Positions 1 through 64,000 of a DNA stretch of 64,000 nt are shown here, one piece after another. A program made the translations under genes and the position numbers. The stretch lies in NCBI GenBank assembly GCA_963922205.1, contig CAWUHX010000078.1, forward strand, positions 1,116,001 to 1,180,000, given 5' to 3'. Within the stretch, counting starts at the first letter, position 1. Each line of letters begins with the position of its first letter. The DNA comes from Romanomermis culicivorax (lineage: Eukaryota > Nematoda > Enoplea > Mermithida > Mermithidae). A model generated the notes under the pieces. The model was not told where the DNA came from, did no database searches, and was given only the letters and a program-made list of their open reading frames with translations.

Positions 1-244
1 AAAAGTGGCTAATGCGAACGCTATTCAAAATCGCTTTGAGTTATTGAATAAACTTCAGCACGTGCATGCCTTCAGAATTTTCAACTTGGTAAATCAATAT
101 TAGTCGATATTAGTAATATTTTTTATGAGAGCCGTTTCAGAACCGACAAATATTAAATAAAATATTGACGATATTAGTTATAGTTTTGCCAAAGCGTTGC
201 ATAAAATTCCTCAACTTACCAATAAAATGTTCGCAATTTCGACA

Positions 245-490
245 GTAGTATTATACTCCATTCGTTTTGAAATGATCGATGCAGTGAGGTCACACACAAA
301 CTTTTAACCAAATTTACGAAAGACTCGTTGAATTTAATCAATAAATTTTTCCTTCATGATGTAGAATCCATGATAATCACTCCTTTCGATTGTTGAAGAT
401 TATCGAAATTGATTTCCTGATATCTAATAATGTTGCCTTTGCCGAAACTCCGCCGGCTGAATCGATCATTTCAAAAGGAATGGAGTATAG
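245..490. mobile_element. Short palindromic MITE, left copy of a family also at the right edge
   Basis: Inverted arms containing TTTTGAAATGATCGATGCAG near 253-285 and its reverse complement near 455-488 enclose about 170 bp. A related pair lies at 62295-62330 and 63790-63835, and the interior near 400-450 resembles the reverse complement of 63615-63690. Short open frames inside are products of the palindrome. No target duplication was resolved. Confidence 0.5.
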
Positions 491-1462
491 TGAAATCCTT
501 ATGAATACATTTGGCGGCTGTACAAATGCAAATGCAAAAAAATATGTGAGCGAATTTTGTCCCATACCAGACTTCCAATATTTTATGGTTCTTACTCCGA
601 TCAATGGTTCAGAAAGCCAAACGGTGTACGTGACCTAGATTAGCTTGATAAGTGCAAGAATAATTTAAACTCATATTAGCACCAACGTGTCGGACTCGAC
701 ACGAATGAAATCATTTTTTTCATTTCCCGCTTAGTTTTAATAAGTTTCGACAATACACAATTAATTCGAAAACGTCAGATCGAATAGAGAATCTGCGGTT
801 TTATTATTTTAATGTTCAAAACTAATACTAACAAGATTACCTTAATTTTTAGCATGAATCAACCTCATGGCTCATTACACCTGGGTGGCCCACAATGATC
901 GTAGTGATTTTCTCTCGAGCATGCTCTGCGTGTTATTGGAGTGACTAATGATGAGTTTCCTGAAAACTATTGATTTCAATGCTCTACAGTAAATTCGTCT
1001 CCAACAATGCATTAGTTTTATGATATACTTTCTGGACGAAAAACAAATTACTGTAATGTGAATCCCCCAAAAGTTTGTTTACAGTCCGAAAAAATACAAA
1101 CAAGACATTCTATGTATATTATGATCAAATAATCTTTATAACTGCGTTGCTGGTTAATAATGATGGCATATTTTCTATAATATTTATCAGTCCTTGGTGA
1201 GACGAACTTCCGAGAACCAATATATATCGGTAGTATTTTATTGGTATTCCCCAATATTTTATTAGAAAACATCGCCCAAGGTCAAAATGTTACATGCAAC
1301 ACCTTTTATTGGGCTCAATAAATAGTAGTAAAAATAGTACTGATAACTCCTACATGACTAACATATATTTGGAAAAATTGACGCGCATAGAAAAATAGCA
1401 TGTATGCAAAACAATTATAAACCTTGAAATTTCTGCAATAGGTTTATTTTCATTTTTGAATT
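491..1462. other. AT-rich intergenic DNA, nothing recognised
   Basis: No conserved protein, RNA gene or clear repeat is visible here. Open frames are short and look random. Confidence 0.4.
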
Positions 1463-1816
1463 TTAAATTTTAAGACACGATTTCTGAGAGATTCGACCCT
1501 CTGTTCCATTGACCTATGATAAGTTGAAAATTAATATCTAATAATGAGAAATTCTGGATAGTTTTACACGCTGAGTATAATGACAGCATTCATTACGCAT
1601 AAAAGTCAAAATTCGCATAGCTGCAGTATTTCAAAGTTTGGAATTTCTACACTTTTTTACATTTGTCATTCTGTACACATCTATCGAAACATAACAAGTC
1701 AGAAAGGACGTGACTCTTTAACCGTATGTTCATTACATACAGAAGACCATGCTCTATATTCAGGTATGAAAAAATTTTCTAACCCCTTATTTTATACTTT
1801 TTATGTTAATTTGACG
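1463..1816 (+). repeat. Divergent relative of the long inverted-arm element
   Basis: The stretch resembles parts of 13681-14520, for example the segments reading CACGATTTCTGAGAGATTC and TTTGGAATTTCTACAC. The order is the same but many substitutions and gaps separate the copies. It looks like an old solo fragment of the 13.7-16.9 kb element family. Confidence 0.4.
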
Positions 1817-2870
1817 TGTCAAAAAGAAAGTACGAACAAACCGAAAAAATCATTTGTAGCTTTTTTGGGCACTGTCCCATAAGATGCCGCAGAATTTTTT
1901 TATGATTTCTGAAGCCACGAATGTACAACATATTGTATTAAAATTTCAATACAGGTTTGTACACCGTTTTGGGAGCTATAGGTGTCTACACATCCTGAAA
2001 GTTGATGCAAATATGCTGTTTCATCCCACTAAATATGCCATTAAGGGGATGCAGGAAACATTTGAAATGTTCAGATTATACGATGAAAAGAGAAGATGTG
2101 GGTCGAATTACTGGTACAATTTCATCGATCTATTCACAATGATTCTGCAACAGGGTGTCTCAGTAATGTAATTTTAAAAAATCGAAGCTGGTAGTTTAAA
2201 GCCCTATTCAGAGGTAAAAAAATCCTAGGATTTTTATCGGCAACAGACGGCGACAGTCGACGACTCTATGGAATGAATAGGCAGAAAGCCCAATTCAGAA
2301 GTGAAAAAATCCTAGGATTTTTGTCAGCGACAGTCGGCGACTGCACTTCTGAATTGGGCTTAACGTTACAAAATAAATGTCGGCCGTCTAACTCCGGTCT
2401 ATGTTATAAGCTGTGAGAAAGTGCTTTACCATTCGAGGCGCCCTGTTTCACACCACGTGATGTTAGCCAGTTGAAAAATATATATTTCTGAAATTTGATG
2501 ACAATTTTCAAAATTTTCAACGTTTCATTTAATAACATTGTTCAGCAATCATCGAACCCAAATATCAATAAAATTTTATCAGGACATCGAGCCACATTTC
2601 TTCTTCTAATGTATCCTCTGTCCCCAGAGCTTTATTGATTAGACATTTATCTAGATTCAAAGGCAAATTTGAATGACAGTGAAGTCTGTGCAAATCTCTG
2701 CAGCTCCCAAAAAGGTGCAAAAATCGGATTGAAATTTTAATACAATATGTTGGACATTAGTGGCTAGAGAAATGAAGGAAAAAGTTCTGCGAAATCCTAT
2801 AGGAAGGTGTCCGGAAAACATTCCAAATGATCTGTTGGCTTTTTTCCACTTCTTTTTTGACACTTTAAAA
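1817..2870. mobile_element. Inverted-repeat element with about 200-bp arms
   Basis: The left arm, about 1817-2020, matches the reverse complement of about 2640-2870. Both arms can be translated to the shared string ATNVQHIVLKFQ, which shows common ancestry rather than coding. A CCTAGG-type MITE is nested at 2199-2363. The ends are approximate and no target duplication was resolved. Confidence 0.55.
2199..2363. mobile_element. MITE with AGCCC ends and CCTAGG/GTCGGCGAC motifs, copy 1
   Basis: The element begins with GCCCTATTCAG and ends with CTGAATTGGGC. TTAA-like tetranucleotides sit at both edges, which would suit a piggyBac-like or Kolobok-like family. Inside, AAAAAATCCTAGGATTTTT and GCCGACTGTCGCC-type segments recur. 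Related copies are at 10694-10880 and 62720-62948. Confidence 0.55.
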
Positions 2871-4180
2871 TAGTGTACAAGGTGTAAATTTCAAAACAAG
2901 AAAAATTGTTGCGTAAAAAATTATAGAAAATTTTCTCCAGCATATAATCAATATTTGTTAGGGTTATGCATTTTCTACACCCATATATTTTGAATCGCGC
3001 CTACATAACACAAAATGCTAAAAAATAAATTTGTAAAGTTAAAAAAAACTCAAAAAAAATCGGCAGAAAATTTTGATATGCAAATTCTGACTTTCATGCA
3101 AAATAACTTCTCGAATGATACTCAGCATGTAAAACTACACACCTGATTTCCAAGCATGATTAATTTTTAACTTATTGTAGTCAAAGTCGAACTTTTCAGA
3201 AATTGCGTTTTAATAAAATGTTGGAAATGCTTTCAAAAACTGGGTCGGTTTATTCTGCACACCATCAACCAGGACAGTAAAATTTCAACTTCTGTATGCC
3301 TAACCTTTTCCATACACATATTTAAATGTCTGTTTCCACATTATCCGTCTGCGTCAATTTAGATTTATTGCAATGGTCTTCTTTTCGTAGAATTTTTCAT
3401 TAAAATCTGTGTTTCATTATCCCCATATTTCCCACTGTTTTTACTTTTTTCTTTTCTTGATTTCTCCATGGGTGATAAAAGGATGGAACAATAAAGTCCC
3501 AAGATTCTGATAGTAGAAATATAGAATCATAAGACAATCAGGAGTGAAAAAAATTGGTCAGTTCTGATCATACCTGCACAACATAGAACTTCTGCTTGGG
3601 GTCATTCAGAAGAGGGGTTGGGATAGAAATTTTTTTCTTTCTTGATAACGAAAAGTCTCCTACCATCCAAGCAGCATATTCTTCAACTTAATTTGTGAAA
3701 ATATTTCCTTGGTCAGCTTTTTTAAAGTTTTAATGCTACTTCTTTAAAATCAGGCATTTTTTGTTTATAAAAATCGTTGAACACAACATCATTTTCATCT
3801 TTATGACGACTTTCTCTTCTCTCTTGGTAATTTTCCTTTATCATCGTCTCATCAATGCTAGGGTTCAAATTTGCCGAGGGTCGGCAAGAATTTGCTCAAG
3901 GTCCATCAAAAAAATAGGTGGTGCGCCTCGTCGGGACATTGGTAGTCTTCAGGAGTCCACTTGCTGTTAAGCTAAAGGTGTGATCGAAATAGACTAATAT
4001 TTGAAGATCTTATCCCGAGATCATAGTGTTTTTCTACTGTAGGTAGCTGTTTTTCTTCCGGGGGATACGCTTCCTCGACGAACATGACAAGAAACAATTT
4101 CAATATCAGAAACGTTGCCTCTGCAGAATTTGATTCTCCAAATCAAGTAAACTTCTTAGATTATACATATATATACAGCC
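2871..4180. other. AT-rich DNA, nothing recognised
   Basis: No recognisable coding sequence or structured repeat is seen. Poly-A and poly-T tracts are common and the open frames are short. Confidence 0.4.
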
Positions 4181-4351
4181 AGCAGGTTCGGCACACTTAT
4201 ACAGCCAGCAGGTTCGGCACACAGAATGTAAAATAAAATCACAGAATATCACGACCGTAGTTATTCTAACAAAATCCGCCTTGTAATAAAACCGCATGAA
4301 GGAGCTGAAATTAGCACCCTCAATCTAGCCGAACCTGCTGGCTGTATAAGA
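4181..4351. repeat. Direct and inverted copies of a CAGCAGGTTCGGC motif
   Basis: TATACAGCCAGCAGGTTCGGC occurs as two tandem copies near 4168-4220, and its reverse complement GCCGAACCTGCTGGCTGTAT occurs at about 4329-4348. The arrangement can form a long hairpin and probably marks the ends of a small non-autonomous element. Confidence 0.5.
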
Positions 4352-4764
4352 CCCAGATGCAGTACAATTTCACAATGAAAATCAGATGTTTCAATGGAAT
4401 GGTTCCGTATGCCGATCGATTACTGCGATTTCACCGATCTCTTTATGAAACTTTATTATATGAAACAATATAGTTTTTCTCAGGTTTTTAGGCAATCAAA
4501 GGAACGAGATTATGTTCCACATGACAAACCTAGCAATCAAGTGCCGAAAAATGCGCAACAATTTCATATTTCACCCGTAGTTTAGACATTTTGCTATTCA
4601 CAAACCCCCCAGACGGGTAACCTGTCTGCGTGCACTCCACGGGACACGTGCTATGATGTCATCACTCAGCAAGGACTTCGACGTGCCTTTCATGCTGCTT
4701 TCTGATATGTGCAAGGGCGTGCATCTCTATTGACATTCGGGACGTTCTACCGGTGTAGTCCCAA

Positions 4765-6800
4765 CATTTTCACTATCCCAACATGGCCACCGTCCCAACA
4801 TTGCCACCATTTCTTTAAAGTGGAATCTTGGATAAAAATTTGGCATAACATAATGAGATATAAACTTGTGAAACAAACGGGGTGCCTCCAAATTCATTAA
4901 ACATGCGAATTAATCATGCCATCTTTAATTTTCATTTTTTGGAAATGAATTGACTTGGTGATGGTTAATTGACTTTGCTCTTTTCGATGCACATTTGCAC
5001 AACCACAGGCGTTCTGCATGCAGCTTCTTCAGGTAGGCAATAACGTCTTCCCTGGTGTCGGCCTTGCGACAGGCGCCCTACACATGAAAAAATTCACTGA
5101 TGGACACAGTCTTTAACCATAGGAATCGAAAGCTGAGCACATTTTAAACGCATGTACAGTGTACCCGTGCAAAATGCAAAGAGCATAAAATAGTTTTATT
5201 TTTATGCAAATTAGACTGGGAAAGTAAATTATGCATAATACATGAACATAACAAACTTCTCAGTAGTATTTACTTTTCTTGTTCACAAAAATGGTTCACT
5301 TTGGTCCTACTGAATATTTTCTATGTCAAGAATTGAAAAATATTTCGCTAATTGTCGAATCGCGAAATCCTCAATTATATCATCTGTTCCAAAAGAAATC
5401 TTCAAAGTGTTTGTCCAATAATGTTTTATCTAATTATTATGTTTGTAAACTTGCTCGCCTCTTGGAAATGCGGGGTCAGCCAGAGTTACGGTTCAAAATA
5501 AAAGATTTATGACAGATCCGACCATAGGTCACGCCTGGCTGCAATCCGAAGAGCAAATGTGAAATCGAAGGGCTTAAATTGAGTCGAGAGACAAGGAAGC
5601 GATGTTCTGAACAGGGAATAGCTCCACTGTGTGCTTTTCGTCAGTCTGTGGCTCAAATTCCAAACATATTTCCACTGGATCAGCAAATGCAAGAGGAAAT
5701 AGAGATGGAAATAGGATCGTACAAAAAGAATCGTTCCAGTCTTTACCAACAACTTCAGAAAACAATGATACCTATAATAGATCATCATGACCCACCCATA
5801 GGAGATCGCTTAACGTTACGTGGTAGGGAAGCTCATTCAGTGGATAATGATGCAAATCTGGCGAATGAACGTATGCTCTGGCGAATGAACGTCTGCTTTT
5901 TCATATTTTTTAAACTTGGTGCCAAAAAATTCTATTTATAGCTTTACCAGCTCTGAAACCCAACTATCAAGTGTGGACGGGTACCCTCTCCATTGAGTCA
6001 GAGATATTTTTTTCTCTTTTACAGATTATAAAAATTTTTCTTTCTCGATTAATTGGTCTTCTAAAATGTAAACAGGTGGGTTCCGGCCTCCGGGCATATC
6101 TATCCTCAACTAGGAAATACTCTTCTGTCCAGTTAGGCCAGAATTCTTCCTCAAAAGTTCGTTTTACTTTACTCAGACGAACTTTGGTGGCTGTAGGGAC
6201 TCAGGTAGCTGTAGAGACCTGGTGGATGTAGAGGCTCTGGTGGCTGTAGAGACCCTGTTTGCTGTAAAGACCCTAGTGGCTGTAGAAACTCTGGTGGCTA
6301 TAGAGACCCTAGTAGCTGTAGAGACCCTGGTGGCTGTAGAGACCCTGGTGTCTGCAGAGACTTTAGTAGCTGTAGAGACTCTGGTAGCTGAAGAGACCCT
6401 GGTAGCAGTAAAGATTTATAAATTGAATATATGAATCTTATGCGTGCAAAAAACGATTCTGTGAATGGAATCTTTGGTTTACAAGATGATGATTTTCGTG
6501 CTAGAGTTCGTCAATATTTGGAGCACTTGTGTACCTGCTTGGTTGAAGTGTTTGATTGATTCAGTAAAATTGAGGAAATAAGTTATTTGTAAAACAGGAA
6601 ATAAGTTAGAAAATGGACACACCCAGTTTGTTTTAATAATTATATGTCAGCATGTTATGCAAAATCTTCAAAAAAGTAGTATTAAAATGGTATGTTTTTA
6701 CCCTCATATCAAATGGTGGCAATGTTGGGATTTTTTGGTGGCAATGTTGAGATGGTGGCAATGTTGGGATGGTGGCAATGTTGGGGCACAATCGTTCTAC
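4765..6800. mobile_element. Putative decayed DNA transposon bounded by inverted CCCAACATTGCCACC repeats
   Basis: CCCAACATGGCCACCGTCCC and related units at 4768-4812 are inverted as several copies of ATGGTGGCAATGTTGGGA at 6712-6788. Between them, 5291-5512 and 5579-5941 are open plus-strand frames of ordinary composition separated by stops. I do not recognise the protein. It contains a Glu/Lys-rich helical stretch around 5690-5760. A transposon with degenerate cargo fits best, but no catalytic motif is visible. Confidence 0.35.
6185..6415 (+). repeat. 18-bp minisatellite
   Basis: About twelve imperfect copies of an 18-bp unit, roughly GTAGCTGTAGAGACCCTG, run head to tail. The period is divisible by three, so all frames repeat, and one frame reads a monotonous VAVETL string. 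There is no flanking gene structure, so I treat it as a tandem repeat and not a protein. Confidence 0.8.
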
Positions 6801-7341
6801 CTATGTTGTTCAGGGCAGAGCCTGAGCGCGTAGGGGCCAAGTCTGCCAGAGTCTACTGCAAGTGGCGTAAATTAGACTTACATTTTTGAAGACCCTTGGC
6901 GACAAAGACCTTACGGCTTCACATGCATGTACTACAGCCAAAACTTGATGGCGATCAAGCATTGACATTGATTTTTTAAATATCTACGAATAGGGCTCCT
7001 CAAAAGTGTCGTTTCCAAATAACACTTGTTATAAGGCGTTTTATACGTCAAGCGGTATCGAGTAAAACCGAAAATTGTGACCGCGATTAGAGGTTGGATT
7101 ACCGATAATTACATGTTATCTCCGGTTTTCCAAGTCATTCGTAGTTTTTCACTATACTTTTACTTCACGATCAGACATTCGGTTTCTCTTATTTGTTTAT
7201 GATTTGCAGCCAAGTAGTCATAAGAACAATTTTTTAACAGTTGCTATCGGAGCCGGGGAAAATCATAAATATTCAAAGAAGATGTGTGATATTTACTATT
7301 TCATATCACTGGACTCGATTACAAAAACACCATGCCCTGAA

Positions 7342-10300
7342 TCAATGATGCTGGGCGCTTTCTTTCTCCATTTTTTTACATTCGAAATAGAAACCCTCTT
7401 TCATTTTGCTGATTATAAAACCGACCGTCAAACGCCAGGCTTCGATCGTCTTTTTGTCCCTGGTTCGCCAACTGTGGCGGGCGTAGTCAGTCATAGCCGC
7501 GGCGAACAAGTCCCAATAATCGGGCTTGAACCCAGACGACGAAGGGAAATGGGCGTGTCGGCTTCCGTAGCTGAAAAGTAGGGGACCCATTACGTCGTCC
7601 AACGCGTCGGTGCTGTCGACAACCATTTCGATGACGTTTTGAAAAACTCGGGCGTGGCTGAAAGATGACATTTGATTTTAGCCCCAACTATTTTAGGTCA
7701 CGTGATATCTTACAGGACGTGGAGAGAGGCCTCAAATATCATGACTGAAACACGAAATAATAAGTACATTTAACATTAACCATTTTCTGCATGGGCTTTC
7801 TTTACTAAAATTTGCATAAATGTAAAAAATGGGCATTTCTCTTTATCTAAGGTTTAAGGTTGAATTACCTAGCATAAAAAGTATCAAAGTTAACAAAAAT
7901 TCAGAATTATGTGATAAGTAATATATTAGAGAATGACCATGATCATATTGACAATTATTGTAGTTTCAAAAAACGCATATTCCACCATTATGCTCGTCGT
8001 TGCGGAAACCATGCAATAGGCAAAGTTTTCATCGTTTAGTTAATATGCGAATTCTAGTGTAAATAAAGCCAAGGGAAAAATGCCATTTCAATGTGCCTCC
8101 CATCGACATTCATTTATCAGAAGATTAAAATGAAATTTTCAAAAAATAGAATAAAAAGTGTGCGGTTCCCCCTATGTGTATGGTCTTACATACTATTTGT
8201 TTAGAGCTTCGGAATGCAAAGAAATCCGTAAGTAGATAATATGATTCATGCGCATCGTGTCGACATATTGTTTTCAACCTACTGTATATGCCACTAACAT
8301 GAATTCGGAAATTTTGGAGACTCGGAAGATTTAGCGCTGAGCCAACTTGACAAAAATGTGCCCGCTTCCGTCTTATTTTATTTGCGTATCTTTTCACCGT
8401 TTGGAAGCTCATTTCAAACATGAACCTAGAAACTTGTGAATTCACCCAACTATACTCTGTTCATTTTCAAAGGAAACTCGAAACGAAAAAACCAAAAAAA
8501 TTTGCAGTGGGGTGATGATGACCAGAAGTCAAAATTTTTTTCTTTCAAGTTGTAGTCTGACTGATACAGTGAATCTGAAAAAAAGTTGACTCCTCATGCA
8601 GGTTGTTTCTTATTTGCATGAGTATTTTTTTCCCGAGACTCATGTGGAAAAAATGGACTATAATCTTTCGACACCTTTTGAGTGTTGAAAATTTCACAGT
8701 AATAGGTTCATAGATGTAAAATGTTCGAAATGCCCTGAAAACACCCATATATTGTGGACAGCATTTTGATCTATAGTCTATCCATTTTCAAATGAATCCC
8801 GGAAAGCAGAGCAGACAATATACTTGTATCCCAGGCTCAAAACTTTTTTCTCAATAACTGCTGCAGTCAACTGGAAAAACGGTGTCCGTATGTACTCATC
8901 ACCTGCGTGAATATCTTTCTGCCAGCCGCGAAACTCATTTAGAAAAAATGGACTACAGCGACACGATTAGCTATGCCGCACCCCGTTCGGCATGAAGGAA
9001 TTGGATTACTACATAGTTTTCTTTTGGCAATTATGAAGACATTATTTATTTTTGTCATTTTCACTAAATACGCTTTTGATCTGATTAAAGCTCAATACAT
9101 AAGATTTGACTTTTTAACTGTTTTTTAGTAAAGGATGGATAATAGCTGTCTCTTGGCTAACTATGCCCTCTTATAACAATACAATGTTAGAGATTTTTTG
9201 ACAAAATTATTTAAGTAGTCGGTTGAAATTTGGAAATGTCAAAAGCATAACATATTCTGGAAGGACTGATATGTAGGTCAAAATGAGGGAAGTAAATATC
9301 TCAAATTTTTGAGTCAGTGTTATATAGAATGATCAGCTCACGAAATATACAGGATTCATGCAATGTTATTCAAATCTTTACCTACTACAGTCCAACTAAA
9401 GTATTCAGCAAATCGCCGCATGTATTTGTTATTATTTTGATAAACTTATATTATAAATTTTTCTTGTAGTCCCGTACGATAAGTTATCTTAGTCAACATA
9501 AGCAATATTATTCTAGTTCATACTTTTCCTTAAACTTCCGTGAAGCACCAAAGAAGTGCAACATGCTGGGTCGAAGCGAGTTACAAGAAAAATGATAATT
9601 TTTATATCAGTCATATTCATGGACTAATGATGAAGGACTGTAAAATATGCTAACAAAAATTTACATGGACATTCTGATTCGTCTCACTCAGAATTTTGTC
9701 TAAAACCAAAACGAATTTCACAGCACTTCAAAATTGAAAATGGGATGTATGTGTGTGATACTGTACAGTACAAATTCGAACACAAACTAATAACATCGAA
9801 ATATGTCAGCTAGCTCAGCTGGCCGAATCATATTCACCCATAAGTCTATCATAAAGCGCTCATAAATGTATCAAAAATAGAGATACAACATTGTAAGTTA
9901 CGTCTAGATCTCAAAGAGACCTATCGACTGATGTCTAGTTTGCTGCATTTTGAGCTAGAAATCTGATCGCCCAAAAAAATCTTGTTGAGGTCGATAGCTT
10001 CTTGATTGAAGTTAAACCCCAAACCCGAACCACCCACCGAACTACCCTTAAACAATCGGAAAATCACCCGATTAAAGTTTCATCTTTGAATAATTGATCA
10101 ATAGGGATATTATCATCCACACGGAATATCACTTTCAATTCTGGGTATAAAGTGAACAGTCGTTGGAAAATCCAAAGTCCAGCGTGGCCCCGTTTAATGG
10201 ACGCTGAATGCCAAGCGTCTCGCACCGCTTTTCGTTGAAATTCCGTCAATTTCGTGGTGCCGTCATCGCTTTGACCGGCGCCCTGATCCAGATTTTGATC

Positions 10301-13300
10301 CTTGTGCTCGTTGTTATTTAGTGGCAAGCAGAGGCTAGTCTGCTTTTTCCTGTAAGAATTTGATTTTTTTCTGTATTTCATCGAAGGAATATCGAAGGAA
10401 AATCGAAGGAAAACTAATCGAAGGAAAAGATTGTATATTACTCGTAAAAATACAAAATTGACAAAATAAAAATTGTTTCTTAAATTGTTTCCACTACGCT
10501 TTTACTATAAAAATTTTTTACACAAAAACTATTAAAGTTTACGCGTTGAATCGATAAGCGCGTGTTTAGTTAGGTACGTCAATGCAAACATATCATACTC
10601 ATACTTAGCTGGAAGTATTTTACATATGTTTGAGCAACAGTTATGGGATATTTGGAAAACGCATGTCTCAAAATGATAGAAACATCTACAGTAAAGCCCA
10701 ATTTAGAAGTGCAGTCGCCGACTGTCGCCGACTGCCGGCGACAAAAATCTTAGGATTTTTTAACTTCTGAATTGGCCTTTCTGCAAATTGCCTGCTCATT
10801 CTATTCATTCCTTGGAATCGCCGACTGTCGCCGAATCTCGGCGACAAAAATCTTACGATTTTTCACTTCTGAATGGGGCTTGAGTGATGCAAAATCGATG
10901 ATCTCTGAAGGTCAATCAAATTTTGACCAAACTGTAACCACCCACAACAGTCAAAAATGGTGGTATATAACTTTATTTTTGAATAGATTTCAAAAAAATA
11001 TATTGACTGGTATCTAGTTTTTAGCATTTTGGAGAAAATACTGTTCTCCTTGAAAAGTCAGCATTTAGATATGGTCAAACACCTCATACCGATGTGTGTT
11101 GTGTATGTAACTCTGGAAGATGCTAAAAATTTTGACAATTACAAAGTTAATTTTCGTGTACTTTATCCATTTCTTAATTAACATATCATCTTACGATAAT
11201 ATGTTTTTACTTCAATTCATATTTGATTAGATAGATTTTGAATCCCATCTACAATTATATCCATACGTGATTTTTTCTTTGTTTTTATCTGCGAGGCAAA
11301 AAAATTTCATCACTAATGTACCAACAACATTACATTTTCTCAATGATAAACCTTCATTAGTTAGTAAAATAAGTGAATGACGTCGAAAGTGTTATCTTGC
11401 GTTTTAAGCTCAAAAGTCATCAACTTTCCTCCAAAGACAGAGGAAAATCCAAATCGACAAAATCAGACAGAAAGCTTTTTTCTTCAAAAATGATTATTTA
11501 TCTTTTGATGCAACGGCACGTTCCTTCACCAGATCAAAGAACGAGCGTAGTCCCGTGCTTGGCATACCTTGGAGACAACCAATGTATTAGGTTAGCCATA
11601 AGCGATTGATGTGTCGATTAAATTGGCAATAAAAAATCGGATAAGGTTGAATAAATGGAACTGCTATGAATAAATGAATTGATGACCAAAAAATACATAG
11701 AAGATGGTAAAAACTGAAATCGAAATCAGTGCACACCGGATGGATATCGCTGCACTGCATGTGATCTATGATTAAAACGTACAATCCCAATCATTTTCAC
11801 GTGACTCCTATTCATATTAAAATTTATATAAACAATCTAAACCACGGAAACATTGCCTGTGCTTGAATAAAAATGGCATTTGGTGGAAATCATTCGTATC
11901 AAAAAATGTCTTGGTTGACGATGATTATTCACTTCTATCGGATTGTGCAATATCAACCTTAATACTAACTTCATAAGATGACTTATCAAATGCATGCGTT
12001 TCTGAATGTATATTTTAAATTGATTGCTGACAACTCATATAGTGAAACAATATTTACAATATTCATATTTCGGTGTAAATATGGATTATATATTGAAAAA
12101 TTGTTAATGTGTAACAGTATTCAGAAAGCTATGAGATATACAATGCACTTCGGAATGATGCAACTTGTTTGTAGCTTGAGTAAAGTTTTTCATCTCCGTA
12201 AAACAAAATGAAAACCGTCCATGAAATATTATTGAGAAGCGATGGAACTCAAAAGACAAAATGTGTAAATACTATACGTACTGTCCATAGTAGGGTGTTT
12301 ACTTCAAAATCGTACAAAATCCAAACAATGTGGACTGTTCAAACTAGAATTTGTATAATGCTACCGTATTTTTCTCCTTAGAAATGACATCAGAATTTAA
12401 ACGATTCAAACCACTGAAATTATCTAAGTACTAAAATTCAGTTTTTCTTACGGATTGCAGTTGCGAACCACGAGACTATTTCGACATTGCTAGAGAGGGT
12501 TCAGAAGCGTAGCAAAAGTTTCAAAAGCGCAGCACATGCAAATAGTTTAAAAGCGCAGCAATTCTGGTTATACCCTAATCCTAAAACGCTCAAAAGTGCA
12601 GCCAATGGTGGAAAAGTGTTTCAAAAGCGCAGCCAGTTTTAAATTTTCATATGCTATGCTCGACCTATATCGACTCAATAAGTAGACGCCCTACAAGCGT
12701 TTGGCGCGTCCGCATAAGTTGCTGTTCCAGATATCCTTCCACGTTTATGTAAGTTTTCTGTAATCACACTTATCGAGAAAATTTACTTCGGGTGGTAATG
12801 AACTATCACAGGCACACTAAAGCCTATAGATATGCCTCGGAAATACATCTGATGAGTTATGAATAAACGATTGACCTCATGTTTCTCCTTTTAGAAAACG
12901 CACTGTAAGAAACTTTTTAAAAAGATAAAGTCAGTGAAACAGTGAAAGAGTACATCAAGAGATCAGCAAGACGATCCTGAAATGCAGAGAGATCCATTGT
13001 GTAAGCAGTGAATTTCAACGATATCGATTTGGAATTGGAAAGACCTACTTTGTAGTTGTGCGAGATTCCGATGCAGTAAAAACTGAATATAATCTTGAGA
13101 AGAAAGCAATTATGACAAAGAAATAACATGTAACAATCCGTACACAATATACAGAATACTATTCCTGTCTGACAAATGACAACAAACAAACAAACAGAGG
13201 TTGTTATATACCATTTTCACGCGCCAATGGTTTTTCTTTCACGACTAGAGCTCTTTATAAGCTTCTTTCTAATTAAGAGAAAAAATACGGGAGGAAGCTC

Positions 13301-16300
13301 TATAATTATTTATTTCCCGCCGACCTTTCGACACCAGAAATTAATGATCTAGCCCGATTCTTCGTTTCCCCCTATAAAATGACGGTGTCGAAAAAAGCCG
13401 CATGAAAACTGTGTGCCACATGCCAGAAATGAGACTTAAGAATGTTAATCTGGATCAGGAGCAAGTCGTGTTGAATTTCAAATCACTCAATTAAAAATCC
13501 GTCGTTGAGAAAAGTGACGGAAGCTCGAGAGAATGGTGGCAACAGGAATGAAAAATCTTGTTAACAAGAGTAAATTACTTTTTTCCTATAGAAGAAAACC
13601 GTTAGAATAAGAAAAGAATGAATGGAATATGATTTGATGAGTTTCGGAAAAAGAACAGATATCAATTGCAGTAATTTGAGAAAATTTAGGACACGGTTTC
13701 TGAGAGGATTCAACTTAGTTAAGATAAGTAAAAATTAACCGCATCTAAAAATCACAAATTTGTTGTAAACTAATGCGCTAGGAAAAAAATGATATTCCTT
13801 TCGTCTGAAAATCAAAACCCTCAAAGTTACAGTAAGACAAAAGTTGCAAATGTTCGATTTTTTCGACTTTTCAGATACACTTTTTTCAACTTCAACAGGT
13901 TTAGGTACGTCAGACATCGTATCCTGAAAATTTACCCAATATTAGGCCAATGGATGGGCCACAATTTACTGTATGATTCATTAGTGTAAAGTGCGTATCA
14001 AGAATACAGCAATGCTCGAAGCATCAAATTTTAAGAACAAAAATTGTCATTTTTTCACAAAAATCACCATATCTACTGCTAAAGCACAGAAGCACCAAAA
14101 CATTCCCCATACAATAGATAGTTTACGATGTTTTCTACACGCTGACAAAAAATTACAGAAATTCATGTACTGCTAGAAGTCGCACAACCTGGAGTTTGAA
14201 CACTATCTTATAATTGTATTTTCTGGTAATTGCGATCTCCACTGTAGAACCGTTACGGCTTGATAAATTTCAAAAATGAGTTAGTAGAACAGATTTCTTA
14301 TGGCGAATAGTGAGATAATTCTCAAACTCATAAAAAATAAAAGTCGCAGGGCTACTGTATCCCAAGGTTTGGAATTTTCACACTTTCTAGCATTTTTCTA
14401 TCTATTTACAAGACTTGAGATGTATCGGCCTAGGCATGGAGTAACTTTATTATTGACCGTTCATTTAATACCGAATACAATGCTCTATAACGTGGTATGA
14501 AAATGTTTTCCGAATTATGCATTTTACAATTTTTGGGTGGTTTTAAAATGTAAAAAATATGATCGTAAAATGGTGAAAAAGCATTCTTCTTTCCACAAAA
14601 ATGACTATATGTACTGCTAAAGTCAAAAACATAGAAAACTTCCCTATGCGTTAGATACATTACGATTTACGATGTCTCCTAGTTGCCGACAAAGAATGAC
14701 CAAAGTTTGTGTACTGCTAGGGTGTTATATTTACAACAAACTACCTACCATTCCGATCGATAAATTTTAATTTTCAATTCTTGATCAACAAAAGTTGAAT
14801 TTTCTCGAAATTTCATGTTCCAGTTTAGGTGATAGGAAAATATCGGAAGTATGGAAAGCAATACAAAAACAAAGCATTACAAGTTTCCGAATCAATCAGT
14901 TTGAAGCAGATCACTTTCCATCAGCTCAGGTTATTAGTGCTCGGTTGTTCATAGCTTCAGTTTCATTTTCTCGAAAAAACTGCCTGCTTCAGCAGGATCG
15001 TAATAGCTTTCTTGATCGTCATAATGATGGCTTGCTTCCCATGACCAGAAGCTCGCAACTTGTTGCCCTGTTAGAAATTCATTTTTGAAAAACTGTCCAT
15101 TTTTGCGCATTAGTCTGGATATCATGGATAAGATCAAACTTTTGTTTGGATTCGTTCATCAAATTCGATCAGTGGAAACTATTTCTGCTTTGCTGTGAGC
15201 CTTTTACATGTTCTTTGACTTTTGACCATCCTTCTTCTACAATATTCGTTCTCCATGCAGTGTAGAAAGCTTGTAATGCTTCCTGAAGATCTAGGAGTAT
15301 TGGCATCGAACGAGCTGCTTCCGATTTCCTACTGTATGCATTTATAGCAGTGTCTCTCAAGTCGGCTCTTGTTGTAAAAGTTGATGATTAAGTTGATTTC
15401 GTAGAATATTACTGTGACAATGCACAAAGCACATGCATTTTTCTCTGAATCCGTAAACTTGATATTGTGCATCAAAGTTAGAGGCTCAGACCTGAATTTT
15501 TGTGACGGGCAGCAACAAGCGATGCACCGTTGTGCGATTAATGCAGAGCAACTACCGCCCAAATTTTGAAAACTGTTATGTTACTGTGTTTGAGGAAAGA
15601 CTTGACACATCCTTCTTCTGGACAGTCAAAGGGACTATTCTCACGTTGTGGATTTTCATCCTCCATATAATCTTTATAGTTGAAAGATGCTGCCATTTGA
15701 TCAGTGTCCTCTGCTGATGCAGTACTTGCCTTGCTTCTATCACTCATTGATTGCCACACGTTTGAATCCCCAGGTGAGGCTAGTTGCCTATTCTTTTGGT
15801 GAACAATATTTATCAGAAATTGTCTTTCAGTCAGCCTAATAAACATCGACGTAAGAAACAAATTCGCAAATATCAATCTTCATACAGAAGAAAAAGAAAA
15901 TCATGGAAGTTCATTCACGTGATTTTTCCACATGCATGAGCTTTTCATTATTCTCAAAGAAAAAAATCCAAATTTTCGATGGAAGCCGCTTTTGTTGATC
16001 AAGAATTTAAAATTAAAACTGATCAACTAAAACAGTTCCTCTGTAGATTTAGCACCGTAGCAGTACACATTTACTTGCTTTTTCATCATTTTACGGTATC
16101 ATTTTAGACACTTCAAAACTGCCCAAAAACTGTAAAATGCAAAATTCGGAAACCATTTTCATACCCCATTATAGAGCATTGTATTCCGTATTAAATGAAC
16201 GGTCAATAATAAAGTTACTTCATGCCTAGGCCGATACATCTCAAGTCTTGTAAATAGATAGAAAAACGCTAAAAAATGTGAAAATTCCAAACCTTGGGAT

Positions 16301-17394
16301 TTTGACCCGGTGACTTTTATTTTTTATGAGTTTGAGAATTAGCTCACTATTCACCATACGAAATCTGTCTTACTAACTCAATTTTTGAAATTTATCAAGC
16401 TTCAATAGCTCTACAGTGGAGATCACAATTGCCAAAAAATACAATTATAAGATAGTGTTCAAACTCCAGGCTGAATTGAATTTCATGAACATGTATTTCT
16501 GTAATTTTTTGCCAGCGAGTAGAAGACATCGTAAACTATCTATTGTATAGGAAGTTTTTGGTGCTTCTGAGCTTTAGCAATAGATATGGTGATTTTTGTT
16601 AAAAAATGACAATATTTGCTCTCAAAATTTGATTTTTCGAGCTCCACTGTACTCTTAATACACACTTTAATCAAATGAATCCTACAGTAAATTGTGGGCC
16701 ATCCATTGGCCTAATATTGGGTAAATTTTCAGAGTACGATGTCTGACTTAACTAAAGCTACAAAAGTTGAAAGAAGATGTCAAAAATCGACAAAATTGAA
16801 AATTTTGAACTTCTGTCTTACTGTAGGTGTACGAGTTTTGATTTTCAGACGAAATGAATATTATTTCCGTTCCTAGCGCATCAAGTTACACCAAATATGT
16901 GATTTTAAGGTAGGACAGTGTCTCCCGAGGGATGTATAGATTTTCAGAAAGGTAACGCATTGGAATTTAAATTGAACTTCTCCAACGACTTCCAGTACGA
17001 ATAGCAGTCATGTGATAAATAAGAGTAATAAAGTATCAAACACGATGATAATCTATGATTCTCAGGGAAACCTGACAATTAAAGCCCGTTAACAATGAGT
17101 GCCCAAGTATTATTCTATTTCTTCATTTTGTCACTATGACTACGGGAAGAATGAAAATCGAACTACCTTTAACCGCTATAAGTTATGCGGAAACGAATTT
17201 TTGAATATTCACCTGAACGGAGATTTGTTGCTACTATATAACTCGCTGATATTGCAACGATGTTCGTTACAGTCCTTGACCCCATTGCTGTTTATATCGT
17301 ACATCTGCGACGTGGCTTCTGTGGACGAATTACGTCGATTTTTGACCAAATTGAATCCATATTGCAGCGGATTCCAGTTCCACAATTTTTCCAT
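7342..17394 (-). CDS. Globin, nematode-type, three exons with long introns
   Basis: The minus-strand exons are 17394-17213, 10349-10068 and 7657-7342 (182, 282 and 316 nt). They sum to 260 codons with stop, and every junction keeps frame. The donors are CAG|GTGAAT and CGG|GTGATT; the acceptors are CTTACAG|G and TTTCAG|C. Residues 1-94 form a polar N-terminal extension, and the globin fold runs from about 95 to 245. His156 in GHARVF fits the distal E7 position and His189 in YGSRHAHF the proximal F8 position. FKPDYWDLF, an AWR motif and MKEGF complete helices G-H in the style of nematode globins. The protein should bind haem and oxygen. Exon 1 has no domain of its own and is joined only by splice site and phase, so the start is the least certain part. 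Introns of 6.9 and 2.4 kb carry transposons. Confidence 0.85.
7690..10060. other. Second globin intron, no other gene seen
   Basis: This AT-rich intron DNA between globin exons 2 and 3 holds only short open frames on both strands. I see no conserved motif and no clear terminal inverted repeats. Confidence 0.45.
10694..10880. mobile_element. MITE with GCCCAAT ends, copy 2
   Basis: It starts GCCCAATTTAGAAGTGCAG and ends CACTTCTGAATGGGGC. Two internal blocks read GCCGACTGTCGCCGA followed by a GCGACAAAAATCTTA-type segment. It sits in the first globin intron and belongs with the elements at 2199 and 62720. Confidence 0.55.
10881..13747. other. First globin intron (left part), no gene seen
   Basis: This is AT-rich intron DNA. 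The only local structure I found is a loose array of TTCAAAAGCGCAGC motifs at about 12500-12640. Confidence 0.45.
12495..12640 (+). repeat. Degenerate array of AAAAGCGCAGC motifs
   Basis: AAGCGTAGC, AAAAGCGCAGC, AAAAGTGCAGC and similar strings recur five or six times at irregular spacing. It looks like the subterminal motif cluster of a decayed DNA transposon. Confidence 0.5.
13748..16912. mobile_element. Element with about 1-kb terminal inverted repeats
   Basis: The left arm, about 13748-14795, is closely matched by the reverse complement of about 15985-16912. Landmarks are GGCCAATGGATGGGCC versus GGCCCATCCATTGGCC and GTCAGACATCGTA versus TACGATGTCTGAC. The 1.2-kb core carries a decayed minus-strand coding region. 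The element sits in the first globin intron. No target duplication could be set because the outer edges of the arms fade. Confidence 0.75.
14949..15876 (-). pseudogene. Decayed C2H2-type zinc-finger protein of a transposable element
   Basis: Read right to left, the minus strand holds [17 protein letters not shown] (15610-15560), then a frameshifted stretch, then an Ala/Lys-rich region (15360-15169), then [15 protein letters not shown] (about 15080-15030). The CPEEGCVK finger and the T-x-Q-Q-V-x-S-F-[FW]-S motif recur, from memory, in proteins of unknown role that are abundant in marine invertebrate genomes. Frames change several times and stops intervene, so no intact product is expected. Confidence 0.5.
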
Positions 17395-17454
17395 AAGTGA
17401 GAGCGTAACAGCAAAATTTATTTTTCACATAAAACTGGTATTTTACGTGAAGTA

Positions 17455-18513
17455 GTAATATGACCTTTAAAAAAAGGATTTTGAAATCTTTGTCATATCA
17501 AAACGTAACAAATGTGCTAAAAACACCGCTTAAAAGATGACGCAAAACTCGAGAGCCACCAAAATGGAAGAAGGTCGTGGAATCCTAACCATGTTTGAGT
17601 TTCTGCAGTAGCGGAAAGGATTTATTGTGAAAAATTTCCTGCATTATGCATTTGTCTTTTTTCCAGTCATTTTTGGCCCTCTTCCAGACGATTTGAGAAT
17701 GTACTCGTACAGCTAATCTAAAAATCGTTCATGATAAACAGGGAACGATAAAATTTTGCGCAAAAATTTGCTATGGGACGAAGTATGACAACTGTGCTGA
17801 ATTTACAGAACAAATGATAATTCGATATTCATGCGATAGCTCGTTGCGACGTGAATAATGTAAAAGTTATAATTTTGCATGTGGCTAGTTTACACTAAAA
17901 TTCGCATAAATATGGAAGCAGCGTAAACAGTATTTATACATGTTACCAGATCTGCTGAATCCCTTACGATTGCTCCCGGAAAACAAAATAAAGCAAAATA
18001 CTAATCTTTCACAATATACTGATCTATTTTTTTATAATCACTTAATTTCGCAAAGATGTATTACAAAATCAGTCTACCAGACGAATGGTTCTACTATGGG
18101 GATGCGCTTGCATGATGAAACACATAAGAAATTCGATGAGAAAAATATGAAAGAAAACGGTATCATGCTACACAAGTAGAAATTTCTCATCATCGGGCCA
18201 TTACACCGTCGGCTTGTGAAAAAGGCACACTAAAAATTGGTCAACTTCGAATAATTGAGAGTATATGTCCAAATAAAAACATGGGATTGTCGAAACACTC
18301 TTGAGATATAGTAGAATGTTGACACTAACTACCAATTTATAATCTGATGGAGCAAAAAGGTTTCAGTTGGATTCCTTGCCCCCTCTTGGGTGAAATTCAA
18401 AGAGTCAATTATGTAATCAGTTAAGAGGTTCCATTTTTTGTATTCGATAGAAAAATCACCCTTTGTGTTGCATGTCCGAATTTCATCCGTATTCGAAATT
18501 AAAACAGAGACCT
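17455..18513. other. Region 5' of the globin gene, nothing recognised
   Basis: This interval is upstream of the inferred globin start. It is AT-rich and has no second gene or clear repeat. A promoter may lie here, but I see no diagnostic element. Confidence 0.4.
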
Positions 18514-19401
18514 GGGGCCGGTTTCATCAAAGCGACTAAAGCTTCAGCTGAGCTGCAGCTTAAGCTGCAGCTTAACTCTATATGTTGTACCATTGTCGTT
18601 AAGCTCGTACACAAAAAATGTCGAGAAAGATAAGCTACAGCTGAGCTGCACCTTAATGGCAATGCTATAACATATACAGTTAAGCTACAGCATAAGCTGC
18701 AGCTTAACTTTGTCGATATGTTTTGTGTAGGAATTAAGGAGCTGCACCTTAACTTCTCGTGTGAAGAAAATGCTTCCATGGCGCATTGCCCGGATTCTAT
18801 CCGAAAACTTTTCGTTCGATTATGGATTTTTTCAATCGACTAGAAAAAATTTCGCCTCTTGTTGGAATTTCGCCGGTACTGGCAACTCGGGGATGAGCGA
18901 ATGAGCGTTTTGGCACTTCGTTAGTTCGTTCGTTTTTTCGTTCATTTTGACATATAAACATAAACAATAGTTTAACAAACTTCCAAAACTGCCTACGCAA
19001 ACTACGGTCAATGTTCCAACAAAGCGAAATTTTTTGTAGTCGATAAACCACTAGTTAAGACTGTGAAAAATCGATAATCGAACGAAAAGTTTCCGAATAA
19101 AATCCGGGCAATGCGCCATGGAAACATTTTCTTCACACGAGAAGTTAAGGTGCAGCTCAGCTGCAGCTTAACTCCTACACAAAACATATCGGCAAAGTTA
19201 AGCTGTAGCTTAAGCTGTAGCTTAGCTCTATATGTTATAGCATTGCCGTTAAGGTGCAGCTTAGCTGTAGCTCAGTTGTAGCTTAACTTTCTCGACATGT
19301 TTTGTGTACGAGTTAAGCTACAGCTGAGCTACAGCTTAACGACAATGGTATAACATATAGAGTTAAGCTGGAGCTTAAGTCGCTTTGATGAAACCGGCCC
19401 C
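18514..19401. mobile_element. Foldback element with GGGGCCGGTTTCATCAAAG ends
   Basis: It begins GGGGCCGGTTTCATCAAAGC and ends with the reverse complement. The arms of roughly 355 bp are complementary as far as about 18870 and 19015, leaving a short spacer. Each arm carries many copies of GAGCTGCAGCTTAA and variants, themselves palindromic. No direct target duplication is evident at the two edges. No transposase is encoded, so mobilisation would need a partner in trans. Confidence 0.75.
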
Positions 19402-19585
19402 TGAAGTTTTATCTCCGAATTGTAAAAATGAACCATACCAGCGTTGTTCTAGTTTTCAAATCTACAATAATTTTCACATAAAAATAACACATAATTCCGC
19501 ATGATTGATACAAAAAAGCAATGGGTCGCTAGGATGCAGTCATGCATATGATGAAAATTTAAGATAACATCAAGAAACCATCATA

Positions 19586-20729
19586 CAGTCCAGATCACAA
19601 GTAACGTGGCATGTCCACAAGCGCTTGGCAAGCGACGTGCTTGCCAAGTGCTTGTGGATTGCTTGTCATTTTGTTGCTTGCCACAAGCAACTCACAAGCG
19701 CTTGCCAAGCAACCCACAAGCGCTTGTGCAAGCGATCCACAAGCATTTCACAAGCAGGTCACAAGCGTTCCACAAGCACTCGACAAGCGTTGCACAAGCA
19801 CTCTACAAGCATTGCACAAGTAATCCGCAAGCGTTTCACAAGCAGTCCACAAGCAATGCACAACAGACACTCTTTCACGACCTTATTCTTCACGTTTAGG
19901 GACACCTTTGTCTTTTCCGACAAAAGAATTCCTCAGAAGGGATACATCGAAATGGATTACTGTAGACGTGAAATATGTTGATGATATGAAACAATCGGTC
20001 TGCTACAGTAAGGCTTTCATAAAATGCTTATAAATCGGAAAAATGACAACAGCATTCTAGCCAAAATTTTTGGCAGAGCTTGTCTGGTGGAATTTTTTCT
20101 AAAAGAATTGTTACAGGCTGGTTGGGCATGCTCACAAATTTTTAGTCCAATTTATTTTAGCAGACAATTTCAAAAATATAAAATAGCACTTGCTTTTTCA
20201 CTGTAATTAATTATTAAGAAAATTTTGAGAAAAAGTTTACTTTATTCTGTTTTTATGCATGTACAGCAGGGAGCATATTTTGGAAAACGTATGATACATT
20301 TTTCTCTTCGAAAAAAATCGAAAACAAAAAATGTCTGCTGTTGCTTTCAAAAAGCCGCATGATTATGAACGTCCTCAAAGTACACCGACAGACTTCCAAT
20401 AAATAATTGCCTTCATAAATCTATTCCAACTGACACTCACACTGACAGCTGCAAGTGCTTGGCAAGCGACTCACAAGCACTTGGCAAGCGATTCACAAGC
20501 GCTTGGCAAGCAGGTCACAAGCACTTGGCAAGCAACCTACAAGCACTTGGCAAGCGACCTACAAGCACTCGACAAGCGACTCTCAAGCGCTTGGACAAGC
20601 AACCCACAAGCGTTCCACAAGCAATCCACAAGTGCTTCGCTTGTGGATTGCTTGCCAAGTGCTTGCCAAATTGGCGCTTGTGACAAGCAACCCACAAGCA
20701 AAAACACACGTTACTTGTGATCTGGACTG
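19586..20729. mobile_element. TA-flanked element with 24-bp inverted ends and CAAGCG arrays
   Basis: CAGTCCAGATCACAAGTAACG at the left edge is mirrored by the same sequence reversed at 20706-20729, and TA lies on both sides (19584-19585, 20730-20731). This suits the Tc1/mariner or a related TA-targeting group. Two blocks (19610-19865 and 20450-20700) are packed with CACAAGC, CTTGGCAAGCG and CTTGCCAAG units, one near each end. The middle is AT-rich and has no recognisable transposase. Confidence 0.7.
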
Positions 20730-21384
20730 TATAATCCGGATAAATCCGTCAGCAATAGCAGACCGAAAAGTTAGTCTGACATACAAAAACCAGCAAGAGA
20801 AAAAAGGTGTCTATGCACGCAGGTTGCTACATCTTTCCGCGCTCCGAGGCTCGTTTGAAAGAATAAACTAGAGTGATGAGCATGATAAAAAATCCGAACA
20901 CTATATACGTAGGTTGGCCGATGTCCACCGGACTTTTTATGGACAATCCTGGCAAAATTGATTTTTCCCGTTAAAAAAATGTAGGTCACACGCGTTCGCA
21001 TTTCCGTGAACTCGATTAAGCTTGTGCCATTTTTTTTAGACTTATCAATCCTATGTGAATCATAACTTTTATCGGGCCCACGCAATGTTATTGCCGATTC
21101 TACAAAAAATATTGTAATAGGGTCCTCAATAAATGCGAAGGGTATCCCCGAATGGAAGAAATGAAAATAATACAACTATTCTCGTTTATACATACATTTG
21201 AAACACTATACCCGGAAGTTTTTGTTCTGCTAGCAGAACGAAGCTTGAAAAATAAGCAAGAAAAAAAGATACATTTTCGGTAACCGTAGGATAGAACGAT
21301 GGAAAAACTGATATTTGTGCAGTTAGTTTTGAATGCTCTTTAATTAAAAAATGAGTAAAAGGGCTAGTTTCCAAAGTACGGAAT

Positions 21385-22560
21385 AGGAAAAAAGTCGCTA
21401 CCACTTGAAAAATCTGTTACCACCTGAATAAATTTGTTACTGCATGAAAAAAATTGATATCTTCGAACAAGATGCACATTTTTTCAACATGCATCGCGAA
21501 TATTTCAAGATGCATTACAGAAAAATCAAGATGTAAGAGTTTTTCGATGTTCGACTTTCTCTTCAAGTGCAACACATTTTTTAAAAGACACTCTTGAAAA
21601 AAAACCAAGATAGGCGACACATCAAAGGATGAAAATTTCTGAAACTAGCGAATCAAAGGCCCGCCTCCTATGTGTATATTTCTGAGGTCACGGCTTGCTG
21701 ACAGAAGGCACGCTTGATTTTTACGGAGGTTGGCAGAAGGGAGAAGTTATTTTGCACGGAGAATCCAATGGTAATACTGGTTTTTCATAATATATTTTAA
21801 TTTTCCGAGATTTTTCCAACAAATATCCAAAGTGCATGTTTTCCACCCAAAAAGCATTAATTTTGGAAAAGGATCCAAAATTTAATGTTCTTATAACAGC
21901 CGACAAAGTCAAAATTTTGATTACTTTCCAGGATTACTGCACTTTGGGTGAAAAAAACAAGCATTTTCGACGATTATCTGGTAAATATCGAGAAATAAAA
22001 TTTTTCATGAGAAGCCAGTATGTCCATCGGATTCCTCATGCAAAATAACCCCTTCTCATCCAGCCACTGTAAAATCAAGCGCGCCCTCCACCAGCAAGCC
22101 GTGACCAAGAAATCCACTTTGAACGGTTATAAACATAGGAGGCTGAGCAACACCTTTGGTTGGATAGTTTCAGAGCTTTTTTTCAAGATTATCTTGAAAA
22201 AATGCGATGCACTTGGATAAATTTCGATGCACTTGAAAGGAAAGTCGAGCAACAAAAAACCCTTACAAATTGATTTTTTGCGATGCTAAAATTTTTGCGA
22301 AACATCTTGAAATTTTTGCGATACAAAAAGTGTTCTGCATCATGTTTGAGGCTATAACGATTTTTTTCAAGCAGTGACAAATTTTTTCAAGTGGTAACAA
22401 ACTTTCCCAAGTTGTGACGATTTTTTCCAAGTGATAACGAATTTTTTCAAGTAGTGGTAACGATTTTTTAAAGTGGCCCTTCTCGTATTCCTTTACCAAA
22501 CATGAAAAAGAAGCTTTTACTGTAGAATTTTTACGCATAATTGCCAAAAGTTAATTGCGA
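21385..22560. mobile_element. Large imperfect palindrome (foldback element)
   Basis: Sequence from about 21390 to 21930 is repeated in inverse order from about 22560 back to 21960. For example, CACGGCTTGCTG near 21692 faces CAGCAAGCCGTG near 22091, and TATTTTGCACGGAGAATCC faces GGATTCCTCATGCAAAATA. The outer parts carry tandem TTTTTTCAAGTGGTAACAA-like units. No coding potential is convincing. Confidence 0.6.
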
Positions 22561-23276
22561 TAGCTCGAGAATTCGCAGCTCAACATAATGTGCGGCAGAT
22601 AAAATTACTAAAATTCTGTCGAGGCAAAAGTGCGACTGAACAAATTTACATGGAAATCATATCATCAAACATCAGAGGGAAAATGCTGAACGGTGCAATG
22701 AAATAAAGATGGAAATAAAAATATAACTAACGGATGATGGTCAATATTGACGTAGAAATTTTGGAAACCGGTAGAAAGCAGTTGAACACGCTGGTGGTAA
22801 AAAAGCTTACAGTTTTATGGGTCACGCGTTCCTCTAGGGCGTCAGTGAGTAAATTTCCAAGAAAGAGTCGATAAAGTTTCCCGCTCGGATCATATAAAGC
22901 TTCCACGGCAAGACTCACGGAACAATTCAATGGTCGGTAAAACGAGATTTCGTGTGTATGTAGAGGCTGCAGAATGAACCGCGTCATGTGATAACAGTCA
23001 GTCTTTTTCTTGGTGCTAGCAAAACAGTTGGAAGACAGTATTATTTCATACTCTCTGCCGCACCATGTCACACAAGACTGAAAGTTTGTGAGCATATTCG
23101 ACACGGCCTGAACAATGTTTTGAGAAAAATGTTTTGAGAACAATGTTTTGAGAAAAATTTTATCATAAAAGCTTTATGTAAATGATTTTGACGACAATGA
23201 TAATTTTTCACGATGCAAAATATGCATTTATATACAATCACCAAGCCAAAAGTACGAAAATAAATTTTCGACAAAA

Positions 23277-26200
23277 TCAGTCACTTTCGCTATTTGAATC
23301 GATCTCGTATTCATCGTTCTTGCTCGAGGCTTTATCGGAAGCTGAAAGTTGGCATAAAGTACGAATGAAAAGTTTTTAGGGAGTAAAGTAAGGAAATATT
23401 TTCAAAATCGGAATACTTTGATCGTCAGCAAAGGAGAGTAAATTACGAACATATTTGTATAAAAATTATGCTTACCAGCGCGTTTTAGTATGGAAGCAAC
23501 TTCTGGATCAGTTGCCATATCCAAGGCAGTCTTCCCATCGATATTTTTGATATTCAAATTGACGCCTGGAATAGACGATGGCTGCGAGCAAATATTCGGA
23601 ATAATCTTTCGGGAATACGAGTGTGTGTCATATATATTTCATCAGTTAAAGCCACAATTTAGCCAAGTTCGGATTTTTTTCCATCCGCATGTAAAAATCT
23701 TTCCATTACCCGTGAATCTAATATTTATCCTCACGAGAAATAATTACGGCGCAGCTAAGAAAATCTTAGTTTAATGAGATTTTGTCTTCATGTATATCAT
23801 CATTTAGTCTACAAGCACACTGGAAATTTCATGTTCTACAGAATATGGAATCAGGTTTCAGGCCTTACACATCTGATAGCATTTTGATTACAAAACGTCA
23901 GGCAAATGGAAAAAACAATAATTTTTTGTTTTTCCTCAGTTGACGATCGTCGGAAACGAAATTTCTCGTATATTGACGATGATTTATACGAAAATTTACA
24001 ATGTTTTACAACAATCTTTAGAAAAACTTTTAATTTCCAGACCTATTGCCTGTTTCACTTAAAATGTTTTCGTACAGAGGAAAGTAAGAAAAGTCAACTA
24101 ACCCAAGACAATTTCTGGACGAAAAAATTCTAATATAAAAGCTTCATGTGAAAGATTTTCAAGGCATAACTCATTCTTGCCAATTCTTTCTTCAGAATTA
24201 TTTTATAAAAAACAGATTGTAAGTTGAAGATATTGAGAGGGCAAATCAAAAAGAAGTTAATGATTCTTTTGGAAATGACACCACGGTTTTTTTCCACACA
24301 GTGCGGATTTTTTTCGGGTCGTGTGGAAAATTTTTCGAGAGTTTTCCGCACGGAGCGGAAACTTTTTTGATGTTTTTAGTGGTTTTTAATGGCGGTGGTG
24401 CGGAAATTTTTCTGGTCGATTTCCACAAGGTGCGGAACAGCGGTGCACAAAAAACCCTGCATGAAACAGTATAGAATCCGTCATGAAGTTATGAAACGAA
24501 TCATCTTCAATGAGACATCCATCTACTGGTAATCAGGTATACAACATTCTTTTTCTATAAGATTAAGTATAGTGCTGTGAGATATTTGCCTAAAAGATCA
24601 AAAATTACTGTGAGACTCAGCATTAATTAAAATAAACACAATCTTTAATAGTCAATAACAGAATCATTATTCTACATTAACCTCGCAAATTTTGTGAGTT
24701 AGTTTCTATAGCAACAGAATGTTGAAAAAGTGACCTTGCATATACAGGATGATGAAAGTCAGGCAACTTGGGGAGGTAACAAAATTACCTTCATATTTTT
24801 TGGCTAAATGCTAATCTTTCGTTGTTTTGATATTTATATTCGTACTTTAGAAAAACTAAATGTCCTTATTCTCACCTTTCTCGTCTTTTTGCTCTCTATG
24901 ATTTTTCGCTCATTTTGCAGGGTGATTAAATCCGCTGGGGTTTAACTAATTATTCTTTGGTCAGTAGAATAGTCATCATAAGTCAAATCACACGCCAGAA
25001 CACATATGCCAGCGACAGAAAATGATTAAATTCGACTCACCAGCCTCTATGAGCACAGCGACGCATAAACAATGGTCCTTCCAGGCCGCAGCGTGTAATG
25101 CCGTATCGCCCAATTTATTTTTGGCATCTAAATCCGGTTTGAAATTCAATATCAATTTCAAGCAAGGCAAATGGCCGCCGTGAGCGGCCCAATATAAGGG
25201 CGTCGATCCAGATTTATCTAAACTGTTAACGGAAACCTGGACAAGAAAAAACATGAAACAAGATTTTTGATACATCATAAATACTTTGAACTTGAAAAAA
25301 TGCATTGCTTTCGCTTATTCCCGAGCGCAGATTAAAAATTTCCAGCGGAGAAGTTTTTAGGCATGAACTAAAACATCTGCTGATGCGGTATATCATAGTT
25401 ATTCCCTTTATGTTTTGGATAACTCGCACATAGATGTGTCTCTTTCGTGTTTTTATGTATGTCTCTTTCGTTCATAGATGTGTCTCTTTCGTGTTTTATT
25501 CGTATATAGATGTGTCTCTTTCGTGTTTTATATAAATTAGAGCGGCCGTATTATCGTCGCTTGTTGTTATTACAGTTATTCGCAACTGATTAGCTCTTAG
25601 TCAATTTGGGACAGGTTGACTCCGCTGGATTCCGACCGACATGGAGGGCCTCGCCTTCTTTTCCCACCCATTTAGTTTATTGTTTCTTGCTGTTTGTCTT
25701 TCCCTTATTCTCGTATTTCATTTTGTACAGCTTTGTCCGTTGTTCATCATTTATGTATTTTCCACTATCTAAATAAAATTTCGAATCTGCAATGTCCCCT
25801 ATTTTATTTATCGATTTTCCCCTACTTATTCCACCACCAAAAATCATATATTTCACACATGAGCACGTGTAGAACCAATGTTAGGTTTTGAAAAGAGGTT
25901 CAAAAAATTGATCGCAACTTCGATTGACGCATAGGTGGAAGCCATTTAGGAATTTGCTTTCATATGCATTAGAAGTGTCTTCGAAAAATAGAATTCGAAG
26001 ATCTTCACATTTTTACGACGTGATGTAATATGCTTTTCGTCAACTCATTGCTTTAGAGCATCATAAGATTTACCCGACCAATTTTTCAATAACCTACTAC
26101 GAAAAAGTGCATAAACTGTCGACGTTTAAATTTCCTACTTGAAGCTTGACAAAACTTACATGGTTTTCAAGGCACTCTTGTAAAAACGCTTCGTTTCCGC

Positions 26201-26815
26201 GTTTGGCGGCTTCGTGAAGGGGAAAATTGATGCATTCAGTATTTTCGGTGACTAAACAAAAATGGTGAGGCAATGTACAAAAGAAGTGGGTATACTGTTT
26301 GCGGAGAACCACGTGGATCCCTAAAAATAATGACAGACAATAGGTTTGTAGAAGTTCTGCCGTAATTAATTTTTCAGGACTGCGTAAAACGCCAATTGGA
26401 CATTTCCCTGCGAATCTTCGTTATAATGATTGAAGTGACTAGAATTCGCAAGGAATTTGGTCCAGAGTTTCATAACATTGCAAATTACCATAATTAGAAG
26501 GGATCAGTCCAGATTTCCCATTGCAACGACCAGTCCACCATCCGCTGCTATCAGTCGCATCGGAAATGTATAATAAGTCGCCTTCATTGAAAGATAATTC
26601 ATCGGGCTGAAAAAGCGTAAAAAGCTAGTGTGCAATATATTTTTCTCGGAATAAATTAATTTTTCAGGTTTGGATGAATAATTTTCATTAAATTTTAAGT
26701 TTAAAATTAGACCACAATAGAAGCGAGCGTCACCCACCTGGCCAGCAGTATAGTTATACAGCGCTCTATAAACAAGAATCCTGTCAGGCCTCGATATTGG
26801 TTTAGGTGGAATCAT
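23277..26815 (-). CDS. OSTF1: Osteoclast-stimulating factor 1 orthologue (SH3 plus ankyrin adaptor)
   Basis: The six minus-strand exons are 26815-26738, 26606-26489, 26251-26160, 25236-25041, 23565-23476 and 23341-23277. They total 639 nt, or 212 aa, close to the usual length of about 214. All introns are GT-AG and all phases agree. Residues 1-75 are an SH3 domain ([12 protein letters not shown], then [22 protein letters not shown]). Ankyrin repeats follow ([45 protein letters not shown]), and the tail is acidic (DSNSESD). Relatives are cytoplasmic adaptors that bind proline-rich partners. The ATG directly follows TTTTTCAG, and dCMP deaminase ends 203 bp upstream, so the mRNA may be trans-spliced from a shared transcript. 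Introns 3 and 4 are long and carry repeats. Confidence 0.93.
23850..24470. repeat. GTGCGGA motif cluster in OSTF1 intron 4
   Basis: Between 24290 and 24455 the strings GTGCGGA, GTGTGGAAA and TTTCCGCAC recur on both strands, ending in GCGGTGCACAAAAAACCC. The layout resembles the subterminal repeats of the hAT elements further right, so this is probably an intronic hAT remnant. The left edge is not defined. Confidence 0.4.
25425..25545. repeat. Short minisatellite in OSTF1 intron 3
   Basis: ATAGATGTGTCTCTTTCGTG recurs about four times, with one shortened copy, followed by TTTTAT linkers. It lies inside the 924-bp third intron of the OSTF1 gene. A GC-richer stretch follows (25550-25650) that could be a retroelement remnant but has no clear ends. 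Confidence 0.65.
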
Positions 26816-27018
26816 CTGAAAAATAAATGAAAAATTCACAAACTAGACATTAAGAATTGTCCAAATAATGGTTGAAGCGAAGAACTGAAATTTCATGTTT
26901 TAGATGATACCATAATAGGAAATCCACAAAATTGTTTATTAAAACGTATGAAATTAAGATGACAGGCGAATTTCAATATTTCAAAATACACTAAAAAAAC
27001 ATAAAATAGTTAAAAACG
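26816..27018 (-). promoter_or_regulatory. Intercistronic region of a probable two-gene operon
   Basis: Only 203 bp separate the dCMP deaminase stop from the OSTF1 ATG on the same strand. On the minus strand an AATAAA signal (26940-26935) lies about 80 nt after the first stop and about 120 nt before the second ATG. The second ATG is immediately preceded by the acceptor TTTTTCAG. This arrangement of 3' end, short spacer and acceptor is typical of nematode operons processed by trans-splicing. No transcript data are available to confirm it. Confidence 0.6.
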
Positions 27019-28242
27019 TCACTTGAGGTCTATTTTTGAAAATCCATTTGTTACGACTGGAGAAGCGTCGACACTGGACGTCGCTTCTTTAAAATTTATG
27101 GAAATGTGGTCCACAGTAGGCACGAATTGTCTTAAGCAAGAATAAAAGATGTCATTGTGCGAAAATTTATGGCTTGGAACACAAGAACGTTTTTTTGATA
27201 ACATGATAAGGAGTATATACTGCTGTTACATAGAAAAATGACGAAAGACTAGAAAATTGGCTCACATTGACATCTCGAGAAAGCATTATTCGATCCAGAA
27301 TGTTAATTGCCTTTTAAATTTTCTTTTATTTCAAAACGTGCTATATTGACTATTATTACTGAAAAGTGAAAACCATTGGGAACTATAGAATATTTTGCAT
27401 GAGGAAAGTTTGCAAAGATATTAATTTTCCAAAATGAAAATTTATGCATCAACGCCAGCCGAGGAATGATGTTATTTTGATTTTGATCCGGCTTGATACA
27501 GACAAGGCAACTTTTATAGTAAAAATTACAAAACCTCGTGGAAGACAATGATAAAAAGAAATCTAATGCTTACTGATAGTCAATTCCAACCATGTTCAAT
27601 AATTTTTTACTAGCGTGATAAGTCGGAAATCCATCGTTATCGTTCATATATATGATTTTTCGAATACCGCTTTGAATGATCAATTTTGTACATTCGTTGC
27701 ATGGAAAATGTGTTGCGTAGATTCGACAATTTTTCAATGACAAGGAATTCGAATTCATGATAGCGTTCATTTCTGCATGACAAACTAAAACATACAATGG
27801 AAACGTACTCATCACCATAACATTATGTGATTCAACTATAACTCTACCGTAAACATATTTATTTTCTAGGGGATTGTTCGACTCTCTTCCCCAAGGAAGA
27901 AGATCATCGCAGCATCCAATAGGCATACCGTTATAACCAATCCCAACAATTTTGTTTTCCTCGTTAACAATACACGCCCCAACCTGAAATAAACGATCGT
28001 AATCTAATTTATTTTATATTTCATTGTGTGGCATGATATTAAGCACAAGAAAAGCGTGTTAATCACAAAATAGTAAATAACCTTACCTGCGTTCTGGGGT
28101 CTTTACTCCTCCTGGCGGAAAGACATGCAATAGACATGAAATAATCTTGCCAGTTGATATAGTCGCAACGTTTCTCGCTGATTTTGATAATGTTGCTTGA
28201 CGAAAAGTTGTTCCTATCGTGAGGCAGACTATTTTCTGCCAT
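27019..28242 (-). CDS. DCTD: Deoxycytidylate (dCMP) deaminase
   Basis: The four minus-strand exons are 28242-28087, 27983-27848, 27784-27574 and 27130-27019. They total 615 nt (204 aa) with GT-AG introns and consistent phases. The enzyme converts dCMP to dUMP, feeding thymidylate synthesis. Exon 2 holds VGACIVN and YNGMPIGC, and exon 3 the zinc site: HAEMNAI (the His ligand and the general-base Glu) and PCNEC (two Cys ligands). RQFVP-like and ISINF strings at the start of exon 4 match the family's C-terminal region. The N-terminus is about 20 residues longer than in mammals. The ATG follows AATTCAG|AAG, a possible trans-splice acceptor, and OSTF1 starts 203 bp downstream. Intron 2 is only 63 bp. 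Confidence 0.93.
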
Positions 28243-28250
28243 CTTCTGAA
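28243..28250 (-). promoter_or_regulatory. Acceptor-like site at the dCMP deaminase start
   Basis: On the minus strand TTAATTCAG ends three bases before the ATG. An acceptor this close to a start codon suggests either a 5' untranslated exon or spliced-leader addition. Confidence 0.45.
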
Positions 28251-28649
28251 TTAAAACAGATACAAAATGTTTCTTTTTTTCAAAAGATTGATCAAGATTC
28301 TAATATGCGCTTGGACTTGATCAGAAAATATAGACTGACATGACAGGTGTGGTCAAAAGGTAAAAGAATAACAAAATTTAACGCCTCCGAAATATCAATC
28401 GGCGTTTACGAGACTGTATGTGCTTGATTTGTAATGTTATTTAAGGACAATATACTCTTGGAACGTTTACTTGAAAATTACTACGCCATTTTTGGCAGAA
28501 CTGAACTTCAAACTTGAACATTTTAATTTTTTCCTCAATTTACACTAATTAGCAGCACTAAATGATTGATTCGAAGAAGCACGTTGATAATGTTTTCATC
28601 GATTTGAATCAATGGATTTCTCACACAATGGATTGAAATGTTTTGTCTT

Positions 28650-29015
28650 AGTGTCCAAAGAGTCAAAATCAATAATATACATGTTCTAGACAGAATCAAT
28701 GTAACCAGGGTGTACCACAAGGAACAGTCTTAGGCCGAACTTTCTTTTGTATACCAATGGGCTCGTCGATGTATATAATCAATCACAGTCAGCAGTCTCT
28801 TTCGGTTTGCCGATAAGAGGAAGACCTTCAACCTCTTAGAAAATCACAACTTGTTTCAAGTGACTTGAATGACACCTCTCCCTAGTCCGCTATCTGGCAA
28901 TTATTCATCTCCGTGCCAAAAACAAATGTTCTTTATTTTGGTAACTCTAATCCACAGATTCAATTTCAATAACACTTGACAGTCATTGTCAAACTAGAGT
29001 CGATTATTTCTGTAA
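28650..29015 (+). pseudogene. Decayed non-LTR reverse transcriptase fragment
   Basis: Around 28707-28740 the plus strand reads GVPQGTVLGRTF, the conserved pre-catalytic block of LINE reverse transcriptases. It is followed by frameshifted pieces resembling the CR1-type motif ending in VLYFGNSNPQ near 28925. Frames shift repeatedly, so no product is expected. Confidence 0.55.
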
Positions 29016-29017
29016 AG

Positions 29018-29125
29018 ATTAGTGATGTGCGCCGGATATCCGCACATTTTGAAATTTATTTTGAAAAACGGATATTCGGATAAGAAAAAATATCTGGATA
29101 TGTCCGGATATTTACCCTGTTCAAA
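29018..29125. repeat. hAT-like end with CCGGATATCCG repeats
   Basis: TAGTGATGTGCGCCGGATATCCG is followed by GGATATTCGGATA and TATGTCCGGATAT. It resembles one end of the hAT elements at 51.9 kb, with a different palindromic hexamer. No second end was found nearby. Confidence 0.35.
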
Positions 29126-29164
29126 AAGGAAGTAAAGGTTACTGAGAAGTTAGGTGCTACATTA

Positions 29165-30430
29165 TTACACAAAGTTTCAACAACAAAACAACAAAAGGTT
29201 CAAATTATATGATTCTGTATCTCATTCAAAATTATTGTTTAAGTTACAAAAATTATGGTATTTCTGGTTTACTCTCATGGATCAAAGAATACTTAACAGG
29301 TCGTACACAGTGTGTAAAAATTAATCAATATTTTTCTGATGCCAGAGACGTCATGAGCGGCGTTCCACAGGGAAGTGTTTTAGGTCCTGTTTTATTTTTA
29401 ATCTTCATAAATGACTTAGCTTCCATTAAAAATAATGAAAACGTGAAACTTCCTTTATTTGCTGATGATGTTAAGCTGTATGCTGCTTCAACATTTTCTC
29501 TGGAAACTCAAGACTTATTAAATAAAATATATGAATGGTCTGTCATATGGCAATCACATCTTTCTATTTCAAAATGTACAACTATTCATTTTGGTAGGAA
29601 TAATCCTAGAAATGAGTATTATCATAACGATGTGCCACATACAGTTGACGTAAAAGTTGAAGATTTAAGTGTTTTAATATGTGACAACCTTAAGTTTCCT
29701 GATCATATTTCAGGTATTATTAAAAAAGCTCATTATGTTATCGCCTTACTTTTTAAGGTTTTCAAGTCTGGATGTATTGATCTGATTCTTAAGGCTTATA
29801 AAATATAGGTTCGGCCTATTTTAGAATATGCCAGCTGCGTTTGGTCACCTCATCTTGTAAAGGACATGAAAAACGTCGAAAAAGTACAGAAATATTTCAC
29901 AAAGAAACTTTTGAATTTTCCCAAGGATATGAACCATGATGATAGACTTCAATTTTTAAATCTTGGATCATTAGAATACCGCCGAATTTTATTTGATTTA
30001 TGCCATGTGTACAAAAATTATTCATGGCTTCATAGATATGCCAACCACAGCATTATTTTCTTTCTCAAATATTATCAAAACAAGACACCCTCACGAATAT
30101 AAACTTTCCATTCCAAAATGTAAAACAGATATTCGTAAAATTTTGTTTACGCTTCGGGTTATACAAATTTGAAACAAGCTTCCTCAGTCTGTTATCACAT
30201 CATCTAATAAAACATTCTTCATGCATCGTCTGAAAAATGTAGACAAACAAACTATTGAGCGTCTATGTCAGCGCGTTTTTTTCGCCTTCAGTCGCCTGTA
30301 TAGTCGATTGTTACACTTCATTAATTCGTATTACATTTTTTTCTCTATTAACTGTTTTTTGCTAACCGTTTTTTTGTATTCTTTTTACAATCGACTATCG
30401 AATAAAATATTATTATTATAATTATATTAT
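29165..30430 (+). mobile_element. 5'-truncated CR1/jockey-like LINE
   Basis: From 29209 the plus strand encodes SWIKEYLTGRTQCVKI, GVPQGSVLGPVLFLIFINDL and the catalytic FADDVKLY. One in-frame TAG at 29806-29808 precedes VRPILEYASCVWSP and the C-terminal domain up to about 30102, after which the frame shifts. The endonuclease and the first palm motifs are missing. The 3' end runs into an ATTATT-rich tract near 30410-30440. The copy is non-functional. Confidence 0.8.
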
Positions 30431-30439
30431 TATATATAA

Positions 30440-31468
30440 AAAACAATGTTTTTTTCAACAAATTTAGTCAAAAACACTGTTCAAAATCTTCAAAAATAAT
30501 TCCACATATATGTAACAGATCAATCCTTTTGAATACATTCTTAATCACACACAGAATATAAGGCTCACAAATGATCAGTCATCATTTAAATACATCATCA
30601 GGGCTTTTTCACACAAGCCACGTTGATCTGTAATTTGGGGAAAAAATTGGTTGCATGGATCATAATTTTTAGTTGCTCACTATAAAATTGATAAATTCGC
30701 CTAATTTCATCAGAAAAAAATGATATTAAAAGTTACTTCCCTTGTATTTCATTCATTTCGCATCAGTTCCTGACTTTTTAAATTGAATTTCTTGAGTTTT
30801 TAGAAAGAAATCAAGAGTCTGGCTAAAGTAACTTGTTCAGTACCTGGCGCCGAAAAATTTTGATTTCGAGGCATCTAAAATGTCGGAAAATGCATTTTTT
30901 AGCACATTCTACGGCAACTGCCGATGACCGATCTTTTCACCATTTGATTGGCGGAAGAGGTCAAACATTTTACTTCCTTTTTAGATCTTATATATCTGGA
31001 GCCAGTAATTAACCAATCACAATTATTTATCAAAAGTGATTGTTTTCACATGATCTATGACATAAAAAAGCGCGATAGATATTTTACTTCGGACTTGAAT
31101 ATATCCGGCGCTTAGCACTGAAAGAAAATTTTAGATTACCATATTCTATAGCATTGGAAATCTTTTTCCTGCACGAAGGCTCTATTTTTTCAGTGAATTC
31201 AATGAGTTTTCTGTAGGGCAAACACTAGAATTCAATAAATTAGGTGAGCAACAATGAATCTAAATGGCTTCTTCAGATAGCAAGAACCTCTACCATTTTC
31301 CCATGTGGATGTTTCAATCATTTTCCAAATGCAGGAAGTAAAACTAATTTAGGAAAATCTTAATTTTTGTCAAATACGTGGAAAAAATCATACAAGGTCA
31401 AACATTCATCCATAACATGCTGGTTTCTGAAAGCTAGCATAAGCTAGGATGACATTTTCTAACCGCAC
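30440..31468. other. AT-rich spacer, nothing recognised
   Basis: This is unique-looking DNA between the LINE tail and the target duplication of the LTR retrotransposon. No gene is seen. Confidence 0.4.
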
Positions 31469-31472
31469 AACA

Positions 31473-32068
31473 TGTCGGGGATGGACATAGTCTATCTCCA
31501 GGTTGCGAAGAAATAGCCAAAGTCGATGCAAAACGCGTCGATGCCGATTTGCATAGACACCACGCATAAAAGCGTTGGTCGTCTATGTTTTTGGTCATTC
31601 TATGATTGTTTGTTTATTTTTAATAAAAGATAAATCGGTGGCCCAGTAGGGCAATTTTATATTAATTGTTTATACTATTTTTTGGTGGAGAATTTCCGCC
31701 CCAAATACAACAACCCGCGGCCGGACATTAGTTGGATCACTCGCAGCGGAGGGAACCCAGGTTAGACCCCGGACTTCTGGAGAGCCACCCAGTGTGCAAG
31801 TCTACATTTACAACTCAGTTCTCGGCCTGACTTCTGGATTTGCCCCTGGTTTGAAGTTACTTGAGCTCAGGGTGTTACTTTATCTTCTGCAGTTGTTCGG
31901 GACGAAAGCAGGAGATCTTTGTTGATTTTGAGACTGACTGAACTGTTGCAAACTTATTCTACCTAAGGTTTCGGCCTGATTAGGTGAATTAGCAAGTGAC
32001 TGATTAGGTCTAATTTTGATATCAAATCCTTTATCATATTTCTCAACCACAACAGTCTCATTTCAACA
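31473..32068 (+). repeat. 5' LTR
   Basis: It starts TGTCGGGGATGGAC and ends TTTCAACA, the usual TG...CA. A TATA-like CATAAAAG (31565-31572) is followed by AATAAA at 31622-31627, which may delimit U3 and a short R region. It aligns with 45544-46142 along its full length. Confidence 0.9.
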
Positions 32069-32070
32069 AG

Positions 32071-32088
32071 TGGTGGCTTCTGACTCTC
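32071..32088 (+). other. Candidate primer-binding site
   Basis: TGGTGGCTTCTGACTCTC begins two bases after the 5' LTR and starts with the TGG expected from pairing with a tRNA CCA end. I cannot assign the tRNA. Confidence 0.5.
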
Positions 32089-32166
32089 AAAGTAACGGAA
32101 AATCAGAGGCAAACTCGAGGAGTCAAAAAACCTATTGGTCTTTATAGAGAACTGGGAGGTTACAAA

Positions 32167-34772
32167 ATGAGTAAAGACAACCTAGGTGGCCTCAAGAGTT
32201 CGGGTTTGCCCAGAACACCACTGGGAAAAAAGGCCCGTGATACAGAAAAGTTAATTGTCCTAACTTCAGCTGAAGAGGACAATTGCTCAGATCATAGGCC
32301 TTTATCAGTGGAAAATGAAGGCAATCGACCTACGACCTCGACAGCTGTTGAGAGGGAGGACGACGACACGATATTATTGGCCAACAAAGATCAAATTTTT
32401 AAAATTCCGTCGTCAATGAACCTCCCGAAGAGAGGCGAATATTTACAACCGCCTATGACGGGACCGGCGCGTCCATTACCGAAGATGAACATTCCAGTTT
32501 TGGATCAACAGCAGCGCCGGCCGATTAATAAACCCGCCCAATTATTCGATACTTACCATCGATTATATTGGGACAATGAGCGGGAAGAACACCGCGGAAA
32601 TCCTCGAAAGAGCTCATTGGAGGATAAACTGGACCAGATCATGAACAGGTTAGATGTTTATGATATAGCATATTCGCCAACATTGCTAATACAGGTTCAC
32701 AGAAAGCCAGTAAGGCAAATGAACCGAAGCAAAGCAATGCTGGTTGTTTGGAACAAGGTGGTGCTTTGAAGTTTGAGCAGGCCCAGGAAGAGTTAGCGTG
32801 GCAAAATGATGGTATCACTCTTCAGCAAGACTGTAGACGGAAAGACCAAAAGTCAAGTCTCGGTCCTAAAGAGCAGTATATGCCTCATTTGCCCACTACC
32901 TCGAAAGTGGAGCAGAGAGTGAGTAGTTGTGGTTTTGACGAAGGTGTAAAAAATCTGAGTCTGATAAATCCAACTATCTCACAACAAAGCAGTTGTATTA
33001 GGGGAGAGACCCCAAGTGTCAGGCAGCAGGTTATGCCTACAATGATTCCGATTGATCCAGCTTTATGGGTCAATCCGGCTCAGGTAGGCCCAACTGTCTA
33101 TGACATTGAAAGGGCAATCAAACCAAAATTACTGCAATCTGATATGCCAAGTAAACAGGTTCTTGCTTTCCTAGTGGAGCTAGAAGGTGAGTTTCGAAAG
33201 AATACTCCCGATGAGGTGAAGCTAGAAGCATTAACCTGTTTGTCAAGGGACTTGCCGAAAGAATTGGCCGAAGAGTCAACGACATATAGGGAGGCCCGAG
33301 ACAAGATTTTGAACTATTGTGCTCCAGACTGCAACCTGGACATGCTCAAACGGGATTTATTGGATATTAAACAGGAACCCGATGAAGCAGCAACCAAATT
33401 TCTAAAAAGGGTTCGAGCACATGTGAATCTCATATATCAGAGTGAAACAAAAAAGTTTAAGAATAAAGTAATCATTGAAACCTTTTTCTATAGAAGTTCT
33501 TTAACTTACCAATTAGAACTGCAGAAAGACATAGCAAAATTCAAAAATTGGTATGATCTTTCGCAGGCAGTCTATGAGATAGAGTTAAAGTACCGGAATG
33601 GGATTAGAACATTTGGGCCAAGAGAGCAGCTCATGATGATAAACACGGCACAAATGGAAATTGCTGAGGAGCAGCAAGCCGATGTGAATGTAATCCAAAG
33701 GCCTTATGAAAGCGTCCAAAAGCGCAATAGGGACTTTAGAAGACCAAACACAGAAAGGCAAACTCCAATGCAATCTTCGCAAAATCAATTGATAGATATA
33801 GCAGATGATGAAGTACTTGAAGTACCTCCCCAGCAGGCCATAATGCCTCCGCAACAGCCTGTTGAGGAGCCAAAAAAGGACTCCCTCATGGTGGCTTTAT
33901 CTAAAGAATTTATCAAAATGGCACAATGTTATGAAGAGATTAGGAACTGGACCAAAGCTCAAGAGGAAGCCATAACTGCTTTAACTCAGAAAGTTGATAA
34001 AGCGAAAGCGAAAAGTCAACAAGAGGTTCAGCAGCGAAAATGGTGTACTTACCACGAAAATAACACTCACAACACGATTGACTGTAGAACCTTGAATTTT
34101 TATAAAGGTCTACAAAATCATGGAAGGGGTGGAAATAGTGGAAGAGGCTTTCGAAGAGGAAGTCCTAAAGGAAGTTCTGGGAATTTCCGAGGTAGAGGAA
34201 ATTTCAGAGGAAATTACGGAGGAAGTAGAGGAGGTTTTGGTAACGAAGGCGAAAGGGGAGCTTATCAAGTTTTGTTTCCTGATGACGAGGCGGAAAATTT
34301 GCAAGAATATGCCGAGTTTCAGGAATACGTAAAGTTGAAGAAGCTCAGGGAGCAGATGAGATTGTTACAGGCTACCACCCAGCTGATGTTACCAGGACCA
34401 AATCTGATGGACCAACAACCAGTAATCGCAAATCAGAGTTCAAATACCCTGTTGGTTCCACAAAAGGTAGTTAGTCCGTCGCAAGCCTCTGGGCAGACAG
34501 ACCAACCGCCGACTAGTGGTGTCAATAGTGTACAGCAAGAACCAATGATGGAGATGAAGTTGTGTGGTTTGCATAATTGTGCCATGGAGAAAGATGAGAA
34601 TGTGCCAGAAATGGAATGCAGTGCCGAGTATGGTAGAAAGGCAACTGCAGAGGAACTGGATATGTTAGCAAGATACTCTAGAACACAGCCATTTCACATC
34701 AAAGTAACTGTGTGTTCTACTACTGCAAAGGCACTGATTGACACAGGAGCTCAGTGTTCGGTGATTTCTTGA
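32167..34772 (+). CDS. gag: Gag polyprotein, interrupted by a frameshift
   Basis: The structural protein should form the particle and bind the RNA. It is read in two overlapping frames, 32167-32769 then 32748-34772. The second frame is already Gag-like from about 32664, so a one-base change near 32665 probably broke a single ORF. The capsid-like part includes ALTCLSRDLPKELAEESTTY and an R-x-H helix. The zinc knuckle near 34040 has spacing C-x2-H-x4-H-x4-C (WCTYH...DC) and is followed by a Gly/Arg-rich RGG tract (34120-34260). The frame ends in the protease active site DTGAQCSVIS, so protease straddles the gag-pol boundary. Confidence 0.85.
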
Positions 34773-37700
34773 AAAAATCACTTGGACTGGAGTATACAGC
34801 GTACCCTAAGATCCTAAAAGTCACTGTCGCCACTAGTAAAGTAGTTAGTGCACATGGTTACGTTCAATTTCAAATGCAATGTGATTATGGCCGTTTTCCA
34901 GTTAAAGCTATCATAATACCAGGGTCCGCAGAAGATTTAATATTGGGAACAGACTTCCTAGCGCACCCGGAAGTCAATACGGTAATAGATTTTGGAAAAG
35001 GTTCAATGACTATGATGGGTGTGAAGAAAAGTATTGATTTGTTAACATCTGATAAGAAAGCAATTCCAATAGTTGGGATGCATAATCCGATGATAGCAGA
35101 ATCAATACAAGAAAATTCTATTGAAGAAGATCAATGTTCGACAATCGAGCAACTGGAAGATCTAGTTCCAGTAGTGGCTTGTAATAGAATTTACATTCCA
35201 CATGGAACAGATCAGCTAGTGAAAGCTAAATTGTGGAATAAATCCTCGGCAAATAGAATAAATGGAATCATCATAGAAGGAGATGATTCAGAAACGAGAT
35301 TCAGAATAGATGATACTATAGTTGACGGTTCAAAGGAGGACTTTGTATTGATGATCTCCAATAATACGGGTTCCGGTTGCCTGATAGAACCTAATCAAGT
35401 TCTTGGCTACTGTAACTCCGTATTTCGGGGAGAATCAAGTGTGTCAATTTTGCAAGCAGGAAATAGTGGAGAAAGTAGCCTAGAGGGCATTTTCGATGCC
35501 AAGGAATCAAAATTCGATGGAGTTGTGTTTCTGGAAGCATTGTACAAAATGACCTCTAAAGCTACAGTGTCGGAGGAGCAGAAAGAGATGGCGATACAGC
35601 AACTCGTGAAATACTGGGATGTATTTAGCCTACCTCATGATCCTCTGACAACTACTCCCCATCTTACTTGTAAAATTAATACAGGTGATGCTAGCCCTGC
35701 GGCAAAACATTACTACAGAGCTGCCATTGAACGCCGACCATACATCAGACAACATGTGCAAGAAATGCTGGACAAAGGAGTCATAGAGCCATCAAGATCG
35801 CCCTGGGCGGTGCCATTATTCCTAGCAGGGAAGAAAGATGGGTCGCTCAGGCTGGTTGTTGATTTCAGAGGCTTGAACGAGGTCACGAAGGATGATCGAT
35901 ATCCAATACCAAGAATGGATGATTATCTGGACTACCTCGGGAGAGCAAAATTTTATACGACTCTGGACCTTAAGTCTGGTTATTGGCAAGTGCCAATGGA
36001 AGAAGGCAGTAAAGAAAAGACTGCTTTCCTGTGTCAAGAAGGGTTGTTTCAGTTCAAAGTAATGCCCTTTGGACTGAAAAATGCACCAGCCGAGTTCCAG
36101 AGGATGATGGAAAGAATCCTTCATCCTCATGTTTGGAAGATATGTCTAGTTTACATAGACGATATAATAGTGTTCTCGAATACATTCGAGGAACACAGAA
36201 AATTGGTCCTGGATGCTCTGAGACGAGCCCAGCTTACACTTGAACCGGATAAATGTGAATTCCTACCAAAGAAGGTACATTTTCTTGGTCACATTTTGGA
36301 TTCTAGTGGAATTTCGCCTGATCCGAAAAAAGTGCAAGCTATTAAGGAGTTTGAATTCCCGGACTCGGTCAAGCATATGCAAAGGTTTCTCGGAATGCTC
36401 CAGTGGTGTGAAAAATTTACACCACATCTGGCAAAGCACGCAGAACCTTTCTATAAGCTGACAGCCAAGAAAAGGAATAAATGGCTTGTCACAGAGGATC
36501 ATTACAAAGCATTTAATGTTTTGGAAGAAGCACTGGTATCGGTTCCATTTCTTAGGTACCCAGTAATGGATGGCTCAGCCCAGTTCATTTTGGAAACTGA
36601 TGCCAGTGGAACAGCATTAGGGGCTGTTCTGTATCAAGAGTCTGGAGACGACAAGTGGGTCATAGCATACAATAGCCGTGTGCTAAAAGAGGACGAGAAA
36701 AAGTGGTGCGCAACCGAAAGGGAGTGCCTTGCGATTATCTACGGCCTCAAAATCTACCGGCACTATCTATTGGGGCAGAAAGTATTGATTAAGACAGATC
36801 ACAGACCACTGTTATCAATGAAAGTCAACACTACAACAAATGACAAATTGAAAGGGTGGTATGTGATCCTAAATCAATACAACCACAAGTTAGAATACGT
36901 GCCCGGTAGACAAAATGCTATGGCTGACTTTCTCTCTAGAAAGGATGAGCCAGAGGATGTAGTGAAATCACCACCAAAGTGGGAAAGCATGTTCAAATTG
37001 GATGTTGTTTCCTCTGATGTCAAAGGAATAAAAGAACAAGAACAACAACAAATTTCCTTGGTGGCCGAGAGGAACAACATCCCCGAAAAGAATAAATCCC
37101 ACAAGGATAAGAAGGAAGAAGAGAATGCTCGAATTAGTCTTGAGGACGAAAGAGAGCATTCTAAAGGAGTAGAAGCGGTAGTAACCCGAAGCAAAGCTCG
37201 TGTTTCGGAAAAGGTGCAGAAAGAAAATCAGGAAACTGATAAATCTGCGATACCTAAGAAACAAGACAATGTGCAGTGGTTACATCCTAGAAAGGAAGAG
37301 GAATTTGATAAACTGGGAACATCAGGAGAAAAAGAGATATCTATTGGCCTGATCCCAGATGACTTGATGAGCAAACTGCAAAAAGCAGACGAAAGCTTAA
37401 AGCCAATCTGGGATAGATTAGGTGCAAATAGCACAACAAAGTATCACACTGGGTTCTACGAAGAAAATGGTGTATTGTATAGGGAAACTGAGGCAGAAAG
37501 CGAAGACCAATTGATCATACCCGCAAACCTCAGGGACTCTGTACTGCATCAGCATCATGGTGCAGTAATAATGACACACCAGGGTTTCAAAAGAACTCTG
37601 AGTGTCATGAAAATGCATTATTGGTGGCCTGGCATGGAAAAAGATGTCAGGGAATGGATAAAATACTGCGTTGTCTGTCAAATGGCAACAGGAAAGCCAT

Positions 37701-38644
37701 CCATTCCTCCCTTGATACCCATTGTGCCACAAGGTCCATTCGGAATTTGGCCTTTGGGAGAAAGAATGCCTTATGTTATAGTTTTTCAGGACTATTTCAC
37801 AAAATGGGTTGAAGCTGAAATGATCCCAGATCAATCAGCAAATTCAGTTGTGAATGCGTTCTTAGAAGCTATAATATTTAGGCATGGAACACCAACGAAA
37901 CTCCTAAGTGACAATGGATCTTGTTTTACTTCGGATTTAATGAAATCAGTTTGTGATTTATTAGAGTGTAAGAAGATCTTCACTACTGCTTCCCACCCTC
38001 AGGGTAATGGTATGGTAGAGAGGTTCAACCAAACTCTAATAAAACAACCGAGAAAAGTAGCTATCGGTGAACTCGATAGCTGGCCAAGATATCTCAAGTC
38101 AGTTGTCTTTGCCTATAATGCTACCCCACATGCAGTGACGAAGGCCTCACCATTTGCGTTGTTACGGGGCCATGAGGCAAAGTTCGGGATGAATTTGTCA
38201 AAAGCACTTAAAATAGTAATGCCCATGAATTATGAGGCATATAAATTCATCCTAACTGACCACTTAACCAGGCTTTATGGTATTATTGCCGAAAATATCC
38301 AGAAAGCAGGGGAAGCTAGCAAAAGATATTTCGACAAGAAAATTAAAACCTCGGTTTTTAAAGAAAATGATTGGGTACTTCTTAAAGTTGATAAGCAAAA
38401 GAAACTAGGCTTAACTTGGGAAGGACCCTTCATTATAACTGATGTTTCCAGGTTAGAAGATAACGTCATAACAATTGCACGTTATGATAATCTTTTGCTA
38501 CGGCAAAAGGTTTCAGCAAGTAGGCTGAAAATTTTTCGCTACGAGACTACACGATGGCAGAACTATGTAAAAAATCGATCGAATGGTCTTACTGTACCTT
38601 TGCAATTAGCCGGGAGTAGTGCGACGCCTGATGTAGTTTCGTAG
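34754..38644 (+). CDS. pol: Pol: protease remainder, reverse transcriptase, RNase H, integrase
   Basis: This 1296-codon frame lies -1 relative to gag and overlaps it by 19 bp. Residues 1-95 hold the second half of protease (DLILGTDFL). Reverse transcriptase spans about 330-530, with LRLVVDFRGLN, LDLKSGYWQV, MPFGLKNAPAEFQ and catalytic YIDD near residue 467. RNase H spans about 605-725 (ETDASG, ATERECLAI, TDHRPLL). A charged linker of about 130 residues follows. Integrase has an HHCC zinc domain (about 930-980, ending CVVCQ) and the DDE triad in FQDYF, SDNG and MVERFN (about 1011, 1052, 1089). No chromodomain is visible. Integrase completes the machinery for cDNA synthesis and insertion. The first codon is GTG, so expression needs frameshifting from gag or reflects an indel. 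Confidence 0.93.
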   Translation: MFGDFLKKSLGLEYTAYPKILKVTVATSKVVSAHGYVQFQMQCDYGRFPVKAIIIPGSAEDLILGTDFLAHPEVNTVIDFGKGSMTMMGVKKSIDLLTSDKKAIPIVGMHNPMIAESIQENSIEEDQCSTIEQLEDLVPVVACNRIYIPHGTDQLVKAKLWNKSSANRINGIIIEGDDSETRFRIDDTIVDGSKEDFVLMISNNTGSGCLIEPNQVLGYCNSVFRGESSVSILQAGNSGESSLEGIFDAKESKFDGVVFLEALYKMTSKATVSEEQKEMAIQQLVKYWDVFSLPHDPLTTTPHLTCKINTGDASPAAKHYYRAAIERRPYIRQHVQEMLDKGVIEPSRSPWAVPLFLAGKKDGSLRLVVDFRGLNEVTKDDRYPIPRMDDYLDYLGRAKFYTTLDLKSGYWQVPMEEGSKEKTAFLCQEGLFQFKVMPFGLKNAPAEFQRMMERILHPHVWKICLVYIDDIIVFSNTFEEHRKLVLDALRRAQLTLEPDKCEFLPKKVHFLGHILDSSGISPDPKKVQAIKEFEFPDSVKHMQRFLGMLQWCEKFTPHLAKHAEPFYKLTAKKRNKWLVTEDHYKAFNVLEEALVSVPFLRYPVMDGSAQFILETDASGTALGAVLYQESGDDKWVIAYNSRVLKEDEKKWCATERECLAIIYGLKIYRHYLLGQKVLIKTDHRPLLSMKVNTTTNDKLKGWYVILNQYNHKLEYVPGRQNAMADFLSRKDEPEDVVKSPPKWESMFKLDVVSSDVKGIKEQEQQQISLVAERNNIPEKNKSHKDKKEEENARISLEDEREHSKGVEAVVTRSKARVSEKVQKENQETDKSAIPKKQDNVQWLHPRKEEEFDKLGTSGEKEISIGLIPDDLMSKLQKADESLKPIWDRLGANSTTKYHTGFYEENGVLYRETEAESEDQLIIPANLRDSVLHQHHGAVIMTHQGFKRTLSVMKMHYWWPGMEKDVREWIKYCVVCQMATGKPSIPPLIPIVPQGPFGIWPLGERMPYVIVFQDYFTKWVEAEMIPDQSANSVVNAFLEAIIFRHGTPTKLLSDNGSCFTSDLMKSVCDLLECKKIFTTASHPQGNGMVERFNQTLIKQPRKVAIGELDSWPRYLKSVVFAYNATPHAVTKASPFALLRGHEAKFGMNLSKALKIVMPMNYEAYKFILTDHLTRLYGIIAENIQKAGEASKRYFDKKIKTSVFKENDWVLLKVDKQKKLGLTWEGPFIITDVSRLEDNVITIARYDNLLLRQKVSASRLKIFRYETTRWQNYVKNRSNGLTVPLQLAGSSATPDVVS

Positions 38645-39825
38645 CGGCAAAATCTGCCGATTTGCATGTATTTATTTTGTATATTTAATAAATATTTATT
38701 CCAATTGCATTTTGTAACGGTTAAAATCCATTTTAATATTTTTTGATATGTAGGATTGTGTTTTAACGGAGCGGGGGAAAAGCTTTTAAAGCGAAAGACC
38801 CGTTTTCGTAAATTTTTCATTTTACAACTTCTTGGTTAACAACTCAAAATCATTCAAAACTTTCAAAAGTCGTGTCCCGCATCTGCTCTTATTTTTCAAA
38901 TCTTTTTCGAAAAGTTGTGAACGGAAGATCCCTCCCGTGAGGTAATTTGCAGCCGCAAGGGAATAGACTGTAAATGTTTTATACATCTGTCTACTTTTCA
39001 CAGCTGCAAATCCGGTTTTAAAAAATTTTAAAATTATTTCGGTGCGAAGAATCGGGCCCAGAAAAAATTTCGAATGGGTATGCCGAACGAGTGTACTCGG
39101 ACGTACAACGCGATGGACGACGAAGTCCAGTTTGGGGAGCCGCACCCGCGGCAGAATAATCGATATTTTTTGGTCGACGGCAAGCAATCATTTTTTATTT
39201 GTAAATAGTTAGGTAAGAAAATGAGCGGAGGTTACACTCGTCAGGGGTGTTTTGCAAGACTGTTTCTGTGCCCTTTCTCGGATGAGCTACCAACTGGGAG
39301 TTGAGAATTAAACACAAAAAATTAGGTAGAAGGGGGTGGCAAGGGCCGAACCTAGGTAATCCGAAAAAGACTTTGGTCGAATTAGGTGATCTGGTTAGGG
39401 GAGGTTTTTGCCATTCCCACTCCCTCTGGTTTCCGCGAAGCAGCGAAGAAGGGGATTAGCAGAAATCGGTCGCGGAGATCAAAGTTGTGATCGATTGAGC
39501 TCATCGAGTAGCAAGAGTGTAATGGGTTTAGAGTGAAAAACACCTAATTTCACATATTTTTGCTTATCAATTTTGGTTTCTATAAAGGGACACCCAACCG
39601 CCAGAAAGGCTAAACATCAAGTTCCTGCTCCAAAAATTTCAAAAGTTAAATGGTGTTCTGCACAAAGGTGCTAGAGTTTTCCCCAAAGGTAAAAGGAGTA
39701 GTAGTGGGTAAAATTACCCAAAGAGTTCAAAAGGGTCATGAAAATGCACATAAAGGGTTAGTAGAGTATGTTGGTATAAAATTTAAATCTCTCCTGGATT
39801 TTTAGACCACGACATCCGTCGGGCA
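38645..39825 (+). other. Spacer between pol and the third ORF, with a possible splice acceptor
   Basis: This 1.2-kb stretch has no convincing coding sequence. TTAAATCTCTCCTGGATTTTTAG ends near 39805, about 20 bases before the next ATG. It resembles a 3' splice site that could give a subgenomic mRNA, as known for env of some gypsy-group elements. Confidence 0.4.
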
Positions 39826-41814
39826 ATGCGGATAGCAGAGTTAGAAAGGTGGTTTTTTGCCACTTTTGAGTTCTGGCCGACCAACCCTATCCAGCCGATA
39901 ATTGTTCCCATGGGAAGTGTGGAAAGGGTGGTAAAACACCTCGAAAGCAGCACTTTCCGAGGCATGAACATTGTCGGCTTCGATGTAGAGAAGGTGAACC
40001 GCGAGGATGCTAGAAAGCTATTTAGGTGGGGTGTCGAAAACGAAAAAGGCAACCAGTTTGCCAGATTAGTTTTGTTCGCCTACTTAAATGGTAAAACGTT
40101 CGTAATCAATTTAACGTTGCTGCAAGAGCAAGAGTGGAACATTTTGTTACACTTTTTACGCTCAGGGACGTTGTTAGTTGGTTACGCTGTTTTGGAGGAC
40201 ATAGTTTCAATTATCAATGTCCGTGGATGCCGAAAAAGCACCGATGGTCGCGACTTGTCTGAGGCGATTAGATGTAGTATCAAGGATGGAAATCTTGGAA
40301 GATACTATGATCTAAGCCTCACGGCAAAGCAGATCATGGGAAGCGAGATTACCAAATCCAGGAAAGCAGGTATCTGCCCTGAGACATTGAAATTGAAAGG
40401 CCTCTTTGCCGAAATGTATTTGGCTGATATCAGTCCTCACCAGACTGATTTCAGTCTTTTATGTAATAGGCAAAGTGTGGCCAAAGAAAGAGTCCCCGAA
40501 GAGATACTGCAGTACGCTAGTATGGATGCGTACTTTTCATTGGCAATTTTTATGGGGGTATTTCACTATGGGTACGTGATTGAGCTATGTGGGGGAGTTG
40601 CCAACTTTCCTCATGGTATAGTCGATCCATCCCAGATTGAAATTCTTTCATATAAATTTTATCAGTCTTACTCATATATAGTTACGGACTATAAACTACG
40701 TAACTTTGTGGGTACACCTGATATTGTGGTTAGGCAGCCTGAGGCCACCTACCACATGATGCGCCAAGAAATGTACGCAAGATGGGCCACACAAGTGCAA
40801 GAAATAGGGCCTAATTTTCATTGCCACCGGGACATCTGCAATCCTAGGAAAGGGAAAGAAAATTTGCCGTGGCGGGGCATCTACCCAGGTGCTTACCGTC
40901 AAGGTAAAAAATTAAAGCCCAATTCCTATGATGAAGCAAGTGATCCCGACGACGAGGAAATGATTAGGCCTGAACAGCGCTTGTCGGCCAAGGATAGGTT
41001 GCATCTACAGTTAGTGGAGGAAATGGCGCAAGGGAAGCAGTATCACGAGCTTACGCAGCCAGTGTCCTTAGTGTGGTTCATTGACACAGCAAAAAAAGTT
41101 GTCAAATTACCCCAGGATTGTCAAAAGCAAGCACTACTAGATGCCCTAAAAAAACATCTGGTTCATGTGCCTATTGACATTGATCCTGGAGTGGGTTATT
41201 TTGACAAGGATCACTGGAAGCCTCAGCTGGTGGAGTATGCTAAGGCATTTGAGGAAAAGCGGTTCTCCGAACTGCAAGTCACTTGTGCCTTAGTCCCCCT
41301 GGCCTTCCACGTGATCTGGCCCCATAGCAGAAAGGAACTGGACTTTGTAATGGCTGAAATGTTTAGTTACAGGTTCATTACATTGTTCAGCCCAGAGCTA
41401 CAGGGCAAGATAAAGGAAATGGCTTGGCGGTCAGATGAAAGGTTGTCCCATTATCTTTTGTTGGCAAAGACTCTTCCAAACATAGAGTATGAGGTACCCC
41501 GAAAAGGTGCTGGAATATATGTTTGGATGAATCGATTTGGATTTATGCCCATTCGATTACAGCTATGGAAGAGTGCAGATGTGTGCGCGCCGATCCCTGG
41601 CAGCCCTGACACAATAACTATGGACAGTAAGAGCTATAGCTCAAATCCGTATTATTATGTTAGGTTCTACCATATCGAGCTAGCACAAAGGACGCCTTCA
41701 TTAAGATATGGGGTAACCTGGCAAACCAAAATCAACAAGGTTGGAGACGTCTATGGGTCATTGGTGGAAAATAGGGAGTATACTATAGCCTTCCCTAAAA
41801 AGATCTTTTGTTGA
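39826..41814 (+). CDS. DEDDy-type 3'-5' exonuclease domain protein, third ORF (first half)
   Basis: Residues about 22-250 show the full DnaQ/Werner-like exonuclease signature. Exo I is NIVGFDVEK (Asp53, Glu55), Exo II is VGYAVLEDI (Asp125), and Exo III is YASMDAYFSL (Tyr230, Asp234). LSLTAKQIMGSEITKSRK sits where the family has its LG-x-x-L-x-K segment. All four acidic residues and the Tyr are present, so it should hydrolyse nucleic acid 3' ends using two metal ions. Residues about 320-660 are globular and unrecognised. The TGA stop at 41812 lies inside the first unit of an inserted repeat array, so the native protein was longer. The ORF lies downstream of integrase in an LTR element, where an env gene may occur in relatives. 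Possible roles are cDNA end processing or proofreading, or host defence; these are inference. Confidence 0.85.
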   Translation: MRIAELERWFFATFEFWPTNPIQPIIVPMGSVERVVKHLESSTFRGMNIVGFDVEKVNREDARKLFRWGVENEKGNQFARLVLFAYLNGKTFVINLTLLQEQEWNILLHFLRSGTLLVGYAVLEDIVSIINVRGCRKSTDGRDLSEAIRCSIKDGNLGRYYDLSLTAKQIMGSEITKSRKAGICPETLKLKGLFAEMYLADISPHQTDFSLLCNRQSVAKERVPEEILQYASMDAYFSLAIFMGVFHYGYVIELCGGVANFPHGIVDPSQIEILSYKFYQSYSYIVTDYKLRNFVGTPDIVVRQPEATYHMMRQEMYARWATQVQEIGPNFHCHRDICNPRKGKENLPWRGIYPGAYRQGKKLKPNSYDEASDPDDEEMIRPEQRLSAKDRLHLQLVEEMAQGKQYHELTQPVSLVWFIDTAKKVVKLPQDCQKQALLDALKKHLVHVPIDIDPGVGYFDKDHWKPQLVEYAKAFEEKRFSELQVTCALVPLAFHVIWPHSRKELDFVMAEMFSYRFITLFSPELQGKIKEMAWRSDERLSHYLLLAKTLPNIEYEVPRKGAGIYVWMNRFGFMPIRLQLWKSADVCAPIPGSPDTITMDSKSYSSNPYYYVRFYHIELAQRTPSLRYGVTWQTKINKVGDVYGSLVENREYTIAFPKKIFC

Positions 41815-42617
41815 AGGGCTTCCTGGGTGGCGCCGTAGCTGTCCCACCATTGGCCAATGTCGGGGTAGGTGTAACCATCCCGACCAGGGCTCAACAAAGA
41901 TGGCCGGGTTCGGAACCCATGGATTGGCTAAAACATCTATCCTACGGGTGGAATGTTGTATGTTACCATACAACATCCCTCCCCCCTTGGAGCAACAGGG
42001 GGGCCCCTGGTATGGTCACCAGTGTTGAAGGGCTTCCTGGGTGGCGCCGTAGCTGTCCCACCATTGGCCAATGTCGGGGTAGGTGTAACCATCCCGACCA
42101 GGGCTCCACAAAAATGGCCGGGTTCCGAACCCGTGGATTGGCTACAACATCAATCCTATGGGTGGAATGTTGTATGTTGCCATACAACATCCCTCCCCCC
42201 TTGGAGCAACAGGGGGCCCCTGGTACGGTCACCAAGTGTTGAAGGGCTTCCTGGGTGGCGCCGTAGCTGTCCCACCATTGGCCAATGTCGGGGTAGGTGT
42301 AACCATCCCGACCAGGGCTCAACAAAAATGGCCGGGTTCGGCACCCGTGGATTGGCTACAACATCAATCCTACGGGTGGAATGTTGTATGTTGCCATACA
42401 ACATCCCTCCCCCCTTGGAGCAACAGGGGGCCCCCTGGTACGGTCACCAGTGTTGAAGGGCTTCCTGGGTGGCGCCGTAGCTGTCCCACCATTGGCCAAT
42501 GTCGGGGTAGGTGTAACCATCCCGACCAGGGCTCAACAAAAATGGCCGGGTTCGGCACCCGTGGATTGGCTACAACATCAATCCTACGGGTGGAATGTTG
42601 TATGTTGCCATACAACA
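41809..42617 (+). mobile_element. Tandem array of four LTR-like units (TRIM-like), inserted in the third ORF
   Basis: Four copies of a 167-bp segment are separated by three 47-bp spacers, with an exact period of 214 bp (units begin 41809, 42023, 42237, 42451). Each segment starts TGTTGAAGGG and ends in a hairpin, TGTTGTATG-TTGC-CATACAACA, so the ends are TG...CA. CTTT flanks the whole array on both sides (41805-41808, 42618-42621). Spacers hold CTTGGAGCAACAGG (possible primer-binding site) and a G-rich tract. This fits a terminal-repeat retrotransposon in miniature that has become tandem. Insert plus duplication is 813 bp, a multiple of three, so the flanking reading frame is in register. The alternative is a satellite that expanded in place. 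Confidence 0.75.
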
Positions 42618-44256
42618 CTTTGACTATAGACCTCTGGCCTCGGATTTACCGGGAATTCAGCACACATATAGTTATAAAACGGGTGAAGGTACTGTCACCA
42701 AATTAGCTGGCAAGATTAGTCCCACCAAGACTGATAGTCTGAAAGGTGAGGACAAACAGCAAGCTGATGTAGGTGTAGTTGAATTTCCGATATTTTCAGG
42801 TCAGGAAGTCCAAACGTCGGAAAGCGAAATCTTCAGCGATGCAGTGGGACTGCCAGCTGAAGATGAATCGCAAGACCAAGGACTTGATGATGAGGACGTG
42901 ACTGAACTGTCGGAAGAAGAGCAGCAGCAAGAGCAATCGGTTCCGGCAATGGAACTGATGCAAGCTCAAACTGCTCAGACGCAGTCCGAACTCGACAACC
43001 AGCGTCAATTAGAGGTTATTCTAAAGATGGAAGAGGAGGTGAAGGAAAGAATTCGACTCCAACGCGAATTAATGGAGGAAGAATTGGCGAAGAATGCGGC
43101 CATTTACAACGAAAAACTTCGTCAAATGGCAATTCAATTCGGACTCCAAAAGGACGATACCGCAGCGCCTGAAGTGGAAGCGAAAGTAGTCGTATTAGAG
43201 CCACCATCGCCGATGAAGGTAGACGATGACATGGCCTCGGATAAGCTCGTTATTGATGAAACGAAAGCGGAAACGCCCGACTCGGAGATGACGGAGAGCA
43301 AGGAGGTAATAGCGTTCTCTGCTGATGGAGGTGTTCCAGGTTTGTATTCAGCCAAAGTCATTCAGAGTATGAGAGAAAAAGGATGGAATGGCGAGAAAAT
43401 ATTATTTATGGCTGAAAGGAAGAAGGAAATGAGAGTGAAGGAGAAGGAAAGGAGGAAGAAGGGTATCAAGGGAGCAAAAGCAGAAGAGAAAGAGGAAGAC
43501 AGTAAGACGGCGACTTCGTCCGTCATATCGACCTCAACTTCTACGATTACCTCCACTGCTACCCCCACTTCTCAAATTACTTCTACTTCAACTGGAACAC
43601 CGTCATTGGCTACATCTTCAGTGGCAACTGCAACTCAAGATAGTACATCCAAAACTAGTCAAACTTCAGGCGCAATAGGCCTTGCGATGGGGAAACCGAT
43701 GCTGAAAGGTCAGGCAAAACCCAGCAAGGACCAAAAACCGGGAGTGGCAGCTAGTCAAATGCAAGTGGCTGGTCCTAGTAAAATTAAGCAGGCACAGGCT
43801 GCTCAGGCAACTGAAACACCAGAAGTGACTGCGGAAAAATTCAAGGACAGTCTCTTGGACTTCTGGGATGTCTATCAACCAAAAGCCAGAGAATCTGGTC
43901 CAATATCATTTTTTACGAGTGCAGTAGCCAAGTATTTTGCTTTCGAGCAATTTGAGTCAGAAAGGGTTTTCTTCATGGTAAATGATGCCATTAGGGAAAT
44001 CTACCGGGATTACGAACAACAGTTCAGAATCCAGGGAGCTTTTCTCTATGATCGGACCAATTTACCTGAAGAGCTCTGGGAAAGAGTCATGTATGACTTT
44101 CTCCCCAGGTGGCAAAAGACGGAGAGAGCACCTGATGCGTTTTCCTCGGTCAGGTATTTGGTTATGATGCTATTCCTCGTGTTGGAATGCGCCCCGCTGT
44201 TCCCGATGCATATTGGAAACATTTATGCCAGGGCCATGGTGGCGGCGAATAACTGA
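42595..44256 (+). CDS. Third ORF, second half: coiled-coil, Ser/Thr-rich and C-terminal domain
   Basis: Native sequence resumes at 42622, after the CTTT copy, in the same frame as the exonuclease half. The apparent ATG at 42595 lies in the inserted repeat and is unlikely to be the true start. An acidic stretch (42740-42960) is followed by a Gln/Glu-rich coiled coil (about 42970-43140), a Lys/Arg-rich helix (43370-43490), a Thr/Ser-rich linker (43500-43660) and a globular domain (43830-44250) with aromatic and acidic motifs such as [12 protein letters not shown]. The domain is not one I recognise. Length and order suggest a multidomain nucleic-acid-associated protein. A TGA ends it at 44254. 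Confidence 0.7.
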
Positions 44257-44706
44257 CTGTTGAGGGTGTATAATAACCATGATACCCCCTTGGAATACAA
44301 AACGGCCTTTCGATCAGTCATGCTTAGTAGCAATCACCAGGTCGGAGTGATGGGAGCCAAAAGAAGCGCCAGTTCAGACTTGCAAAGCTCTGTTAAATTC
44401 AGTAAAGCTCAAGACGGAAAAACTGGTGCTACTTTGAAGGTTCTCGGACCTCAAGGCCAGGGTCAAGGCCAAGGAAGCCAGGAAATAGCTCCGAGTACGC
44501 AAGGAAAGGTGCAAAAGACTGGTAACCACGGCTGAGGCCAGTTTCAGTTACCCCAACAGGGGTGGTCGTGGAGCAGTGCGTGGCAGAGGTGCTGCGCCTC
44601 AGGTGCAAGGTAGAGGAGGCCAGCAGGGCCAATGGGTATGGAGACCTTACATATGTCGTGGAGGAGCCCATAGAGGGGCGCAAGGAGGCGGCGGGCCGCA
44701 ACAGTA
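44257..44706 (+). pseudogene. Continuation of the third ORF with Gln/Gly and RGG-rich tail, broken
   Basis: After the TGA at 44254 the same frame stays open to 44535, with [14 protein letters not shown] sequence. From about 44520 another frame (+1) carries a Gly/Arg-rich tail with repeated RGG and RGR up to a TAA near 44704-44706. One stop and one indel thus seem to separate this tail from the ORF. RGG tails bind RNA, and Gag of the same element has one too. This supports a nucleoprotein role for the long third protein. Confidence 0.55.
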
Positions 44707-44977
44707 ATTTAGCGGCATAATTTTTTGGCCAAAAATATCGTTTTTCGCATTTATTTTTCATAAAAAAACACAAAATACAAAAAAAATATAAAACCACAAA
44801 AATACAAAAAAATACAAAATACAAAATTCAAAAAAAAATTTTTTTCCTTAATTGTTGCGTGCTTTAAATTTCTATTCGTTTATCGTACCTTGCATCGCCA
44901 AAACGGGCATGTATAAAAAATTTATTTTTTCACTTAATCTCATTTAAATCTCGCCTTATTTTTTCTTTTTTTATTTT

Positions 44978-45379
44978 TTGCTCAATCGATACGCCTGGGA
45001 GATTTTGATTTTATTTTTTGTGATACTCGTACTAATGTACATATTTTGTAAATTATTTAGATATTCAAAAATTTTTTTTTTGGCGAGGGCAATGTTGGAA
45101 AAAAGGACGGAGACTTCATGGCGAAACACGCAACTGGAAAGAGATAGACAGATAAATGTTCTGTCCCTGGCGTCCAGCGTATGGCAGGAAATAAAAGGTC
45201 ACGGGATGGACGGCAACCGAAGACCCTCGGCCCTGGTGCAGGTCAAATTGGATTCGGGGGTAGGCCAACAAAGTCAAGCCGACACTGAGTCGTCGATCCG
45301 TCGGCATCCAGACCAAGAGGTAGCGCACCCGGACGGCCTTGTGGACATTCCAGTATGCCTGGTAAAAGACTTGACGTAA
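44978..45379 (+). CDS. Small ORF with one predicted transmembrane segment near the 3' LTR
   Basis: The open frame has 133 codons. The first codon in the open stretch is TTG, and the first ATG is at codon 20. Codons about 7-26 form a strongly hydrophobic segment (EILILFFVILVLMYIFCKLF), followed by a basic and polar tail. No family is recognised. It lies 165 bp before the 3' LTR. It could be a real membrane protein of the element or a chance frame in T-rich DNA. Confidence 0.3.
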   Translation: MLNRYAWEILILFFVILVLMYIFCKLFRYSKIFFLARAMLEKRTETSWRNTQLERDRQINVLSLASSVWQEIKGHGMDGNRRPSALVQVKLDSGVGQQSQADTESSIRRHPDQEVAHPDGLVDIPVCLVKDLT

Positions 45380-45534
45380 GAGGGTGGTCATTCAGAAAGC
45401 TTTCCGCAAGGGGGCATGAATGACCAAAAAGGTTCAGAAAACTGCTTTGACTGTATTAGGACCTGAAAAGGTTCCAAAATTTTCGTTGCGGCGTAATATG
45501 AATCTTTCTAACCTCCTGTTGGTCAGTTTCGAGG

Positions 45535-45543
45535 CTCGAGGGA
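45535..45543 (+). other. Polypurine tract
   Basis: A purine-rich CGAGGGAGG sequence lies directly before the 3' LTR, where the plus-strand primer of LTR elements is expected. Confidence 0.5.
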
Positions 45544-46142
45544 GGTCGAGAATGGACATAGTCTATCTCCAGGTTGCGAAGAAATAGCCAAAGTTGACGC
45601 AAAATGCGTCGACGCTGATTTGCATAGACACCACGCATAAAAGCCTTGGTCGTCTATGTTTTTGGTCATTCTATGATTGTTTGTTTATTTTTAATAAAAG
45701 ACAAATCGGCGGCCCAGTAGGGCAATTTTATATTAATTGTTTATACTATTTTTTGGTGGAGAATTTCCACCCCAAATACAACGACCCGCGGCCGGACATT
45801 AGTTGGATCACTCGCAGCGGAGGGAACGCAGGTTAGACCCCCGACTTCTGGAGAGCCACCCAGCGTGCAAGTCTACATTTACAACTCAGTTCTCGGCCTG
45901 ACTTCTGGATTTGCCCCTGGTTTGAAGTTACTTGAGCTCAGGGTGTTACTTTATCTTCTGCAGTTCTCTGGGACGAAAGCAGGAGATCTTTGTTGATTTT
46001 GAGACTGACTGAACTGTTGCAAACTTATTCTACCTAAGGTTTCGGCCTGATTAGGTGAATTAGCAAGTGACTGATTAGGTCTAATTTTGATATCAAATCC
46101 TTTATCATATTTCTCAACCACAACACAAGTCTCATTTCAACA
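45544..46142 (+). repeat. 3' LTR
   Basis: It aligns with the 5' LTR along its full length, ending TTTCAACA. Its first bases read GGTCGAGA where the 5' copy has TGTCGGGG. It has CACA extra near the 3' end, and scattered substitutions. Confidence 0.9.
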
Positions 46143-46239
46143 AACACAAATGATACCAAGAATCATAAATGATTGGAAATCCAGCGCAAAGTGCCGGAAA
46201 ATTTTCGGTATTTTTCGTTTTAGAATGCATCTCCGTCAG

Positions 46240-48310
46240 TAGAGCTTCACACGACAAAAATTTCGTACCCAGGTACCCGTTTATTCATTACCCGGGTACA
46301 TGTTAAAATGAGTTGTAATGTTAATGTACATATATAATATTAGACAGATACACTGTGAAAATAGAATGATGCATTACACACACTCCGTAGTCCCTACTAC
46401 ATAATATTTTTCAACACTTGTGTTGAAACACTGGTTGTGTTGTTGTATACAATAGGCAGCATAGGTAGGTATATTGCGAATATAATGCTAGAGATGATCA
46501 TTGATACACATCATCGACGCACCTACGCCGCAAAATACTACACATCACATCACGATAGCTCAATATTATTGACGAGACAAAGCAAAATTTGCATACCTCC
46601 TGGGTTTCTTTTGACCTACGAGTCACAAGCCAAGTGGCTTGTTGACCTTAAATTTTACAAGCCATTCCAAATTTTCGCGAGCCAATTTTATAATATCAGT
46701 ATACGTGAATAAATTCCAATGCTAGGTTATTTTTTAAAGAAATGTATATATTGAGCATCACGGCAATCGATCAAAAAAGAGATGTCTTCAACATTTATTC
46801 AATAACATTTTAGAGCCGTTAATTCATTAAAATTCAGGAAACATTTAAAATTTTGGAGTTTGATCGAAGTCTAATCTACAAGCATTGTGGAAAAAATTTT
46901 CCAGCAAACTATCCAAGAACATAATGACTTTGAATTACATGAGAAATCGACGGTTAAGTCATCTATGATGACAAGTGAGAGCCCAAAAAAGCTATTAATC
47001 TTTCCTGCCTGAAACGCCGGAAAATTTTTTTGGGTATTGACATTCTGCGATACTGGAAAATCAATTTTTCAACCACTTGTTTGAAGAATTAGTTACGAAT
47101 TTTCTGTTCAAAGGTCGTCATTTCTAGAATTTCATGTTTGAAAAATTTTAAAACCATTAATTTATTCACACACTCTAATGAACTTGGCCAAAAAGATATG
47201 AGCAAGAAGAGTAGAAGTTTCCGAAAACTACTTCCATGAAGCTTTTGGATTGATTTTAGGTTGAGAAAGGAATAATCACTTCAAAAAGTTTACAGACTTG
47301 ACGTATTGATCTTTCTCAAAAAATGTGTCAAGGGAGAAATGTGAATCTTCATTAAATATCAGGATGAAATATTGAAGATTACCAATTAAAACATGAGATG
47401 ATACGTTTAAGATGATTAAAACTATTAAAGATTAAATGATAAATGAAGGTAGAGATTTTTGAAGCCATACATGTAATTGGGGGGGGGGGAAGTGCTATGG
47501 GAACCCCCCCCCCCCAGAAATCGTCGACCATATGGCTAGCCATTGGGCGACCCCCCAGGATTTTCCAATCCTATGGCTAGCCATATGGTAGCCCTTGGGA
47601 CCCCCATAGTTTTAGTTGGAAAAATACTGAAAAATGTCATTTTTTTCATGAAAATGTCAATTTTTGAACAAAAAATGGTCAAAAACGTCAATTTTCTCGG
47701 CGCTTCGCGCCATAAGTACATATTTTATCATTTTTTAGACAAAAATTACTACTTTTTAAACCGTTTTTTCGGACATTTTTCACGGAAAAAATCGAATTTT
47801 TTTATCCTTCAGGGACCCCTCCCCCCAAAATTCTGGGAATTACTGACCCCCGGCCCCAAAAAAGTGCTCCAACCCCTCCAGACCTCGGAGCTCCGTTACA
47901 TGTATGTTTGAAGCAGAACCTGAGCTAGGAAATAAATAATAATGCTTATTTAAGTTTTCGCGCCGGAAAATTTTTAGATTATGACCTTCTAAAATGCACC
48001 AAAATGCATCTTTTCTGTATCCGATATGATCAAACACATGACTCAAAAAATTCTGACAAGCCATTTTTGCTTGTTGGACAAAAATTCTACAAGCCATTTT
48101 GTCAGTCCAACAAGCCATGGCTTGTAAAAGGCTAAAAAACTATGCATACACCTCTACTCTCAAGTCCACATATTATACGTGATACAAAACGGGGTACCCG
48201 AATTACCCGGGTATACCCTGGTACCCCCGGGTACCCGGGTAATGGTTTTCATTTTGTACCCGGGTACCCGGGTATACCCGGGTAATTCGGGTACCCGGTG
48301 TGAAGCTCTA
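46240..48310. mobile_element. Non-autonomous hAT element with GGTACCCGG subterminal repeats
   Basis: TAGAGCTTCACAC at the left end is matched by GTGTGAAGCTCTA at the right end. Flanking octamers TCCGTCAG and TCTATCAG agree at six of eight bases. Clusters of GGGTACCCGGGTA lie just inside both ends (46268-46300, 48190-48298). A CATACATGTAA MITE is nested at 47466-47906. No transposase remains. Confidence 0.7.
47466..47906. mobile_element. CATACATGTAA MITE, copy 1
   Basis: Perfect 11-bp inverted ends CATACATGTAA / TTACATGTATG are flanked by an exact 8-bp duplication, TTTGAAGC (47458-47465, 47907-47914). Long G and C tracts lie inside both ends, and CCATATGGCTAGCC repeats sit near the left. It is nested in the hAT element at 46240-48310. 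The 8-bp duplication suggests hAT-type mobilisation. Confidence 0.88.
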
Positions 48311-48844
48311 TCTATCAGGAAGCCCTATAGCCTAACCAAAAGGGGTGGTTAGGCTCTCATTTTTACAAGCCAATTTGGCTTGTGCCCCTAAATTTTTAGG
48401 AGCCAATCAGAATTTTTAGGAGCCATGGCCCCTAATTGGCCTAAAAAAATCCCCAAAATTTTCGGGTGGGGGTCCCAGCATTCCCAACATTTTGGAGAGA
48501 GGGTCGAAAAACCCCCAAAAAAACCGAAAAAATTTCCCCAAAAAGATCACTTTTGTCCTCATTTTTCCTAATTTTTTCAAGTTTGGGGAGGGAGGGTTGA
48601 CCAAGTTGGATGTGGGGGTTCCGAAATTGGGGTATAGGGTTCGACCAAATTGGTGGTGGGGGTCCTGCCCCCCCCCCAATTACAGGTATGTGTGGCTGGA
48701 TTAGAGGCTAAATTCTATGTTTGACGAAAAGTATGTAAGGTAAAGTGGGGGTGACTTTGATCAGGGGCGACTTTGATCAGAGCACGGCATTTGATAACTA
48801 TTTGAGATCATCAGGTCATTTTTGCTCTGTAGACAACATATGTT

Positions 48845-49985
48845 ACTGTTGTGGAAAACTTTTCTACCAGTGATCACATTATGGTTAAATTTGATATTCT
48901 TCAGAGACTAAAGCACGAGTCAAGGTTAAAGGATATATATATTCTTAATAGAATTTCTGCCTGGTCTGCTCTCTGGCAGCTTGATATCTCTCCTGATAAA
49001 AGTAAAGTACTCCACCTTGGTTACTCTAATCACATTTTTATCAGTTGGATAGCTGATATTTACCCCATGAAGAGCAAACTGTCAAAGATCTCGGTGTGCT
49101 TATTTCTCACAATTTATCTTTCAAAAATCATATCAACTCAATTGTGAACAGAGCTCACCAACGGAGTTCCTTAATCTTGAAAGCTTTTACTTCGAGAAAT
49201 AAATCGGTTCTAATTAAAGCCTTCAATACATATGTCAGACCTATACTTGAGTACTGCTCAACTGTGTGGAATCCTTTTCACACGAATGAAATTCTGCTGA
49301 TCGAAAATGTACAACGGAAGTTTACCAAGAGATTATTTGGTAAAAACTCTAGCCTTTCTTATGAAGAACGTCTAAAAGCTCTTCTTCAAGAACGACTTGA
49401 AACCCGCAGACTAATAGCTGCTCTTTCTTTAATGTACAAAATTATCAGAGGTCACACTTGCATTGACAAAAATGATTTCTTTATGCTAAACTCTAATGAC
49501 AACACTCGTCGCCAACATGATTTTAAGCTCATTACTGGCAAAGTTAAATCCAATTTGAGATTATATGATTTTTGTAACAGATATATCAATATATGGAATA
49601 ATCTTCCTTCAGATGCTATCAATTCTTCCAGTCTGCAATGTTTTAAGAACAAAATTATGAAAATCGATTTTTCCAAATTCCATGGGGGAGCGCGTTAGAC
49701 TTTGTAACCTGCGCTTCCTAGACTAATCGAACTTCCTTTATAGTAGCTTGTTCATTTCGAACTCACATTACGTTGAAACTTTCGTTCCGTTTTATTTCCG
49801 TTTTTTTAACCATGTCTAATTTCTGGATATTTTTTTTCTTCTCGCTATCCTTGTGTATTTCTTTTTACATTTGTTCCGTCTCAAAAATGTTTATAATGTT
49901 TCACCGCAATACCCTATGGATTTTTTATATTTGCTTTCTTTTGTCTTCAACTAGTAATTTATTCATTAATTTAATTTAATTTATA
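48845..49985 (+). mobile_element. 5'-truncated LINE, CR1/jockey-like, copy A
   Basis: After a degraded start (48850-49095) a plus-strand frame (49096-49698) encodes FNTYVRPILEYCSTVWNP, VQRKFTKRLFG, the ETRR helix and DFCNRYINIWNNLPS, the typical C-terminal region of CR1-type LINE proteins. The catalytic YADD-type motif is absent because of 5' truncation. An untranslated 3' region of about 290 bp follows. Confidence 0.8.
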
Positions 49986-51881
49986 ATTTTCAACCTTACG
50001 ATTTTATCCATGCTGATTATCAATCTCTCGAGATCATACCAGCAAAGGTGGATTGAAATACTCTTTTCAATAATTGCATTGCCCCCAATCATATTTATCA
50101 AGTCTTCCTAAGAGTTTTAGCTGGTTTTATTGATGAATTTGTACCAAGAAGAAAGGAACAGGTGAAACGGGAAAAACTACCTTTATTTTTGAGAAGACTA
50201 AAAAAGAGCAAACGTAAATTGTGGACTATGTATGCTAACAACAGAAATACTGAAAACAAGAACAGGTTGAAGTTAATTTCAAAGAAACTCAAAAACGAAA
50301 TGAATATCCATTATGCTAAGAAAGAAGAAACTCAATTGAAATCCCCCTCCATAAAAAAGTTTTATGAATTTGTCAACAGCAAAACTTTAAAGCGGGAAAT
50401 GATCCCTACATTGCATTATCATAATATTGAAGTTAGTAGTGACTTTGACAAATGTGATATTTTTAACAAATATTTTGCAACTAACTTTACTGTTGATGAT
50501 GGAAAAAGTCCTCCTTTTCCTGGTAAAGGATTTGAATATCCCAAGTCAGTTAAATTTGATTTCATGAAAGTTTTGTTAACACTGAAAAATCTAAAACTCA
50601 CATTTTTCCTTGGACCTGATGGTCTGTGTGCCTACTTTCTGAAAAAGTTACACCTTGTTCTTGCTGAACCTCTTGGTATTATCTTTGAGGTTTCTTATAG
50701 GACTGGCACATTACCTGATTTATGGAAAACATCATACATTGTTCCAATCTTCAAAAAAGGGGACCGTCGCAAAGTCGAAAACTACAGGCCCATATCACTT
50801 TGTTGTGTACCATGGAAAATCATAGAAGGAATAATTAATAAGGATATTGTAGGTCATTTTGACAGATATGCCTTATTCAGTAGTAGGCAGTTTGGATTCA
50901 GAAAGAATAAATCATGTGTCTTACAACTTCTTGAATGTAAAACTAAGTGGGTTAAGAAGTTGGATGATCAAGTTCCTGTTGATGTTGTATACATTGATTT
51001 TAAGAAAGCATTTGATACTGTCTCACATTCAAAGCTCTTACAGAAACTAAAAGGATATAAAATTGATAAATTCACAATGAATTGGATTTGTGACTTCCTT
51101 ACAGATTGAACTCAATGTGTAAAACTAAGTAATACCATTTCTGCTCCAACTCCAATAATTAGTGGTGTTCCTCAAGGAAGTGTGTTAGGTCCAACATTGT
51201 TCCTGATATTTATAAATGAAATGAGTGATATAATTAAAAGTGATCTCTATCTATTTGCAGATGATGCTAAAATTTTTAATGATGCATGTAATACAGTATT
51301 AATCCAGGAAAATTTAAACAGTTTCTATAATTGGTATGAGGAATGGCAACTCAGTATGTCATTGCCTAAATGTGCAGTCTTACATTTGGGAAAAAATAGT
51401 CCATCAAATCAGTACAAAATTGGTGAATGTGATCTTGAGGCTATCACTGAAATGAAAGATCTTGGTGTTTATCTTAATGAAAAACTCAGTTTTGTTCCGC
51501 ACTGTGATTACATGATCAAGAAGGCTTCTATGGTATCAAATCTAATTTTTAAATGTTTCAACTCAAATATAAATGAATTAAAAATCAGGGCATTTAAAAC
51601 TTATGTTCGCCCAATCCTTGAGTATGGTAGTCCTATTTGGAATCCTTCTCTAATGGGTGAAATACAAAGGGTAGAGAAAGTTCAGAGGTGGTTCACAAAA
51701 CGATTATATGGTTTTAACTCTAGGAATCATCAAAAAAGACTGGAGTCCGCCAGTTTGCATTCTCTGGAATTTAGGAGAACTATAACTGATTCATGCTATG
51801 TTTGTTCTATAATCTGTAACAGCATTTTGGACTCAAATAATTTTTTTTGTATATAGTAAATCTAATTATCGTATTAACAAT

Positions 51882-53523
51882 TAGGGATGGGCCGGATCGA
51901 CTTTTTTGGCGACAGCGGATCTGGATCCGGATCCGGATCTTGGAAAATTTGGTTCAGCGGATCCGGATCGGATCCGGATCCAAAAAAATTTGGTTCAGCG
52001 GATCCGGATCCGGATCTTGAGGAACAGATCCGCGCGGATCCGGATCGGATCTGGATCTTTCAATAAGTATATGTACTATGTCTAATTTGTCTAAAATTGA
52101 GTTAAATGAATTTGTATTCATTGGTGTCAATAGATTAATAGATTATTAATGATTGAGGTGTTCGTTTATTGAAAAAGTTCACATGTACTAATTGATAATT
52201 TTCATTCATTAAATTGTATTCATGTTTAGATTAATATTGGTTTCATCAGAAAAGAAATGAATAGAAATGGAAATTTTTTTCAGAAATTATGGATTCAAGT
52301 TTTTCTTTCACTAGCAGAGTGTGGGACTACTTCACAGTGTCCCCAGATGATGAAGAAAAGGCAAAGTGCAATAAATGCAGAATTCAGTTATCCAGAAAAG
52401 GTTGTGCTACTGGATGTCAGAGAAAACATTTGGAGAGGAAACATATGGCAATATATAAGCAGTTTGCGGCTAAATAAAAAGAAGATAATGAAAATAGAAG
52501 TAATTGTGGAACAAATTGCTACTAGTAAAGTAAAGTTATGTTAAAGAATTAATTTTTGTGTTTTCTTTAGAGATAGCCAGAAAATGAACCTGGCTACTCA
52601 AAAACCAAATTAAAGCATGAACTTAAATCTCAAACGTCTCTGGACAATTGCTTCATGCAGAAAGTAAACTTAAATTAGCACCAGCGAAAAGTGTCCCCTA
52701 TGAACAGCTATTGAGTGGTGCTGGTCAAATTTATGATCCTACCAAAAATCGTTTGAAGAGTGGTACTGTTGAAAAATTACTGTTTCTCAAGTATAATTTT
52801 GCTACCATTGCAGTGATTTTGTGTACAAGCCTCTTTGTACCTGTAAAACAATCGGCCAAAAAGTCTTTGTACGAAGAAATTTTTTGTTGCACACTGAAAA
52901 AACCATGATCTTTCATGTATTTTCACACATAGTTTCTTCCTAATAGCACTCGAGTTCCCGTCCTTCATAATCATCTTAGAAATTAAGAAAATATACTCAT
53001 AACTTTCATAAATCTGAAAAACTTCAATTTAAACCTGAAATTTCTGAAAATTAGTTCCATGATGCTTCTCAATTCAAACTCGGCTTCATGTTTAAAATTC
53101 AAGTTGCAAAAAAGTTGGAGTAGATTTTGACATTCTGAAATGGACCAAAATTCGCCTTTTCCGTACAGGAGGACCGCCAAAATTTTTTCCTTTACTGGAA
53201 ATTTTTTCTCCAGGAAGCACTATTTGTTGAAAAATAGTATTGCAAAGAATTATTTAATCCGGCGCGAAGCGCCGGAAAATTTTTGGTGTTTTCTAATACT
53301 GCAAAATTTTATGAGAATAATAATGAATAAAGATCCGATTATGACCGGATCTTAATCATTGACAACAGCGGATCCGGATATGGATCCGGATCTTAAAAAA
53401 TTTGGTTCGGCGGATCCGGATCGGATCCGGACCCAAAAAAATCTGGTTTAGCGGATCCGGATCGGATCCGGATCCTAAAATTTAGGCGGATATCCGCGGA
53501 TCCGGATACCCGGCCCATCCCTA
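51882..53523 (+). mobile_element. hAT element with GGATCC subterminal repeats and a BED-finger remnant
   Basis: Ends TAGGGATGGGCCGG and CCGGCCCATCCCTA are inverted, and TTAACAAT is duplicated exactly on both sides (51874-51881, 53524-53531). GGATCCGGATC repeats crowd 51895-52065 and 53360-53512. Between them lie pieces of a hAT transposase (52289-52908). The element interrupts a LINE, which confirms mobility. Confidence 0.93.
52289..52908 (+). pseudogene. Internally deleted hAT transposase
   Basis: 52289-52477 encodes a 62-aa BED zinc finger (VWDYFTVSPDD, then C-x2-C in CNKC, then HLERKH), the DNA-binding N-terminus of hAT transposases. About 170 bp later, 52700-52800 encodes YEQLLSGAGQIYDPTKNRL and VEKLLFLKYN, the family's C-terminal dimerisation end. 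The catalytic core between them is lost. The BED part is intact and could still make a short DNA-binding protein if transcribed. Confidence 0.75.
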
Positions 53524-53629
53524 TTAACAATCCATATAAATTATATAAGACAAAATTTCGTACACGATTACTCGAAAAAGATTTTTGTAATAGATATATT
53601 GATACGTGGAATATGTTACCTAAACATGT

Positions 53630-54055
53630 CATACATGTAATTGGGGGGGGGAAGTGCTATGGGAACCCCCCCCCCCAGAAATCGTCGACCATATGGCTAG
53701 CCATTGGGCGACCCCCCCCCCCAGGATTTTCCAATCCTATGGCTAGCTATATGGTAGCCCTAGGGACCCCCATAGTTTTAGTCGGAAAAATACTGAAAAA
53801 TGTCAATTTTTGAACAAAAAATGGTCAAAAAAGTCAATTTTCTCGGCGCTTCGCGCCATAAGTACATATTTTATCATTTTTTAGACAAAAATTACTACTT
53901 TTTAAACCGTTTTTCGGACATTTTTCATGGAAAAAATCGAATTTTTTTTCCTTCAGTTACCCCTCCCCCCAAAATTTTGGGAATTACTGACCCCCGGCCC
54001 CAAAAAAGTGCTCCAACCCCCCCCCCCCAGACCTCGGAGCTCCGTTACATGTATG
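53630..54055. mobile_element. CATACATGTAA MITE, copy 2
   Basis: It has the same ends and interior as the copy at 47466, with an exact 8-bp duplication AAACATGT (53622-53629, 54056-54063). It is inserted in the C-terminal coding region of LINE copy B. The G and C tracts differ in length between copies. Confidence 0.9.
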
Positions 54056-54417
54056 AAACATGTTACATCTGCCGTTAATGTTCATGTATTTAAAAAACGA
54101 TGCATTGCGTTTTTGAACTTATATCCGCACGATACTAATCGCCTTTAAGCTCGTGATAATATTTTTTTCTTTATTCTTCTTTTGTGAATGTATTTCTTTC
54201 TAATGACGAGTAAACTATTCAATCTCAAATAGTTATCAAATGCGATGCTCTGATCAAAGTCGTCCCCCTGATCAAAGTCACCACACTTTACCTTAATTAT
54301 AATAATTTTATTTGGGAATTGTGATGTATAAGTACAATGATATTGCTGAAAATTTTTTTCTAAAAAAAATTTAGGGGGGGGGGAATTCCCCTCTTCTCCC
54401 CTCTAAATAAACTAAAA

Positions 54418-55755
54418 ACTCATGGCTAAATCAGTTGGACAAAGGACACTCCATAGACATAGTGTACATTGGCTTTGCCAAGGATTTTGACTCAGTTTCC
54501 CATTCTAAGCTCCTTCTCAAACTTTATAAATATGGTCTCTCTGGTCTTTTTTTAAGCTGGATATCAAATTTTCTTAAGAATAGATTTCAGAGGGTCAAAA
54601 TTGGAAACTCCCTATCATCTCAGCTCAAAGCGTCTAGTGGTATGCCCCAAGATAAGTATTAGGTCCAACTTTGTTTCTTTTGTACATAAATGACATTATT
54701 GACAATATCAAAAGTGAAATTTTTCTTTTTGCAGATGATCTAAAAATTTTCAATATATCAACAAATTTTATGATTCTTCAACAAGACCTTGATACTCTTT
54801 CAAATTGGTCTACCACTTGGCAATTACCTATATCTACTACAAAGAGTTACATCTTGTATTTAGGTGCAAAAAACTCATCATGTCAATATACACTTTGTTA
54901 CCAACAACTCCCATCAAATGCAAGTTATGTTAAAGATTTGGTAATTCTTATATATCCTAATATGAAGTTTAAAGAACACTATAGATACATCGTGAAAAAT
55001 GCCTATAATAGGTCTACTTTAATTTTCAAGTCTTTCGTCTCCCATGAGAAAAATACTCTAGCAAAGGCTTTCGTTACTTATGTACGTCCAATATTAGAAT
55101 ACTGTAGTTCAGTATGGAATCCACATTTTTTAGCAGACATAAGCTACTTCGAAAATGTTCAACGTAGATTTACCAGAAAGATTTTTGGTCATAAATCAGG
55201 TTTGTCCTTTGAAGACAGACTTCAAAGGCTAGGTCTACGCAAGCTTGATATTCGTAGATTAGAATCTGCCCTCTGTACTATGTATAACATAATCCACAAA
55301 AAAAAATCCTGATGACTTTTTCTGTATAAACAACAACAATACGCGTCGTAATCATGATCTAAGATTGACAATAAAGTCAGTTCATACTATTGCTTGCCAG
55401 TTTGATTTTTTTAACCGTTATATTAATGTCTGGAACTCTTTATCTTTTGATATCGTTAATTCTCCCAGTTGGCACACTTTCAAAGAAAAAATTTAACTTC
55501 TAAAATTTGATAATCGAATTGGGGGGGTGCATGTAAGTTACTTTTCAAGTAACCTTTGCACCCTATTGCTGCAGGATTTTTCTATTTCTTAAAATATTTA
55601 CATTTCTTGCGAGTCGATTTACTAATCTTATTCTTTATATGACATTATATTATGTATTTCACTTTGCATTTTTCTTTCATTTTGTTTTGTGTAGCAGCAA
55701 TAAATATTTTTCATTCATTTTCATTCATTTCATTCATTCATTTCATTCATTCAAA
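54418..55755 (+). mobile_element. 5'-truncated LINE, CR1/jockey-like, copy C
   Basis: The frames encode DIVYIGFAKDFDSVSHSKLL, then after a frameshift near 54660 FLLYINDIIDNIKSEIFLFADDLKIF (catalytic FADD at about 54731), YVRPILEYCSSVWNP and, after another shift near 55310, FDFFNRYINVWNSL up to about 55497. The 3' untranslated part has a hairpin (AAGTTACTTTTCAAGTAAC, about 55535) and ends in TTCATTCAT tandem repeats (55700-55752), like the short 3' microsatellites of CR1-group LINEs. Confidence 0.8.
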
Positions 55756-55762
55756 TACCGGC

Positions 55763-55942
55763 CATACCTGTAAGACCTCTGACCAGTTGGGGGGGGGGGG
55801 GGGCAAAAAACATACACTTTTTTGCAAATTTTTTTAATTTTTTCCAAACTGGGGAGGGGGGGTTGGGGGGGTAAATGATTTTGGGTACTGGGTTGGCCAA
55901 GTTGGGGGGGTCCCCCCCAACCCCCTCCCAAGTACAGGTATG
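55763..55942. mobile_element. CATACCTGTA MITE with G tracts
   Basis: CATACCTGTAA at the left and TACAGGTATG at the right form inverted ends. Flanking octamers ATACCGGC and ATACGGGC agree at seven of eight bases. The 180-bp element has long G and C runs. A single similar right end occurs at about 48681-48692. Confidence 0.7.
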
Positions 55943-56813
55943 ATACGGGCCTGCCTGAGCTACTTAGATAATTCTTAATAATGATTAATTAAGTTATAAC
56001 CGGCGCGGAGCGCCGAAAAATTTTGAGATTTGAACCTTCTAAAATGCACCAAAAAGCATTTTTTCTGTATCCCATCCCCAAAAGTTTCTTCGCCAAATGG
56101 GAAAAACGTCTAAAATTTTTTCCCTTTCCCGAATTTTTTCCCAACAAAGCACGATTTTTGGGGGGGGGAGGGAATAACTGTGATTCGAGGAACCAATAAG
56201 CATTAGGGACGAAGTGTTAGCCCTCTTCTGATTGGCGGAAATTACCGCCCCCCCAGACGGTTTCTCGCCTATGTATTTTTCATTAATTTTTCCTTAGGCT
56301 CTTCATTAGGCCCTTCGAGCGCAGCTGCTGTACCCTAAGCCTAAGCCTAAGAAAATTTCGAAGGAAAAATTAATGAAAAATACATATTGGGCAGAAAACC
56401 GTCTGGGGGGGGGGGGCAGTAATTTCGGCCAATCAGAAGAGGGCTAACACTTCGTCCCTAACAGCGATTTTTTTGTGCACGAACATTTGTGCCAATTGGC
56501 ACAAGAGGCCAAAAAAATTTGTGCCAATGGCACAAAAAATTTTTTTCTACAAGGAACATACTGAAAACTGCAGAAAAGTTTTAGGCCAAAAGTTTGATAA
56601 AAATATATCTAACTTGAAGCTACTAACGAATTAATTTTTTGTAAAAATCATGCCCAACCTATTTTTCAGCTAACCTCGACAGTGAAATAAGAAAAAACTG
56701 CAAGAAAATAGCTCACGGCGACTTGAAAAGAAATGGAATGCCGAGAAAATTTGACTAACTTCAGAATTGTTCAGGAAGTTCAAATTGATTCAATTTTCGA
56801 CTGCGAATATTTA

Positions 56814-56944
56814 AGGTAAAGTGGGGTGACTTTGATAAGGGGCGACTTTGATCAGAGTATGGCATTCCTGCTGATCTCAAATAGTTATCAAATGCCATAA
56901 CTCTGATCAAGTCGACCCTGATCAAAGTCACCCGCACTTTACCT
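56814..56944. mobile_element. TA-flanked palindromic MITE (AGGTAAAGTG family), complete copy
   Basis: The two arms of about 55 bp contain GACTTTGATCAGAG and its inverse, around a short loop with CTCAAATAGTTATC. TA at both edges suggests a Tc1/mariner-type duplication. It is nested in the outer hAT. Confidence 0.75.
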
Positions 56945-57192
56945 TATATAATATAAAGACTAGAAAGAATAAAGTCCAAAATTGTGTAAATTTTCGGTCG
57001 GAAAACTGTATTAACGAGTTCTATTTTTCTATTAGAATCAATCAAACACAAAAAATTGAGGATTTCTGTTCTAAATCCGAATCTAACTGAATGAACAGAG
57101 AATATTCAGAATTTTTTTTTCATTCATCGGTCATTAACAGCCTGTAAAATTTGCTGCAGCCTGCAACGATACTCTAATACACTGTTTCGAAG

Positions 57193-58207
57193 CAGCGTTT
57201 TTTTTTTTGTGCACGGACATTTGTGCCAATTGGCACAAAGGGCCAAAAAAATTTGTGCCAATGGCACAAAAAATTTTTTCACTCTAAAAACGTAGTGAAA
57301 ACCATAAAACTGTTTTGTGCCAAAAGTTATAACAATATGCCCTGTTTTCGATCTAAATTGAGTCATTTTTTAAAGCTCAATGCGCACGTGCTTTCGTCAT
57401 GTCCATGAGCTTTCTTGTATTATTGATATTTCTTGTATTTCTTTGCATTTAATAAATTTCTTTTCCTTCTTTCTTTCAAGTTTGATGAAAACTAACTAAA
57501 GATTACTTTCACCACCGCATTCATTTGCATAAAAATCGTGCTGGCTTTATTTTCTCTAACCACGTCAGCGAGATAAGAAAAACTGATCTAAAAAACGGTT
57601 TCTACGATCCGAAAAGAAATTGAATGCTTCGAAAATTCAGATATTTTTATAGAATTTTTGTCATGAAGTTTTCCTTTACTTTTCGGCCTCCTTCCTAACA
57701 ACTATATTAAAGATTAAACTGGGATGTCTTGTCTATCTATAATTGTTTTCTCCTGAAAAAAGCTAAGTCGAAAGTCGCTTCACGTAGACTTTTGGTTGAA
57801 TAATTGTGCCAAAAATGTCAACTTTTTTCTTTGAATCAATCACTAAAAATATAAGTTTCGGTTCTCAATCTAACTGAATGAACAGAGGAAGTGAAGTTAA
57901 CAATTTCTATTCTTTAGCCGGTCATTGACAATCTCAAAGTCTGTTGCGATAATATTAATAAATTATTCGAATAGAATCTGCTCGCGTTCGAGACAAAGGA
58001 AAGTAGTCAATATTAAACCCATTGAATCGGCGCGAAGCGCCGAGAAAATTTTGCGTTTTCAGCCCTTAAAATGACTAAAAATCAAGGAAATTTAGCCTTG
58101 GACCAGTCAAAAAATTTGTGCCAATTGGCACAAACGCTCAAAATTTTTTGTGCCATTCCAAATTTTTTCGTGCCAAAAACCATGTTTTGGCACAAAAAAA
58201 AACACTG
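57193..58207. mobile_element. hAT element with GTGCCAATTGGCAC repeats (nested copy)
   Basis: The ends are CAGCGTTTTTTTTTTTGTGC and GGCACAAAAAAAAACACTG, with an exact 8-bp duplication TTTCGAAG (57185-57192, 58208-58215). It sits inside a relative, so the family transposed at least twice here. It carries a hairpin core at 58029. Confidence 0.9.
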
Positions 58208-58414
58208 TTTCGAAGAGAAATCGCTCGCGTTCGGGTCTAATATACGAGTAGGAGGAAATATTACATTCATTGAATTCGGCGTCAAGCGCCGAAAATTTTT
58301 GGCATTTTCAGCGCCTAAAACGTCTAAAAGTCAAGGAAATTTAATGTTTGACCAATTGTTTGACCAAGGAAATTTAATGTTTGTTTCGGCACAAAAAAAA
58401 ACACTGATCCCTAA

Positions 58415-59429
58415 CACCGTTTTTTTTTCCTCGAAGATTTTTTCCACATGAGAACCGGACCCAAAATTTTTTTCCTCATTTTCCAAAAATTTTCCACATT
58501 TTTAAAAATGCTTATAATGTGGCTGCGGATGCTTTTTTGTGCATTTTAGGAGCATACCCAAGCATCTTGTTGTATTTGTAGTCAGAAACCTGCAAAAATG
58601 AGGAAAAAAATTGAGAAAATTCTGGTTATGTATGTTAGTCCAAAGTGAGCTCATGAAGAATATATTGGTGTTCTATAGGAGCGGATAAAGCAAGTTAACG
58701 ATAGAGTTCTCATGAATTAATCTGCTATCAACATTCCTGTGATTCCGATCTTATCTAATTTTATTTTGTTCTTGGTCCGGCGCGGAGCGCCGGAAAAATT
58801 TTTTGATTTTCACTTTCTAAAACGCTGGAAAATGAACCTTCATAACGTTGGGAAATAAATTAAAATCAGACTGATGAAGTGTAATTTGCTTCCCATTCCG
58901 GCGCCAAGCGCCGGAAAAATTTTCGGGTTTTTGAACGCTGAAAAATAAATCTCTCCAACAGATATTCATGAGCAGAAGTTCTAAAATCGTAGTCTAGAAT
59001 GATGTCTTCAATTTCCACCTTCAATAAACGCAAAAGTACAGATTGCAAACGTTTAAAAAATTCCAATCATCGAGAGAAAAAATTGAGACTTGATGAAAAA
59101 TCTCTATTTTCGGCGACATAATTGACTGTAAACGATTAGAAAATGAAACGAGCTAACTTGATTGATAGAAACTGTTGAGCATTAATTAGTAAGTCGAAGT
59201 AGATATGCTAACGGCCGCGCCTGATAGAACATAGTTATAATTATACCCATGACCGGCGCGAAGCGCCGGAAAATTTTGAGATTTTGACCTTTTAAAGTCC
59301 ACCAAAATGCATCTTTTCGGTTTAGAGTTCCCCAAAATTTTTTCCACAATGAGAACCATACCCAAAATTTTTTTCCTCATTTCGAAATTTTTTCCTCAAA
59401 AGACCCCATTTGAGGAAAAAAAAACGGTG
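58415..59429. mobile_element. hAT element with GAGGAAAAAAAAACGGTG ends
   Basis: CACCGTTTTTTTTTCCTC and its inverse bound 1015 bp, with an exact 8-bp duplication ATCCCTAA (58407-58414, 59430-59437). The left copy of the duplication is also the right flank of the previous hAT, so the elements abut. Three hairpin cores lie inside (58779, 58900, 59255). No transposase is present. Confidence 0.88.
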
Positions 59430-59739
59430 ATCCCTAATGCTTAGTGCTGAAATCTGAACGCGCCTACAGTGAGTCTCGATCGAATCGTCATTTAATACTA
59501 AAAGTACAAACTTAACATGTCAGTCTAGAAAAACACATGTTAGTCTGGAAAAAGAAATACAACAAACATCGAGATTATTGGTTATAGATGCAGTAGGATA
59601 TAAAGAACAATGTGAAACTGTTAGCATATAGAAAGATCAAACAATACAGTGAGTGAGTGAAAGACAATACAAATTAATTTGCATACGGAGACATGCAGGT
59701 ACAGAAGTACACTTACGCACGCCCCTATGACCGAAAAAG

Positions 59740-61490
59740 AGAAATCAACACAGAAATGAAAAAAATCATATTATATTAATGTCCTCATATAAATTTAGAA
59801 AAATCGATATCTTTAAGTTTTCGAGAAAAAGATTTTACTGAAGTCGCTTTTTCAATGTGGTCAGGTAATTAGTTCCATGTGTGAACGACTCGTTTAGCAA
59901 AGCTATATTTGTCAACGTCAAGATGAGAATTGCCTGTGTTGAGTTTGAATGAGTTTCTGGTTCTAGTAGGATTTGTACAAGAGGAAAAATAATTTTCGAC
60001 TGGTAGAATAGATTTTCGGAAGCCATAATTAGATCAAAATGAATGCGTCTAGTCTCTAATCTGAGAAAATTTATGTCAGTTAGCAAAGCTATATTTGTCA
60101 ACGTCAAGATGAGAATTGCCTATGTTGAGTTTAAATGAGTTTCTGGCTCTATTAGGATTTGTACAGAAAGAAAAATAATTTTCGACTGGTAGAATAGATT
60201 TTCGGATGATGGAGTAAGCCATAATTAGATCAAAATGAATGCGTCTAGTCTCTAATCTGATAAGATTCATATCAGTTAATCTTTGATCATAAGATAATGA
60301 TTTGTCAGTACTAACCCATTTGGTGAATCGCCTCTTAACTTTTTCAACTGCCACAATATCTTTAATGAGATATGGATTCCAGACTACTGTACTGTATTCT
60401 AGAATAGGACATACATATGTGGTGAATGCTTTTGCTGAGAGAAATTTATCTTTCGAAAAAAAGCTCCTTTTAATCAAGCCACAGACTCCCATAGCTTTAT
60501 TCACTATAAAGTTACAATGGGCACCAATAGCGGATTCCGAGTCAGGAACAGAAACCCCATTTAGATAGTAACGATTTTTTGGGTTGTTTTTTCCAATGTG
60601 AAGTATCAAACGTTTTTCACTAGGAATAGGTAGCTGCCACAAATCAGCCCAGTTACTTAAGTGAAGTAAATCGAGTTGAAGTACGTACTTCTTTTTCAAA
60701 AGCCAGGTTGAAAATCTTTACATCGTCTGCAAAAAGGAAAGCCTTGCTATTAGACCTATGATCAATAATATCATTAATAAAAATTTGAAATAATGTAGGT
60801 TCAAGGACACTGCCTTGAGGGACACCACTGATTACAGATTTGATCTCTGATAAGGAGTCGTTCAGCTTGACGCATTGGTTTCTACCTGCCAAGAAAGCTT
60901 GAAGCCGTCTCAGTGTAGTACCTCTTATACCATAGGCATCAAGTTTAATGAGCAACTTACTATGAGACACCGAGTTGAAGGCTTTTGAAAAGTCAATATA
61001 TGCAATATCGATGGTTTGCTTATTATCAATTCCTTTAGTCCAAAGATTAGTACATTCTAGTAATTGATGCGTGCAAGATTTTCCTTTCCGAAAACCAAAT
61101 TGGTAGTCACTTAATAAGCCATTAGTTTGTAAATAAGTTTGTATGTTTTTTTTCGTAATAGATTCCATTGCTCTACAGGTTACGCAACAAAGCAAGATTG
61201 GTCGATAATTTTTTGCTAGAGAAACATCGCCTTTCTTGTGAATCGGGATAACGATAGCATGTTTCCATAATTTCGGCAAGGACCCCGTGTGATAAGAAAC
61301 TTCAAATATAGTACTGAGAGGTCTATTGAGAACATGCTTGAGTTTCTTAAGAAAAAAAGCACATAACCCATCAGGTCCTAGAGCAAGAGATGGTTTAAGT
61401 TTACAAAGAGCTTCCAGAACAACTTCATCACTAAAAGTTACTAATCCAGTTTGGTTGTTACACCTTGGGTTGAGTTCCATTATCATATGT
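59740..61490 (-). mobile_element. 5'-truncated LINE, CR1/jockey-like, copy D
   Basis: Minus-strand coding from 61486 includes LGPDGLCAFFLKK, NYRPILLCC, IDIAYIDFSKAFNSVSH, GVPQGSVLEPTLFQIFINDI and catalytic FADDVKIF (about 60725). After a frameshift near 60670 it continues with YVCPILEYSTVVWNP and VKRRFTKW to about 60080. The last part is duplicated in tandem with a period of 186 bp (59895-60080 and 60081-60266). The endonuclease is absent. The copy is inactive. Confidence 0.85.
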
Positions 61491-61547
61491 GAAAACTGAA
61501 CTGAAATACTCGTTCAAGAGATTAGACATAATTTTTTTGTTTAGAAA

Positions 61548-61690
61548 CATAATTAACGTTTTACTACTTTTTGATGCATCCGGCTTTTGAAAAATAAGAG
61601 TATTTAGAAAATTAGAAACATAATTAACGTTTCGCTACTTTTTGATGCATCCGGCTTTTGAAAAAATAAGAGTATTTAGAAAATTTTGCA
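61548..61690 (+). repeat. Two-copy direct repeat of about 70 bp
   Basis: GAAACATAATTAACGTTT through AAGAGTATTTAGAAAATT occurs twice in tandem with few differences. It is probably a slippage or recombination duplication. Confidence 0.75.
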
Positions 61691-62290
61691 GCATTTAGCC
61701 ACGAGAAGTAATTTGTTCACAGAGAAACAACTGTTCAACGAAATAAAAAGCAAGTTTTGCTTACATACACGTAATATTTCTTCTTCTAAAAGCCATGATT
61801 TGATGACACTTTGTGTGGACCCCCATCATTAGAACTATATGTCAGTTGTTCATTCACGCACACCACCGCTCCGAATTGTGATTGATCGACAACTTTCCAT
61901 TTGGAAAATTCACGTTGAAATGACGTGGAAGCACATTATTCCCGAGATTCTCTAAAATTCTCTCGATATTCTTAGGTAAATTTCAATTTGCAAATTTTGC
62001 AACTTACTTCCGTAGTGCTTCAGCAAGCCACTTCTTTTTCTCTGTTAAGAGGAACGATGTTCCCCGTTTTTTTGCTATTTTTGATGGATTTCTCAGCTTT
62101 TTACGCGAGTAAGCGATACAACATATAAGCATAGCAGAGGAAAATATTGAAGGATTAGAATATTGGAACTATCTAATGATATTAATTATATGTCATTTTT
62201 CAGGAGCACTTCATTGCAGCGGGGACTACCACTCGAAAGAAGATGAAAGGTAATAGCAGAGTGTATGTTTGACCCAATTTAAAAAATTAT
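61691..62290. other. AT-rich DNA, nothing recognised
   Basis: Short frames only. A weak hydrophobic stretch near 62060-62110 is followed by a GT at the end of a possible exon, but the evidence is too thin to call a gene. Confidence 0.35.
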
Positions 62291-62294
62291 ATGC

Positions 62295-63835
62295 TCATTT
62301 CTTTTGAAATGATCGACGCAGCGGTCTCATGAAAGAAAGTTCAACATCGACGAAAAAATTATTATGCCAATAACTGTAATCCATGCACAAATTTTCTCGT
62401 CGTTGAGGAACAAACGGACGAGTGAAAATTTCCTTCAATAGTCTTTGTTAAATGGTTTAAAAAATTTCTAGTAGCACTCAGATATCGACGCAGTTCTGTT
62501 CAAATCGATACAGGATAAGCATAGTTTTTAATGATCTTAGCCTTCCGTATTCTAGTGGAAGAATTTAGCGTTTTTCAACAGTATAACATTTCCCACGTTG
62601 TAAAAATTGCTTATCAAAGTGAACCTAATTTTTTGGTTTTCCTTTAAAATTAATAGACTATAATATAGAAAATTTCACGGAGTTTATCCTAGTGTATTGG
62701 GTTATCGGAAAACGTTGAAGCCCAATTCAGAATTGCAGTCGCCGATTTTCGCCGATTGTCGGCGGCAAAAATTCTAGGATTTTTTCACTTTTGAATTGGG
62801 CTTCCTGTAAATTGCCCATTTTATTCTATAAAATCACCGACTGTCGCCGATTTAATCCCGGGAATCGGCGACAGTCACTGATTTTCGCCGACTATCGCGG
62901 ATTGTCGGGAACAAAAATCTTGGGATTTTTCACTTTCGAATAGGGCTTAACAGTAACGAAACATGCCTTGCAACATTTTCACATCTGCAGTAATCTCTCA
63001 AGCGAAACTAATGTTCTTTTGAAATGATTCCAAAGAATAGAAGTAGAAGCAACTACTATTTCATATGCTTACAAATTTCTACAAATTTTGCGTCATATAG
63101 GACTGTATGACAATTTGAAAGCATTAAGCCTTAACATTTTTGAGTATAGAATTCTACAGTAAAAGAGTCGTGTAAATGACCGTCAAATCTACATACTTGT
63201 AGTTTATCTTTTATAAAATGCGTCCAAATAGAAAAGTGATACAAATCAGTACTGTCGTCAAAATTGTTTCTATAGAACTGTTACTGTAGAATTTTTCACT
63301 ACAAAAATTTTTTACGCATTAGGTCAGTATGTTTTCAAATTTCCAGTCCTATATGATATATTGTACATCAGCAAATCTTAAAAATCTGAAATAATACTTG
63401 CTTTCCACTTCCATCATTTAGAAGCGTTTCATGAGAAACATACTTTATGTCATTCATCAGTTTTCAAGCGTTTTTCTTCGATCATAGCCTAAATCTGTCA
63501 CAGTAGCTTAGAGTATTGTCAAAATGCAAATTTCAACTGAACTTTAACCACACGTCAAAAATGTTGATACTGCGTACCGTTTTCACGACGAGATATATGG
63601 ATGGAGACTCGATTTTTTTGCGATGCGGTGGGAGTTTCGGCAAACACAGCATTACAGGAGCTCAGAAAATCAATTTTGATTACCTTAGAGTGGTTGATAA
63701 GAGTGATAATCAGGGAACCTGTATCGTGCGGGAAAAATTTATTTAGAGTCGACGAGCCTTCCGTAATTTTAAATACAAGTTTGACTGCGACCCCGCTGCA
63801 CCGATCATTTCAAAATGAATGGACTCTAGTCATAA
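62295..63835. mobile_element. Pair of inverted TTTTGAAATGATCG ends enclosing a nested MITE
   Basis: CTTTTGAAATGATCGACGCAG at about 62299-62319 faces CTGCACCGATCATTTCAAAATGAATGG at about 63797-63823. These ends match the element at 245-490. The enclosed 1.5 kb includes the GCCCAAT MITE (62720-62948). It may be one larger element or two half copies. Confidence 0.4.
62720..62948. mobile_element. MITE with GCCCAAT ends, copy 3
   Basis: It starts AGCCCAATTCAGAATTGCAG and ends TTCGAATAGGGCTT. Internal blocks alternate GTCGCCGATTTTCGCCGA with TCTAGGATTTTTTCAC. It is related to copies at 2199 and 10694. Confidence 0.55.
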
Positions 63836-64000
63836 TAACAGTTCTGGATTTGACCCGGTTATCTAAAGCTGCCACTCTCATCCGGTCAAAAATTAATTTT
63901 ATTTCAAACGATGACACTTTATGGGTGGTTTTCGACGTTCGTATAGCAATAATGATGAGTAAATTCTTTGGGGAGTGAAAAAATGAATGACAAATCGTTT

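Follow-up and report, generated by a model that had tools for sequence, protein, structure and literature searches.

A predicted DEDDy-type 3'-5' exonuclease gene behind pol in Ty3/gypsy-type retrotransposons of the nematode Romanomermis culicivorax

Introduction

Retrotransposons with exonuclease genes have been described in bdelloid rotifers, in which the LTR elements Juno and Vesta have third open reading frames (ORF3s) of the DEDDy exonuclease type, acquired at least twice, and the Athena/Terminon elements have DEDDy ORF3s as well (Rodriguez et al. 2017, PMC5408684). In the portions of that paper drawn on here its authors propose that the enzymes process the 3' ends of element RNA, with exonuclease activity yet to be shown, and a DnaQ-like exonuclease is elsewhere counted among the well-known accessory domains of LTR elements (PMC6338049). 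Among the matches listed in the open-licence PMC literature there are no further LTR elements with such an exonuclease. Terminons and Athena have, to our knowledge, neither LTRs nor an integrase, and the ExoN exonucleases of nidoviruses and arenaviruses are of the DEDDh type. The former resemble the element described here as retroelements with DEDDy exonucleases as accessory genes, but have a Penelope-like reverse transcriptase (RT), are telomeric and reach up to 40 kb (PMC6431247, PMC5408684); the latter are likewise DEDD-type exonucleases in an RNA-based replicon (PMC7968707), but belong to RNA viruses without reverse transcription.

Romanomermis culicivorax is a mermithid nematode and a parasite of mosquito larvae. 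Its v2 assembly comprises 359.1 Mb in 595 scaffolds, and transposable elements account for 289 of 359 Mb in the published description consulted here (PMC10879605). We analysed a 64,000-nucleotide stretch of this genome (the window; C78:1116001-1180000) and searched the whole of it (359,112,060 bases, 595 contigs) for related copies. A preliminary description of the window proposed a Ty3/gypsy-type LTR element with a target duplication and a DEDDy-type exonuclease domain after integrase, which the analysis bears out, and knew of no described LTR retrotransposon with this domain, a claim that the DEDDy ORF3s of Juno and Vesta overturn (PMC5408684). DEDDy capture by LTR elements in R. culicivorax represents a second animal phylum after rotifers and not a first case; with several element families carrying DEDDy genes in a nematode, exonuclease capture is no rotifer oddity.

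Architecture of the element

The element is 14,670 bp long (~14.67 kb), is bounded by LTRs and a target duplication (AACA/AACA), and has Ty3/gypsy features that include a polypurine tract and the order RT–RNase H–integrase (Table 1). The two LTRs are identical in 578 of 599 alignment columns, three columns being gaps. Pfam matches in pol are to RVT_1, RNase H, H2C2 and rve, the integrase core match starting at profile position 20 with the expected first-Asp region unmatched, and the protease (RVP) match in the gag-like ORF is sub-threshold.

Table 1. Window coordinates of the Ty3/gypsy-type element and of the parts of its third open reading frame.
Feature	Position	Strand	Remarks
Target-site duplication AACA, left copy	31469..31472		4 bp, weak alone
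5' LTR	31473..32068	+	596 bp, TG...CA ends
Candidate tRNA primer-binding site	32071..32088	+	TGG start, 2 nt past 5' LTR
gag-like ORF	32748..34772	+	RG-rich stretch; retroviral protease motif DTGA at 3' end
pol ORF	34754..38644	+	RT (YIDD), RNase H, H2C2, integrase core, GPF module
Spacer between pol and ORF3	38645..39825	+	~1.2 kb; in 30/30 loci
Candidate 3' splice acceptor TTTTTAG	39799..39805	+	upstream of ORF3 ATG
ORF3 residues 1-254, predicted DEDDy 3'-5' exonuclease domain	39826..40587	+	D53, E55, D125, Y230, D234
ORF3 residues 255-662	40588..41814	+	without known domain; purifying selection; stop at codon 663 here
214-bp tandem unit array inside ORF3	41809..42617	+	repeat similarity continues to 42750
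Downstream part of ORF3	42618..44256	+	stop earlier than in intact copy read
Polypurine tract	45531..45543	+	purine-rich, before 3' LTR
3' LTR	45544..46142	+	599 bp; first base G vs T in 5' LTR
Target-site duplication AACA, right copy	46143..46146		4 bp, weak alone

The element is like Juno and Vesta in being an LTR element with a PR-RT-RH-IN pol followed by a DEDDy ORF3, and here too DEDDy genes occur in unrelated element lineages of one genome (PMC5408684); it differs in its nematode host and in an ORF3 of ~1,357 codons. According to the portions of the same source consulted, Juno and Vesta have a dUTPase between protease and RT, whereas Pfam gives no dUTPase match at E ≤ 1 in the window gag/PR or pol ORFs; their gag has a zinc knuckle (with the exception of Vesta1b), whereas the window gag has an RG-rich stretch instead and no zf-CCHC match at E ≤ 1; and the catalytic residues of the rotifer elements are stated as DEED, compared with an unchanged DEDD here (PMC5408684). 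A second R. culicivorax family (family B, below) does have a zinc knuckle, unlike the window element and as in the gag of Juno and Vesta. No rotifer protein was among the UniRef matches listed for the exonuclease, in a search whose word-based first step could miss one.

Length and expression of ORF3

The window ORF at 39826-41814 has 662 codons, and it stops at codon 663, where a head-to-tail tandem array of a 214-bp unit begins. This array is missing from an intact ORF3 copy on contig C225, which is 4,074 nt long including the stop (~1,357 codons from the ATG). In the window copy, what was noted earlier as a 'very long third ORF' is only the front of one. ORF3 makes up ~4.1 kb of the element. 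The intact copy extends into an RG-rich tail, and the downstream part of the window ORF3 ends before it. Pfam and PDB searches with the downstream part gave nothing useful, and a BLASTP match of the RG tail to the gag RG stretch (E 0.004) lies in low-complexity sequence and leaves a common origin unsupported.

A conserved acceptor-like site, TTTT[TC]AG, lies at -40 to -21 of the ORF3 ATG in 30/30 loci of the window element's family (family A; the window plus the 29 other copies that score highest), and suggests that ORF3 may be expressed separately from spliced RNA. The gene model P0001 (UniRef A0A915K0E6, R. culicivorax), which appears to join pol-derived sequence to ORF3 near TTTTTAG, agrees with this. 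P0001 is annotated as a 'myosin heavy chain', but the model is chimeric and includes parts of a retroelement pol and of ORF3.

The location of ORF3 between integrase and the 3' LTR could be that of an env substitute serving transfer between cells or hosts, a role that is formally possible for the rotifer ORF3s in the text of Rodriguez et al. consulted here (PMC5408684). Pfam, however, finds no env or fusion domain in ORF3, and its hydropathy profile has two marginal stretches only, with 19-residue means of 1.66 (inside the exonuclease domain) and 1.79; we consider an envelope-like function very improbable.

Identity of the exonuclease domain

The first part of ORF3 is almost certainly a DEDDy-type exonuclease. 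The five residues named in the preliminary description are at the positions given there and are conserved in 30/30 loci: D53 and E55 of motif I (D-x-E), which aligns with families B, C, D and E, the motif II Asp (D125), and Y230 and D234 of motif III (Y-x3-D). Against the Pfam model PF01612 (DNA_pol_A_exo1; gathering score 23.6) the window domain scores 14.4 and 14.0 bits, below the cut-off, while the best copy (L007) scores 22.2 bits as a protein and 24 with its neighbours in a genome search, and a member of family C (L071) scores 31.8 bits, above the cut-off. PF01612 matches 11 of 12 family A members at E ≤ 1, with two other Pfam models matching one member each, and family C, a sister family, bridges the window domain to PF01612 (hhalign probability 97%, E 9e-11). 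Other searches were less informative: PHROGs gave no match to the domain, a PDB sequence search with the ORF alone returned chance matches only, a PDB search with the profile of family A itself found no exonuclease, and NCBIfam gave nothing for the window, one chance match for a copy and weak exonuclease matches for family B.

AlphaFold applied to the 662 residues with family A alone gave no usable fold (pLDDT 30.8). A better model, built with rows of the families found through PF01612, has a mean pLDDT of 57 (35-46 in the other four of its five runs), and this medium-confidence model has a DnaQ-type fold and matches the exonuclease domains of WRN, Nibbler, RNase D, Rrp6 and Pol I. The recovered fold, the PF01612 matches in 11 of 12 members and the sister-family bridge lead us to reject a chance match to the motifs, and both fold and catalysis of the domain are predicted from sequence and model. 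In its predicted fold and DEDDy residues the domain is like WRN, Nibbler/mut-7, RNase D, Rrp6, EXD1/EXD2 and the Pol I exonuclease (8-18% identity in structural alignments); these are cellular enzymes not found in elements, whereas ORF3 is element-borne. In the structural comparison Nibbler and RNase D do not outscore the Pol I exonuclease and WRN, and the fold cannot separate an RNA from a DNA substrate.

Copies, linkage to pol and selection

At least 67 copies of ORF3 were scored, from 3,685 first-look candidates, and each of the 66 besides the window aligns over residues 1-661 or 2-661 with 92-94% identity. The stretch of residues 1-661 is free of stops in 58 of the 67 scored copies, and an open frame of at least 1,367 aa without a stop is present in 41. 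A related-protein query yielded at least 150 scored places from 2,012 candidates; P0002, which comes from a 10,055-base ENA contig, reaches no more than 78% identity with any one of them, which suggests that a second species may have the element. The end of pol and the 1.2-kb spacer lie upstream of ORF3 in all 30 family A loci, window included.

For the analysis of selection, family A was represented by the 30 top-scoring loci among 67 protein matches of the window ORF; one of them (L012) was retained despite a stop within the stretch, and its stop codon was skipped. The pooled pairwise Nei-Gojobori dN/dS, calculated over pairs that are not independent and biased downward by the choice of best scorers, is 0.10-0.14 for the exonuclease, 0.07-0.10 for residues 261-661 and 0.22-0.24 for the last 98 pol codons. 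Pol-linked copies in the same genome and a dN/dS below 1, about 0.1 in ORF3, were two of the checks proposed for the locus at the outset, and a match to DnaQ-fold families, found in the medium-confidence model, was a third. In the downstream part of ORF3 the divergence between the window and one copy is 0.036, 0.036 and 0.106 at the three codon positions. Values of dS (window against others) are 0.08 at the pol end and 0.23-0.31 in ORF3, and, compared within the same copies, ORF3 exceeds the pol end (family A) or the integrase remnant (family B) 2-4 times in dS. Third-position divergence in most of ORF3 is similar to that of the LTRs (about 0.1); relative to four other copies it is 0.14-0.26 in codons 331-550 (window 40816-41475) and 0.06-0.16 in the rest of the ORF3 stretch, with 0.10 in the LTR.

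ORF3 is thus part of the element, a conserved gene following pol. DEDDy proteins are common host enzymes, and a host gene could have been captured once without any role for the element. With at least 67 copies, linkage to pol in 30/30 loci, dN/dS of ~0.1 and the presence of related genes next to Ty3 pol sequence in families B, C and E, the likelihood of such a one-off capture is negligible, and we discard it. The low dN/dS extends over 30 copies of family A and 18 of family B, while the rotifer study could not show selection on the ORF3s sequenced; selection is purifying here, whereas the rotifer env and GDSL ORF3s that were sequenced are described in the sections consulted as having mostly neutral variation (PMC5408684).

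Related families in the same genome

Five DEDDy sequence groups (A-E) were seen in the R. culicivorax genome, and the exonuclease genes of families B, C and E adjoin Ty3 pol sequence. A family C exonuclease (L081) lies directly behind a Ty3 pol 44-49% identical to the window pol, and one of family E (L083) ~1 kb behind an integrase 47% identical to that of the window; given these values and exonucleases only about 22-27% identical across families, ORF3 may either have remained associated with this pol lineage as it diverged deeply or have been acquired again from a shared pool. L071 (family C) and L082 (family E) retain the five catalytic residues; in the single sequence of family D that was read, Ser replaces the catalytic Tyr. 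Most of family C is broken, with only two stop-free places (at least 250 residues, >40% identity), one of which is the query.

Family B has a different arrangement. In copy L051 (C69:272600-277600) a DEDDy ORF of ~608 aa is preceded by a 1,142-aa ORF with a zinc knuckle, a transmembrane-like stretch, and RNase H, H2C2 and integrase remnants, and no RT match was found in the upstream 5 kb of the one copy read. Other R. culicivorax UniRef entries named '3'-5' exonuclease domain-containing' resemble the family B element ORFs. Family B was represented by the 20 best PF01612 scorers of 116, two of which were excluded because their exonuclease region contains stops; the integrase-side figure comes from 15 of the 20 loci with a stop-free upstream match, hand-picked, five of them cut to the first matched stretch. 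The exonuclease dN/dS is 0.088 in 14 of these 15 copies, which were picked by exonuclease score so that constraint is favoured there and, as in family A, dN/dS is biased downward. That of the ORF derived from integrase, over its final 275-300 codons, is 0.786 (15 copies), but dS in the same copies is 0.164 on the integrase side and 0.471 in the exonuclease, a roughly threefold gap, so 0.786 is no clean measure of decay. With an enzyme kept beside a loosely constrained pol remnant, family B is a natural experiment that can separate proofreading from other roles, and it makes the function of the exonuclease directly testable.

Possible functions of the exonuclease

It had been proposed for this locus that the exonuclease acts on cDNA, proofreading or trimming the 3' ends made by RT and so permitting a larger genome of ~14 kb. 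The findings lend this no support: ~4.1 kb of the element's length is ORF3 itself, which forms a reading frame of its own, 1.2 kb downstream of pol and unfused to RT. There are large plant LTR elements that lack such a domain. The family B exonuclease is constrained although no RT was found in the one copy read, and where an element has no RT, proofreading of that RT cannot be the reason for keeping an exonuclease. We view a role on cDNA as unlikely.

We tentatively favour, at somewhat less than an even chance, the reading that the ORF3 exonuclease has an accessory role in the element's own RNP, where it would trim RNA 3' ends or degrade RNA from them. ORF3 would be made separately, from spliced RNA, and its domain would be an active DEDDy 3'-5' exonuclease, as sequence and model predict; the substrate would be RNA rather than DNA and the enzyme would act on RNA of the copy that encodes it, serving neither as an envelope nor as an RT proofreader. 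That the gene is retained in a copy that must borrow its RT suggests that the copy encoding it profits, which is what action on that copy's own RNA would predict. The RG-rich tail of family A would fit RNA binding, although such a tail is unlikely to be essential since one family E ORF has a P/Q-rich end without RG.

The fold might also serve RNA binding for RNP assembly with catalysis unimportant, as in EXD1 and Maelstrom. The five catalytic residues are kept in all 30 family A loci and in the family C and E members named above, the family D sequence having Ser for Tyr, and we think such a function improbable. Given about the same small likelihood is a built-in suppressor of RNA silencing, with ORF3 destroying the host's silencing RNAs. 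R. culicivorax is reported, in the portions of the source consulted, to be without Piwi, and HENN-1, which protects small-RNA 3' ends, to have been lost in a matching pattern in nematodes outside clade V (PMC4323106). Loss of HENN-1 would leave the 3' ends of transposon-targeting siRNAs bare and open to an exonuclease like Nibbler/mut-7. Were this correct, the families that keep the exonuclease, even those in which pol is a loosely constrained remnant, would be silencing-suppressing retrotransposons.

Other repeats in the window

Three further repetitive features occur in the window. At 13787-16866 six pairs of inverted arms, 79-91% complementary, are nested around a 1.5-kb centre, like a large foldback element. 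ORFs resembling pieces of a non-LTR retrotransposon reverse transcriptase are present at 49096-51856, and a tandem array of an 18-bp unit lies at 6200-6433.
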